From NCBI GenBank assembly GCA_025617745.1, contig CM046873.1:30021410-30085409 (forward strand): a DNA stretch of 64,000 bases, in the 5' to 3' direction. The notes below the pieces were generated by a model, which ran no database searches, was not told where the DNA came from, and saw only the letters and a program-made list of their open reading frames with translations. Source of the DNA: Heliocidaris erythrogramma. Lineage: Eukaryota; Echinodermata; Echinoidea; Camarodonta; Echinometridae. Below are positions 1 through 64,000 of the stretch, piece by piece (positions within the stretch are counted from its first letter, which is position 1; every line of letters starts with the position of its first letter). A program made the translations under genes and the position numbers.

Positions 1-232
1 TATTTCCGAAAATGAAAAAGGGTTCGTATTTCCGAAAATGAAAAAGGGTTCGTATTTCCGAAAATGAAAAAGGGTTCGTATTTCCGAAAATGAAATAGGG
101 TTCGTATTTCCGAAAATGAAAAAGGGTTCGTATTTCCGAAAATGAAAAAGGGTTCGTATTTCCGAAAATGAAATAGGGTTCGTATTTCCGAAAATGAAAA
201 AGGGTTCGTATTTCCGAAAATGAAAAAAGGTT
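1..232. repeat. 26-bp tandem repeat array, about nine copies
   Basis: About nine head-to-tail copies of a 26-bp unit (tatttccgaaaatgaaaaag plus ggttcg), differing at one or two positions such as aaaaagg versus aaatagg. The array is cut by the window edge, so its true length is unknown. The same unit recurs in the opposite orientation at 4734-5020, making an inverted pair of satellite blocks 4.5 kb apart. Confidence 0.95.
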
Positions 233-240
233 GTAAATCC

Positions 241-536
241 TACGGTGGCTGATTTCCGCCAAGGTTTTTTTTTCTTTGTTCAGTACGGAGTAATAACGCC
301 CTAAATTACGGCGATATTACTCCCTATTACGGCGTTATAACGCCCTAAATTACGGCGTAATAACGCCCTAAATTACGGCGTAATAACGCCCTATTACGGC
401 GTTATAACGCCCTATTACGGCGTTATAACGCCCTAAATTACGGCGTAATAACGCCCTATTACGGCGATATTACGCCCTATTACGGCGTTATAACGCCGTA
501 CTGAACAAAGAAAAAAAAAAGAAATCAGCCACCGTA
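241..536. mobile_element. Foldback/MITE-like element with palindromic internal repeats
   Basis: The ends are inverted copies of tacggtggctgatttc, followed inward by a T-rich tract and ttgttcagtacgg, mirrored as ccgtactgaacaa at 498-510. The interior is a run of units of about 22 bp built from ggcgtaataacgcc and ggcgttataacgcc, each itself a palindrome, so the whole element can fold into hairpins. A target duplication is not clear. No coding capacity is seen. Confidence 0.75.
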
Positions 537-650
537 AAATTCAGAGAATACGGCGTCAATCCGTATTTCTGATAGGGAGGAGGGGAAAGACGGCCAAGTG
601 TAAAGATATTCATTTCGTACTCAATAATCATAGCAATGATGATAACAATT

Positions 651-755
651 ATAATAAAATCCAGAGAAATAGCCATTATATTATCGTAATTCCTATCAAT
701 ATTATCATTATTATTATTATGATTATTATTATCATCATTTTTGTTATTTGAATAC
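651..755. repeat. ATT/ATG-rich simple sequence
   Basis: Degenerate trinucleotide sequence built from att, atg and ata. The Asn-rich reading frame on the minus strand here is only a translation of this simple repeat and is not called as a gene. Confidence 0.8.
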
Positions 756-760
756 ATGTT

Positions 761-1500
761 TCATTTCTCATAAAATGATATTACTTCGGTGATTAAAATA
801 CATACTGATGTATTGAAGAGAGTGAATGATCGGATTCCGGATTAAATTTGCTACAACGAAATTGGCTTGAAGTTATTTATATATAATGCATATACCGCTT
901 TGGAAAATGAGACACACCAAAGTTCCAAGTAGATCTTTACAAGCAGAAAATGGCCACGTAATGTTTTTGAAAGGGGGAGCTGATGCCTCTTGGCAGAATA
1001 TCATACTCCCCGTTTCTACAATTTGCAAGCGAGCGAAGCGAGTTAGAAAAAAACATAAAACCCTTTTTTTTATTGTAATGGAAATGCAATTTCGCCATCA
1101 AAAGACAAATATAGAACATGTAATAATGAGCCATGAATAATATTACTTAACCCTGCTGCCGAATATGGAATATTTGGGCACTTCACTCGCCCTTCATGGG
1201 CGTTCCCTGTCCCAAACTATTCCGTTTTCTAAATCTTACGCGCTATTGAGCAAGTAAACAAAAGGAGATATTGTCTATAGAATAATGATTTTTGAGTATC
1301 TTCCCGCCCACAGATAAGGATAGCCGACCATCTCGCTTCCCAAAATAAAAGGATGTTCGGGCACCACGCTGCTGGATTCCAGCGAGCCAAACATTGACAC
1401 TTTATTATCTTTAAGACATGTAAGATGTAATTACTTCGTCAACATTCAACATAAATTGTGATTAAAAAAGTATACTATGAAAAGTGTATACTAAAAATAA
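761..1500. other. No gene recognised
   Basis: AT-rich sequence without a convincing exon or ORF. Short hairpin-like words such as cgcccttcatgggcg at 1187-1201 look like fragments of old repeats. Nothing else can be supported. Confidence 0.5.
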
Positions 1501-1529
1501 GGTGGGGGCGTCCTGCATCCCTAGCCCTC

Positions 1530-1680
1530 AGAGCCATCTATTACAGAGTTTGGCCAACTCGGCTCCATGTAGGTAGCAATATGGCGCTTGTTGCTTTGTT
1601 AGGCAAGCACTAAACAAAGGAATATACGCCATGTTGTGCCCAAATAAACCGAGTTGGCCGAAGTCTGTAATATGGCTCTG
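1530..1680. mobile_element. Short palindromic MITE
   Basis: Inverted arms of about 33 bp: agccatctattacagagttt plus ggccaactcgg at the left and its imperfect complement (ccgagttggccgaagtctgt, then aatatggct) at the right. Weaker symmetry continues outward into the G-rich and C-rich flanks (1501-1530 and 1680-1707). No ORF, so non-autonomous. Confidence 0.7.
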
Positions 1681-1974
1681 TAGATGACTCTACAAGCCCT
1701 CCCCTCCGGTCCCCAAAACAACAACAGCAATAAAAACAACAACATAATTACAGAGAGTTCATAAAGGAGTCACTGCTATGTTTAATAAATAGCCTGGCAA
1801 GTAGCACAACATAATAACAAGCATATTATTGATACGTATAGGCTATAGGCCAATTATACGATCATGACAAGGGAAATAAAAGAAGCAATAGTAGAGTAAC
1901 CGGTGCAATATCTAAGTCTGGTCGCATAACTCCATCCAAAATGACATCGTCATCGTAATTCTGGGTAGTCCACT

Positions 1975-2190
1975 TCATAATAACAATTGTAATAATAATA
2001 ATAACAATAACAACAACAACAATAATATTATCGATAATAAAAATTATAATACTGATAATATTAGTAATAATAATAACAATGATAAAACAGATAATACTAC
2101 TACTCATAATAATGATAATAATGATAATTATAATAATAACAATAATAATAATACAAATAATACTAGTAATAATAATAAATAAATGAATAG
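1975..2190. repeat. AAT-type simple repeat
   Basis: Long degenerate (aat)n/(aac)n tract. The Ile-rich reverse-strand frame across it is an artefact of the repeat. Confidence 0.9.
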
Positions 2191-2233
2191 ATACCATAAA
2201 CAACCAAAGCCGAAGAAAGATGGATCGTAACAA

Positions 2234-3160
2234 GTTAAAAAAGGAGTCTTATCATCAGGCTGATATGATTATCATAAAAGGAAACAAAAGTAAAACCAAA
2301 CTATAATGCAAAATATCTTAAACAATTTATGCAGCAGGGCAGACTGAAATCATTGAGCATGTTTTATAACCTTGCAAAAGTATTAACATTTCTTAAAACA
2401 GATTAAAATCTTAAATTGTAGAGGTAAATGAATGAAATGCAGCAGAGTTTGCTGTAAGTAATGACCTTGCTTACACAACTATACAGCATTTTGTTTGCCG
2501 CATATCTGAAATGATCTATGACGCAGATAGTTTTCAAACACTTTACAATTCCAACAGAACTTTACAAAAGCCGTGCAGCAGCTACTTCTTAAGAAAACCA
2601 AATTCAAGAAAAGAAAGATAACAAGTGAGCAACAACAAAAATGTTAAAGCCACTGCTATGTAGCACACCGCATCTGAAGAATAAAAATAACTCTTTATAC
2701 TTGCATATTATGTGTAAGTATATAGGTCAGGTGCAATCGCTAATTGAATATAATGATAATGATTAAAAGCAACATACAACCAAATTTGAAGAATAGTGGA
2801 TCAAAATGTTAAGTTTTCTTTCAGTCGGGCTAAAATAATTATCATACAGGGAATAATCCTTACTATCTATGCCGCATAAATAGATTAAAATCATTGAACA
2901 TGTTCTTTAACTTTGGCAAAATACCATCATTTCTAAACATGGATGAAAATCTTTCATTTTATACAGCTGCTTACAGCATAATAAATTTGTACAGATTTTA
3001 ATGAGTTGCTTCATTTTACCGCACAGTCTGCGTTTTTAACAGTTACAACCGCTGACTTGAAGTTTGAAATAACTTTTACAAGCATAACGAATTACAAAAC
3101 ACTAAAAGACATTGACATTCAAGTGTTCATGGGCATGACACTAGAAATAGTCAATTTAAT
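2234..3160. other. No gene recognised
   Basis: AT-rich sequence with loosely repeated phrases: a similar passage (aaaatcattgaacatgttct) appears near 2346-2400 and again near 2886-2950, suggesting an old internal duplication of about 540 bp. No coding signal. Confidence 0.45.
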
Positions 3161-3166
3161 TTCGTA

Positions 3167-3319
3167 GTGCCTAAGCGGAAAGGTAAAATTGGAAATTCCT
3201 TTTATTTTAACGGTATTCTTTTCTGGAATTCCCTCCCAAATCATGTTAAGTCAGTTAAGAATTTTTTACATTTTAAAAGGGTATTGAAGCATCATCTGAA
3301 AAATGTGTCTACTCCATAA
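3167..3319 (+). pseudogene. LINE (non-LTR retrotransposon) ORF C-terminus, fragment
   Basis: A 50-codon frame ends in a stop at 3317-3319 and contains the block FWNSLP followed by a basic FKRVLKHHL-like stretch. This is the typical C-terminal tail of CR1/Jockey-like reverse transcriptase polyproteins. The frame is too short to be functional and no RT catalytic motif precedes it, so this is a 5'-truncated copy, the usual product of target-primed reverse transcription. The downstream 3' UTR ends in an (aaatc)n tail near 3700-3725, which fixes the orientation. Clade assignment is inference from the tail motif alone. Confidence 0.75.
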
Positions 3320-3725
3320 CTATATTTCTCCTCTCCTTTTTGTAGCTCAGATGGTTTTTTCCTATATTATATGACTTGTGTAACCAACGTTTATTATCGA
3401 TAGTTTCATTATGATTTTCTGTATATAGTTTTTTTCCGTTGAGTAAGTCTTGTTTTCACATTTATGTAATCTTCGCCTACTTTATAAAAATGTTATTATG
3501 TTTTATTTTGCTACTTTAGTACATTCTTATTACTTGTCGTACGTGTACGATAGTCTTGTAGCCGTACTAATGTGTTTTCTTAGTGTATTTTTTAATCAGT
3601 TATTTAGGTATAAGGACCCCATTGGAAATAAGCCATTTCGGCTTTCATGGGCTATCCTGTCATGGTACCTGGTTATGTTTGTATTGCAATATACCTGACG
3701 AATAAAATCAAAATCAAAATCAATC
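3320..3725 (+). mobile_element. LINE 3' UTR with (aaatc)n tail
   Basis: Non-coding sequence between the stop codon of the LINE fragment and a short tandem tail of aaaatc units (about 3702-3725). Such microsatellite tails in place of poly(A) mark the 3' end of CR1-group elements. Confidence 0.65.
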
Positions 3726-4170
3726 AAATCAGAGTAAAACAATCCTCATCGTAAAAAATAGAAATAAGGAATTACACATGGAGAAGAAAACATTCTGACC
3801 TAAATTAATGGCTTTTATCAACCAGTGCCCCGCCTTATAAGGAGTTGAAGCGATTTATTTGAAACAATCGCAAGTTAAAATCAATCGCAACTGTGTACTT
3901 AACATAGGCCTAGGCATAGGCGTACGAGAAGGGGGGCTGCTGCAGCCAACCCCCTCCCCCGGATTTTGAAAGTGCCGATATTCCGGCAACTCACACCTCA
4001 TATTCAGGGAGTGAGGTGCCCGAATATCCTCATATTCCAGTCATTATATGCCGAAATATGTTATTTTTATGATTTTTCACAACGGAAAGGCACAATTATT
4101 TTTGGTCGCTAGCTTCGCGCGCTCGTAAATTAAAAAAAAGGAAAGTTGCTATCATATTTTTTACAACAAA

Positions 4171-4235
4171 AAGGCCATAGGTGCCGTAACAGGGATCAAA
4201 CCCCCAACCTTCGCGTTTCCAGTCAACACACACAC
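4171..4235 (-). other. tRNA-like fragment (possible SINE head)
   Basis: Read on the minus strand, the sequence has a B-box-like core ggtttgatccc followed by an acceptor-like ttacggcacc. A matching A box and a full cloverleaf are not evident, so this is at best a degraded tRNA-derived piece, not a tRNA gene. Confidence 0.3.
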
Positions 4236-4455
4236 ATAAACACTTATTCGATTTTTCTAATCTCGTCCTCTTATTTTCGTCTCTTTTCTCTTCTCCTCTC
4301 CTCTTTTATAAACCTTCCCAGATTTGTGTCTCCATTTCATATTTTTATTCATTGCGGGGGTGGGGGAGGTGCTTTTCGTCGAAAAGAGATCCGCTTTTTG
4401 AAGATGGCAATTAAAACCATAATATCCTATCGTTACCCTAAATTTTCCCTTTAAC

Positions 4456-4702
4456 AGTGGCGTAGCTAGAGTCTAGCCATTGTGGGAGCACTGGCACCAT
4501 TGGAGGCACAAGTCTTTTGGAATAATCTTAAAGCTAATCTAAGACGCCGCTGGTGGAAGAGGGTTGGGGGGGGGGGTTGCCGGAAGGGGTCCAACCGTCT
4601 TCTTTCCTATTCCATTTTCTTTCTTTTTTTCTTATTTTTTCGCCATCCGATGAGGGAGGGGTGGGGGCTGCCCTCCCCCCCCCCGTTGCTACACCTCTGC
4701 TC
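4456..4702. mobile_element. MITE with cagtggcgtagcta-type ends
   Basis: The left end cagtggcgtagcta and the right end ttgctacacctctg are imperfect inverted complements enclosing 247 bp with G-rich and C-rich runs. Apparent reading frames through it are uninformative. Confidence 0.6.
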
Positions 4703-4733
4703 CTGATGAATTCGCCTTGTTTTACCAGGAATT

Positions 4734-5200
4734 ATGACCCTATTTCATTTTCGGAAATACGAACCCTATTTCATTTTCGGAAATACGAACCTTATTTTAC
4801 TTTCGGAAATACGAACCCTTTTTCATTTTCGGAAATACGAACCTTATTTTATTTTCGGAAATACGAACCTTTTTTCATTTTCGGAAATACGAACCTTATT
4901 TTATTTTCGGAAATACGAACCCCTTTTCATTTTCGGAAATACGAACCCTTTTTCATTTTCGGAAATACGAACCTTCGGAAATATGAACCCTATTTCATTT
5001 TCGGAATTATGAACCTTCGGATAAACGAACCTTCGGAATAACGAACCTTCGGAATAATGCAACAAATGTTCGGAATTACGAACCCTTTTTCATTTTCGGA
5101 ATTATGAACCCCCAGGCATGGGAAATTAGTGTTTCGGAAATACGAACCTTCGGAAATACGAACCTTCGGAAAAACGAACCTTCGGAAAAACGAGATGCCC
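4734..5200. repeat. Inverted 26-bp array decaying into a 16-bp array
   Basis: From 4734 to about 5020 there are about ten copies of the complement of the 26-bp unit at 1-232. From about 5005 to 5190 the repeat shortens to units of about 16 bp (gaaccttcggaaatac and variants), that is, the outer half of the longer unit. Because 26 is not a multiple of 3 and the unit lacks stops, long ORFs occur in more than one frame; none is called as a gene. Confidence 0.95.
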
Positions 5201-5225
5201 CCGTCTGGTGTGGGTCTGAATGGTG

Positions 5226-5293
5226 CGACCTCAGATCGGACGAGACCACCCGCTGAATTTAAGCATATCACTAAGCGGAGGAAAAGAAACTAA
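5226..5293 (+). rRNA. 28S rRNA 5' end, 68-bp fragment
   Basis: The stretch begins with cgacctcagatcggacgaga, continues through cccgctgaatttaagcatat and ends at agcggaggaaaagaaactaa, the conserved start of eukaryotic 28S rRNA. Homology stops right after gaaactaa, where real 28S would continue. In the paralogous place at about 39650-39680 the flanks are the same but the middle is unrelated. This is therefore a 28S piece embedded in a repeat, not a working rRNA gene. Confidence 0.9.
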
Positions 5294-5624
5294 TCGTAGC
5301 CTGTCGCTGTCTTAAGCAAGCTTTCGTGGCTTATCTGTTCGTAAAATACATTTTTCGGGACTTGTTACATAAAATATTTCACAACTTTGCCCAGCTTTAA
5401 TCTAACAGCTTAAACGAAAGATTTTTTTTTTTTGCTAGAAAGAGTGGCACTGAAATAGTTCAAAAACATATTTAGCCTAACTGTACTCCTCGCTACGTGC
5501 ACCTTAAAGCCTTAGCATGCTTGGAGTTGAGCCAAAAAAGGAGCGCCGTTCCAAACAATGAGGAAAATAATCATCAATTTATTTATAGAATGTACAAATA
5601 ATACCTTTAGGTAACAAAAGAGAG

Positions 5625-5756
5625 TCAGACAAAACCAATTTTTTTGTTAAAGCACCCCACTATGCAGCCATGTCCTTCTTTTCTTTGGCTGCGTACATCA
5701 ACAATAAGCCATAGAAGAAACAGAAATACAGTTATAGCCCGTTGGCTGAACTGCAT
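5625..5756 (-). CDS. Small ORF with signal-peptide-like start, 43 aa
   Basis: The frame starts at an ATG and encodes a short polar start, a hydrophobic stretch (residues 8-19, ITVFLFLLWLIV), a likely cleavage region after VRS, and a basic 20-residue remainder with a Cys pair spaced CxxxC (positions 31 and 35). The other repeat copy keeps the leader (from about 40140 downward) but has lost the stop and runs on to 39898. The third, partial copy near 47070 does not keep it. It lies in a repeat, no family is recognised, and it may be chance. Confidence 0.15.
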   Translation of the reverse strand: MQFSQRAITVFLFLLWLIVDVRSQRKEGHGCIVGCFNKKIGFV

Positions 5757-5971
5757 TCAGTTAGATAATGAGAAATAAAAATAACTATTTCAAACACGGT
5801 TAAGATGATGTAATTGTGATTGGTTCAAAGTGAATCCCAAAACTGTAGGCTACCATGAAGAAATTAAAAAAAAAAGTCCATGTAAATAGATGTAAAAAGA
5901 TGTAAAAAGAGTGTTGCAGAAACTTACCGTATTCATAAGCACGATAAATCAATAAATAGGAAATGTTGGCC

Positions 5972-6121
5972 TATAGAGGGCTCTAGCGGCGGCCACGTTG
6001 GAGGACATAACAATAAAAAGCTGTGCATTATGACTATGAAAAGCCATTGTTGTCAGTGTTTATTGCACATGTTTATATTGTTATGTCCTCCAGCATGGCT
6101 GCTGCTGGGAACCACTCTATA
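5972..6121. mobile_element. 150-bp palindromic MITE, copy 1
   Basis: The ends tatagaggg and its complement enclose inverted arms containing gttggaggacataacaat and attgttatgtcctccagc. The second copy is at 40326-40462 inside the paralogous unit, so it was present before the unit duplicated. Confidence 0.75.
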
Positions 6122-7219
6122 CCGAAATGGGTTCAGATCATGGTTCAGATTAAGGATATATATACTGATTACGCAGAGCCCCTAGGAACATCATAGTGTT
6201 TTGGGCCATGAATGAATGATTGGCTTATAGACATGCTATTAAGAACTACGACATATTGTGGATTCCACGTCCAAATTTGTGTACCTTATTAATAAAACTT
6301 TGATTTAAAAATGTAGGCCTACACCATATATTATTTTCAATGACGCTGTTATGCAAATCCATAATTAATGAATCAAGTAATTAAAGATATAAGTTTTCGG
6401 TTTTGTCTTCATTAGTTTGAGGACGTTCCACAGTTAAAGTCAAATACATGTCATTTTCACCAAACTTTGCATGCAGTTACTTTGGTCCATAAGATGCCCA
6501 AATACGCATAGAAAAATATAGGCCGATGTGCTTACTTTTTTTCTATGGGACACTGAACTGTGCCATGAATGGGTGTCAGGCAGAATGACGTCATCGCGGT
6601 GTTTTGGGCCATTGATTGGCTTCAGAATTCCCAATGTTTGTTTGATTTGTTTGTTTGAATTTATTTTCTTATGCAATCATATTAGAGCATACAATAATAG
6701 GGAAAATGTAACAATGCATTCACATAAAAAGGAAAAGAACATAACGTGATCAAAATATACATATTTATAGTAATATAATTACATTTCAGTTTATAAATTA
6801 TTCAACGCATTGAAGTTCAGAGAGCAGAAGACGGACTGCCATAGCAAACATAAGTTTGAAAAAATGACAGCGGAAATAAATCAGTGTAATATACGTGATA
6901 GCAGAATGGAGGTCAAATAAATAAGGAAATTAGTCAGACGAAATATACACATATCTAAAAATTTTTATAGTGTGAAAACGTGAAGAGTGTGACATGAATG
7001 AAAGTGATAAAATGAGGATGAAAATGAAAAAAATGAAAATGATGTCTGTAGATGAATAACGTGTTGATGAAATGTATCAGTCAGGACTTCAGTGAATTTG
7101 GTAACTAAAGATCATTTGATTTATCAGAACACGGACTATTGATTTAAAATGTGGTTTAACCTTTGTAACTAATTTGAACTATTATACTCTAATAGCAAAC
7201 TTGTTTTAACTTGAGCTTT
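6122..7219. other. Repeat-unit sequence without a gene
   Basis: AT-rich, matched at 40463-41560. Short ORFs here are not conserved as proteins between the two copies. No further structure is recognised. Confidence 0.5.
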
Positions 7220-8153
7220 AAAGTAGAACACTAATGATTTTAAATATTGGCTTAATACTTATTATTGCATAGATGGCATAAATTAAACAAGGTTATCCAA
7301 ATTTAAAGCTTGGAAACATTTGAATTAATGATTATTATCAATTATAAAACGGTAAAATACAGCCCCCGATATAGCAGCCGAAAAGCTCCTTGAACGCTGC
7401 TGAGATGTGTGACGACACAAGAGGGGCGAGTCCTGTCTAAGCAGACGATGTCCCATAACATTATACACATTTTTCAGTGCCTGTTTTGTCATCTCCTCTT
7501 CACTTATTTCTCTTACTTGACTAGCGTCAGTCTTAATGTTAGTCTGTTGCCTCACTCTTAACTTCGTGTATGGTATTATTTTGATGAAAAATGCAGCGTT
7601 AAAAAAATAAAGGAATCAGTCACTTGTAAACAATAAGACGCCATTGTATTTTCAGCTGCTTGCACCGCGGCATGTTCGGCGTTTCAAGAGGGAACGAATA
7701 CCATCCAGCTATTATTCGCAGGGCTTTTCAATTTGAAAATGGGGTTTATTTCATTGATCATTGACCCTTCTCCTGTGTATTTACAATCAAACGGTTTTAG
7801 TTATCAGAATCAGTTCACTTTCCCTTTTAGAATGGTGTGAAATAAGGTCATGTTTAAATGTACCAAACTCTTTATAATTTGATAAATAATTGCATTGCAA
7901 TTACGTTCATTCATTATAGGACGTCGTCTGCTTAAGCAGGATCGATCCCTCGTATGACGACATCAAAACATCGCTATATTTCTGGCGAATCCTCGGATAT
8001 TCCACATGCTGAGAAGAGCTTTTATTTATGTTGTTTTTATAATCATCATATACGCAGTTGACATAAAACTTATACGATTGCCATCTGTAAGCTTCCCAAT
8101 TTCTAGTGATACATTAATTGCCATATTTGTGATTTTCTTGAGTGTTCTACTTT
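7220..8153 (+). mobile_element. TT-site element, copy 1 (934 bp)
   Basis: Inverted ends aaagtagaacact and agtgttctacttt. Removing exactly this interval leaves gagctttaaatgc, which is the sequence of the uninterrupted paralogue at about 41551-41564, so the boundaries are supported by an empty site. An internal inverted pair (7411-7453 and 7919-7961) can form a long stem. A 76-codon minus-strand frame (7325-7555) is conserved in the sister copy but resembles no transposase, so the element appears non-autonomous. Confidence 0.85.
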
Positions 8154-9270
8154 AAATGCAAAAAGACTGACAAGATTTTATAGAGTTTGGAAGTGAATTC
8201 CACAAATCTGGGCCATGGTGTCGGATTGTCTTATGTGCAATAAATAGCCTAAGATTTACCAAATGATTTAGGGAGTTACTGGTGGGATATGAGTGAACAT
8301 TCGTCTTAAGTGTGAAGAAGTGATTAAATGTGTCCGGTAATAGGTTATTTCTGTATTTGAACATAAAAGTAAGGATATTTTTAATTTGCGTTTAAATGTA
8401 TACAGTAAGCCGGTGTTAGTTAAGTCGGGGAGGTCATTCCACAGTTTTAGTCCTGTAAATATAATTGTATTGTGTGCAAAAGCTTTTCAAGTGGAAGATA
8501 ATAAGAATGGCTTTGTCTGGTTGGATAGGAGTGATGTGAATAATCAATAGCAAACATAGAAGATACAGGGTTCGGAAGTTCATGCTTTGTGAGTTGAAAC
8601 AGGAATTATATGTAAATAGTTCCTGAATCTTCAGTTCTTAAGAATGTTACACGAGGGGAATAGTGGGGTTGTGTGGGTATGATAAAATTGTATTATTGAG
8701 TATTCTAATGGCCTGTTTTTGTTCGAGTAAAAGTTGATTGAAAAGGGATTTACCACTATCCCTCCATGCAAGGATTCCACAGTTTTAAGTATGGTAGGAA
8801 TAGTGTACACTTTAAAGAAAGTAAGACATTGGTACTAGGGAATGACGCTTTAAGTTGCCAATGACTCCTGTATTTCTCGATATGAGTTTACTGATGTTAT
8901 TTTTTTAGTTTTCCAAGTTAATTTGTTGTCGACGTATATTCCTAAGAATTTGGTTGTTTCAACTTGAACAGGAGTTGTGTCGTTTCATAAAAATCGTGCT
9001 GGTAGATGTTCAATTAATTTGCTTATTAAATGAAGTTTGAGTTGTTTATATTACTTGACAGTTTGTTTGCTTGGACCCAGTTTAATACAAAGTTTAATTC
9101 GTAATTTACAGTATTCGGGAAGATTTGGGGATTACGATTTGAGAGAAAAATGTTGGCTATCAGAAAATAAAAGAGAAGAAAGATTATTACATCAATTTTG
9201 AAAATCATTGATGTAGAGTATAAATAACAGTGGACCAAGTAATGATCCATGCGGCACTCCGCAGACACTT
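8154..9270 (-). pseudogene. CR1/Jockey-like LINE reverse transcriptase, decayed
   Basis: On the minus strand near 9197-9263 lies CGVPHGSLLGPLLFILYIND, the conserved region just before the catalytic YxDD block of non-LTR reverse transcriptases. Further on come NIFLSNRNPQ and VLNWVQANKL-type stretches, and finally the C-terminal GPDLWNSLPNSIK block at about 8160-8215. Stops and frameshifts separate these pieces and no intact ORF remains. A parallel copy lies at 41561-42690. The 785 bp at 8323-9107 appear identical between the two copies. Confidence 0.8.
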
Positions 9271-9878
9271 TATCGCAATAAGTAGTTGTGGATTGTTTCC
9301 AAAATCGCTATTTAAGACAAGTCACATTTCCCGAAAACAGCCCCTGAATTCCACTTCAAATTACCCCAAAATTAACAAGTAAACTTGAATGATTATATGG
9401 TGTTTTATTATAAAAAGCACCCTGATGTCGTCCATTTTGAAAGATGACCACCACGGCTCCCAGAGGTGGAATGTGAAATGTTTCATTAACCACATGTATA
9501 ATGAATTAAGCTAACTACATGCATGTGCCAAGTTGGCGCTTTTTGTATTCCACACTAGAATGGCAGTACTGCTTTAAACGTAGTTTATATCCGTGGATAT
9601 CAAATTATCTAAACATTGTAAAGTCAACCAAAATATCTCAATTTCCTCACTTCAGATATATTCAAGCTTTAAGCTTTCATAAATATAATGAAACATTCAC
9701 GGCGTTAGATCTAAGGTATTATCAGACTTGTGCGAATCGATAAAGAGAAAATGTTTCGCATTGAAGAATATTAAAGTCTTGCATTCTGCCCAAGTTGTAG
9801 TTGCGGCCAAAAAATAGGAGGATGAATCCCCTCCCGGCCACATTTATCCAATCGGAAAGCGATCAGTTTTTCGTCCAT

Positions 9879-9903
9879 GGGGGGGGGGGGGGGGGGGGGG
9901 GGG
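9879..9903. repeat. Poly(G) run, 25 bp
   Basis: Uninterrupted G tract. The paralogue at about 43305-43320 has a shorter run. Exact length may be a sequencing or polymerase-slippage effect. Confidence 0.9.
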
Positions 9904-10137
9904 ATGCAAAAATCACCAACGTATTTGAAGAAATCGACTTTCGTAAGTTTCGTAATTCGCTTCATGGTTATGTTGGCTACACTTGAGGTTTTATGGTTGT
10001 TAAAAACTTTGCCATAACATTCTTAGAAATAACACTGACCCCCCTCCGCAGATGCATCTGACTTAGAATGAAACTGCTTTCTCTTTAATTAAAATATGTT
10101 GTGTCGGGGCTGGAGTATTTTCTAATATCCTAACACT

Positions 10138-10330
10138 CATTTTCTCTCTCTTTATAACTCCCTTTATTCCTCTTCTGTCTCTTTTTTAAAATCAATCTCT
10201 TCAACTCTCTTATCCTTCACGTCTATCCCCTATTCTTTCTCTCCCATTCTGCCTCTCTCGACCTGTCTCTTCATTTATCTCTCGCTATTTCTTGCTCTTT
10301 TTCATATCAATCTTTTCCCCTTTTCATTAC
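10138..10330. repeat. Pyrimidine-rich tract
   Basis: Long CT-rich strand asymmetry (tctctctc and tccttc words) shared with 43553-43750. No coding signal. Confidence 0.7.
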
Positions 10331-11799
10331 CTCATCATTCTCTCCTTTGATATCAATATCTTTTGTCAAAGGTATTATAGTAGACCAGCCAAACATACAA
10401 GAAGGCTCTAGAAAAAGATTCGACGGCATTTTTGGGTAATGCTTGGCATCCATGCTTAAAGTCTTGCAAAAATACTGACGAATAACGTACGGGCGGATGC
10501 CACGCGCATTTTTGCCTAAAAATGCCATTTTTGGCTCAAAATTTGAAAGAATGTAAAAAATCACAATTTTTAATTTTTTTGACCTAATATGTAATATCTG
10601 ATTAAGACTTTTCAAGTGATATCAGACATTTTTTTTGAGTTTCAAGTTATAAACCTGATTAATATACAATTGAAAGTTGGATATTACACACACATGTATG
10701 CACTGTGATTTACTCAAAATAATAGGTTGTGAAAACTACCAATATTTCAACGTTTTTTACCCAACGTAAATTTGTCATTTTAAACACTTTTTCTTGATTA
10801 AACATATCATGTATATTGTCATGTCACACACAGAAAAGAAATTATCCGATAAGGTGATAGATAACTCATTTTATGTTATCCCAAATGGAACGATGTATTT
10901 TTACTGGATGCGCATTTCACTGAAAAAAACTCTATTTGAAGGTACATCTAGAGTGTACATGTACAAAGCCAGTTATCCCATGTATTATCAGACAGTATAG
11001 TATATGGGCCAAAAACTGAAGTGTCCCCACCTCCTTAGAAATAATCTTAAATGATTTTTTTTTTCTGTTAGATGGGACCATTAACTCTCAAAATGTGCTT
11101 CTTTGCCCTAAATTAAAAGGTGGGCGTGACCACAAGGGCTATTACCATGGTAACGGATCAAAAACAATAGAATTTCAGAAATTGTCATGTATTCGTGATT
11201 AAGAAAGTACAAAAACGCATTGTAACATTTTAACGTAATGTATCAAAAGTTTTTCACTTGATTAAAACCCATATAAAAAGTGTCCATCATGTTTGAAAAT
11301 GCACTGTTTCCATGGAAACAGTAAGAACAAGAATGATATTTGACCAAAATCCCTTCATGCTACCTTAAAACGAGGTAAGTATTGATATTGACCATTATAT
11401 TTACTCTTTTATTGGACACTCACTTATAACTTATTTTAGTAAATGGGTGATAGATGTGACTACGACATGTGTAGGCCGTTACCATGGTAACAAATATATT
11501 ATTGTGTTGTATTTCTAACAAAATACTAAGGTTGTTTTCAAGATAAAATAATGGTAAACATATAATAACTTTTGCCGTCTGTTTGATTATATTACAAATT
11601 TTAGTTAGTTGGAGTAGAGCTAAATTTGATTTATAAAAACTGTTGCCATGAAAATGTTAATGAAGATGAAATCTTTAAAAGAAAGAAATGTGGCTTACCA
11701 ATACAAAATAAAATGTTAAACAAACTGAATTTGAACAATATAAAATGAATCTTATAGTATTTTTCACCGTAGCTATCAGATTCAGCTTGTTTGTCTTAA

Positions 11800-12385
11800 A
11801 GGCCAAGTCTACCCAAATAGTGAGTTTAGTTGAATCAGTAGAGTTAAATTAAATAAACAAAACAGTAAAAAATATAAAAATCGGATAAAAATAAGAGATT
11901 TACGGCATTTGAAGTTTTGCATTGCTTCGTAAAACAGTGATATGCTTAACATGGGCTGTATGCAAGTTAGTGATCCGGTGATGTCATGAGCTCACATTTC
12001 GTTTTGTATTTTATTATATGAAATTTCAAATATTTCATTTTTCATACATGTTTATAAAGATTCTCTTCATTGTATCACAATAAGTAATAATAATGATGAT
12101 CGTACACATTCTACGAGGAGTCAAACGTTGTTTTAGATTCTTGGAGAAGAAAACTGAAATATTTGAAATTTCATATAATAAAATACAAAAGGAAAAGTGA
12201 GCTTATAGCATTATCGGCTCAATAATTTGCATACAGCCAATGTTATGCATATCATTGTTTAATGAAACAATGCAAAACATTAACATTAATATTCTAACCT
12301 TTTTTTTTGTTTAATTTAATTTTATTGAATTAACTCAATTTTTTTTTTTTTTTTTTTTTTGGGGGGGGGGGGGTGAACTTGCCCT
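11800..12385. mobile_element. TTAA-flanked MITE with long inverted arms
   Basis: Ends aggccaagt and acttgccct are flanked by TTAA on both sides (11796-11799 and 12386-12389). Long internal arms match in reverse complement: a tatgaaatttcaaatatttc-type stretch near 12018-12040 and its partner near 12150-12175. The right end holds a T run followed by a G run (about 12339-12373). It sits in the left TIR of the outer insertion; the right TIR lacks it. A TTAA target points to a piggyBac- or Kolobok-type transposase. Confidence 0.8.
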
Positions 12386-12653
12386 TTAAAGTTGGTTGCG
12401 GATGTGTTCCTCATGGACGTTGACATTGTTAATAATGAGTTACACATCACGAAACTATTGGAATTTGAAAATTACCACACCTTCCTAATTGAGCTTTCAA
12501 TTGAAATCTTTCTAGATATTAGAAAGAAGTGTTTTTGACTAAACAGCGTCAAAATTGTTGCTCGCTTACAAACTTTAAAAGCTGTAAAACTGATTTTGAG
12601 CTCTACAGAATATTAGCACCCACCCCATCAAAATTACTTCTGCATGGCTTTCA

Positions 12654-13049
12654 TCATTTGGTCGACCACTCGGAAGTCGGTCTCGCCAAGGTATATTGAT
12701 AATGTTTCAAAATCATAATATGTAAGAAAACTTGCCTACATATACGTTGTTGGATGGATTGGCCGGTCACAGAGCAGTTCCCTACAACCGAATTCCACTC
12801 CCAAATCTGCCCCTGGCAGTATCCAACTGTTTTATTGTAGTGCAAGTGGTTAAGTCTGATCGGGCATTTACTGTCAGAGACACAGAACTTATGGATGATT
12901 AAACCCCTCTCTTTTAACATGTTATGTATGCAGGTTGATGCTAATGTGAAGTTTATTATCAGAGCAACAAAGTACACTAACACATCAAGTTCAAAAAATA
13001 AATGAATAAATAATAAAGCAATGTCTACAAATGAAATGATTATAATCAT
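12654..13049 (-). CDS. Hypothetical ORF, 131 aa, hydrophobic N-terminus
   Basis: The first 40 or so residues are strongly hydrophobic. The following part holds several Cys residues (CVSDSKC, YCQGQIWEW, NCSVTG), which would fit a secreted or membrane-anchored Cys-rich exon. A plausible splice acceptor (ctctgacag) and donor (gtatat) lie around the Cys-rich part on the minus strand, but nothing confirms transcription. It lies inside the outer mobile insertion. No family is recognised. Confidence 0.2.
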   Translation of the reverse strand: MIIIISFVDIALLFIHLFFELDVLVYFVALIINFTLASTCIHNMLKERGLIIHKFCVSDSKCPIRLNHLHYNKTVGYCQGQIWEWNSVVGNCSVTGQSIQQRICRQVFLHIMILKHYQYTLARPTSEWSTK

Positions 13050-14800
13050 TATGCAGAATTATTCAAGGATTAATCATCAGTTTTTAACATACTTGTAATT
13101 ATTTAAATAATGCTGAATCATATTTACCCCAAAATTGTAAGTTACAATTTGCTATATTGCATACTAAATCAATGGTTGAAAAATTCTTTGATATCTTTTT
13201 CTTTTAATTTGTCGTGAAAAAGCCAAACTTTATTTCATTTTTATAATATAAGTTATCGTTAACTATAACTGGAAAAATGATATATGTTATATGAACATTA
13301 TAACATTAATACATATCATTATGGTTGATTATAAATTCACTGTGCGGTCCACATAGGATTTTCCTTTAAAAAAATATAAAGTCATGTGAATGAAATGGGT
13401 CAATCTGCAGGAGGTGGAACATCATCACGTAAGTATTAAGAGGGTTATGTATGATATTGTGTATTGTATTATGTAAACACAGTAAAACAACCGGGACTCT
13501 AGTGGAGTAATGTACATTTATTCTAATATGCAAGTCAATGAATGTGCAAATCTGTGCAAAAAAATTACCACACAGTCAGCACATTTAATCTTTGATGGGA
13601 TTTTTTATTTATTTTTTTTTATTTATTTTTTTTAATGATTTTATATTTTCATAATGAAAGACAGAGATGATTTTTATCTTATAATAGATCGTATATATTA
13701 CAAAATAAATCCTTAGTTGTATACATGGAATTTAATCTAAGGTCATTTATTATAACTTTCCTTTGGAACAGGGGTGTGGATCTGTGTTCATGATTGGGGG
13801 ATGACCGGCGAGAGGAAGGTGCGGGGGGGGGGGTATCCCCCTCCCACACCAGGGACTTTTTCAAATATCTGTCTATAAAACTTGCATTTTAGAGCATTCC
13901 GAAATGGTTTTCTGTATGATTAAATGTTGTTAAATAATGAATTTGGATAATTAGTAGTTTTAAGTTAATGTATCGTAATTCTCACATCCAAAAATATTGG
14001 GGGGATGATACAGGCCACCCCCACGTCAAATTTCAGGGGGAATATATAACACCAGCCCCCCCCCCCCCCGGATCGACACCCATGTTTGGTAATCTCAATA
14101 CCACTTAGCTATCTCTTCCCTTTACATGAAAAATCCCTGATAATTGTTCCATGTTCTAACCAATGTTGTACATTTGACAGTCGGAGACATGCAAAAGCGG
14201 TACGTTCTGGGCGTGAACAGTTTCTCATGTTAAAAATATCCCCAAAGTACCCCTTTTTGGATTACTACCTTGTTCAAATCAAACAGGTGCCTCATTTACT
14301 CATGCAAGTATCCCTCCCCAATATTTTCTTTATAATGTGTGTTTATTCAGTAGAATTGTTGAGAGTTCTGTTACATTACATCACAGCACAGCAGAATAAC
14401 TAATATAGTAGCTACATAAATTTATCTAATTATTAAAGACCTCAGCCTGACCCAAAACAACCATATATTGACGTAAAGCTTAGTAAACAAAGAATATAAT
14501 TTTTTTTTGGTCCGCCCCCTCCCTATTGCGTAACAAGAGAGGAAACTGCAGGGGGTCGCTAGACGTGTGACGACATGTCATGTATACAGCTCCGAGTGCG
14601 TCTACACGATATGTCGTCATCGAATTTTCACCCCCGCAAAGTAGCGTTCCTCAGAGACGGGGCCCTCGTCAGAAAAACCACCGGGGCTCAACATTCGGGA
14701 CGCTGTTACTCATTCCACAGGAAACGGAATCTCATGAAGTTGGTTTCAATTTGTTCAGAAAATATATAGCTCCCGTGGATGAATAAAGTGTATATTTCAA
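13050..14800. other. No gene recognised; G/C-run fragments
   Basis: AT-rich interior of the outer insertion with short poly(G) or poly(C) runs near 13824 and 14058, typical of decayed MITE ends, and a T-rich tract near 13600-13640. At 14560-14630 a loose inverted pair (cgtgtgacgacatgtcatgt against acacgatatgtcgtcat) could form a hairpin. Confidence 0.45.
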
Positions 14801-14809
14801 AATTCGGTC

Positions 14810-15300
14810 AGGGTGAGGTCTTTAACAAATGTTCCCTTTTCACCTCTAAAAATGTCCCTTTTGTAAATATACGTTCCTTTTTTATAAAACCCCTATTCAC
14901 ATCTGATACGTGCCCCTTTTCCTTCGATAAGTGCTTTACAACAACATTTTTTTCTCATTCTCATAAGCTGATAAGTACCCCTACATCTATTATTCCCCTA
15001 TTAATTCTGCGAGTTACCTGTTTTACTTAGAGAAGTACCCCTATTAATTTTTTCAATAAAGCGATCCTTTCCGTCTAATAGGTGCTCCTTTTTATCTCTG
15101 TTGAGTGCCATTTTATCGTCAATATTATTTACCCTTTCATTCTGATACATGGCGTTTTCCTTCCATTAAGTGCCCTTTTGTCCCCTAAAAAGAGTCATTT
15201 ATTTTATAAAATATCTTGTCCTTTTAATAAGTGCGCTAGTTATCCGGGGGTAGTTTTCCAGGGGGTAGTTGTTCAGAACTTAAAGCTTCCGTTAAAAAAC
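14810..15300. repeat. Degenerate array of ccctttt / aagtgcccctttt units
   Basis: Words such as gttcccttttcacc, tgtcccttttgt, tgcccctttttc, agtacccct and aagtgcccttttgt recur about every 25-40 bp. The array is too diverged for a fixed period. A similar patch lies at about 16835-16925. Confidence 0.6.
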
Positions 15301-15339
15301 AAAACATAAAAAAACAAAATAAACATTCCCTTGTAAATA

Positions 15340-15740
15340 AATGCAACTTTCCTATACGATTGTGCTTGCCCCGCTTCGGAGAAAGAAGATCCCGTTTATG
15401 CTACCAATTATTATTTTTAAAAAAGTTTAAATATAATTTGCATGCCCTTAAATACGATTAGCGCCCCCCCCCCTACTTCGTAGAAAGAGGATCCCGTTTA
15501 TGCTATACATTATTATCAAAAGACAAGTGTCAACAAAGTTTGATCGGTCGATACGCTCGCCCGCCTAATCAAAATTAACATTCCCTTAAATACGATTGTG
15601 CCCGCCCCGCCCCTTGCCAAGAAAATTCTGTTTATGCTGCCAATTTCTTTCAATGAGAGGTATTACTATTTTCCCGCTCGCTCTCTACACTCGCTCGCCC
15701 AGTCAAAACCTAACATTCCCTTAAATATGATAATTATTAA
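15340..15740. repeat. Degenerate tandem repeat, about 110-130 bp period
   Basis: Three to four imperfect units start with cattccctt-aaatacgattg and contain a C-rich gcccgcccc block, then gaagatcccgtttatgct (about 15351, 15445 and 15587, with a partial one at 15713). Confidence 0.65.
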
Positions 15741-15880
15741 AATCGAACATTAGAAAAGGGGCTCGCTCGCGAATATGAAATTAACACTCATTCGATGTGG
15801 AACAAGTGATTATACGTGGTGCTTTAATTAGATATTGGCAAGTGGGGACAAATTATTCGAATTAGATTTATCAAATAAAG

Positions 15881-16170
15881 GTGTCGCGGGGTCTAGTAGA
15901 TACGTCACCGGACTGTGGATCTCATGGTGGATCTCATGGTTCGCGGTTCGAGTCCCGCCACGGCACGAATGTCCTTTGGCAAGACATTCATCTACATTCG
16001 CCACTCTCCACCCAGGTGTAGTAAATGGGTACATGGTAGGAATTTATTCCTTGACTGCTTTCAGCGCCTTATAGGGCACCTGGGCTAAAGCCAGGGTAAT
16101 AATACTACTTCGGCGCTTAGAAACATATGTATTCAGCGCAATATAAATGTTATGTATTATTATTCATCAT
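15881..16170 (+). mobile_element. tRNA-derived SINE
   Basis: The head has the A-box-like ggtctagtagatacg and the B-box ggttcgagtcccg (about 15946-15958) followed by ccacggcacga, as in a tRNA. The middle reads cctttggcaagacattcatc and ccactctccacccagg. The tail runs through ggcgcttagaaacatatgta into (att)n at about 16155-16170. This arrangement (RNA polymerase III promoter, conserved middle, short-repeat tail) identifies a SINE. A related copy is at 61345-62480. Confidence 0.8.
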
Positions 16171-16473
16171 TAAATTAAAATAGACTCACGGTTGATATGG
16201 GTTGAGAACAAATTATTCTATTAATTGCTTCTGCACATCCCCCCCCCCCAAAAAAAATAATAATGTTGTCGTTCACAAACAAAGGTTTATCGGTTATCGG
16301 TGGCACACAGACTCAGGTTCGCCGGTAAATTAGTGATCTCGACGCCCCCCCCCCCCCCACCTCCAACTCAGAAAGGCCTAGCGACGCCCACGGGTCTATC
16401 CAGTCTTTCATGATGACATTGTACTTTGAACCCACTAGGATGACTTTTTTCCTCTTCATAAGAATCTGATGTC

Positions 16474-16668
16474 ACCGGCGGATCCAGGATTTTTCAAGGG
16501 GGGGGGGGGGGGGGGAATTCTCGATGTGAAAGAGAGATACGCGAAAAAACGAAAGAAAAAGGAAAGGCCAAAATAGGGGGCCACAGTCCTCGATGTCAGT
16601 CAGGGATGATTTTAAAAAGCTCCGCCAAAAGCGCCCCCCCCCCCCCGATCCACCACTGGGTGTCACAG
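16474..16668. mobile_element. MITE with ggatccaggattttt-type ends
   Basis: The left ccggcggatccagg and right gatccaccactgg are inverted complements. Poly(G) (16499-16515) and poly(C) (16635-16647) runs lie just inside each end, and purine-rich sequence lies between. Confidence 0.65.
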
Positions 16669-16669
16669 C

Positions 16670-17525
16670 CCGCTATGCTCAATTGGAAATTAAAGGAATA
16701 TACACTCAACTGCACACTCTGATGTAAAGAGAGAAACGAATAGGATTATTTGAATCTTTCCTGAGATGGCTTCAAAATGTAGGGTATATAATGTCTAAAA
16801 CTTATGTATTCACTTTAACGTTTCCATTTATGCCTTTCCCTTTCCCCTAACAAGTGCCTTTTCTGTTAATGCCCCCTTGTGCATGCTCCCTTTCCCCCAG
16901 AAGCTCTTTTTCTGCTGGTGTCTACTTTACCCCCCCCCCCCCCTCCCTCCCATCACGAGACGCTCTGCCGCCATGGTCTGTGACCAATATTGATTAGTCG
17001 CCAACTCGTGATTTTAAGTCGCTCCACTCTACATCAACACTAAATTTGTAATTATACCTTATTTAGTTGCCAGCTAACCTTAATGAATATCATCGATATA
17101 CATGTATAAACATGTATGTATATGATCTTTGTGTGACTTTCAAAAGAACTCTGACTTTTTACGGTTCTTATATTAGTAAATTAGATGACAATCCACAAAG
17201 TTACGGGTCATGTTTTTTTTTTTTAATCCTGTAGTCTCATTAGTACATGGATGTTATCCACATTCCACATTAGGCTTAACATTACATAATATACTCAACT
17301 GGTTAGTTTTGAAATATTCATAGCCGTTTATTATTGTTGTTTTCACTTATTTTATTACTTATATTTTTATTATGTAACTATATTACTTTTATTTCTTATA
17401 AAATTGTTACCAATTTATGCTATACCTTATTGTTTATTACTGTTGCATCAGGAACATGATGCAAAACAGTTTTATACTGATCATGCTTTTATACTGTATG
17501 AATAAGTTCAAATAAATATATGAAT
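16670..17525. other. No gene recognised
   Basis: AT-rich. The stretch at 17420-17519 (atgatgcaaaacag, atactgtatgaataag, aaataaat) looks like the 3' end of a retroelement and is the target of the palindrome insertion at ATGAAT. Assignment is tentative. Confidence 0.35.
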
Positions 17526-17548
17526 AGTAGTTATGGGATAGACCTCAG

Positions 17549-17739
17549 CAGGATTGACCTTTGACCTCTGGTTGACCTTTGACCTCTGGTGACCCTTGAC
17601 CTCTGAACCTTGACCCCTGGTGACCTCTGGTGACCCTTGACCTTTGAACTTGACCTCTGGCGACCTCTGGCGACCTTTGGGGACCTCTGGTGACCCTTGA
17701 CCTCTGGTGACCCTTGACCTTTGACCCCTTGACCATCGA
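17549..17739 (-). repeat. Terminal array of AGGTCA half-sites, left
   Basis: On the minus strand the words aggtca and gggtca occur about 17 times in 190 bp, many in pairs with one-base spacing (aggtcaaaggtca, aggtcaagggtca), separated by ccag. The same array, inverted, lies at the other end of the palindrome. In animals aggtca with 1-bp spacing (DR1) is the half-site layout bound by RXR/HNF4/COUP-type nuclear receptors; binding here is inference. Confidence 0.85.
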
Positions 17740-18253
17740 CCCCGACTTCCGGTCAGCCACGACCTTGGACCATCACCATCGGTAGCGCGTCGCTATGGCG
17801 CAATACCTATCGCGTCACGTGGATTACAGGATTGTAATGTCATCGCGACATTCTATTGCAACACCAACGAGATCGTGACGTCATCGTTGATGACGTAGTT
17901 TCTAGCACCCTTCCTATCATACCTATAGTCATTGCGCAATAGTTATATCGTGCCATCGTGGCAACGTATTGCTTACGTGGCTCGATGTACTGCCTACCAG
18001 TACATATCTCAAGTGCCTCGGTTTGTGAAGCGTCGATCAATCACCCGAGGCCAAAGCTTGCTCTTAACCACTTAAGGTGAAACCCTAGCAGCAGATTTGA
18101 CAAGAAGATTATCAACACTTTTTATCACATCATGACATCATGAGTTTGTTTTGTCGAATGACATCATCGCGACGTATCGTTTACGTTGATTTCCAGTTCT
18201 AACCGGTAATGCGGCGACATTGCATCACGCGTTATTTTTAGCATTGCATCATG

Positions 18254-19230
18254 GGTATGTATACTGCGGATGAAAAGCTCGCTAATTCACCGGGAGGTGA
18301 CACCGTCCCAGATTTGGACATGTAAGGGGATCGGTGTTCGCCTAGGGACAAGATCGGTGTCAGAGGTTATAGGGCGTCGTAACCCGGTGAGTGATGAGAA
18401 GGCCAAGTTTCTTGATATCTCTTGATAGAGGGGTATGATGCGGGGCCTAGACAAGAAAATTCGTTTCGGTAATATTCTGCATGAGAAATAGGAATGCTAA
18501 AATGGTTGGGTGTGGGGATGACATGGAATTTCATATAAAAAAATAGGAGAAAAAGCAGTATAAAATTGAATCTCAGTCGGAATAATTATTCAACATTTAC
18601 AGTTGGAAGGATCGACGTATGGTGCAATACGATTACGCCATCATGGCGCAACATTACCCATGTCTACATTACATCACCAATCCTATTTGAACAAATGTTT
18701 CTCTGAATACCAGTCGATAGTGCCATTGCCATGTAATACATCATATTCTATTTCAAGACCATGATGTCATCAATTGCGACATCCGTTGCAATCCTATTTT
18801 GAAAAAAATGTTTCTCCGATTACCAGTCGATGGTGTAATCGACGTGGAATGGGGTATACTGCGGATGAAAAGCTCGCTAATTCACCGGGAGGTTACACCG
18901 TCCCAGATTTGGACATGTAAGGGGATCTGTGTAAATTCGTTCGCCTATGGACAATATCGGTGTCAGAGGTTATAGGTCGTCGTAACCCGGTCAGTGATGA
19001 GAAGGCCAAGTTTCTTACGTACCGTATCCCATGATAGAGGGGTATGATGACAACTTGTTGGGCCTAGACAAGAAAATTCGTTTCGGTAATATTGTGCATG
19101 AGAAATAGGAATGCTAAAATGGTTGGGTGTGGGGATGAAAGGGTGAAATGGAATTGCATATAAAAAACGGGAGAAAAAGCAGTATAAAATTGAATCTCAG
19201 TCGGAATAATTATTTAACATTTTCTAGGAT
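18254..19230. repeat. Direct duplication of about 350 bp, period about 600 bp, left arm
   Basis: A block beginning gtatactgcggatgaaaagc and including ggaggtgacaccgtcccaga, gtcgtaacccggt and aaggccaagtttctt occurs at about 18258-18605 and again at about 18855-19222. Between the copies are shorter repeats, with gtttctc..taccagtcgat at 18695 and 18808. The right arm mirrors this at about 30999-31967. Confidence 0.85.
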
Positions 19231-19397
19231 CGACGTGCGTGTTTGCAATTCTCCTAGTAGCAATGGCGTCTTTTTGCCTATTTTTCCGAAGAATATTTTT
19301 TTTGTTTTATCGATGTTAGTATTCGTGGCTTTAATTTTTCAAGGACTAAATGATACTCTATTATTTGCGCTAACTGAATGGGAGAGACAGGAGTTGG

Positions 19398-19808
19398 ATG
19401 AGAAGGCCTGAAGAAGAAGAAAAAGAAGAAGAAGAAGAGGAGGAGGAGGAAGACGACGACGCCGAAGGGGAGTGGGGGGCTGAAATAGACTGGTATGATT
19501 GAAGCTGTGAAATTTGGAAGACGGAAGACGAGGAAGAGGGAGTTGCGGCTTGCATATGCGACCGCATAAACAACAAAATTTGGGTGGACTATTTCGAGTG
19601 GGGAGAAGAAGAAGAGGAAGTTATGGTGGATGAGGTCTGGGATGAGGTCCGGGTGCAAGACCCAGACAATGGTGACTACGAAATGGACTCATCAGACTGG
19701 GATATGGAAATTGATGAAGAATGTAAACGAAGGAAAATTGACGAGTGGGCGATCTGGTTGAAGATCGAGCACGACAGCGATATAGAAATGGTAAGTAGTT
19801 TTCTTTAA
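19398..19808 (+). pseudogene. Acidic ORF with one in-frame TGA, left arm
   Basis: From an ATG at 19398 the frame encodes a run of Glu and Asp residues, meets TGA at 19500-19502, and then stays open in the same frame to 19808. It passes through DYFEWGEEEEEV, DEVWDEVRVQ and a KRRK basic patch (about residue 112) to DIEM, followed by a perfect donor-like gtaagtag at 19791. The Trp-Asp/Glu periodicity is unusual. Either a single nonsense mutation broke a small acidic protein or the downstream part (ATG at 19584) is used alone. The mirrored copy at 30413-30824 has the same stop, so the stop predates the arm duplication or was homogenised. No family is recognised. Confidence 0.4.
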
Positions 19809-19829
19809 GAGAGAGAGAGAGAGAGAGGG

Positions 19830-22800
19830 GGGGGGGGGGTGGTTGAGGCGCGACTCAAGTGATAACCGACATGGGATGGTGAATGACGCACGACGGATCG
19901 CGCCAAAATCCAAAAATGAATATCCTATTGGGGTACACCAATTGCTTTGAGGGTAACGAGCGGCGACCTTGACCGAATTTGCGATATTGCACCCATTCAT
20001 TTCTCTTAAATTCCTCTAAACGCCCCGTAAGTGGGTTATATAAGAATATATCAACAGTCTTTTTACAAAGGCTCCCACACGGTGTTACCGAAAACCTTCA
20101 AGCGTGAATTCTCACTCCCCATGGAAACCTACAGAGAACAAAGTAAAAAATAATGAATATCTGAAATATACCCACATTTTTTATAACCTCGTCCGTGGTA
20201 ATCATATGCGAAAATAAAACTGAAAAGCAATCTCCCTCTCTGCCTACCAGCAGATGTGTCAGGATTGACCGAGTTAGGAGCGATAAAAGAAAAGAAAAGA
20301 AAAGAAAAGAAAATCATGCTACATGCGGGAGAGGAAAGGAAATAAGGAGAGTCAAGTCGACAGTTGCTCTACGGTAGTAAAGTAAAAAAGAGTCATGTTA
20401 CAATACATGTAATAATTACAATTAAGAAGAATCAACTAGATAATTACTCAATAAGTCTAACTTCAGTTTACGTTTGAAGATGTATAGGGGACGAGGGGGT
20501 AGTGCACCATTGCGAGGCAACGCACCGATTTCAAGAAAGATTTTTTTTTTTCACTATACACACATTTTTATTTTTATAACCTCGTCTGTGGTAATCATAT
20601 TCGAAAAATAAAACTGAAAAGCTATCTCTCTCTGCCTACCAGCAGATGTGTCAAGTGGATCGATTTGCGGACGGTAATGCGGAGGCTTAAATTTTGATCA
20701 AAACTTTTTTATTAGAGAATGGGGATGGTGCAATCGGCGTGGAAGGTGATAAAGGATAGGAGATAAAAGGCTCATGTATTTACAATAGACATGTGTAGTA
20801 AATTAATTTGGGGAAAAAACAGTATTTTCATAAAAACCTGCAGTATTTCTTTAAGAAAAAAAAGAACACTTGGCATCTCTGCTACTGGATTAACAAAAAA
20901 AATAGAAAAATATGAATGCTCTTGCGTGACATACCTGTATTTCACTAAGATGCATAAATGAATATTTTTAAGTTTGGACCCGTACTTCGTCGATGTAGAA
21001 ATGTAATCTCAAGGTAGGAAAATCTGTTGCATTACTAGAAAAAATCTGACACTTTGAATAGCCGGCCATCACAAAAGTCTGACACAGCATCGCCGTCATT
21101 TTCATGCCGTTAATCCATTTGCAAAATATGGGTAATTATGTCGTCATTCTTAAGTATCTATCTTATTGTTTTCAATACTGGAACATTGTTACGGGTCCTG
21201 CTCACACCATTATTACCATCATCCAGCCGATGAACAAGGTACAAAAGAACGAGGCGAAGTCGTGGTCGTTTGTTTAGAAAAACTCTATTCTTGCTCTTCG
21301 ACGTCCATTTTACAACTCGTCCAACATCAACTCGTCCCTCGTCACACTCCCCTCCATAAAAACATACTTATGAGTGTAACGAAAGAAGTATGTACATAAT
21401 GAAATCATCCCTATCGATATCGTACATGCAAAATAAAATGCCTTCTTTCATAATACATATACAGTAATACTTTCATACTGCGAAAAACTAGTATCGATTC
21501 ACTTAGTCTCGATCGATTTGTTGGTACCTAAAAATAGCACATGCTCATTATAAATGCACGAATTGTGTTCTTGTAAAACATAGTATAAACACAATTTCTT
21601 GGCTTACAACTAATATAAAAACATGTTCATTTGCAAGGAGACATGAACAAGCAAGCAATTTGATATGCAGTAAATTGCTCATAATTCTCTGTGATGCAAA
21701 CAAACATCTTAAACATCTTCACATGTAAAAATAAAAGGAGTACATCAGTGTCTCACAAAAATGACAGGATGAATTTTGTCCAACAAAATATATCATCACG
21801 AAACATGAATTATTTTATGCAATTGGCTATGCTGCGCTGCTTTTAGCTGCAATGTCACTTTTGTTTCTGACACTGTCAAAAATACACCAATCATCAAATG
21901 CTGATAAATATGAAAACTATCTGTACCCTCACATAAGTTTAGAAGTCTGAGAAAACAATTTAACTCACGAAAATCTGAGTAGTACCAACATGCAGATGGT
22001 ATCACAGCTTGTATACTGAACTCAAGTTTGTCGAGTGGTTATGGCATTCATGTGTAAGATGAAAATAATAACTTTCATAAGTTTCAACACAAAAATTCTT
22101 CCAATATCCTGCTCCTTTACATTTATCACTTAATGCGTGCATAAATCAGAAGTTGTATTTATCCAATTTCTTCTATTTAAAATTAAGTAAGAAATTGTTT
22201 CTCAACAAACAACAAAACATGTTAAAATCACTGACATGTTATACTACATGAAATGTGTCATCTCTGTCATGTAATTGCTTCTTGGCAATTTCAACAAAAA
22301 TAGCTTTCGCAAAGATGTAATTTTTTCTTCCAATAAAATTAATAAACAACTTTCAGCAATGATATATCTGTCTCAAAGATAAAACAACATATCTTCAAAA
22401 TAAAACGATGCGGTAAAATTTTTCACCGTTAATGCAATGTTATGCATTTTCATAACAATGACATTTATCTTTCATCTTCAAGTGACCAAAATACAAGAGA
22501 CTATCTTTTCTCTTTGGTTCCAATAATACAATTGTCAACAAACAACATATTTTAAATGAAACATGAAAAAAATCAAATCTTATTTCCTGTTTTGAAAGTG
22601 ACACACATGCATAACCAAAACGAGAACTAACTTTTCTCTTTTTTTTTGTGTAAAATCGAAAAGGGAATTTAACACCAGAATGTTGTCATGCATGTTAAAC
22701 TCTTCACAACAGAAAATACTAATCATTTCACTTTCAAAAATACATAAAGATATGCAATATATTAAAAAAAAAATCCGAAAAAGCAAACACAAGAAGAAAA

Positions 22801-22960
22801 TTGCTTCACCGAGTCCAGTCAGTCTCTGATTATCAAGTTCAAATTTCTGTTTTTCTTCTCCACATTGAATTCCAGTTCATATCAATAAACTGCTCAAATG
22901 TTCACGAAGTATCTCCCATAAGGTAAGCCCACTTTAATTGCACAGAGATTAAGTTCAAGT
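19830..22960. other. Left arm, no gene recognised
   Basis: AT-rich. A direct repeat of about 100 bp (acctcgtccgtggtaatcat and gcctaccagcagatgtgtca) occurs at about 20163-20265 and again at about 20565-20660. A (gaaaa)n patch lies at 20287-20313. No protein with recognisable similarity was found in the short ORFs. The right-arm equivalent is 27260-30390. Confidence 0.5.
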
Positions 22961-24102
22961 TCACGCACGAGATAGAGCATCTGCAATAACATTGTTCTTT
23001 CCTGCAATGTGCTCAATGTTCAAGTTATACTCTTGCAGCAACAACCTCCAACGTGTCAATCCCTGGTTTTTGCGTTTCATTTTACTAAGAAATGTCAGTG
23101 GGTTATGATCCGTCAATACTCTGACTGGGTACTGCGATCCATGAACGTACACGCTGACATGTTCAAGCGTTAGGATCATTGATAGAGTCTCTTTCTCAAC
23201 AGTCGAATAGTTCTTCTGACTAGGGGAAAACTTCTTAGAAAAGAAGGATATAGGTCTGTCGACTCCTTCTGCGTCCTTCTGAGTTAGCACAGCACCAGCG
23301 CCAACATCACTAGCATCCACCATCAGGCTGAACGGCTGGTTGAAGTCTGGAGCCATCAACACAGGATTGGTAGATAAGAGAGCTTTCACCCGGTCGAAAC
23401 ACTCTTACAGTCACTGGACCAGACGAACTTCACTTCTTTGCGTAGTAAATTGGTTAGCGGAGCCACGACATCGGAGAAGTTATGGCAGAACCGTCTATAG
23501 TAGCCTGCCATGCCCAGAAACCGCATCAGTTCCTTCCGGTTGGTTGGAGTCGGGAAAGCCAGAATTACTTCTACCTTCGCCGAGAGTGGTCGAACGTGAC
23601 CAGAGCCAACAACATGACCCAGGTATAGCACCTCCAAACTCACTCTTTGCCAGATTCACCGTCATTTTTGGCAGCAGCCAACCTTCTGAACAACTCTCTG
23701 ATTCTCTGTACATGAACATCCCAATCTTCACTATACACAACTAAGTCATCAATATAAGCTTCACAGCCTTCAAGACTTGAAACAAGACTATTCACGAGTC
23801 TTTGGAATGTAGCCGGCGCGTTTTTCATGCCGAAAGGCATCACGGTGTAATGAAAATAGGCCTTGCGGTGTAGCAAATGCGGAAATCTCTTGCGCTCTCT
23901 CGGTCAAGGGGATCTGCCAATAACCTTTCAGCAGATCGAATTTGCTCACATACTTTGCTTTGCCTATACGGTCAATACAATCATCTACGCGCGGAATGGG
24001 GACTGAATCTGTTTTTATACACGCATTGACTTCGGTAGTCGGTACAGAAACGATATTCTCGAAGAGTTCAAAAGAAGTGTTCACATTGATGTTCGATTGC
24101 AT
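22961..24102 (-). pseudogene. Ty3/gypsy RT and RNase H fragment, frameshifted, left arm
   Basis: On the minus strand, reading from 24102, the pieces are an RT N-terminal part with FDLLKGYWQIPL (24102-23788), an RT core with MPFGMKNAPATFQ and the catalytic YIDD (23876-23640), a connection part with RFLGMAGYYRRF (23643-23386), and an RNase H part with the VDAS, STVEKE and TDHNPL active-site motifs ending IADALSR (23389-22961). The four pieces lie in different frames, so the copy is broken by at least three frameshifts. Gag, protease, integrase and LTRs are absent. The domain order and motifs are those of Ty3/gypsy elements. The fragment lies wholly inside the palindrome arm and is mirrored at 26118-27259. 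Confidence 0.9.
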
Positions 24103-24639
24103 TTAGAAGCGCAGCGAATAGGAACATTTAGTGAAGCAGCCCGTGTTGCTGATGATTTTGTGCTGACACACAGAACCACAAACTAAGTTTCTAGTGAAAC
24201 AAAGAAAACATTCAAATTGAATTAAAATTGCCTTTTAAGTTTGTCAGAGAATTGGCTTTTAAAGTTTGTTAAAGGTCAAATACCAATTAACAAAACCAAA
24301 CCAATTACCAAAGAATAACACTAAGCTTTTGGCGTTACAATAGAAATGTAACCTATATTCAAATGCATAGTACTCCATGCTTTTAGCGTTATTATTAAAA
24401 TTGAAAAGCTGACTTGTAGGCTATCCATGCAAGAATAAGCATTTTCAAATCATCAACAAGTACCCGATGATAGGGTAAGATGTGGTTGTTGTTTTTCTGT
24501 ATTTAATATCGGGTTATCTCGATCTACCGTTGTTATTTGGCTAAATAAAAATTGATTTGTCTTATTTCCAAATTTCCTAAAAAAGGATCATGCCTAAACT
24601 TTTCATCTGAAGTTACATTGAATAGCTGACTGTTTGGAA

Positions 24640-24728
24640 TAATTTCTGTCTATTATACATTTTGAAGGCATTCATATGATTGGAGTAATTTCTGTCTATT
24701 ATACATTTTGAAGGCATTCATATTATGA
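24640..24728. repeat. Tandem duplication, about 45 bp, two copies
   Basis: The sequence taatttctgtctattataca followed by ttttgaaggcattcatat is repeated back to back. The copy is mirrored at about 25493-25582. Confidence 0.9.
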
Positions 24729-24749
24729 TTGAAGTAGAATATTTAATGA

Positions 24750-25089
24750 TGCGCATATATAACAATCAAAGCTTTTTTACACATTGCATTGTTGAAGTAT
24801 AATGTTCTTAGTGGAATGTGACAAGAATTCACATTTCTGTTGTTTCGCCAAAAGGTCGGCGGCATTCTAATGGTAATTTGTTTTGCCAATTGGCAGTTGA
24901 CATCTCAATTAAGTCCTGTTTGGGTGGAATGTTGTTTTTTAGACTATGTACATTACCAAATCATAACAAGTTCATTTCTGTTTACACTTTACTGGAGATA
25001 TTTTCTCTGTATGGCGAAAGCCTGGATGATTAGAGTGTCGTTTTAAATATATGTAAATTTTTCTGGATGGCCTACACCACGGCACACGC
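24750..25089. other. Inner end of left arm; unassigned ORF
   Basis: A 71-codon frame (24818-25033 on +) and an overlapping 68-codon frame (24840-25046) are present, and by symmetry also in the right arm on the minus strand (25187-25402). Neither resembles a known family. Confidence 0.2.
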
Positions 25090-25130
25090 CAGGCTGAAAT
25101 TGTACAGTTACCTGGACATTTTGCAAGACC
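25090..25130. other. Asymmetric 41-bp centre of the palindrome
   Basis: Unpaired sequence between arms whose innermost paired bases are ggcctacaccacg and cgtggtgtaggcc. It contains cctggacattttgcaagacc and no obvious internal symmetry. A short asymmetric spacer is what template-switch or hairpin-mediated inverted duplication leaves behind. Confidence 0.85.
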
Positions 25131-26117
25131 GCGTGTGTCGTGGTGTAGGCCATCCAGAAAAATTTACATATATTTAAAACGACACTCTAATCATCCAGGC
25201 TTTCGCCATACAGAGAAAATATCTCCAGTAAAGTGTAAACAGAAATGAACTTGTTATGATTTGGTAATGTACATAGTCTAAAAAACAACATTCCACCCAA
25301 ACAGGACTTAATTGAGATGTCAACTGCCAATTGGCAAAACAAATTACCATTAGAATGCCGCCGACCTTTTGGCGAAACAACAGAAATGTGAATTCTTGTC
25401 ACATTCCACTAAGAACATTATACTTCAACAATGCAATGTGTAAAAAAGCTTTGATTGTTATATATGCGCATCATTAAATATTCTACTTCAATCATAATAT
25501 GAATGCCTTCAAAATGTATAATAGACAGAAATTACTCCAATCATATGAATGCCTTCAAAATGTATAATAGACAGAAATTATTCCAAACAGTCAGCTATTC
25601 AATGTAACTTCAGATGAAAAGTTTAGGCATGATCCTTTTTTAGGAAATTTGGAAATAAGACAAATCAATTTTTATTTAGCCAAATAACAACGGTAGATCG
25701 AGATAACCCGATATTAAATACAGAAAAACAACAACCACATCTTACCCTATCATCGGGTACTTGTTGATGATTTGAAAATGCTTATTCTTGCATGGATAGC
25801 CTACAAGTCAGCTTTTCAATTTTAATAATAACGCTAAAAGCATGGAGTACTATGCATTTGAATATAGGTTACATTTCTATTGTAACGCCAAAAGCTTAGT
25901 GTTATTCTTTGGTAATTGGTTTGGTTTTGTTAATTGGTATTTGACCTTTAACAAACTTTAAAAGCCAATTCTCTGACAAACTTAAAAGGCAATTTTAATT
26001 CAATTTGAATGTTTTCTTTGTTTCACTAGAAACTTAGTTTGTGGTTCTGTGTGTCAGCACAAAATCATCAGCAACACGGGCTGCTTCACTAAATGTTCCT
26101 ATTCGCTGCGCTTCTAA

Positions 26118-27259
26118 ATGCAATCGAACATCAATGTGAACACTTCTTTTGAACTCTTCGAGAATATCGTTTCTGTACCGACTACCGAAGTCAATGCGTG
26201 TATAAAAACAGATTCAGTCCCCATTCCGCGCGTAGATGATTGTATTGACCGTATAGGCAAAGCAAAGTATGTGAGCAAATTCGATCTGCTGAAAGGTTAT
26301 TGGCAGATCCCCTTGACCGAGAGAGCGCAAGAGATTTCCGCATTTGCTACACCGCAAGGCCTATTTTCATTACACCGTGATGCCTTTCGGCATGAAAAAC
26401 GCGCCGGCTACATTCCAAAGACTCGTGAATAGTCTTGTTTCAAGTCTTGAAGGCTGTGAAGCTTATATTGATGACTTAGTTGTGTATAGTGAAGATTGGG
26501 ATGTTCATGTACAGAGAATCAGAGAGTTGTTCAGAAGGTTGGCTGCTGCCAAAAATGACGGTGAATCTGGCAAAGAGTGAGTTTGGAGGTGCTATACCTG
26601 GGTCATGTTGTTGGCTCTGGTCACGTTCGACCACTCTCGGCGAAGGTAGAAGTAATTCTGGCTTTCCCGACTCCAACCAACCGGAAGGAACTGATGCGGT
26701 TTCTGGGCATGGCAGGCTACTATAGACGGTTCTGCCATAACTTCTCCGATGTCGTGGCTCCGCTAACCAATTTACTACGCAAAGAAGTGAAGTTCGTCTG
26801 GTCCAGTGACTGTAAGAGTGTTTCGACCGGGTGAAAGCTCTCTTATCTACCAATCCTGTGTTGATGGCTCCAGACTTCAACCAGCCGTTCAGCCTGATGG
26901 TGGATGCTAGTGATGTTGGCGCTGGTGCTGTGCTAACTCAGAATGACGCAGAAGGAGTCGACATACCTATATCCTTCTTTTCTAAGAAGTTTTCCCCTAG
27001 TCAGAAGAACTATTCGACTGTTGAGAAAGAGACTCTATCAATGATCCTAACGCTTGAACATGTCAGCGTGTACGTTCATGGATCGCAGTACCCAGTCAGA
27101 GTATTGACGGATCATAACCCACTGACATTTCTTAGTAAAATGAAACGCAAAAACCAGGGATTGACACGTTGGAGGTTGTTGCTGCAAGAGTATAACTTGA
27201 ACATTGAGCACATTGCAGGAAAGAACAATGTTATTGCAGATGCTCTATCTCGTGCGTGA
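26118..27259 (+). pseudogene. Ty3/gypsy RT and RNase H fragment, frameshifted, right arm
   Basis: Mirror of the left-arm fragment: RT N-terminal part 26118-26432, RT core with YIDD 26344-26580, connection part 26577-26834, RNase H part 26831-27259. It carries the same frame breaks as the left arm. Two amino-acid differences are visible in the RNase H part (K to N and R to I in the stretch after GAVLTQ), so the arms are not simply one sequence read twice. Confidence 0.9.
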
Positions 27260-30200
27260 ACTTGAACTTAATCTCTGTGCAATTAAAGTGGGCTTACCTT
27301 ATGGGAGATACTTCGTGAACATTTGAGCAGTTTATTGATATGAACTGGAATTCAATGTGGAGAAGAAAAACAGAAATTTGAACTTGATAATCAGAGACTG
27401 ACTGGACTCGGTGAAGCAATTTTCTTCTTGTGTTTGCTTTTTCGGATTTTTTTTTTAATATATTGCATATCTTTATGTATTTTTGAAAGTGAAATGATTA
27501 GTATTTTCTGTTGGGAAGAGTTTAACATGCATGACAACATTCTGGTGTTAAATTCCCTTTTCGATTTTACACAAAAAAAAAGAGAAAAGTTAGTTCTCGT
27601 TTTGGTTATGCATGTGTGTCACTTTCAAAACAGGAAATAAGATTTGATTTTTTTCATGTTTCATTTAAAATATGTTGTTTGTTGACAATTGTATTATTGG
27701 AACCAAAGAGAAAAGATAGTCTCTTGTATTTTGGTCACTTGAAGATGAAAGATAAATGTCATTGTTATGAAAATGCATAACATTGCATTAACGGTGAAAA
27801 ATTTTACCGCATCGTTTTATTTTGAAGATATGTTGTTTTATCTTTGAGACAGATATATCATTGCTGAAAGTTGTTTATTAATTTTATTGGAAGAAAAAAT
27901 TACATCTTTGCGAAAGCTATTTTTGTTGAAATTGCCAAGAAGCAATTACATGACAGAGATGACACATTTCATGTAGTATAACATGTCAGTGATTTTAACA
28001 TGTTTTGTTGTTTGTTGAGAAACAATTTCTTACTTAATTTTAAATAGAAGAAATTGGATAAATACAACTTCTGATTTATGCACGCATTAAGTGATAAATG
28101 TAAAGGAGCAGGATATTGGAAGAATTTTTGTGTTGAAACTTATGAAAGTTATTATTTTCATCTTACACATGAATGCCATAACCACTCGACAAACTTGAGT
28201 TCAGTATACAAGCTGTGATACCATCTGCATGTTGGTACTACTCAGATTTTCGTGAGTTAAATTGTTTTCTCAGACTTCTAAACTTATGTGAGGGTACAGA
28301 TAGTTTTCATATTTATCAGCATTTGATGATTGGTGTATTTTTGACAGTGTCAGAAACAAAAGTGACATTGCAGCTAAAAGCAGCGCAGCATAGCCAATTG
28401 CATAAAATAATTCATGTTTCGTGATGATATATTTTGTTGGACAAAATTCATCCTGTCATTTTTGTGAGACACTGATGTACTCCTTTTATTTTTACATGTG
28501 AAGATGTTTAAGATGTTTGTTTGCATCACAGAGAATTATGAGCAATTTACTGCATATCAAATTGCTTGCTTGTTCATGTCTCCTTGCAAATGAACATGTT
28601 TTTATATTAGTTGTAAGCCAAGAAATTGTGTTTATACTATGTTTTACAAGAACACAATTCGTGCATTTATAATGAGCATGTGCTATTTTTAGGTACCAAC
28701 AAATCGATCGAGACTAAGTGAATCGATACTAGTTTTTCGCAGTATGAAAGTATTACTGTATATGTATTATGAAAGAAGGCATTTTATTTTGCATGTACGA
28801 TATCGATAGGGATGATTTCATTATGTACATACTTCTTTCGTTACACTCATAAGTATGTTTTTATGGAGGGGAGTGTGACGAGGGACGAGTTGATGTTGGA
28901 CGAGTTGTAAAATGGACGTCGAAGAGCAAGAATAGAGTTTTTCTAAACAAACGACCACGACTTCGCCTCGTTCTTTTGTACCTTGTTCATCGGCTGGATG
29001 ATGGTAATAATGGTGTGAGCAGGACCCGTAACAATGTTCCAGTATTGAAAACAATAAGATAGATACTTAAGAATGACGACATAATTACCCATATTTTGCA
29101 AATGGATTAACGGCATGAAAATGACGGCGATGCTGTGTCAGACTTTTGTGATGGCCGGCTATTCAAAGTGTCAGATTTTTTCTAGTAATGCAACAGATTT
29201 TCCTACCTTGAGATTACATTTCTACATCGACGAAGTACGGGTCCAAACTTAAAAATATTCATTTATGCATCTTAGTGAAATACAGGTATGTCACGCAAGA
29301 GCATTCATATTTTTCTATTTTTTTTGTTAATCCAGTAGCAGAGATGCCAAGTGTTCTTTTTTTTCTTAAAGAAATACTGCAGGTTTTTATGAAAATACTG
29401 TTTTTTCCCCAAATTAATTTACTACACATGTCTATTGTAAATACATGAGCCTTTTATCTCCTATCCTTTATAACCTTCCACGCCGATTGCACCATCCCCA
29501 TTCTCTAATAAAAAAGTTTTGATCAAAATTTAAGCCTCCGCATTACCGTCCGCAAATCGATCCACTTGACACATCTGCTGGTAGGCAGAGAGAGATAGCT
29601 TTTCAGTTTTATTTTTCGAATATGATTACCACAGACGAGGTTATAAAAATAAAAATGTGTGTATAGTGAAAAAAAAAAATCTTTCTTGAAATCGGTGCGT
29701 TGCCTCGCAATGGTGCACTACCCCCTCGTCCCCTATACATCTTCAAACGTAAACTGAAGTTAGACTTATTGAGTAATTATCTAGTTGATTCTTCTTAATT
29801 GTAATTATTACATGTATTGTAACATGACTCTTTTTTACTTTACTACCGTAGAGCAACTGTCGACTTGACTCTCCTTATTTCCTTTCCTCTCCCGCATGTA
29901 GCATGATTTTCTTTTCTTTTCTTTTCTTTTCTTTTATCGCTCCTAACTCGGTCAATCCTGACACATCTGCTGGTAGGCAGAGAGGGAGATTGCTTTTCAG
30001 TTTTATTTTCGCATATGATTACCACGGACGAGGTTATAAAAAATGTGGGTATATTTCAGATATTCATTATTTTTTACTTTGTTCTCTGTAGGTTTCCATG
30101 GGGAGTGAGAATTCACGCTTGAAGGTTTTCGGTAACACCGTGTGGGAGCCTTTGTAAAAAGACTGTTGATATATTCTTATATAACCCACTTACGGGGCGT

Positions 30201-30381
30201 TTAGAGGAATTTAAGAGAAATGAATGGGTGCAATATCGCAAATTCGGTCAAGGTCGCCGCTCGTTACCCTCAAAGCAATTGGTGTACCCCCAATAGGATA
30301 TTCATTTTTGGATTTTGGCGCGATCCGTCGTGCGTCATTCACCATCCCATGTCGGTTATCACTTGAGTCGCGCCTCAACCA

Positions 30382-30390
<9 letters not shown>
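27260..30390. other. Right arm, no gene recognised
   Basis: Mirror of 19830-22960, with the same direct repeat of about 100 bp (about 29560-29655 and 29955-30060). A one-base indel in a short G run (30290 region) distinguishes the arms. Confidence 0.5.
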
Positions 30391-30412
<22 letters not shown>

Positions 30413-30413
<1 letters not shown>

Positions 30414-30824
30414 TAAAGAAAACTACTTACCATTTCTATATCGCTGTCGTGCTCGATCTTCAACCAGATCGCCCACTCGTCAATTTTCCTTCGTTTACAT
30501 TCTTCATCAATTTCCATATCCCAGTCTGATGAGTCCATTTCGTAGTCACCATTGTCTGGGTCTTGCACCCGGACCTCATCCCAGACCTCATCCACCATAA
30601 CTTCCTCTTCTTCTTCTCCCCACTCGAAATAGTCCACCCAAATTTTGTTGTTTATGCGGTCGCATATGCAAGCCGCAACTCCCTCTTCCTCGTCTTCCGT
30701 CTTCCAAATTTCACAGCTTCAATCATACCAGTCTATTTCAGCCCCCCACTCCCCTTCGGCGTCGTCGTCTTCCTCCTCCTCCTCTTCTTCTTCTTCTTTT
30801 TCTTCTTCTTCAGGCCTTCTCATC
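30413..30824 (-). pseudogene. Acidic ORF with one in-frame TGA, right arm
   Basis: Mirror of 19398-19808 with the same reading frame, stop position and donor-like end. The coding part appears identical between arms. Confidence 0.4.
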
Positions 30825-32481
30825 CAACTCCTGTCTCTCCCATTCAGTTAGCGCAAATAATAGAGTATCATTTAGTCCTTGAAAAATTAAAGCCACGAAT
30901 ACTAACATCGATAAAACAAAAAAAATATTCTTCGGAAAAATAGGCAAAAAGACGCCATTGCTACTAGGAGAATTGCAAACACGCACGTCGATCCTAGAAA
31001 ATGTTAAATAATTATTCCGACTGAGATTCAATTTTATACTGCTTTTTCTCCCGTTTTTTATATGCAATTCCATTTCACCCTTTCATCCCCACACCCAACC
31101 ATTTTAGCATTCCTATTTCTCATGCACAATATTACCGAAACGAATTTTCTTGTCTAGGCCCAACAAGTTGTCATCATACCCCTCTATCATGGGATACGGT
31201 ACGTAAGAAACTTGGCCTTCTCATCACTGACCGGGTTACGACGACCTATAACCTCTGACACCGATATTGTCCATAGGCGAACGAATTTACACAGATCCCC
31301 TTACATGTCCAAATCTGGGACGGTGTAACCTCCCGGTGAATTAGCGAGCTTTTCATCCGCAGTATACCCCATTCCACGTCGATTACACCATCGACTGGTA
31401 ATCGGAGAAACATTTTTTTCAAAATAGGATTGCAACGGATGTCGCAATTGATGACATCATGGTCTTGAAATAGAATATGATGTATTACATGGCAATGGCA
31501 CTATCGACTGGTATTCAGAGAAACATTTGTTCAAATAGGATTGGTGATGTAATGTAGACATGGGTAATGTTGCGCCATGATGGCGTAATCGTATTGCACC
31601 ATACGTCGATCCTTCCAACTGTAAATGTTGAATAATTATTCCGACTGAGATTCAATTTTATACTGCTTTTTCTCCTATTTTTTTATATGAAATTCCATGT
31701 CATCCCCACACCCAACCATTTTAGCATTCCTATTTCTCATGCAGAATATTACCGAAACGAATTTTCTTGTCTAGGCCCCGCATCATACCCCTCTATCAAG
31801 AGATATCAAGAAACTTGGCCTTCTCATCACTCACCGGGTTACGACGCCCTATAACCTCTGACACCGATCTTGTCCCTAGGCGAACACCGATCCCCTTACA
31901 TGTCCAAATCTGGGACGGTGTCACCTCCCGGTGAATTAGCGAGCTTTTCATCCGCAGTATACATACCCATGATGCAATGCTAAAAATAACGCGTGATGCA
32001 ATGTCGCCGCATTACCGGTTAGAACTGGAAATCAACGTAAACGATACGTCGCGATGATGTCATTCGACAAAACAAACTCATGATGTCATGATGTGATAAA
32101 AAGTGTTGATAATCTTCTTGTCAAATCTGCTGCTAGGGTTTCACCTTAAGTGGTTAAGAGCAAGCTTTGGCCTCGGGTGATTGATCGACGCTTCACAAAC
32201 CGAGGCACTTGAGATATGTACTGGTAGGCAGTACATCGAGCCACGTAAGCAATACGTTGCCACGATGGCACGATATAACTATTGCGCAATGACTATAGGT
32301 ATGATAGGAAGGGTGCTAGAAACTACGTCATCAACGATGACGTCACGATCTCGTTGGTGTTGCAATAGAATGTCGCGATGACATTACAATCCTGTAATCC
32401 ACGTGACGCGATAGGTATTGCGCCATAGCGACGCGCTACCGATGGTGATGGTCCAAGGTCGTGGCTGACCGGAAGTCGGGG

Positions 32482-32672
32482 TCGATGGTCAAGGGGTCAA
32501 AGGTCAAGGGTCACCAGAGGTCAAGGGTCACCAGAGGTCCCCAAAGGTCGCCAGAGGTCGCCAGAGGTCAAGTTCAAAGGTCAAGGGTCACCAGAGGTCA
32601 CCAGGGGTCAAGGTTCAGAGGTCAAGGGTCACCAGAGGTCAAAGGTCAACCAGAGGTCAAAGGTCAATCCTG
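32482..32672 (+). repeat. Terminal array of AGGTCA half-sites, right
   Basis: Mirror of the left terminal array, with about 17 ggtca cores. The last two pairs are perfect aggtcaaaggtca direct repeats with one-base spacing, ending 23 bp from the element end. Confidence 0.85.
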
Positions 32673-32714
32673 CTGAGGTCTATCCCATAACTACTATGAA
32701 TGGATACATAAATA

Positions 32715-33711
32715 CAGTGCGTATCAAAAATAGTATACACAACTCTGATAGCTTCTAATTAAAATGTTGTAATCGATGTGACTTTAAAATTTATTTCATG
32801 GTGAAGAATACCTTACTGTCTGTCTAGTGGTACCTCAAGATGACATTTCTGCCATGGATGACTGAGCACCAGGGTTTTTAAAAAGAGCCAAACAATCAAA
32901 ATCTCCTTGTTCCAAGTGTGGGCTGACGCTGATGCAACGAATGTTGCTACTTTAAGTCTAAAATGATTTTTAAAAAGTCAAATTCTACTTTGTGCTTCAA
33001 TGCTTCATTGTTTAAAGTGATCTAAGCTTCCATATGGCCCTGTTTCAATCCACATTACAATATTTAATTTATTTCAATAGCCTTCTATCTTGTGATAACT
33101 AAAAACTGTCTGCTCATTCATCAATAGCACCGTTCCACTTGCATACGGTGCACACAGTGTTTTTTGCGAATAACACATGGATTGAAAGGTTTACTGACCT
33201 TAAAGACTAAAAGAAGAAAAGGAAGGAAACACGTTGATAATTAACAATGTCCATTTTTAATGACTCAGTAAAAAGGCTTTCCTTAAAAAAAGGGATGCAG
33301 ATGAAGCCAACATTGTGTTATCAAATGGCAAAAAAAAAAAAAAAATCTGAAATTTAGCTTGTAATGAGCCCTTTCTTGAGTTTGAGTTGACTTTAACACC
33401 TTTTCTATTCAAATGCACAAAACCAGTTGAAAATAACTCAGCAATTGTTTTTCCAAGTGAAGTAACTAATGCATAGTAGGTTTGACCCACACTCGCTACT
33501 TCAGCCCAAACTTGGTACAAGAGGAGTTTGACAATACTGTTTGAAAAGCCTGCTGCTGAGTCATCCGTGGCAGCAAAGTTATATAAAAGGTATCATTGCA
33601 CAGAATATAAGTTGTTCTTTACTATGAAATAAATTTCAAGCTCACAGAGGTTATAACTTTTTAATTTAGAAACTAATTAAGTTGATTATACTTTTTTTCT
33701 GATACGCACTG
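32715..33711. mobile_element. Tc1/mariner-like non-autonomous element (997 bp)
   Basis: Ends cagtgcgtatca and tgatacgcactg are flanked by TA on both sides (32713-32714 and 33712-33713). Imperfect inverted arms reach about 180 bp inward (ggtgctcagtcatcc-type block near 32855-32875 and ctgagtcatccgtgg near 33555). A TA target with such ends is typical of Tc1/mariner. No DDE/D transposase ORF remains, although an 87-codon minus-strand frame (33257-33520) is present without recognisable motifs. Confidence 0.8.
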
Positions 33712-33713
33712 TA

Positions 33714-35175
33714 TATAAATAAAATTTTCATTGAATCAAGTAGTAGGTCTTGTCATCATGTTCAATGTGAAAATTTTGGTATCACCCATTTAATAGGGAA
33801 CACAAATCTTCTGGAGCTAGATTGGAATCAAGTAAACAGAAATTCTGGTAGAAAGACAACACCACTTTTTGTATTAGCTACCAAATTTTGGTAACAGCTA
33901 TTATTATAGTGGTCACATTCACAGCCGACAAGCCGATTCTAATCGCTGACGGTGTTTGTTAATTTAATTGCTATATATTTTATATTGGTTAGTTACATTT
34001 CCTTCTTTAGTTGAAAGATGTCATCTTCATTAATTCTGTTTCCATGGCAACAGATTTTTTTTATAAATCAAATTCCAAACTATATTCCAAACTAAACTTT
34101 TGAATATAATCAAACAGGCGGTAGCAATTATTAGATGTTTACCATTATTTCATGTTGAAAACAAATATAGTTCCGTATTTCATTAGAAATGCAATTCATT
34201 TATTTGTTACCATGGTAACGGCCTACACATTTAGTGGTCTCCTCCATCATCCCTTTACTTAAACGGATTTTGATAAGTGAGTGTCCTGTAAAAGAGAAGA
34301 TAATCATGTACAATACAAATGTATTACTATTTACTTTTTTCGGTAGCATCGTGGGTTTTTTTTTTTTTGCTCAAATATGTTTTTTTTTACTGTTTCCATA
34401 GCAACAGCCATTTTCAAACATGATGGACACCTTTTGTAACTCTTATTTGAGTTTTTATCAAGTGAGAAACTTTTGATACATTACTTTAAAATGTTACAAT
34501 GTGTTTTTGTCCTTTCTTAATCACGAATACATAAATTCTTAAATTCTACTATTTTTGATCCGTTGCCATGGTAATAGTCCTTGTGGCCACGCCCAACTCT
34601 TATTTTAGGGCAAAGAAGCATATTCTGATAGTTAATATTTCCATCTAACAGGGAAAAAATCATTTAAGATTAACATGGGATAATTGCCTTTATGTACATA
34701 GATGTACCTTCAAATAGTGTTTTTCAGTCAAAATGCGCATCCAGTAAAAACACATCGTTCTATTTGGGATAACATAAAATGAGTTATCCATTACCTTATC
34801 GGATAATTTCTTTTCTGTGTGTGACATGACAATATACATGATATGTTTAATCAAGAAAAGGCGTTTAAAATGACAAATTTACGTTGGGTAAAAAACGTTG
34901 AAATATTGGTAGTTTTCACAACCTATTATTTTGAGTAAATCACAGTTTTATGTTTCATTACGCCATACATGTGTGTGTAATATCCTACTTTCAATTGTGT
35001 ATTAATCAGGTTTATAACTTGAAACTCAAAATAAATCTGATATCACTTGAAAAGTCTTAATCAGTACATATTAGGTCAAAAAAATAAAAATCGTGTTTTT
35101 TGACATTCTTTCAAATTTTGAGCCAAAAATGGCATTTTTAGGCAAAAATGCGCGTCAGTATTTTTGCAAGACTTT
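33714..35175 (-). repeat. Right TIR of the outer insertion (outer part interrupted)
   Basis: Reverse-complement similarity to 10440-12415. Shared landmarks are the ttaccatggtaacggcctac block (34204 against 11485), the gttgccatggtaatagtcc block (34562 against 11141) and gcaaaaatgcgcg (35142 against 10503). Divergence and indels show the arms have aged separately. Confidence 0.75.
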
Positions 35176-36110
35176 AAAGTAGAACTTTAATGATTTTAAA
35201 TATTGACTTAATACTTATTATTGCATAGATGGCATAAATTAAACAAGGTTATCCAAATTCACCGCTTGGAAACATTTGAATTAATGATTATTATCAATTA
35301 TAAAACGGTAAAATACAGCCCCCGATATAGCAGCTGAAGAGCTCCTCGAACGCTGCTGAGATATGTGACGACACACCATGGACCAGTCCTGTCTAAGCAG
35401 ACGATGTCCCATAACATCTTACACATTTTTCAGAGCCTATTTTGTCATCTCCTCTTCACTTATTTCTCTTCCTTCACTAGCGTCAGTCTTAATGTTAGTC
35501 TGTTGCCTCACTCTTAACTTCGTGTATGGTATTATTTTGATGAAAAATGCAGCGTTAAAAAATAAAGGAATCAGTCACTTGTAAACAAAATAAGACGCCA
35601 TTGTATTTTCAGCTGCTTGCACCGGGGCATGTTCGGCGTTTCAAGAGGGAACGAATACCACCCTGCTATTATTCGGAGGGCTTTTCAATTTGAAAGTGGG
35701 GTTTATTTCATTGATCATTGACCCTTCTCCTGTGTATTTACAATCAAACGGTTTTAGCTATCAGAATCAGTTTCACTTTCCCTTTATAATGGTGTGAAAT
35801 AAGGTCATGTTTAAATACACCAAACTCTTTATAATTTGATAGATAATTGCATTGCAATTACGTTCATTCATTATAGGACGTCGTCTGCTTAAGCAGGATC
35901 GATCCCGAGTGTGACGACATCAAAACATCGCTATATTTCTGGCGAATCCTCGGATATTCCAGATGCTGGGAAGAGCTTTTATTTGTGTTGTTTTGATAAT
36001 CATCAGATACGCAGTTGACATAAAACTTATACGATTGCCATCTGTAAGCTTCCCAGTTTCTAGTGATACATTAATTGCCATATTTGTGATTTTCTTTGAA
36101 TAGCTACTTT
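35176..36110 (+). mobile_element. TT-site element, copy 2 (935 bp)
   Basis: Same orientation and internal structure as the 7220 copy. Removing it restores gcaagactttaagcatg, which is the complement of the left TIR of the outer insertion at about 10453-10469, so it inserted into the right TIR only. The right terminus is slightly decayed (gaatagctacttt in place of gtgttctacttt). Confidence 0.85.
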
Positions 36111-37206
36111 AAGCATGAAGGCCGAGCATTACCCAAAATGCCGGTCTACTGACTGGTCTACTATTATTCTCTGTTGCCTGATCTCGTATTCCTATGTATA
36201 GAACAATTAATCGAGTACAATTTTCAGATCAAGCGATCTTTATCACGTTCATTATCAACTGCACGTGTGCCACTTGACACCGTTTGAAAAGTCATCTGCA
36301 CTAGTGAAAATGCAACATAATGTTACCTAAAAATGATATAATGTTCCAATATAAGTTGGAATTGTTTAACGTTCAAAATTACCAAACTGGGTTAGAGGCA
36401 GAAGGCTTTTTATGAAAGATAATCAAAGCACCAATATTCACTAATCTATGGACGAAATATATAGGCTTACCTAATCTAGTGCTTGGTTCAGTAGTCCTTG
36501 AATCCTCAGCTACCTTCTATATGTGAACAGTATTGTGATCATCTGACTGATCACGTAAAATAATCTGGATTTGATGATGATTTTCTCTATATGAAAGAAC
36601 AGATTGCAATATTCATACTCAGTCCATTGCGAATTCTTTGCTTCTGATGCGGTGAAACACCTTAAGATTTCTGTGGATTGTGGGTGGTCAAAGGTGGTTA
36701 GTTTGATCAGATCTAATGCTGCTTTCTGACAGCTTATGTGAAGCACTAGGTTATTTACTGGAATGATAACTCAGTCCACTGCAAATCCTTTGATTTGCAT
36801 GGATGTTGTGAGACGGCTAAAAAAAAAATTATTTTGACGAGTCAAACCAGATCCGTCTGATCAGTACATGAATCTCAGGCTAATGAATTTCTGCCATATA
36901 AATGCATCACAAGTTGAAATATTTTCTGTGAGAAGTGGTCAGACATTAGGGAACAATTGCTCCAAGCTTTACTTCTTAAAAATATAGGGTTAGGGTCGAC
37001 AGTGGGTTTTAGGTAAAACAGGTTTAGGGCTAGAGAAATATGAAGTTAGGGAATCGATTACGCTAGGAAAATTGAACATGGAGCAATTTTTGGAAGAGAA
37101 TGTGCTGTATAACCGTCCCGCCACCCTGTAATATCATTCGATGTTTTACAATGTCGTGCGATATGGTACGATACCCTGTGATACCCTGTTTACGTCGTAT
37201 GGCCAT

Positions 37207-37976
37207 AGCCCCTTTCACAATTGGTTTGCGACCAGTTTGCGACCGCTTGCAACAGTTTTTTCGGGGTGTTGCACGACCGATCGCTTGGTGTCTTGCGAAC
37301 ACTCGCAGTCGTTGCAGGCGAATCTGAGGCAGTCGTGACTGGTCGCATCTGAACTTTGAACATGCTCTGTAGACCATGAGACATTACACGACCGATCGCA
37401 GAACATCTTACAACGTGGTACTACCGTTGCACGACTGTATGAGACTGTATATGCGACTATTCCTTGGGGGTATATATAGGGGGACTATGGAGATGATCCT
37501 CTGCAACAGGGCCCTCCTTTGACAACTTCCTTTTCTTTGTAACTTTCTTCTTTGACATCTTGACTATTATGAAGTCCAACTTGAAATGACTACCGGTCAA
37601 TTGTTGATCGAGGGTTGTTTTTTTTATACCCCACGCCACTCGCACGAACACTCGCACGACCACTCGTACCGGTCTCATCCAATCGCACGAGCGATCGCAT
37701 GGTCTCACGTACGCTCGCACGATCATGTTATCGGTCCTGCGACTAATATTGTGATTGGCATCAAGGCATTCACACGACCACACGCACTTAGCATATGCGA
37801 GCAAATGCGACTTACTCGTGTAACGGTCTCTTCTAGTCGCTTTTGTTGTACGACAGCTGTAGCATTTGTGAATGCCTTTCTGCGACCTAATGAGATCGAT
37901 GGCGATTGATGCCTGTTGCAGCCTGTCGTGCGACCAAATGGCTGCAAACGGTCGCAGACCAATAGTGAAAGGAGCT
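37207..37976. mobile_element. 770-bp element with agcyccctttcac-type TIRs
   Basis: Left agcccctttcacaattgg and right ccaatagtgaaaggagct are inverted, continuing inward as tgcgacc and ggtcgca. The interior is dense in cgcacgacc / gcgaccgatcgc words. On the minus strand a TATA-like ggtataaaa lies about 70 bp before an ATG opening a lysine-rich frame (MSKKKVTKKRKLSKEG), as if the start of a transposon gene had been kept. The paralogous copy near 46305-46330 lacks the element. Superfamily not assigned. Confidence 0.75.
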
Positions 37977-38050
37977 TAAACCATGCCAATCGACGTAACA
38001 GCACACTACACAATATGTGTTTGATTATACCAGGGAAATGTAACTAGATA

Positions 38051-39515
38051 CACTCTAAAAAATCAAATGCTATTTTTAGCACCTCAAGATTTGGAGGCAG
38101 CACCTTTAAGGGCACGCATAGGGACTGCACAAATTGTGCTAAAGTAGCACTTGTACAAGTGCTATAATTCAACACCAGTCCAAGTGCTACTTTAAACACT
38201 TTTTTAGCCTTTTTACACTTCTGGTGCTATTAGACGCATGCAGCTCGTAAAAACCACACTTCTAGTGCATTAAATAACTCATTTTAGAGCCCCCCAAACG
38301 GCACTACTAGTGCTAACACTTTTGCACCCAATATAGTGCTAAATAACACACACAAACAATATGTACAAAATCACACCTGTAGTGCTGAAAACTCACCAAT
38401 CTATAGTCTGTTAAACAGCCCTTCACTGAGGTCTAGATTTAGTTTTTAGATTGATATGAACTGGTTGTATACATAGATGGTATCGACTAAAAACCATGGC
38501 ATGTGGATTAAATCATCTGAGAATTACTTTAGACCAAGAAGTGGCAATTTCGGAGGTTTAATTGTTCCATTTCGGCAAAACTGACGACAAAAAAAAGCAC
38601 ACACACTGCCTTCCAAACTTCCCGGGCCCGGCCGGCGCGGTCGATCGCGCCCCATGCCTGGCTGACCCCGCATGATACAATTTTCATGTCAACGACACCG
38701 TGTACAGTGGACGGATGGCCACACCACACACATGCTGAAACATGGCATTTCCACTTCATTGCTTCTCATCATGTTTCATATCCACCACCACAAACATTAA
38801 TGTAAATATCATATTATTTGATACTTTTATTCGCATATAATTACAGAAGTTCTAAATTTAATGTCTTAAATTTTTACTTACCACGCCATGCCTGTGCAGC
38901 AGATGATGGCTCTTGCACTACAGTTGCGTAATAAGCGATTTCCTAATTGGCCCATGAGCAACTTTTCGCAAATGACCTTTCCCTTTTTCATTAGGATAGG
39001 CATCTTTTCAAAGAAAGATAATTCGTAAGCTTGCCCGACATAGCAACCTACATAATTCAAACTCTATAAAAGAAAGACATCGTAGACCAGGTGACTAGAA
39101 TAGCACGTCAATGAACACTTGGGAAAGCGCATTGTTTGCAAGTTGGCTATCATTTGGCAGACTGTCAAATACCAACCATCAATGAACACTTTGTTGCTTT
39201 TCAGTGGATTTAATGAAAAGTATAATAAAATGAATATATGAATAATCATTACACAGTCGACACTTATCGCAGTGCATTTTATACGAACATGCCAGTTTAT
39301 GTCAAATGACCTTTATCTGCTCATGCGCAAATCCTAATTACGAAATCGCTTATTAGCACAAAATTGTGCAGGTGCTAAAATCATGCACGGGACGTTGGTC
39401 AGCACTTGAAGCGTAAAACTCCCAGACGCAAATGGCACGTGAGGTGTTAGAAATAGCACGTCAAGTGCAAACTTCCAATTATCACTCGTTTTTCAGCACT
39501 TCACTTTTTAGAGTG
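38051..39515. mobile_element. TA-flanked element with cactctaaaaa ends
   Basis: Ends cactctaaaaaa and tttttagagtg lie between TA dinucleotides. The subterminal regions are packed with short words on the agtgct/agcact theme (tagcac, gtgctaa, agtgctac), which form small inverted pairs. A smaller element is nested at 38939-39355. No transposase was found. A GC-rich island (38621-38660, cccgggcccggccggcgcgg) is out of character with the neighbourhood. Confidence 0.7.
38939..39355. mobile_element. Nested MITE, 417 bp
   Basis: Inverted ends taataagcgatttcctaatt and the complement of taataagcgatttcgtaatt (19 of 20 matching), with catgagca shared further in. It lies inside the cactctaaaaa element. 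Confidence 0.7.
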
Positions 39516-40325
39516 TACATTTCCTTGATTTTACTCCAGTCACACCGCCAAGCCGACTCTACACTGACTCCAAATCGAACGATTCTTGGTCATTATCGGT
39601 AATGTTATATTTTATTCGGTCTGTTGTCTGTCTGGTGTGGGTCTGAATGGTGTGACTGAGGTATTAGAATTACGAAACTAATCGTAGCCTGTCGCTGTCT
39701 TACGCAAGCTTTCGTGGCTTATCTGTTCGTAAAATACATTTTTCGGGACTTGTTACATAAAATATTTCACAACTTTGCCCAACTTTAATCTAACAGCTTA
39801 AACGAAAGATTTTCTTTTTGCTAGAAAGAGCGGCATTGAAATAGTTCAAAAACATGTTTAGCCTAACTGTACTCCTCGCTACGTGCACCTTAAAGCCTTA
39901 GCATGCTTGGAGTTGAGCCAAAAAAGGAGCGCCGTTCCAAACAATAAGGAAAATAATCATCAATTTATTTATAGAATGTACAAATAATACCTTTAGGTAA
40001 CAAAAGAGAGTCAGACGAAACCAGATTTTTTTAAAGCACTCCACTATGCAGCCATATCCTTTTTTTCTTTGGCTGCGTACATCAACAATAAGCCATAGAA
40101 GAAACAGAAATACAGTTATAGCCCGTTGGCTGAACTGCATTCAGTTAGATAATGAGAAATAAAAATAACTATTTCAAACACGGTTAAGATGATGTAGGCT
40201 ACCATGAAGAAATATAAAAAAAAAGTCCATGTAAATAGACGAGTAAACCCAAGATGTAAAAAGAGTGTTGTAGAAACTTACCGTATTTATAAAAACGATA
40301 AATCAATAACCTGGCAATGCTGGCC

Positions 40326-40462
40326 TATAGAGGGCTCCCACGGCAGCCACGTTGGAGGACATAATAAAAACCTGTGCGTTAGGACTATGTGTTGTCATGG
40401 TTTAGTGCACAGGTTTATATTGTTATGTCCTCCAGCATGGCTGCTGCTGGGAACCCTCTATA
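40326..40462. mobile_element. Palindromic MITE, copy 2
   Basis: Paralogue of 5972-6121, slightly shorter, with the inner pair aacctgtgcg / tgcacaggtt. Confidence 0.7.
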
Positions 40463-41560
40463 CCGAAATGGGTTCAGATCATGGTTCAGATTAAGGATAT
40501 ATATATATACTGATTACGCAGAGCCCCTCGGAACATCATGGTGTTTGGGGCCTATAGACTTGATATTAAGAACTACGACATATTCTGGATTCCACGTTCA
40601 AATTTGTGTACCTTATTAATAAAACTTTGATTTAGAAATGTAGGCCTACACCATATATTATTTTCAATGACGCTGTTATGCAAATCCGTGAATTAATGAA
40701 TCAAGTAATTAAAGATATAAGTTTTCGGTTTTGTCTTCATTAGTTTAAGGACGTTCCACAGTTAAAGTCAAATACATGTCATTTTCACCAAACTTTGCAT
40801 GCAGTTACTTTGGTCCATAAGAAGCCCAAATACGCATAGAAATGTATAGACCGTTGTGCTTACTTTTTTTCTATGGGACACTGAACTGTGCCATGAATGG
40901 GTGTCAGGCAGAATGACGTCATCGCGGTTTTTTGGCCATTGATTGGCTTCAGAATTCCCAATGTTTGTTTGATTTGTTTGTTCGAATTTATTTTCTTCTG
41001 CAATCATATAAGAGCATACAATAACAGGGAAAATATAACAATGCATTCACATAAAAAGGAAAATAACATAACGTGATCAAAGGTATACATATTTATAGTA
41101 ATATAAATACATTTCAGTTTATAAATTATAAATTATTCAACGCATTGAAGTTCAGAGAGCAGAAGACGGACTGCCATAATAAACATAAGTTTGAAAACAT
41201 GACAGCGCAAATAAATCAGTGTAATATACGTGATAGCAGAATGGAGGTCAAATAAATAAGGAAATTATTCAGACGAAATATACGCATATCTAAAGTTTTG
41301 TATAGTGTGAAAACGTGAAGAGTGTGACGTGAATGAAAGTGATAAAATGAGGATGAAAATGAAAAAAAAATGAAAATGATGTCTGTAGATGAATAACGTG
41401 TTGATGAAATGCATCAGTCAGGACTTCAGTGAATTTGGTAACTTTAGATCATTTGATTTATCAGAACACGGACTATTGATTTAAAATGTGGTTTAACCTT
41501 TGTAACTAATTTGAACTATTATACTCTAATAGCAAACTTGTTTTAACTTGAGCTTTAAAT

Positions 41561-42690
41561 GCAAAAAGACTTTGACAAGATTTTATAGAGTTTGGAAGTG
41601 AATTCCACAAATCTGGGCCATGGTGTCAGATTGTCTTATGTGCAATGAATAGCCTAGGATTTACCTAATGATAATTTAGGGAGTTACTGATGGGATATGA
41701 GTGAAAATTCGTATTAAGTGTGAAGAAGTCATTAAATGTGTCCGGTAATAGGTTATTTCTGTATTTGAACATAAAAGTAAGGATATTTTTAATTTGCGTT
41801 TAAATGTATACAGTAAGCCGGTGTTAGTTAAGTCGGGGAGGTCATTCCACAGTTTTAGTCCTGTAAATATAATTGTATTGTGTGCAAAAGCTTTTCAAGT
41901 GGAAGATAATAAGAATGGCTTTGTCTGGTTGGATAGGAGTGATGTGAATAATCAATAGCAAACATAGAAGATACAGGGTTCGGAAGTTCATGCTTTGTGA
42001 GTTGAAACAGGAATTATATGTAAATAGTTCCTGAATCTTCAGTTCTTAAGAATGTTACACGAGGGGAATAGTGGGGTTGTGTGGGTATGATAAAATTGTA
42101 TTATTGAGTATTCTAATGGCCTGTTTTTGTTCGAGTAAAAGTTGATTGAAAAGGGATTTACCACTATCCCTCCATGCAAGGATTCCACAGTTTTAAGTAT
42201 GGTAGGAATAGTGTACACTTTAAAGAAAGTAAGACATTGGTACTAGGGAATGACGCTTTAAGTTGCCAATGACTCCTGTATTTCTCGATATGAGTTTACT
42301 GATGTTATTTTTTTAGTTTTCCAAGTTAATTTGTTGTCGACGTATATTCCTAAGAATTTGGTTGTTTCAACTTGAACAGGAGTTGTGTCGTTTCATAAAA
42401 ATCGTGCTGGTAGATGTTCAATTAATTTGCTTATTAAATGAAGTTTGAGTTGTTTATATTACTTGACAGTTTGTTTGCTTGGACCCAGTTTAATACAAAG
42501 TTTAATTCGTAATTTGCAGTATTCAGGAAGATTTGGGGATTACGATTTGAGAGAAAAATGTTGGGGTTATCAGCAAATAAAAGAGAAGAAAGATTATTAC
42601 ATCAATTTTGAAAGTCATTGATGTAGGGTATAAATAACAGTGGACCAAGTAATGATCCATGCGGCACTCCGCAGACACTTTATCGCAATA
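41561..42690 (-). pseudogene. CR1/Jockey-like LINE reverse transcriptase, decayed, copy 2
   Basis: Paralogue of 8154-9270, with the same GVPHGS-type block (about 42620-42685) and C-terminal WNSLPN block. The stretch 41731-42515 is the partner of the apparently identical tract at 8323-9107, whereas the sequences on either side differ at several percent. Confidence 0.8.
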
Positions 42691-43751
42691 AGTAGTTGTG
42701 GATTTTTTTTGTGTGGATTGTTTCCAAAATCGCAATTTAAGACAAGTCACATTTCCCGAAACTAGCCCCTGAATTCTACTTCAAATTACCCAAAAATTAA
42801 CAAGTAAACTTGAATGATTATATAGTGTTTTATTATAAAAAGCACCCTGATGGCGTCCATTTTGAAAGATGACCACCACGGCTCCCAGAGGTGGAATGTG
42901 AAATGTTTCATTAACCACATGTATAATGAATTAAGCTAACTACATGCATGTGCCAAGTTGGCGCTTTTTGTATTCCACACTAGAATGGCAGTACTGCTTT
43001 AAGCGTAGTTTATATTCGTGGATATTAAATTATCTAAACATTGTAAAGTCAACCAAAATATCTCAAAATTTCCTCACTTCAGATATATTCAAGCTTTAAG
43101 CTTTCATAAATATAATGAAACATTCACGGCGTTAGATCTAAGGTATTATCAGACTTGTGCGAATCGATAAAGAGAAAATGTTTCGCATTGAAGAATATTA
43201 AAGTCTTGCATTCTGCCCAAGTTGTAGTTGCGGCCAAAAAATAGGAGGATGAATCCCCTCCCGGCCACATTTATCCAATCAGAAAGCGATCAGTTTTCCG
43301 TCCAGGGGGGGGGGGGGGGGTGCAAAAATCACCAACGTATTTGAAGAAATCGACTTTCGTAAGTTTCGTAATTCGCTTCATGGTTATGTTGGCTACACTT
43401 GAGGTTTTATGGTTGTTAAAAACTTTGCCATAACATTCTTAGAAATAACACTGACCCCCCTCCGCAGATGCATCTGACTTAGAATGAAACTGCTTTCTCT
43501 TTAATTAAAATATGTTGTGTCGGGGCTGGAGTATTTTCTAATACCCTAACACTCATTTTCTCTCCCTTTATAACTCCCTTTATTCCTCTATCTCTTCTGT
43601 CTCTTTTTAAAATCAATCTCTTCAACTCTCTTATCCTTCACGTCTATCCCCCTCTCATATTCTTTCTCTCCCATTCTGCCTCTCTCGACCTGTCTCATCA
43701 TTTATCTCTCGCTATTTCTTGCTCTTTTTCATATCAATCTTTTCCCCTTTT

Positions 43752-44687
43752 AAAGTAGAACACTGATGATTTTAAATATTGGCTTAATACTTATTATTGC
43801 ATAGATGGCATAAATTAAACAAGGTTATCCAAATTTAAAGCTTGGAAACATTTGAATTAATGATTATTATCAATTATAAAACGGTAAAATACAGCCCCCG
43901 ATATAGCAGCTGAAAAGCTCCTTGAACGCTGCTGAGATGTGTGACAACACAAGAGGGGCGAGTCCTGTCTAAGCAGACGATGTCCCATAACATTATACAC
44001 ATTTTTCAGTGCCTGTTTTGTCATCTCCTCTTCACTTATTTCTCTTACTTGACTAGCGTCAGTCTTAATGTTAGTCTGTTGCCTCACTCTTAACTTCGTG
44101 TATGGTATTATTTTGATGAAAAATGCAGCGTTAAAAAAATAAAGGAATCAGTCACTTGTAAACAAAATAAGACGCCATTGTATTTTCAGCTGCTTGCACC
44201 GCGGCATGTTCGGCGTTTCAAGAGGGAACGAATACCATCCAGCTATTATTCGCAGGGCTTTTCAATTTGAAAATGGGGTTTATTTCATTGATCATTGACC
44301 CTTCTCCTGTGTATTTACAATCAAACGGTTTTAGTTATCAGAATCAGTTCACTTTCCCTTTTCGAATGGTGTGAAATAAGGTCATGTTTAAATGTACCAA
44401 ACTCTTTATAATTTGATAAATAATTGCATTGCAATTACGTTCATTCATTATAGGACGTCGTCTGCTTAAGCAGGATCGATCCCTCGTATGACGACATCAA
44501 AACATCGCTATATTTCTGGCGAATCCTCGGATATTCCACATGCTGAGAAGAGCTTTTATTTATGTTGTTTTTATAATCATCATATACGCAGTTGACATAA
44601 AACTTATACGATTGCCATCTGTAAGCTTCCCAATTTCTAGTGATACATTAATTGCCATATTTGTGATTTTCTTGAGTGTTCTACTTT
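43752..44687 (+). mobile_element. TT-site element, copy 3 (936 bp)
   Basis: Inverted ends aaagtagaacact and agtgttctacttt. The empty site is the paralogue at about 10314-10335 (ccccttttcattacc). That target contains TTTT and no TTAA, which argues against a strict TTAA duplication for this family. A minus-strand 76-codon frame (43857-44087) matches the one in copy 1 with a single visible difference. Confidence 0.85.
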
Positions 44688-44747
44688 CATTACCTCATCA
44701 TTCTCTCCTTTGATATCAATATCTTTTGTCAAAGGTATTATTCTCTG

Positions 44748-46687
44748 TAGCCTTATCTCGTATTCCATATGTATAGAACAATTAATCGAGTACAGTTTTC
44801 AGATCTTTATCATGTTCATTATCAACTGCACGTGTGCCACTTGACACCGTTTGAAAAGTCATCTGCACTAGTGAAAATGCAACATAATGTTACCTAAAAA
44901 TGATATAATGTTCCAATATAAGTTGGAATTGTTTAACGTTCAAAATTACCAAACTGGGTTAGAGGCAGAAGGCTTTTTATGAAAGATAATCAAAGCACCA
45001 ATATTCACTAATCTATGGACGAAATATATAGGCTTACCTAATCTAGTGCTTGGTTCAGTAGTCCTTGAATCCTCAGCTACCTTCTATATGTGAACAGTAT
45101 TGTGATCATCTGACTGATCACGTAAAATAATCTGGATTTGATGATGATTTTCTCTATATGAAAGAACAGATTGCAATATTCATACTCAGTCCATTGCGAA
45201 TTCTTTGCTTCTGATGCGGTGAAACACCTTAAGATTTCTGTGGATTGTGGGTGGTCAAAGGTGGTTAGTTTGATCAGATCTAATGCTGCTTTCTGACAGC
45301 TTATGTGAAGCACTAGTGTATTTACTGGAATGATAACTCAGCCCACTGCGAATCCTTTGATTTGCATGGATGTTGTGAGACAGCTAAAAATATTTTTTGA
45401 TTTTGACGAGTCAAACCAGATCCGTTTGATCAGTTCAAATGTTGGTTTCTTACAGCTTAATAGTTCGAAGCACAAGGGTATTTACTGGAATAATAACTCA
45501 GCCCACTTTGAATCCATGCTGCTCTGCATGAATGTTGCCAAATAGATAGAACTATTGTTGATTGTGATGAGTCAGACCTGATCCTTATGGTCAGTTCAAA
45601 TGCTGGTGCCTCACAGCTTCAAAATGCTAAGCACAAGGCTCTACTGAAATGATTTCTGCCACCACTTCCTGGTCTGACACTCCAAATGAACCCAAAATGC
45701 ACTTGTAACGAGCAGCATGTTTGCAGCATGATCAGCGAACCATTTGGTGACAAAAATTGCATGGGGTTTTGTATGTCTTTTAATATTTGGTGGAAATGAT
45801 TTAAAACTGAAAATGATGTATTGAAAAAACATGCCTGACGTGCATAGGAGAACGGATACAAATAAGTTCTTCCATTTACATCTTTGCTTTAATATGGAAA
45901 TATTTTGCAATCATTCCTTTGTTTTAAACGAAGTGTCTTGCATACATGAATCTCAGGCTTTCTGCCATCCAAATGCATCACAAGTTGAAATATTTTCTGC
46001 GAGAAGTGGTCAGACATTAGGGAACAATTGTTCCAAGCTTTACTTCTTAAAAAGTATAGGGTTAGGGCCGACATTGGTTTTTAGGTAAAACAGGTTTAGG
46101 CCTGGAGTAATGATGGGTTATAGTGTCCAGGGCTGAAGTTATAGGGACTTGATTAAGGTAGAAAATTGAACACGGAGCAATGTTTTGAAGAGAATGTGTT
46201 GCATAATCGTCCAGTCACCCTGTAATATCATTCGATGTTCTACGATGTCGTGCGATATGGTACGATACCCCGTGATACCATACCCTGTTTATGTCGTATG
46301 ACGATAAATCTAAAGCTCCTAAAGCATGCCAATCGACGTAACATCATACTACAACATGTGTTTGATTATAGACCTGTTCAGTTTAGGTGCTGTTTTTTTA
46401 TGCTAATGTATAAATGGGGGGCTTCAAGCATGCCTAACAAAAGCATTAACATCTCAACGCACCTGGCCCATTGCATAACCCATTGAATCATCTTTTCTTC
46501 CTTTTTGGAAGCCCCCCCCCCCCCCCCCCCCATTATGGCTGACATAAACTACAGTGTTCTGAAACCGAATTTGTCTATACCATGATTATACCTCAGTTAC
46601 ACGGCCAAGCCGACTCCACACTGACTCCAAATCGAACGATTCTTGGTCATTATCGGTAATGTTATATTTTGTTCGGTCTGTTGTCTT
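44748..46687. repeat. Large repeat unit, copy 2, second part
   Basis: Paralogue of 36168-39629. It lacks the 37207 and 38051 elements but has a 20-bp poly(C) run (46512-46531) and an insertion of about 215 bp at about 46373-46588 bracketed by gattata words. Confidence 0.8.
45150..45645. repeat. Degenerate tandem repeat, about 160 bp
   Basis: Units share tatttactggaatgataact plus cagcccact, gacgagtcaaaccagatccg, and ttgatcag...cttacagctt...gaagcaca. Boundaries are near 45312, 45475 and 45640. The paralogous copy near 36740 has lost most of it. Confidence 0.7.
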
Positions 46688-47090
46688 TCTGGTGTGGGCC
46701 TGAATCGTGTGACTGAGGTATTAGGTTTACGAAACAAATCGTAGCCTGTCGCTGTCTTACACAGGCTTTCTTGGCTTATCTCATCGTAAAGTACGTATTT
46801 CAGGACTTGTCGTATGAAAATACTTTGTTCAACTTTAATCTAAAAAAGAAAGATTTCTTTGTACTCCAAAGAGCGGCATTGAAATAGTTCAAAAACATAT
46901 TTAGCCTAAAATTCTGTACTCATCGCTACGTGTGCCTTAGAACCTTAGCATGCTTGGAGTTGAGCCAAAAAAAGGAGCGCTGTTCCAAACAATGAGCAAG
47001 GGAAAAGGAAAATATTCAGTTCAATTCCTTTATAGAATATGCAAATAATACCTCATGAGTAACAAAAGAGAGTCAGACAAAACCAGTCTC
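46688..47090. repeat. Large repeat unit, start of copy 3
   Basis: Similar to 39630-40030 and 5294-5640 (cgtagcctgtcgctgtctta, gcttggagttgagccaaaaa), but more diverged (about 15% by eye). Similarity ends near 47090. It makes the units head-to-tail with a spacing of 7.06 kb including insertions. Confidence 0.75.
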
Positions 47091-49706
47091 TCTCTGTCCC
47101 ATTTGTGAATTTTAGCAGTGTGTGCAGTTAATCAGTGGTTATTGGCAAACTCCCAATCGTACAAATAAAGTATCGGATTTATAAATACGTTTCTACTTAA
47201 ACAGTAACACAGACTCAAGTATTCAGCTGTTCAGTGAGGGTGGCGTGGAAACAATGCCCCAAGAGAGCCCCTTTAAAAGAGGGTCCATGATTTTTTTTAA
47301 AAGTAAAAAACAACAAACAGGATCACAATGAACATTGAGAAAGCGATTTAGATTTTGTTTTTGGAACTTCTAACTGAACAAAATTTATGGCTGGTAAAAA
47401 ATTGAACATTTTCTGTTGTGGATCTGAAAAACAAATGTCTTACTCTTAACTAAACCAGATGAACATCTGAAATGACTTTCTAATCGTTCTGGACTCACTA
47501 TCTTTCCTTGTTGGGAAAAGTTTAAAAATATTTGCCCCACATCCTTGGCCTCCGAGTTGCCACGAACAGCTCATTCATTTCTCGACAATGTCCAAAGATT
47601 GATACATACATAACAGAATATTTCAAAATTAAATTACAAATATGCTTTCACTTGGAAAAACTTACGTGTCTCATTACAGCTTCTGATATTTACATATTTA
47701 ATAGATAAAAAAAACATTTTAAACGGATACATATGATTTCATTTGATAACTGAAATCATATCTTTAAAAATGAAATGTGTCATGTAGTTCATATTAAGTT
47801 TTTCTCCTCACTGTCAGTTATTCATTTAATTCACACAGAACAGAACATTAAAAGCTTTAACAATGAAATATAATTTCATTTGTAGAGTAGGCCTATGTCA
47901 TCTGAAATACATAAAACGTTAAGTTTGTTCTCAAGTAATAGCATGAATGAAACATAATTATATTAAAAGTCGTATTCCATACGCAAAAAAAACCCACAAA
48001 AACACACACATCTGGGTTATTATACGAAATACACAACTCATCATATCTTGAATGCGAAAAATGTAACATAACATTTCTAATCACAAGAAAAGTCTAATTA
48101 TGAACTATTCTGTACGTATCATGAATGGCAGAATTGAAGAATGAACACAAATAATCAAAATCAATTAGAGTAATTTCATAATTCCATGATTCTTCATGAA
48201 AGTAAGTTTAATGAAATTGAGTACATAATAACATTAAAATACTATAATGTCAGTGTAAGCACATGGGATAGGTGAAATGCAACATTTCAGAGCATACTAT
48301 GGCTCCACGTTTGTGGTTTGGCTCAATAACTTTTTATTCAGAGCTCTAAAAATATACTACATGCATGAGCAGAAAGAGCAAAAAAAAAAAGGAATTTGAA
48401 AAAGGAGAATAAGCTTTCAAATCCCTAAATTGGCCAAACATTGAGAGGTACCGTTCAAAAATCATTGTTTTTTTAAAATCAAAATTGTCACATTTTTTCA
48501 ACTTTTCGACAAAATTTTAACCATGGCTATTGTTGTTAAAGACATCGTGCTTTATTAGAACCATGTAACACTAATAAAAAATATTATTGTTGCCAATTTG
48601 AAGAACAAAATGTGATCAGTTTAGCCCTTAAATAATTCCTGTCATGAAAGGTTTAAGCACGAGCTGCATGGGCGGTTAATACAGAAATGAAGGTTGACCT
48701 GTAACCTTGATGGATGCAATGTCATACGTATAATATACTAGTACACTAAGTTATCTGATGAGGCAACTCACGGCTAAACGTTTTTATGTAAGAATCACCG
48801 TCGATATTTAGCATATGGATACATTATTCAAATGATATCATGAATTCCCATATTTGGTACTGATATGATAATGCAGGAGCAATACAAGTTTCCAACTGGT
48901 ACATATCTGATGTGATAGGCTTATCGTTGATATCAATCAGATAATGCATTTCTAAACATTCAAATTGTATTTAGAAATGATGCACATTTGCTTATAGTTC
49001 GTAATAATTCATATGTACATAATTTTCATTTGATTTTCAATATCCTTCATTCCGGTCCTGCCAATGAATATATACAGAATACAAACACAGTATTTGTATT
49101 CTTTAAGAGTCCTGCAAACCACGGACCTTCAGGACTTCAATCTTTGTGCAACAAGCATGTCATTCAGTGAATGGGAGAAGTGAAGTGACATGACAGGAAA
49201 TAAGGTAAAGTAAACCTTTGATATTACGAAATGTTTGATTGTGATTTGCTTACTGATAATGCAATAAACAATATAATATGTTGTTCTTCAATTACATTAA
49301 TTTAATTGGATTTTATCCTGTTTTGTCTTTTTTCTTAATATTAGTGACGTATGATCCTTGTAAATAATTTCTCATTTCTCTTTTCTGTACCAACATGACC
49401 CAACTTTATATGTGCCTAAAATTATATTACACACGGTTGGATATACATATAGGCCTATATACGTCATTTTATAGGCTATACAACACACTTTACTGAGTTA
49501 GTTTACACAGCTTATGAAATTATCGCTACATTTGACATGTTTGCTCCACCCATCATTTCGGAATATAATGGACATGTATTGCAAGTGATAACTTGTCAGT
49601 CTATATGAATAATCATCATAAGACGATTATATATATATATATATATCTATATCTTCTGATGCAACCTTATATCAATAATAGATAATTTAGCTCCATGTAT
49701 ATGATC
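47091..49706. other. No gene recognised
   Basis: AT-rich sequence with short ORFs only. Includes a (ta)n tract at about 49628-49647. No splice-bounded coding exon with recognisable protein was found on either strand. Confidence 0.5.
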
Positions 49707-49708
49707 TA

Positions 49709-51018
49709 CACTGTTAGAACGTTGATTAAAATTTTTAATCTTGTTGGTTAAAATTTTAATCAACCGAGGGTTACCAGGTGAACCACACATTTGTAGGTTA
49801 AAACTTTAATCAACGGCCTGTTGATTAAAGTTTAACCTGTGGTCGATTAAAAGTTTTAATCATTTGTTGGTTAATCGTATTTTGCTCAACGTTGGTTAAA
49901 TTGGTGTTGATTAAACTAAAACATATTGTTGGTTAAATGTTTAACCATTTGTTGGTTAGTTTTATTTTGTTGGTTAAATGTTTAACCATTTGTTGGTTAA
50001 TCATATTTTGCTCAACATTGGTTAAAATGGTGTTGATTAAACTTAAACAAATTGTTGGTTAAATGTTTAACCATTTGTTGGTTAGATTTATTTGATGAGA
50101 AACTCCCCGGAGAAACTCTTTTCATATCTGTAATTGTTGTCTAGCTAGCCTTATAACGAAATAGATCTACTCAGTGATCTACTTTCAGCGGTTTGGTAAG
50201 TTCGACCTTCTCAGACCTGGACTAGACTTGACTAAGCCAGGCCCACCGGTAGACTACGCCTACGCCTACATTGGTGCTTATATCTTTTTCTCAAAAAACT
50301 GTTCTAGTTTCAGTGTTTGTCAAATTGCCCTGTCCGCGAAATATGGACATGCGCGAAGTTGAACACACCGCCATACCGCCGGCGTCGCCTCCTCGCTACC
50401 ATAGGCGCAGTCAGTAAATCTACCGGTGGGCCTGGCTTAGCCAGGTCTAGTCCAGATCGAGCAGGTCGAACTTACTCCCAAGCCGTTTAAATTAGAAAGA
50501 AAGAGCACACTGTAGATCTATTTCTTCCCAAGATTAAGCTGGACAACAATCACATATATGAATAATAGTTTCTCACCTTCAAACACGCCGACAAACTCTT
50601 TGAAAGTCCCCACTCATTCAGCGACTTGAATGACAATGCCTTCCACTTTTATCGCAAACAATTTCTGTGATAGATTTGTGCGCAGCGAATTTGTTCCAAA
50701 TCCATATGCGCATGCGCTGTTCGGTCACGCGATTGGTATTTTAATCAACTTTGATCAAACTTTTAACCAACAAAACGATAAAGTGTCTTGACAGTTAGCA
50801 CTATCAGTTTGGCGGGAAAGCAGAGAACACTGTTTTTAATCAATGTTGGTTACAAAGTAACCAATAAGAATAAAAACAATAATTTTAATCAACAATATTT
50901 TTAACCCACGCAAGATTAAAAGTCATTTTTAACCAACATTCATTTTATAACCAATGTTGAGCGATTTTTAATCAACATTTTTTTAATCCGTAGTTTTTTA
51001 ATACATGTTTTAACAGTG
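49709..51018. mobile_element. TA-flanked foldback element with gttggttaaa arrays
   Basis: Ends cactgttagaac and gttttaacagtg lie between TA dinucleotides (49707-49708 and 51019-51020). Inside both ends, short units such as gttgattaaa, tggttaaatgtttaacca and their complements repeat about every 20-40 bp and can pair locally and across the element. A further palindromic element is nested at 50161-50521. No coding capacity. Confidence 0.75.
50161..50521. mobile_element. Nested palindromic element
   Basis: Outer atagatctac and gtagatctat, then inverted arms of about 80 bp including gtaagttcgacct and tagacttgactaagccaggc plus ccaccggtaga against its complement at about 50418-50478. Confidence 0.75.
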
Positions 51019-51020
51019 TA

Positions 51021-52550
51021 TAATGTTGACATGCACACTTTTGGGGATATATTATATATTATGAATTATATATCTTGTTAAATACTATATTAGTATATTT
51101 ATGATTTTATGTAGATAGAAAAGACTTGATTTCAAAGCTTTGTGTGTACATTTCCATAGATATGCATGTATATAAATTCAAAATACATTTTAATGTAATA
51201 TCCTAAATTATTAGGATTTTACTGTTCCTATTTATCATTGTATTATCACTGACATATATCAGTTATATGCTCTAAATAACTGTATCTATACCTTTGCAAT
51301 ATATATGTATACCCTATTATATGTTTATTAACAGAATATTAATGTAAATCAATGATGTTTAATAAATAAAATACACACCACTCAATATCCACATAATAAT
51401 ATGCACAGTAAATATGGAAACTTATTCGTATATTAAAAAGTGGATATACAAACATGAATCAACGTTTTGTTTTTGTGAGTCAGTAAAATGATGAATGACA
51501 TAGGGCCTATATAAAGTCCAAAAAAACTTAAATAGTCATAATTGACTGGTATAAGCCTATAAACTCAAAACAAAAAAAAAAAAAAAAATTGAAAAACTTT
51601 CCCAAGTCAGAATACTTCGGTTAATTTCTATATATTTCACAATGTTATCCATTTAACCTTACTTATCTAAACTGGTTTACATAACCATGTTGTTCGACGC
51701 ATTGGGCGTCCATTTAAATGGATATAATTATGTGCGTATTATAAATGTTGCTATTATTGCTGTAATTATAAAACTGTACATCCATGTGCTATCTTACACT
51801 AAAACTGCCAATAATATTATAGTATATTAACAGAGTAAATATTATTGCTGTAATTATTATGGTATATAAAACTGTACATCCATGTGCTATCTTACAATAA
51901 AACTTCCAATGAATGGCATATATTCACAGAGTAAATAATCATTTAGAAACAACATCTAAATTAATGCAAAAATTTTCTGCATAAAATATCAATTTGTCAA
52001 TCAGTTTCCTTTAGTTTTCACACACTATATCACTGTCCATTAGATTACTGTTTACTTGATATACGTAGTGTAACAATGAAGTATAATTTGACTGTATAAC
52101 TTAAACTATAGACATACTACTAATACTAGTACTAATATTTACAGGTCTCTCGAAATTCGTGAGCATGCATGTGTCACAATGGTCACAATCATGACTTGTG
52201 TGAAAGAGTCAAGAGTTGTGCATCTCCAGCATTACCCCGGAACCGGAAATTCATGAAATTACTGCGGACTGACATTCGGGAATCGTTGATTATATTGTGG
52301 GGATGTTGTAGGGACTTCTTTTTATTTATTTTTTAATTTTTTTTTTTAATTCAATACTTCTTTTTCCCAAAGTAACGAGGATGTTTTATAAAGTCTTATC
52401 GAGGTAAAATAGAATTAGATTACTATCATATGAAACAATTCAAGAATTATACAGAGCATCACACTTCTACAAAATAAAGTTCCTAGAATTAATCTTGTGA
52501 TCCATCTACGTCATCATAATAGTACACGACGACTAAAACGATACTGTAAA
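51021..52550. other. Intergenic and presumed 5' flank of the ARFGAP gene
   Basis: Very AT-rich. A direct repeat of about 100 bp (tattattgctgtaattat, actgtacatccatgtgctat) occurs at 51748-51800 and 51838-51900. Near the gene, ctacgtcatcat at 52506-52517 resembles a CRE/ATF half-site. No TATA box can be defended, and the transcription start cannot be set from sequence alone. Confidence 0.4.
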
Positions 52551-52622
52551 ATGGCTGGTGGTCCGTCAAAATCCGATATTCAGACTATTTTCAAACGTCT
52601 ACGTTCGATTCCGACAAATAAA
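52551..52622 (+). CDS. ARFGAP2/3: ARFGAP2/3 coding exon 1
   Basis: 24 codons from the ATG (context taaaATGG) to a GTAAGT donor at 52623, phase 0. Upstream in-frame sequence has no alternative start with family similarity. Confidence 0.9.
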
Positions 52623-55600
52623 GTAAGTACTTCTGAAAATTATACAACTTCGCAATGAATTATCAATGATTTTCCCTTTTAGATTTATTGCATTTACTGT
52701 AAGAAATCGTAGCATATTTTGGTCATTCATGTCGGTACGTGCTAATCTGCGCACAGTGAGTGGCTGGCAAAGGACGCCGGTACAGTGCCAGGCAGTGGCA
52801 GTGCAGTGAAGATCACAAATTCACATGAATGAATGCACACTGGGCATTGGCTGCATCCCGTCGGTCGGCGTTGCCACACGGGTAGGCATGGTAGGCAAGA
52901 TCACATAGGTACATTCCTATACTTCGTGTGTATAATGTAGGCAGTCATACACCTCATCTTTTTAAAACACCACTGCACAAAAGTCAACAATATTCACTCA
53001 AAATCGGCATTTAATTTTCAAAAACCGACCCCAAAATATCCAAGAAATACAATAAATTCAACTCACCAATGTTGGAAAAGATATTTACAAAAATGAAATC
53101 CGCAATTTACTGTTGATTCTCGCGAAACGAGCTATCGGAGTCATTGTGTACATTTCCTGGTCGCCGCGGGCGCTGACATCTCCCCAAAAGAGTTTTGTCC
53201 TCAAAAATTCGGTCCCTATGGCGTACACGGAAAAGTTCCGATTTTCTGTGTGCGCGATCGTAAAGATCGATGTGCCCTTGCGATCCCGAGTTTCTTCGTG
53301 GACAAAAATTATATTGGCCGATTTTAGTCTAAGACATCGGCAGTTTGTAAACAACACGCGATCGCGAAACAAATCGGCGGGGATTTCTCCGGTTTTGGAC
53401 AAGATTTTGACTTTGGATTTTGCTGTAAATATCAAAAGTTCTTCCTAACGGCCATTTGAGGTACTAGGAGTGAGATTTTTAAGGGCTGAATTTGAAAGCA
53501 AGTATTTAAAATATTTATCTTATTTTCCCCCCATACCTTTAGTACATGCGACAGAAAATACCAACTATTTTACAGAAATGTACCCGGGAGTGGGCAAGAT
53601 AGCTTCCTGAGTGTTAAAAAAAAGGGCTATAAAAAGTATACGCCATTTACACTGCATGAAGCTAGGAGTTTTATTCTTCCAATCTAATAATGGCTTTTTT
53701 GCTAATGCCTAACTTTTATGGCGCAAGGTTAGCAGGTCATGAAAAATGCCCTGGAAAATACAGCCTTCTCGTCATGCTCGTGAAATAAGCCACCGTCATC
53801 ACTCACGGGTACATTCCTGTAAAATAGTTGGTATTTTCTGTCGCATGTACTAAAGGTATGGGGGGAAAATAAGATAAATATTTTAAATACCTTGCTTTCA
53901 AATTCAGCCCTTAAAAATCTCACTCCTACCTCAAATGGCCGTTAGGAACACTCATAGGTACACGCCATTGCCGACTGTGTAGTAACGCAGCCAACACACA
54001 TCCCATACCTAAACTGCATCACTGTGCATTTTTGGCTATATTTAATTGAAACTGATCTATTGCAGTTTACTTAAATGCAAATAATTATGTTGAATAATAG
54101 ATGATTAAAACTTACCAGGTTGTTTTGTGACCTTTGAAGAGGGTTTCCTGAAATTTTGGGTCCTTTTTGTCGATAACTGCTATCGAGACTGTCCCGTCAG
54201 CATCCAGTTTGTATTTTTCACGATTATGATGAAGGGAGCCCTCAGCGCTCGTAAAAAGTCGTAGTACCGGCGCGATCTACGAAGACCTGAAAGGGCCAAA
54301 CTGACGACGTGAAAAATAAAAAATATTACGTACGTACGTAATAATTATTACGTACGTACGTAATATTTTTAATTTTTTTACGTCGTCAGTTTGGCCCTTC
54401 CAGGTCTTCGTAGAATAGCTTGTGTGCGTAACATTCTGCGTACGTATCTACGGTGCATAACCATGTAGAGCGGCCTCACTAGTGCGCAACATTATTGAGA
54501 GCAGTCGTCATCCGTATGGAGGTGTGGGTAACAAGTACCAAAAAGAGGGCTGTAAATGTAAGTTTTTATAACTTTCTACATTTTGTATCTTAACGAACTG
54601 ATAACTTAAAATCTAAAGAATGATACTTAAGTATCAGTTTGCCCACAAAAACCTCCATTTCAAACAAAATTACATCTGTATCCCCAATACCCAGTATACA
54701 CACATGTATATGATCCTAATGGTCAATATGACCATTGCTTGCTGATGTGGTTAGGAAGAACTTTTGATATTTTCAGCAAAATCCAAAGTCAAAATCTTGT
54801 CCAAAACCGGAGAAATCCCCGCCGATTTGTTTTGCGATCGCGTGTTGTTTACATACTGCCGATGTCTTAGACTAAAATCGGCCAATAAAATTTTTGTCCA
54901 CGAAGAAACTCGGGATCGCAAGCGCACAGCGATCTTTACGATCGCGCACACAGAAAATCGGGACTTTCCGTGTATGCCACATAGAGACCAAATTTTTAAG
55001 GACAAAACTCTTTTGGGGAGATGTCAGCGCCCGCGGCGACCAGGAAATGTACACAATGACTCCGATAACTCATTTCGCGAGAATCAACAGTAAATTACGG
55101 ATTTGATTTTTGGAAATATCTTTTCCAACATCGGTGAGTTGAATTTATTGTATTTCTTGGATATTTAGTGGTCGGTTTTTGTAAATTAAATGCCGATTTT
55201 GAGTGAATGTTTGTGACTTTTGTGCAGTGGTGTTTTAAAAAGTTGAGGTGTATGACTGCCTACATTATACACACGAAGTATAGGAATGTAGCTATGAGTG
55301 ACCGTCATGACCGTCAGTCACTGCCGTTTAAAGTCAATGGAGGATGTGATTCTCATAGTCATAGGCATTCTCATACTCATAGACATGTACAAAGTGAATG
55401 CGGGGTGGCTTATTTCACGAGAATGCCGAAAATACCTTACCTGATAACTCCTGCAACCGACAGATTCTTGACCACACTCCACAGCGTCTCCTAGACTAGT
55501 CCTAGGGAAACTTCGGAGTGATTGTGTTCAAATTATTAGTTACGGTTGTTGCAACAGGCTGTTTCGGACTTGTTTCATGGCTTTAGGCTGGAGCTCTGGC

Positions 55601-58600
55601 CTGGAAAGTTGGCGGGCTGCGGGGCCGGAGCGGTCGACTTTTCTTATTGGCACAATCATATTACCAAGTAGGCCTAGTCGATTACTCATCCGAAAAAGTC
55701 ATCCGAAAAAGTCCATGTACATGATTATCGAAAAAGGCCTTTCCAAACGGGCCTGGTCATATTTTATGAAATATCAAGCCTGTGTGGTTGGTATCCTGAT
55801 GGCGATGTTCCAAAATTCTCAATCTAACGCTAAATGTTAGAAATGTAGATCTGCATATGATTAGGTATCTTATTACACAAGACTTGAAGTTAAAGAGAGC
55901 TTTCCGCATATTTGGGAAACTCGCTGTTAGCTGTGCCTTGTTTGGTGGGCAAATTGAGGGACATGAATCCAGATTAACTCATTAGCCCAAAGAGTTGAAT
56001 TGTTTGCAAGTGCTTGTGTTGAATTTTGCATTAAATACACGTTTAAAAACACTTACATTAAAAATTATTTGGTATCAATTTGTAAAATGATTAGCAAAGA
56101 AGAAATGTTGAAAATTTCAAGAGTTAAAATTGTACAAAGTTGAAATTTAAGGCCTTAAAACTTAGCCACATAGGCTTACCGTAATGTTTTATAGAATATG
56201 ACATAGAACATCAAGCCACACAGGGGAAGCAGTCTCCCATATGGAGAGACAAGTAAACAAAAAAAATCAGTGGGCAAGATTCATCCATTTGATGATCCAT
56301 GTACAGTGAATATTGCAAGCCACCTTCAGAGCTTGCTAAACTCTTCCTCTTCCTGCCCGTCATCGATGTACCGGTAGACTTAATTACCATCACTTGTACA
56401 TATACATGTAAATTTCGCTGCTCAATTAGCATTACAAGACGGCGAGATCGGCACAGAATGTGCGCTGTAGATGGAACAAAGTACAAGGCATTTTAATTGT
56501 GCTAATATCTTGCATGCGTATACTTCTGTTTATGCGTGCGACTATAGAAGTCGCTACCAGGAGACCTCATTACTTGTAACTCTGCCAACTATTTCAAGCA
56601 GGAGGTACAGGAAATCAAGCTCTGGTAGAAGGGGATTGCTGTTTTTCAGTTGCACATAGTTTTATCATATAGTCCTTTTATACAGCACTCTATATACATT
56701 GTACACTACACTTGGGCTCTGTTTCAAAAAATTGTTATCAATAACAAGTTACAATCACAGTTAGGCCAAAAAAAAAAATTGTTGTATTGACGTAACCCGC
56801 CCGACCCTAAAAATGTTGCCGCCCCTAGGTTTTTTTTTTTTTTTGCTATCGCAATCGCGATCGAAAAACCCGGAAGTGTTGCAGACAGAACTAGCTGCAT
56901 GTATTATGTACTATACTGTCGTTTAAAAAAAAAAAAAAAAATCCTGACCTACCTACCCTATTTTTCAGTGACCCGTTACGCCAATACAACATTTTTTTTT
57001 TTTTTGCCTTATGAGCTACTGAAGTACTTGCATCTGATTGGCTGATATCAAATTTGTTATGGATTTGTAGAAGTTGTTACTGATGATGAGTTTTATGAAA
57101 TGGGGCTCAGACCCGCCAAACAGTACGAGAATACACCAGATGGTGGACTGTACTCACCTAGAAGAAGACGGCGAAGCCCAACATTTAATTTTTGAACTTT
57201 TATGGGGGCGGGCGGACATAGATAATTGGCACCCATGTGTCTTGGGTGCCTGTTGTGTCAAGTCCTGCGTATGAGTACCTATTGAAATGATAAATGAAGT
57301 AAGATAATGAGGGGTAAATTTTTGCTTTGCGTCCTTTCCAGATATGCTTCGACTGCAATTCCAAGAACCCAACCTGGGCTAGTGTCACATATGGTGTATT
57401 CCTCTGTATAGATTGTTCCGCAACGCATAGATCACTTGGTGTTCATTTAACATTTATCAGGTAAGAAAACTGCTTCAGTATACATGTTTTTAAGCTGTGT
57501 TTGATTGGTGGAATTTGTCATGTTATTGGTATACTAGATTAACTTGATGCATATTAATTCTCTAACTCTTAGTCGGTTTAAGTATTTTCTTTTGCCAATA
57601 TGTATCCTTTTTTTTCTCCCTCTCTCTGTTTGTTTTCCTGCCTCGACCAATATCTCTTTTCTTAGACGTAATATAATTACTCAAGTTGGAGTATGTGCTT
57701 GGTACAAGAATATCTCTCTCTCTATCTCTCTTTGTTTCTGTTTCTGTTTCTGTTTCCCTCTATAACTCACCATCCTTCATTTTTATTTTTTTACTCCAAA
57801 GAAAGTCAGGCAATTAATTTCTATCAGTGTATCCCTTTTCAATTAAGGGCTTGCACCAAGCTTATATTACACTTATCCTACATGCGCTTTAAGAAGTTTA
57901 GTGTACATTTGGTGCTGTGACATACATGTATGCTCTGCCTACAGTTGCTCCGAGCTTTATTTCATTAAAGATGTAAGTTTCGGGTTGCAATTGAGTTTTA
58001 AGTTAGTTTTAGGGTTAGGGTTACATGTAGATTCAGTGTTAGTCTAGGGTTAAAGTTTAGAATGTGGCTAGTTAGTATAAAATTAGAGCGGAGCAGTTGT
58101 CTTTTAAAGCATTCAACTGTACATTTATGTTTATTTTTTCTTATTATTCCAGATCAACTCAATTAGATACTTCATGGACATGGCCGCAGTTACGTGCAAT
58201 GCAAGTCGGAGGAAATGCCAATGCTGTAAGTCGTTAGTAAATTAACCTACAATCCTACATGAATCTAAAGGCCACCCATGAGCTCAGGGGGGTGTTTCAT
58301 AAAGCTGTTCGTAAGTTATGCATGACTTTACGCACGACTGGTGATCAGTTCTTGTGCGAAATGATTGAGAATCTGACTAGTATAGCACCCAAGAACATGT
58401 TCCAGTCGTTCGTAAAGTCATTCGTAACTTTACGAACAGCTTTATGAAACACCACCCCGGGCCTATATCTGACCTTTATAAACAAGTAGCTTGTTGTTGC
58501 TGTTGTTTGATGGCAATTGTCCATCATTTTTTTTTTTCGTGCATTTCAAAAGGGTGTTGCTTGCTCACTACTCAATCACAGATAGCACCAAAAGGTAGAT

Positions 58601-59793
58601 CAAATTACCTCTGTAGCCTTCATTGTGTTGAGCGATCGAAGAACAATTTCCATAACATAACAGAACACAAGTTTACCTGAAGCATGAATATTCATCACTA
58701 GTACATCATGCATATTCATGAAACATGTGTCACCTTTTCCTCTGCTTTGTAGGTTGCTTACTTTAGACAGCATGGGGCTTCAACCAACGATGCTCAAGCC
58801 AAATACAACAGCAGAGCTGCCACACTCTACAAGACAAAAATTAAAGAGCTAGCTGCAGCCGCCATTAGGAAATATGGCACAGAGGTGAGTACATACGCAT
58901 GTATCATGTCCATGCATCCCCCAAAGGCTCACTCGCATATGACGCTGGTTTTTTTATGATGACGTTGTATAAATGTCGGTATGTTTAGGATCTGTGTTAC
59001 AAGCAGCTCCTTTTTTTTTGTTCTAACTTGCAATTCATTTTAATATACACTTATAAAAAAAGAACAACCAGCGGTAAACTGCTATGGCCTCCTGCTTCAT
59101 GTGTGAACAAACCTGGTCAGGAATTTTGTAGTTGGAATTGGATCCACAGAGCAAATTATGAAATTGCATGTCCTTAGCAGAATTATAAATACCCTTAAAT
59201 AAGCATGAATCTTTCCACTTAAATGTTGGATTGCTTGAAAATACTCACTTACGCGCTATAAGCATATTTGCATGAGATTGCAAACAATATTCATGTGGAA
59301 GTACAGGGTTCGTACGGGTCATGGAAAACCTGGAAAGTCATGGAATTTTACTTTATTGCTTTTAAGGCCTTGAAAGTCATGGAAAATTGTTTTTTTCATT
59401 GAAAAGTCATGGGAAGTCATGGAATATCAAAATTATGGACATTCAACTACAGTATTTTGTCACTACAGGGAGCGAGAGTCGAGTAATCGATTTTACTCGA
59501 CTCCCGTTCCGAGAACGGCGGTTCCGCGGTGCCGCGGTTCCGAGAGTCGATTCTGTTGTGTGATAATATATACGAGCCTTGGAATCGGCCCCAGAATGAG
59601 TGAAAGAACTTATCAGCGACGCTACTTGGCTCCGCAAAAACTATCACTACAGTGTGTGTATACATGTGGGGGTATGTGCATCATGTCAGACTGCCTGTGT
59701 GTGTGTGTCGGTGTGTGTACAACGCCGTTAATAGCGCACACCTCATTGTGATGTATTAGCAAGACAGGGAAACTATCAGCATGCAGGAGAGCT

Positions 59794-59834
<41 letters not shown>

Positions 59835-62621
59835 GAGCGAGCAAGATGGATATTTAGGGGGCAGGGACAGAACATAATATATATTTGCATATCTAAATCC
59901 GGTGAAATGATATAAAAATTAATGAAACAAATCAACGAAATTTACTCCGGAATGGAAACTCGGCGTTCGAAGAACCAACAAAAAAAGCAACAAAAAAAAA
60001 AATTCCCAGAAAAAGAAATAAAGTCTGAGAAGAAAATATAAAATGAAAAGAAAGCTTTCAGGTCTTAAAAAAAACCCAAATATATTGTTAGAGTACTTCA
60101 GAATTAAGAAATATTAAGAGAAGGAATAATAATTTTTTTTTAAGTAGGCCTACCGTAAGAGAGTAGGACGAAGAAAAAAACGTAGGTCAAATATCAAAAG
60201 CAATGGTCGACAAGCCCTTCACTTAAAAAATATAAGACATGGAAGAACTATGAAGGAAAACCCCCTCCAAAATTTGAGGAAATAAATATTATTCATGCCA
60301 CAGTGACGCCACACCATAATAATTCAAACTAAGCTAAGAATAATTATCGTTCGTTAGAATCACAGAAAAAATGACGCCTGTAGAAAAAAGGAACATGCCA
60401 GAGCGCGTTGATAGAGAGAGTTGTGACACGCGCATAATAAGCCTACGCGTACACGGTCTGTGTTTAAAACATGGCGGATCAGTGTTACGACTCTCTGTAT
60501 GTATAGCTCTGGAACATGCCGTATAGCGCCACCTCTTGGTCATACCACGCATAGTCATCTACAGCCACCTTGCGAACAAATGGAAAAGACGATCTATTTT
60601 CATCATTATAGCCGCGAATTCAATCTGGTTTTCGTCATTACAGTTATGAAAGTGAAGCTTAGACTAGGATTATACTGGTCATGTATGTAGAATTTCGATA
60701 ATTGTTTTATAAAGCGGAGCTTTTTATATGAAAATCAGACAATTGTCGTTAGACTGCACACTACCCCTATGCAGTGACATAGTGAAGCCACCGGTGCTGC
60801 GGTGCAATGTACAGTGTATCGGGCCGGGGCCGGGCCTGGTCGGAGTCGATTCTGAATGGAATCCAAATCGAGCAGCTAGTTGGCATGCACTAGTGTAGGC
60901 AACGTATGGTATGGCTTTGCGTCCTGCGGCCTCTAAATAACTAGATAACAAAAGCTGCTTTTCTATTGGGAGACTTGAAACATGCCCTTTGCTTCGCTTT
61001 GATTTGAGATCAGATTTTCAGTCTACCGACCGTATAAAAAAATGTATAAAAAAGGTCATGGAAAGGTCATGGAATTCTGGCTAGAAAGGTCATGGAAAGT
61101 CATGGAATTTAATTCATGAGAAAGAGTACGAACCCTGAAGTATAAAATGTTGCAAAAGGGGAAAAGCCTTAATTTTCCCTTTTCCTTACCGCTTGCACAA
61201 TTTGCTGGCTTTCCGTGTTGTAATTCTGATATATGTATTATAAATTTACCCCTTCGTGTGTGTTGGTTTTGGTTTTTTTAAATTGGTGATTCAAGTCACA
61301 GCACAATAGGCTTATGCAAAGTTATGATCTTGTTTCTCTGCTGTGTTTTCTGCCAGTGTGGGGGTCTTGTAAATGGGAGGACCCGGGTTTGAAACCATGT
61401 GGATGCGCTAATGCCCTTTGGTAAGGCATCATTAAAGTAGCTATTCAAAGAAAATCACAAATATGGCAATTAATGTATCACTAGAAACTGGGAAGCTTAC
61501 AGATGGCAATCGTATAAGTTTTATGTCAACTGCGTATCTGATGATTATAAAAACAACACAAATAAAAGCTCTTCTCAGCATCTGGAATATCTGAGGATTC
61601 GCCAGAAATATAGCGATGTTTTGATGTCGTCACACTCGGGATCGATCCTGCTTAAGCAGACGACGTCCTATAATGAATGAACGTAATTGCAATGCAATTA
61701 TTTATCAAATTATAAAGAGTTTGGTGTATTTAAACATGACCTTATTTCACACCATTATAAAGGGAAAGTGAAACTGATTCTGATAGCTAAAACCGTTTGA
61801 TTGTAAATACACAGGAGAAGGGTCAATGATCAATGAAATAAACCCCACTTTCAAATTGAAAAGCCCTCCGAATAATAGCAGGATGGTATTCGTTCCCTCT
61901 TGAAACGCCGAACATGCCCCGGTGCAAGCAGCTGAAAATACAATGGCGTCTTATTTTGTTTACAAGTGACTGATTCCTTTATTTTTTTAACGCTGCATTT
62001 TTCATCAAAATAATACCATACACGAAGTTAAGAGTGAGGCAACAGACTAACATTAAGACTGACGCTAGTGAAGGAAGAGAAATAAGTGAAGAGGAGATGA
62101 CAAAATAGGCTCTGAAAAATGTGTAAGATGTTATGGGACATCGTCTGCTTAGACAGGACTGGTCCATGGTGTGTCGTCACATATCTCAGCAGCGTTTGAG
62201 GAGCTCTTCAGCTGCTATATCGGGGGCTGTATTTTACCGTTTTATAATTGATAATAATCATTACTTCAAATGTTTCCAAGCGTTGAATTTGGATAACCTT
62301 GTTTAATTTATGCCATCTATGCAATAATAAGTATTAAGCCAATATTTAAAATCATTAAAGTTCTACTTTAACCCTCATTACCAAGTCCCTCGGAGAGGGC
62401 TTAAAGCCGTCCCTGGTTGCTTGCTAGAAGCATACGCATCCTTCCTTAGTGGGCAAAATAAACCAACAAACCATTTCAGTATTGACTCTTTATGGGATGA
62501 TATTTATCAACAAACTGTGATGAAAATATGCATGAATCTGAGATCAAGAGCCATGATCTGCTCAATCTTTTATTTCACTTAGGTGAATGATAGATCAAAG
62601 AAAGATGATGTGTGGAAATGG
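52551..62621 (+). CDS. ARFGAP2/3: ARFGAP2/3-type Arf GTPase-activating protein, 5' part of gene
   Basis: Five exons (52551-52622, 57342-57460, 58153-58225, 58753-58884, 62583-62621) join in frame with GT/AG borders and give the first 145 residues. The start [18 protein letters not shown] is that of ARFGAP2/3, not ARFGAP1. The zinc finger is C26-x2-C29-x16-C46-x2-C49, followed by the catalytic arginine R54 in the THRSLGVH block and by W-rich and GGN segments of the ArfGAP fold. Family members stimulate GTP hydrolysis on Arf1 and act with coatomer at the Golgi. That role is transferred from the family. Later exons, including the coatomer-binding and ISSxxxFG-type regions, lie outside the window. 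Whether it is the single invertebrate ARFGAP2/3 orthologue cannot be decided here. Confidence 0.93.
53443..53948. mobile_element. Palindromic MITE nested in intron 1
   Basis: Ends ttcctaacggccatttgagg and the complement, with arms of about 150 bp that include gcgacagaaaataccaacta and its partner near 53826-53845. Confidence 0.8.
54276..54414. repeat. 139-bp near-perfect palindrome centred on (acgt)n
   Basis: Arms begin tctacgaagacctg and end caggtcttcgtaga. The centre is tacgtacgtacgtaataatt mirrored into attacgtacgtacgta. It could extrude as a cruciform. One or two mismatches are visible. Confidence 0.9.
55301..56770. other. Intron 1 sequence, nothing recognised
   Basis: No exon or element boundary could be supported. 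A few short ORFs are present, without family features. A hairpin-like run of cattctcatactcat units lies near 55350-55380. Confidence 0.45.
56771..57005. mobile_element. MITE with tgttgtattgacgtaac ends
   Basis: Left ttgttgtattgacgtaaccc and right gggttacgccaatacaac-type (complement) ends enclose two homopolymer A/T tracts. Confidence 0.7.
57342..57460 (+). CDS. ARFGAP2/3: ARFGAP2/3 coding exon 2 (zinc finger)
   Basis: Acceptor ctttccag, donor gtaagaa, 119 bp. Encodes residues 25-64 including all four zinc ligands and R54. It ends in the middle of the Arg codon of the FIRST block. Confidence 0.95.
57713..57757. repeat. Pyrimidine microsatellite (tctc / tttctg)n
   Basis: Short tandem units in intron 2. 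Confidence 0.9.
58153..58225 (+). CDS. ARFGAP2/3: ARFGAP2/3 coding exon 3
   Basis: Acceptor ttattccag, donor gtaagtc, 73 bp. It completes the split Arg codon and encodes [20 protein letters not shown] plus NANA. Confidence 0.95.
58287..58460. mobile_element. MITE with tgtttcataaagctgttcgt ends, intron 3
   Basis: Inverted ends ggggggtgtttcataaagct and its complement agctttatgaaacaccaccc. The arms continue for about 50 bp (gtaagttatgcatgactttacg against cgtaaagtcattcgtaacttta). Confidence 0.8.
58753..58884 (+). CDS. ARFGAP2/3: ARFGAP2/3 coding exon 4
   Basis: Acceptor ctttgtag, donor gtgagta, 44 codons, phase 0 at both ends. Encodes the end of the ArfGAP domain with [10 protein letters not shown] and AKYNSRAA. 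Confidence 0.95.
59304..61137. mobile_element. hAT-like element with cagggttcgtac ends, intron 4
   Basis: Ends cagggttcgtac and gtacgaaccctg are flanked by aagta on both sides (59299-59303 and 61138-61142). Subterminal gtcatggaaa/gtcatggaat words repeat at both ends. cagg-type ends resemble hAT elements, but the visible duplication is 5 bp rather than 8, so the superfamily is uncertain. No transposase. It contains a (ga)n tract at 59797-59829 and a (gt)n patch near 59695. Confidence 0.7.
61345..62480 (+). mobile_element. tRNA-derived SINE split by a TT-site element
   Basis: The first part, 61345-61433, has a B-box-like gggtttgaaacc and cctttggtaaggcatc. After the insertion the same unit resumes at 62370 with aaccctcattaccaagtccc, ggcttaaagccgtccctggt and tgcttgctagaagca, ending near 62480. 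Its head and middle resemble the SINE at 15881. Confidence 0.7.
61434..62369 (-). mobile_element. TT-site element, copy 4 (936 bp)
   Basis: The same family as the copies at 7220, 35176 and 43752, here reversed. Most similar by eye to the 35176 copy (shared tagctattcaaag end). It sits inside the SINE; removing it rejoins gcatcatt to aaccctc. Confidence 0.85.
62583..62621 (+). CDS. ARFGAP2/3: ARFGAP2/3 probable coding exon 5 (39 bp)
   Basis: Acceptor tttcacttag, donor gtaagta, exactly 13 codons, phase 0 at both ends: a lysine/aspartate-rich stretch ending VWKW. The segment falls in the weakly conserved linker after the catalytic domain, so similarity cannot confirm it; the support is splice sites and frame. 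It could be an alternatively used cassette exon. Confidence 0.65.
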
Positions 62622-63462
62622 GTAAGTATATAATGAAAATCAAGTGAATTACGTCATTAGTATTTGAAGTGGTAATAATGTTAGGGCTATTTCGTAGATG
62701 ATTTAGCTAGTAATGCTGCTGTACATGGAGCTGTCCTATGCAAAGGCTATGTCAGTGAACTTATTTTGGTGAGGATGGTTCCGTAATGCTTGTATTTCAT
62801 TTCATTTCATGGCCTTTCAGAGATGTAGACAAATGCTTGGATAGTACCTTCTCTCATGATTACTGTGGCAGACATCACAAATTTGATATTGTGCATTATG
62901 GAAAGCTCGTTCACATATGACGCAGTATAGTGCAACAGGTTTCTTTTAATATATTCAAGGAATAATTTAACTGGTATATAGCATGCATGTAGCAATTTGC
63001 TATGGGTATGATTGCTGCACAAATTTACAGCAGTTTGCTACGTTGATTTATGTAGAATTTTAAAGTAGTCACCCGAAGAGTCAAAAGTGTTTTGAATTGC
63101 TCAAAAAATCATATCATTGCGAACGGGAAGCTTTACTGATTTGGTATAACAACTTCCCTGCAGTTCCCTGGTCAAGATATGTTTGGGGCCCGTAGTAATC
63201 ATCTTTCAAAAATGGTATTTGTGAGATCCAGATTTTCTGCCTTCAGCAGTCCTCCGTCGAGGGTCGCGATGCGTGACGTCACAAGCTTGGCAACATAATG
63301 GGAGCTGCTGGCTAGGCGCGCCGCATGCATTGAAAACACACGCAAGTGACACAATTTACTCATTGATTTTTCGAGACTTAGAGATCAAAATGTAGGTTGA
63401 CGAGGAAATTGAGCTCAATGTGGACATACAAAAATTGGTGAAGAAAGTGATTCAGTGTATAG
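62622..63462. other. Intron 5 sequence, nothing recognised
   Basis: The stretch 63240-63330 (gcgtgacgtcacaagcttgg, aggcgcgccgcatgc) is GC-richer and has a CRE-like tgacgtca, like the 5' part of a mobile element. Confidence 0.4.
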
Positions 63463-63663
63463 AACAGTGATGATGATGATGGGGAGGTAGAAGAGATTGA
63501 AGAAGGAGAAGAAGAAGAACTGGGCGATGGTAGAAATCCTCCACAAGCCTACCAGCACGAACCAGAGCCACGGCCACAGGTGGGGGAAGAGGACAGAAAG
63601 AAGATATCCAAAAATCACTCTAAAAATGCTAGAAAACAAAGTAACATTGGGATTCGGTACTGA
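63463..63663 (+). pseudogene. Acidic ORF fragment, possibly transposon-derived
   Basis: A 66-codon frame without an ATG begins with a run of Asp, continues through VEEIEEGEEEEL, then PPQAYQHEPEPRP and a basic tail, and stops at 63661. An upstream frame at about 63393-63470 (VDEEIELNVDIQKL) seems to be the same protein one frame over, so a frameshift is likely. The acidic-then-YxxEPE layout recalls the N-terminal part of invertebrate P2X7-like, transposon-associated proteins, but this is a weak, unverified resemblance. Confidence 0.25.
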
Positions 63664-64000
63664 AAGTCTAAATCTGAAATAGCAAATGTGATGACAACTT
63701 TTTAACAATCCCTGCAGCTGTCTGACAGTCTGAGTGAGTCTGATTATTCTCTAAAAAATACGAAAGCAAAGAAATCAGTCACAAGACGTGCAGGCCCTGT
63801 GAACTCGACTGCACAAACCGCGATAGCCGATACTAAGCTGAAGTTGTCAAACTCGCGAATTGGTTTATAGCTTATTATTGCTTCATAAAAGTTGAAATTA
63901 TCATGCAGATATATTCTATAACGTTTCAAGATGACACACTCCGGAGTGGTATGTCAAATGATATCGAATAATTAATGTGAAAGAGCGACAATAAAGAGCA
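63664..64000. other. Intron 5 continued, nothing firm
   Basis: An acceptor-like ccctgcag at 63710-63717 is followed by a Ser/Lys-rich open stretch of about 50 codons to a stop near 63870. It lacks a donor and family similarity, so it is not called as an exon. Confidence 0.3.

Follow-up and report, generated by a model that had tools for sequence, protein, structure and literature searches.

The window, a stretch of 64,000 nucleotides from the sea urchin Heliocidaris erythrogramma, contains a palindrome that is probably a satellite of Polinton/Maverick transposons, self-complementary and non-autonomous. Comparisons within the genome sequence support an order in which the inverted duplication preceded insertion, the palindrome having integrated after or during its symmetrisation.

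Results

A palindrome between two copies of ATGAAT

Alignment of the window with its own reverse complement gave a self-match from 17524 to 32697, which is 15,176 columns long and 99.78% identical. The preliminary description had reported near-identical inverted arms of 7.56 kb around a 41-bp centre, with ATGAAT at both ends. Both observations were borne out: outside 25090-25130 the arms differ at eight places over about 7.56 kb (seven substitutions and one single-base indel), and the direct 6-mer directly borders the palindrome on each side. One of the substitutions (25082 versus 25138) is close to the 41-nt centre, at a distance of only 7 bp. The palindrome starts with AG and ends with CT. 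The left and right flanks are different and have only the 6-bp duplication in common; for two 6-mers picked at random from the rest of the window, the probability of agreement is about 5e-4. On its own, this locus would also allow a duplication of 7 bp (TATGAAT) and asymmetric ends, and the 6-bp reading is preferred because other copies show 6 bp. The features of the locus are:

17520-17525, no strand: target-site duplication, left copy ATGAAT (self-alignment of the window)
17526-25089, plus strand: left arm of the palindrome, first letters AGTAGTTATGGG (self-alignment)
17526-19236, plus strand: outer part of the left arm (arm 1-1711), of Polinton origin, its terminal and subterminal sequence about 75-97% identical per block to gene-bearing Polintons
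17555-17743, plus strand: subterminal minisatellite, TGACC-rich (mirror 32478-32666)
19237-24450, plus strand: non-Polinton arm interior with rearranged Gypsy-type sequence inside (mirror 25245-30984)
21189-21350, minus strand: LTR-like segment closing the Gypsy piece, label assigned by eye from the segment ends and the adjoining purine tract (mirror 28870-29031)
22961-24102, minus strand: Gypsy-type RT/RNase H remnant, frames broken (mirror 26118-27259)
24451-25069, plus strand: arm segment 6926-7544, adjoining the polymerase piece
25070-25135, plus strand: 66-bp fragment of a family-B DNA polymerase gene, 66/66 identical to a gene-bearing Polinton of the same genome
25090-25130, plus strand: unpaired 41-nt centre, the putative snap-back loop (arm comparison and polymerase-gene comparison)
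25131-32695, minus strand: right arm, the left arm inverted, seven substitutions and one indel apart (self-alignment)
30985-32695, minus strand: mirror copy of the Polinton-derived outer part (self-alignment and Polinton comparison)
32696-32701, no strand: target-site duplication, right copy ATGAAT (self-alignment of the window)

An Rfam search of the window gave no matches. The exact 19-base element end had no match in viral contigs or in bacterial and archaeal genomes, as expected of a eukaryote. Elsewhere in the window lies a nested TTAA-type element, which is unrelated to the palindrome.

Gene-bearing elements with the same ends

For seven non-palindromic elements of the genome, sharing is limited to a terminal repeat of about 0.4-1 kb. 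Six of the seven were scanned: an rve (retroviral-type) integrase is present in all six and the PF03175 family-B polymerase profile was matched in four. An A32-like packaging ATPase was found in C21b, the single relative tested, whose candidate open frames gave no capsid or protease match to Pfam profiles. Exact 6-bp duplications flank six of the seven elements (C3, C21b, C12, C8, C17 and C12b); C11 has none. Arm positions 1-734 match C3, C21b, C12 and C11, and the match to C8 and C17 extends up to arm 1310-1711; the Polinton ends make up the outer 1.3-1.7 kb of the arm.

Judged by their sequences, the gene-bearing elements with the ends of the palindrome are Polintons/Mavericks. The likeness to this class suggested in the preliminary description is upheld by them, and the non-palindromic parent with a polymerase or integrase, which it had proposed to look for, exists as elements that have the same ends, with an integrase in all six scanned and a polymerase match in four. 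For the class, target duplications of 5-6 bp are given in two reports (PMC8547959, PMC12220804). The palindrome is like a Polinton in its ends, its 6-bp duplication, its length of about 15 kb and its relatives encoding polymerase, integrase and, in the one tested, the ATPase. It differs in that its arms hold no intact Polinton gene, one end is used on both halves, and the interior is non-Polinton and contains Gypsy sequence.

When this interior (19237-24450) was compared with six gene-bearing Polintons, no match exceeded 40 bp; it is partly or wholly common to other palindromes. In the other loci found, arm segment 6926-7544 comes inverted, after about 40 bp, and it forms part of the loop in palindromes C4 and C19. 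A six-frame Pfam scan of one arm (the right half) had the Gypsy-type RT/RNase H remnant as its sole match above the cut-off; PF03175, rve integrase and A32-like ATPase were not found there. A protein search with the Gypsy RNase H identified the remnant as a common retrotransposon type and nothing further. The earlier remark that no DNA polymerase B, integrase or capsid gene is seen holds for recognisable genes, but not for the centre, which is itself a piece of a Polinton polymerase gene.

Related palindromes in the genome

The genome searches scored the best 40 of 108 and the best 40 of 61 candidates. Among the best 40 of 108, which came from the end search, the palindrome ends recur on other chromosomes, mostly as plus/minus pairs 10-18 kb apart. 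Six independent further palindromes were read at both ends (C10, C19, C4, C2, C20 and C15). Full palindromes with other 6-bp duplications, proposed as a check in the preliminary description, are among them: five of the six have an exact duplication of their own (CTCCAG, TTCTTC, ATGATA, ATTTCG and TACCTT), which makes six of seven with the studied locus. TTCTTC sits in simple sequence and is a weaker case. C15 lacks a target duplication, and the similarity between its tips is only about 80%. The palindromes of the assembly differ in loops, sequences and flanks, and most of the arm sequence is common to them.

C2:39757856 was left out of the independent palindromes because its flanks and duplication are identical to those of C2:40417762. 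The right arm of C12:43271857 is truncated. C2:68776700 has an interior of the arm type in a stretch that reaches one end only, and C8:23520788 (5.3 kb, with 0.97-kb repeats 92.6% alike) was placed in neither the palindrome nor the gene-bearing class. Ten single-end or partial-end stretches were sampled, two of which are of the gene-bearing type and three of the arm type, and five were left unclassified. Loci with a single arm and no palindrome also occur, C14:21554710 being an example.

The arms are sisters within each copy

Five copies could be aligned over the whole arm. Arm divergence is 0.09-0.30% within copies versus 1.09-9.42% between copies, and left and right arm are sisters in all five (support 1.000 in four, 0.986 at the studied locus). 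The studied locus and C10 are separated by one substitution in arm 1-1900 and by 74-83 in the rest. This pattern is identical in all four arm-by-arm comparisons, with the breakpoint at the same place in both arms, and recombination therefore preceded, or was copied through, symmetrisation. Together with the sister arms, the mirrored breakpoint suggests that the palindromes were symmetric before or at integration. The arms of C20 are 0.65% apart (3,379 columns, outer part), which argues that symmetry is not continually renewed in place. In C4 the arms are imperfectly symmetric: the innermost 475 bp are C19-like in the right arm and not in the left (2 versus 14 substitutions). The five copies contain 53 arm-arm substitutions, 31 of them clearly new to one arm; for 19 both states occur elsewhere, and 13 of these 19 are in C4.

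A polymerase-gene fragment ends at the fold-back point

Identity of the central fragment to the polymerase gene ends exactly at a 5-bp fold-back point (GCGTG on CACGC), where the last five bases are complementary to 25085-25089, 41 nt upstream. Such a fold-back at the end of the polymerase identity is the scar expected of self-primed snap-back synthesis, and the evidence points to a snap-back at a template-switch junction as the origin. At the junction from the arm to the polymerase piece no clear microhomology was seen. The exact centre of the locus was found in none of the eight half-loci of C10, C19, C4 and C2.

Discussion

Origin of the palindrome

We infer that the element travels as extrachromosomal linear DNA and replicates through a hairpin. 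One strand would be copied from the Polinton end, and synthesis would run through the arm and then switch, or be end-joined, onto a Polinton polymerase gene. The 3′ end would snap back on itself, leaving the 41-nt loop, and copy the whole arm to the terminus. From the resulting hairpin a perfect palindrome would arise, bounded by the same Polinton end on either side. Its single strands, once displaced, would form hairpins over their full length, and in later rounds one arm would again be copied onto the other, so that the arms stay near-identical. Gene-bearing Polintons would supply the integrase in trans, and insertion would generate the 6-bp duplication. Against this explanation count the missing duplication of C15, the asymmetry of C4, the substitution states common to other copies, the truncated C12:43271857 and the lack of junction microhomology, as does the possibility that gene conversion produced the arm similarity instead.

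An inverted duplication before insertion, as the preliminary description had it, is favoured for the palindrome family by the related copies, the mirrored C10 breakpoint and the snap-back scar; for the studied copy itself, fold-back in place is a live, though unlikely, rival. Here an ordinary Polinton-ended element would have inserted with a 6-bp duplication, and the palindrome would never have moved as such. A later internal break would have been resected, and its end would have folded onto itself and been extended along the left arm as far as the terminal repeat, before annealing to the terminal repeat on the right. One yeast study documents priming by fold-back where inverted repeats are short (PMC10622511), a broken end could capture a stray 66-bp polymerase piece before folding, and the absence of the exact centre from the other palindromes fits such local events. 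However, separate events would be needed at at least seven sites, with the target duplication kept each time, and the copies nonetheless have most of their arm sequence in common. Moreover, the mirrored breakpoint is expected only with symmetrisation after recombination, and the drift of C20 speaks against continual renewal in place.

Ongoing gene conversion between the arms on the chromosome, which would keep an old inverted repeat identical, is improbable. Arms that are alike within and unlike between copies are what it predicts, and chromosomal palindromes show this too. It accounts for the similarity of the arms, but would leave unexplained how they arose, as well as the 6-bp duplications and the polymerase scar. 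In addition, divergence varies by copy (0.09% at the studied locus, 0.65% in the outer part of C20), a spread closer to that of an age clock than to a steady state.

An assembly or library artefact is very improbable. Missed-adapter or fold-back reads do produce palindromes, but a fold-back read would repeat one flank on both sides, the assembly contains several palindromes whose loops, sequences and flanks differ, and the polymerase piece would be left unexplained. Membership in another class of long-inverted-repeat transposons, unrelated to Polintons (foldback, TU or Galileo-like), is largely refuted and scarcely credible: foldback and sea-urchin TU elements do have long inverted repeats with subterminal tandem repeats, of which the palindrome is reminiscent, but foldback/TU-type transposons have target duplications of 8-9 bp and not 6 bp, and the ends are common to elements encoding Polinton polymerase and integrase. 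The identification as a sea-urchin TU/foldback element was rejected on these grounds.

Comparison with known systems

Foldback-type transposons such as Tetris also have inverted repeats of great length, with tandem repeats inside them, but they belong to other transposase classes and their ends are not those of Polintons. Adenovirus SYREC and the hairpin or palindromic linear yeast plasmids are linear DNAs with protein priming; the palindromes they form have one and the same terminus on either side, and SYREC carries host DNA inside. Unlike the palindromes described here, they are not integrated transposable families and they involve other hosts and enzymes. The snap-back (defective interfering) genomes of AAV, as far as one report describes them, are self-complementary, symmetric or looped, with one viral end at both termini, and they arise in replication and depend on a helper (PMC8235507). 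They are similar in using the same terminus twice, in an arm copied from an arm and in a short loop at the fold-back complementarity. They differ in that AAV uses rolling-hairpin replication and its molecules are found in virions, whereas the palindromes are heritable chromosomal insertions that form a family and are known from assembly sequence. In yeast, fold-back inverted duplications and ODIRA are described with a short interrupted inverted repeat, a loop and a copied-back arm, but they are errors of repair or replication in the chromosome, and neither transposon ends nor target duplications accompany them (PMC10622511, PMC4689423). A description of palindromic Polintons was not found in the openly licensed literature searched.

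Implications

Tentatively, and with somewhat less than even confidence, the palindromes may form a heritable lineage of snap-back satellites living as parasites of Polintons. Such satellites would keep Polinton ends only, replicate through hairpins with the Polinton polymerase, be re-symmetrised in each round and use the Polinton integrase; template switching onto gene-bearing Polintons would therefore leave the polymerase scar. They might be defective-interfering, and this action may run via competition for the polymerase or via double-stranded RNA from palindromic transcripts.

Ideas on Polinton replication in animals, and on whether it still takes place extrachromosomally, have so far been derived mainly from the Polinton genes. 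The locus resembles an accident of replication preserved in the chromosome, in which synthesis switched onto the polymerase gene and then folded back on five bases. A palindrome family with arms reset in every copy would record strand-displacement and hairpin replication. It would show a eukaryotic DNA transposon moving in palindromic form, one end serving on both sides, and would give transposon biology a counterpart of the viral snap-back defective genomes.

Structure of the palindrome

The inverted duplication proposed for window positions 17526–32695 (window, G000:C21:30021410-30085409) is borne out: outside the 41-nt centre its arms of about 7.56 kb differ by seven substitutions and one indel, and ATGAAT is indeed present at both sides. 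Arm coordinates run from the tip (arm 1) inward. The outer 0.7–1.7 kb of the arm matches the gene-bearing Polintons described below, and the remainder, the centre excepted, has no match longer than 40 bp in 12 half-loci of these elements. When the right half of the palindrome was scanned in all six frames, Gypsy-type RT and RNase H were the sole Pfam families above the cut-off.

Other features of the window.
17555–17743 and mirror 32478–32666: 17 TGACC motifs within the outer 240 bp, several spaced like AGGTCAnAGGTCA nuclear-receptor sites; the tract may be only a minisatellite
19380–19800 (+): reading frame for an acidic peptide, with a single stop inside it and a GTAAGT-like splice donor near its end; possibly a captured exon
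24112–24190 (+): what we take to be a short gag-like peptide reading, antisense to the neighbouring RT remnant, which suggests that the Gypsy piece was rearranged prior to capture
7217–8155 (+), 35172–36112 (+), 43749–44687 (+), 61432–62371 (−): repeat of about 940 bp with inverted ends AAAGTAGAAC...GTTCTACTTT and adjoining TTAA, apparently an ordinary non-autonomous transposon that targets TTAA; one copy interrupts a repeat that is unbroken at 39674–43751

Related palindromes and gene-bearing Polintons

The genome (1.06 Gb, 26 contigs) was searched with the terminal sequence. The terminal 301 bp gave at least 42 matches (best 40 of 108 candidates), mainly in plus/minus pairs; 14 further end pairs were read at both sides, and the partner sides of two more were located. 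Six other palindromes were found (named by contig: C10, C19, C4, C2, C20 and C15), and the full palindromes with 6-bp duplications of their own that the preliminary description had led us to look for are present at five of them.

Exact 6-bp duplications flanking the palindromes.
Our copy: ATGAAT
C10: CTCCAG
C19: TTCTTC, within simple sequence
C4: ATGATA
C2: ATTTCG
C20: TACCTT

At the two ends of the C15 palindrome (C15:41755070-41769708; stretches L051/L049) no target duplication was found. Its arms are 99.8% alike over 1,645 bp and its tips about 80%, the two tips being different end types; end exchange or recombination between insertions is a candidate reading. In C20, of which the outer 3.4 kb of the arms was compared and the centre region read, the left arm contains about 4 kb of unrelated sequence. 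At C12:43271857 both arms flank a self-complementary centre and the right arm is truncated. C2:39757856 and C2:40417762 are one palindrome with identical flanks 660 kb apart, the former being either a segmental duplication or an assembly duplicate of the latter.

Seven non-palindromic elements (C3, C21b, C12:31040719, C11:60315624, C8:7182617, C17:395526 and C12:34351) share only a terminal repeat of about 0.4–1 kb, 89–99.5% alike; these elements are Polintons. Exact 6-bp duplications flank six of the seven, and none was found at the ends of the C11 element. Selected open frames of all but C12:34351 were scanned for protein domains. An rve integrase was present in all six and the polymerase PF03175 in four (C21b, C11, C8, C12). 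From C17 a 631-aa piece was scanned and from C3 the C-terminal frame, and neither matched PF03175. C21b, the sole element tested for an A32-like ATPase, has one. In one gene-bearing Polinton a PC4-like domain (PF02229, 3.4e-6) is present in a 219-aa protein (L015:2462-3118 (+)).

Origin of the centre

Positions 25070–25135 are identical (66/66) to a coding stretch of C21b, whose frame bears YYDTDS, which we take to be the polymerase motif. The reading frame matches 1,345 database proteins, with PF03175 on many of the 120 matches listed. The surrounding stretch also occurs in C3, C11 and C8, with small differences in C17, and is absent from the C12 halves read. Beyond ...GCGTG the polymerase gene and our element part ways and our element reverses onto itself: GCGTG (25131–25135) pairs with CACGC (25085–25089), a pairing expected by chance about once in 1,000 for a given 5-mer, and from the fold-back onward the sequence is the complement of the preceding stretch with a single mismatch (25082/25138). 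The arm-to-polymerase junction (25069/25070) has no clear microhomology. Since C10, C19, C4 and C2 lack the polymerase piece (0/8 half-loci), the centre is private to our copy. The best explanation is that synthesis switched to a Polinton polymerase gene, or was joined to one, and then snapped back.

Window 24200–25110 gave at least 111 matches (best 40 of 61 candidates). By hand count among the matches listed, the arm end 6675–6925 occurs at at least 35 loci, 15 with both strands close together (palindrome-like by strand pairing alone) and 20 single-strand. Only our copy among the matches listed passes uninterrupted from 6925 to 6926; at the other listed loci about 40 bp follow 6925, then the 6926–7544 segment reversed. 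At C14, the one single-arm locus read, this reversed order runs on into sequence that partly forms the loop of C10, which indicates that a non-palindromic progenitor arrangement exists. Our forward order probably descends through the other side of a palindromic ancestor whose loop was the 6926–7544 segment.

Symmetrisation of the arms

The alignment took in both arms of five copies (ours, C10, C19, C4 and C2), ten arms of 6.9–7.2 kb each. Within these copies the arms differ at 0.09, 0.10, 0.13, 0.30 and 0.15% of positions in the alignment, against 1.09–9.42% between copies, and both arms of every copy are sisters in the tree (5/5; support 1.000 in four, 0.986 in ours). Arm symmetry thus appears to be reset in each copy. 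The arms of C20 have diverged more (22 of 3,379 positions). For 31 of the 53 arm–arm substitutions exactly one state is seen elsewhere, for 19 both and for three neither; 13 of the 19 fall in C4. Compared with C19, the innermost 475 bp of C4 has two substitutions in the right arm and 14 in the left, and the C4 arms have one substitution at 5500–6450 and 47–50 differences at 2760–5500 (L017/L018, L013/L014); the copies are mosaics. Our copy and C10 differ by one substitution in arm 1–1900 and by 74–83 over the remaining arm; each of the four left/right comparisons places the same turning point, near arm 2046. This mirrored breakpoint implies that recombination came first and arm copying after.

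Mechanism

Adenovirus symmetric recombinants, hairpin yeast plasmids, TU elements and further roles of Polinton proteins in replication form the general background. The mechanism we favour as best supported draws on the observed ends, duplications, helpers (the gene-bearing Polintons), polymerase scar, arm statistics and mirrored breakpoint. The element would exist as extrachromosomal linear DNA with Polinton ends and be copied, probably by protein priming, by a Polinton polymerase; snap-back would turn the copied strand into a palindrome, hairpins would allow repeated symmetrisation of the arms, and a Polinton integrase acting in trans would integrate the palindrome with a 6-bp duplication. 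Passages in the literature cover 5–6-bp Polinton duplications (PMC8547959; PMC12220804), AAV snap-back (PMC8235507), yeast fold-back and ODIRA (PMC10622511; PMC4689423) and, to some extent, what Polinton proteins do during replication (PMC6431247). The chief rival, in-situ fold-back repair, would have made the palindromes in place and requires repeat occurrence at many sites.

A tree built on the outermost 430 bp also pairs the left and right ends of five of six gene-bearing Polintons (C11 with a support of only 0.22; C3 unpaired), which indicates that terminal-repeat homogenisation belongs to the wider family. The palindromes extend this homogenisation across the entire element.
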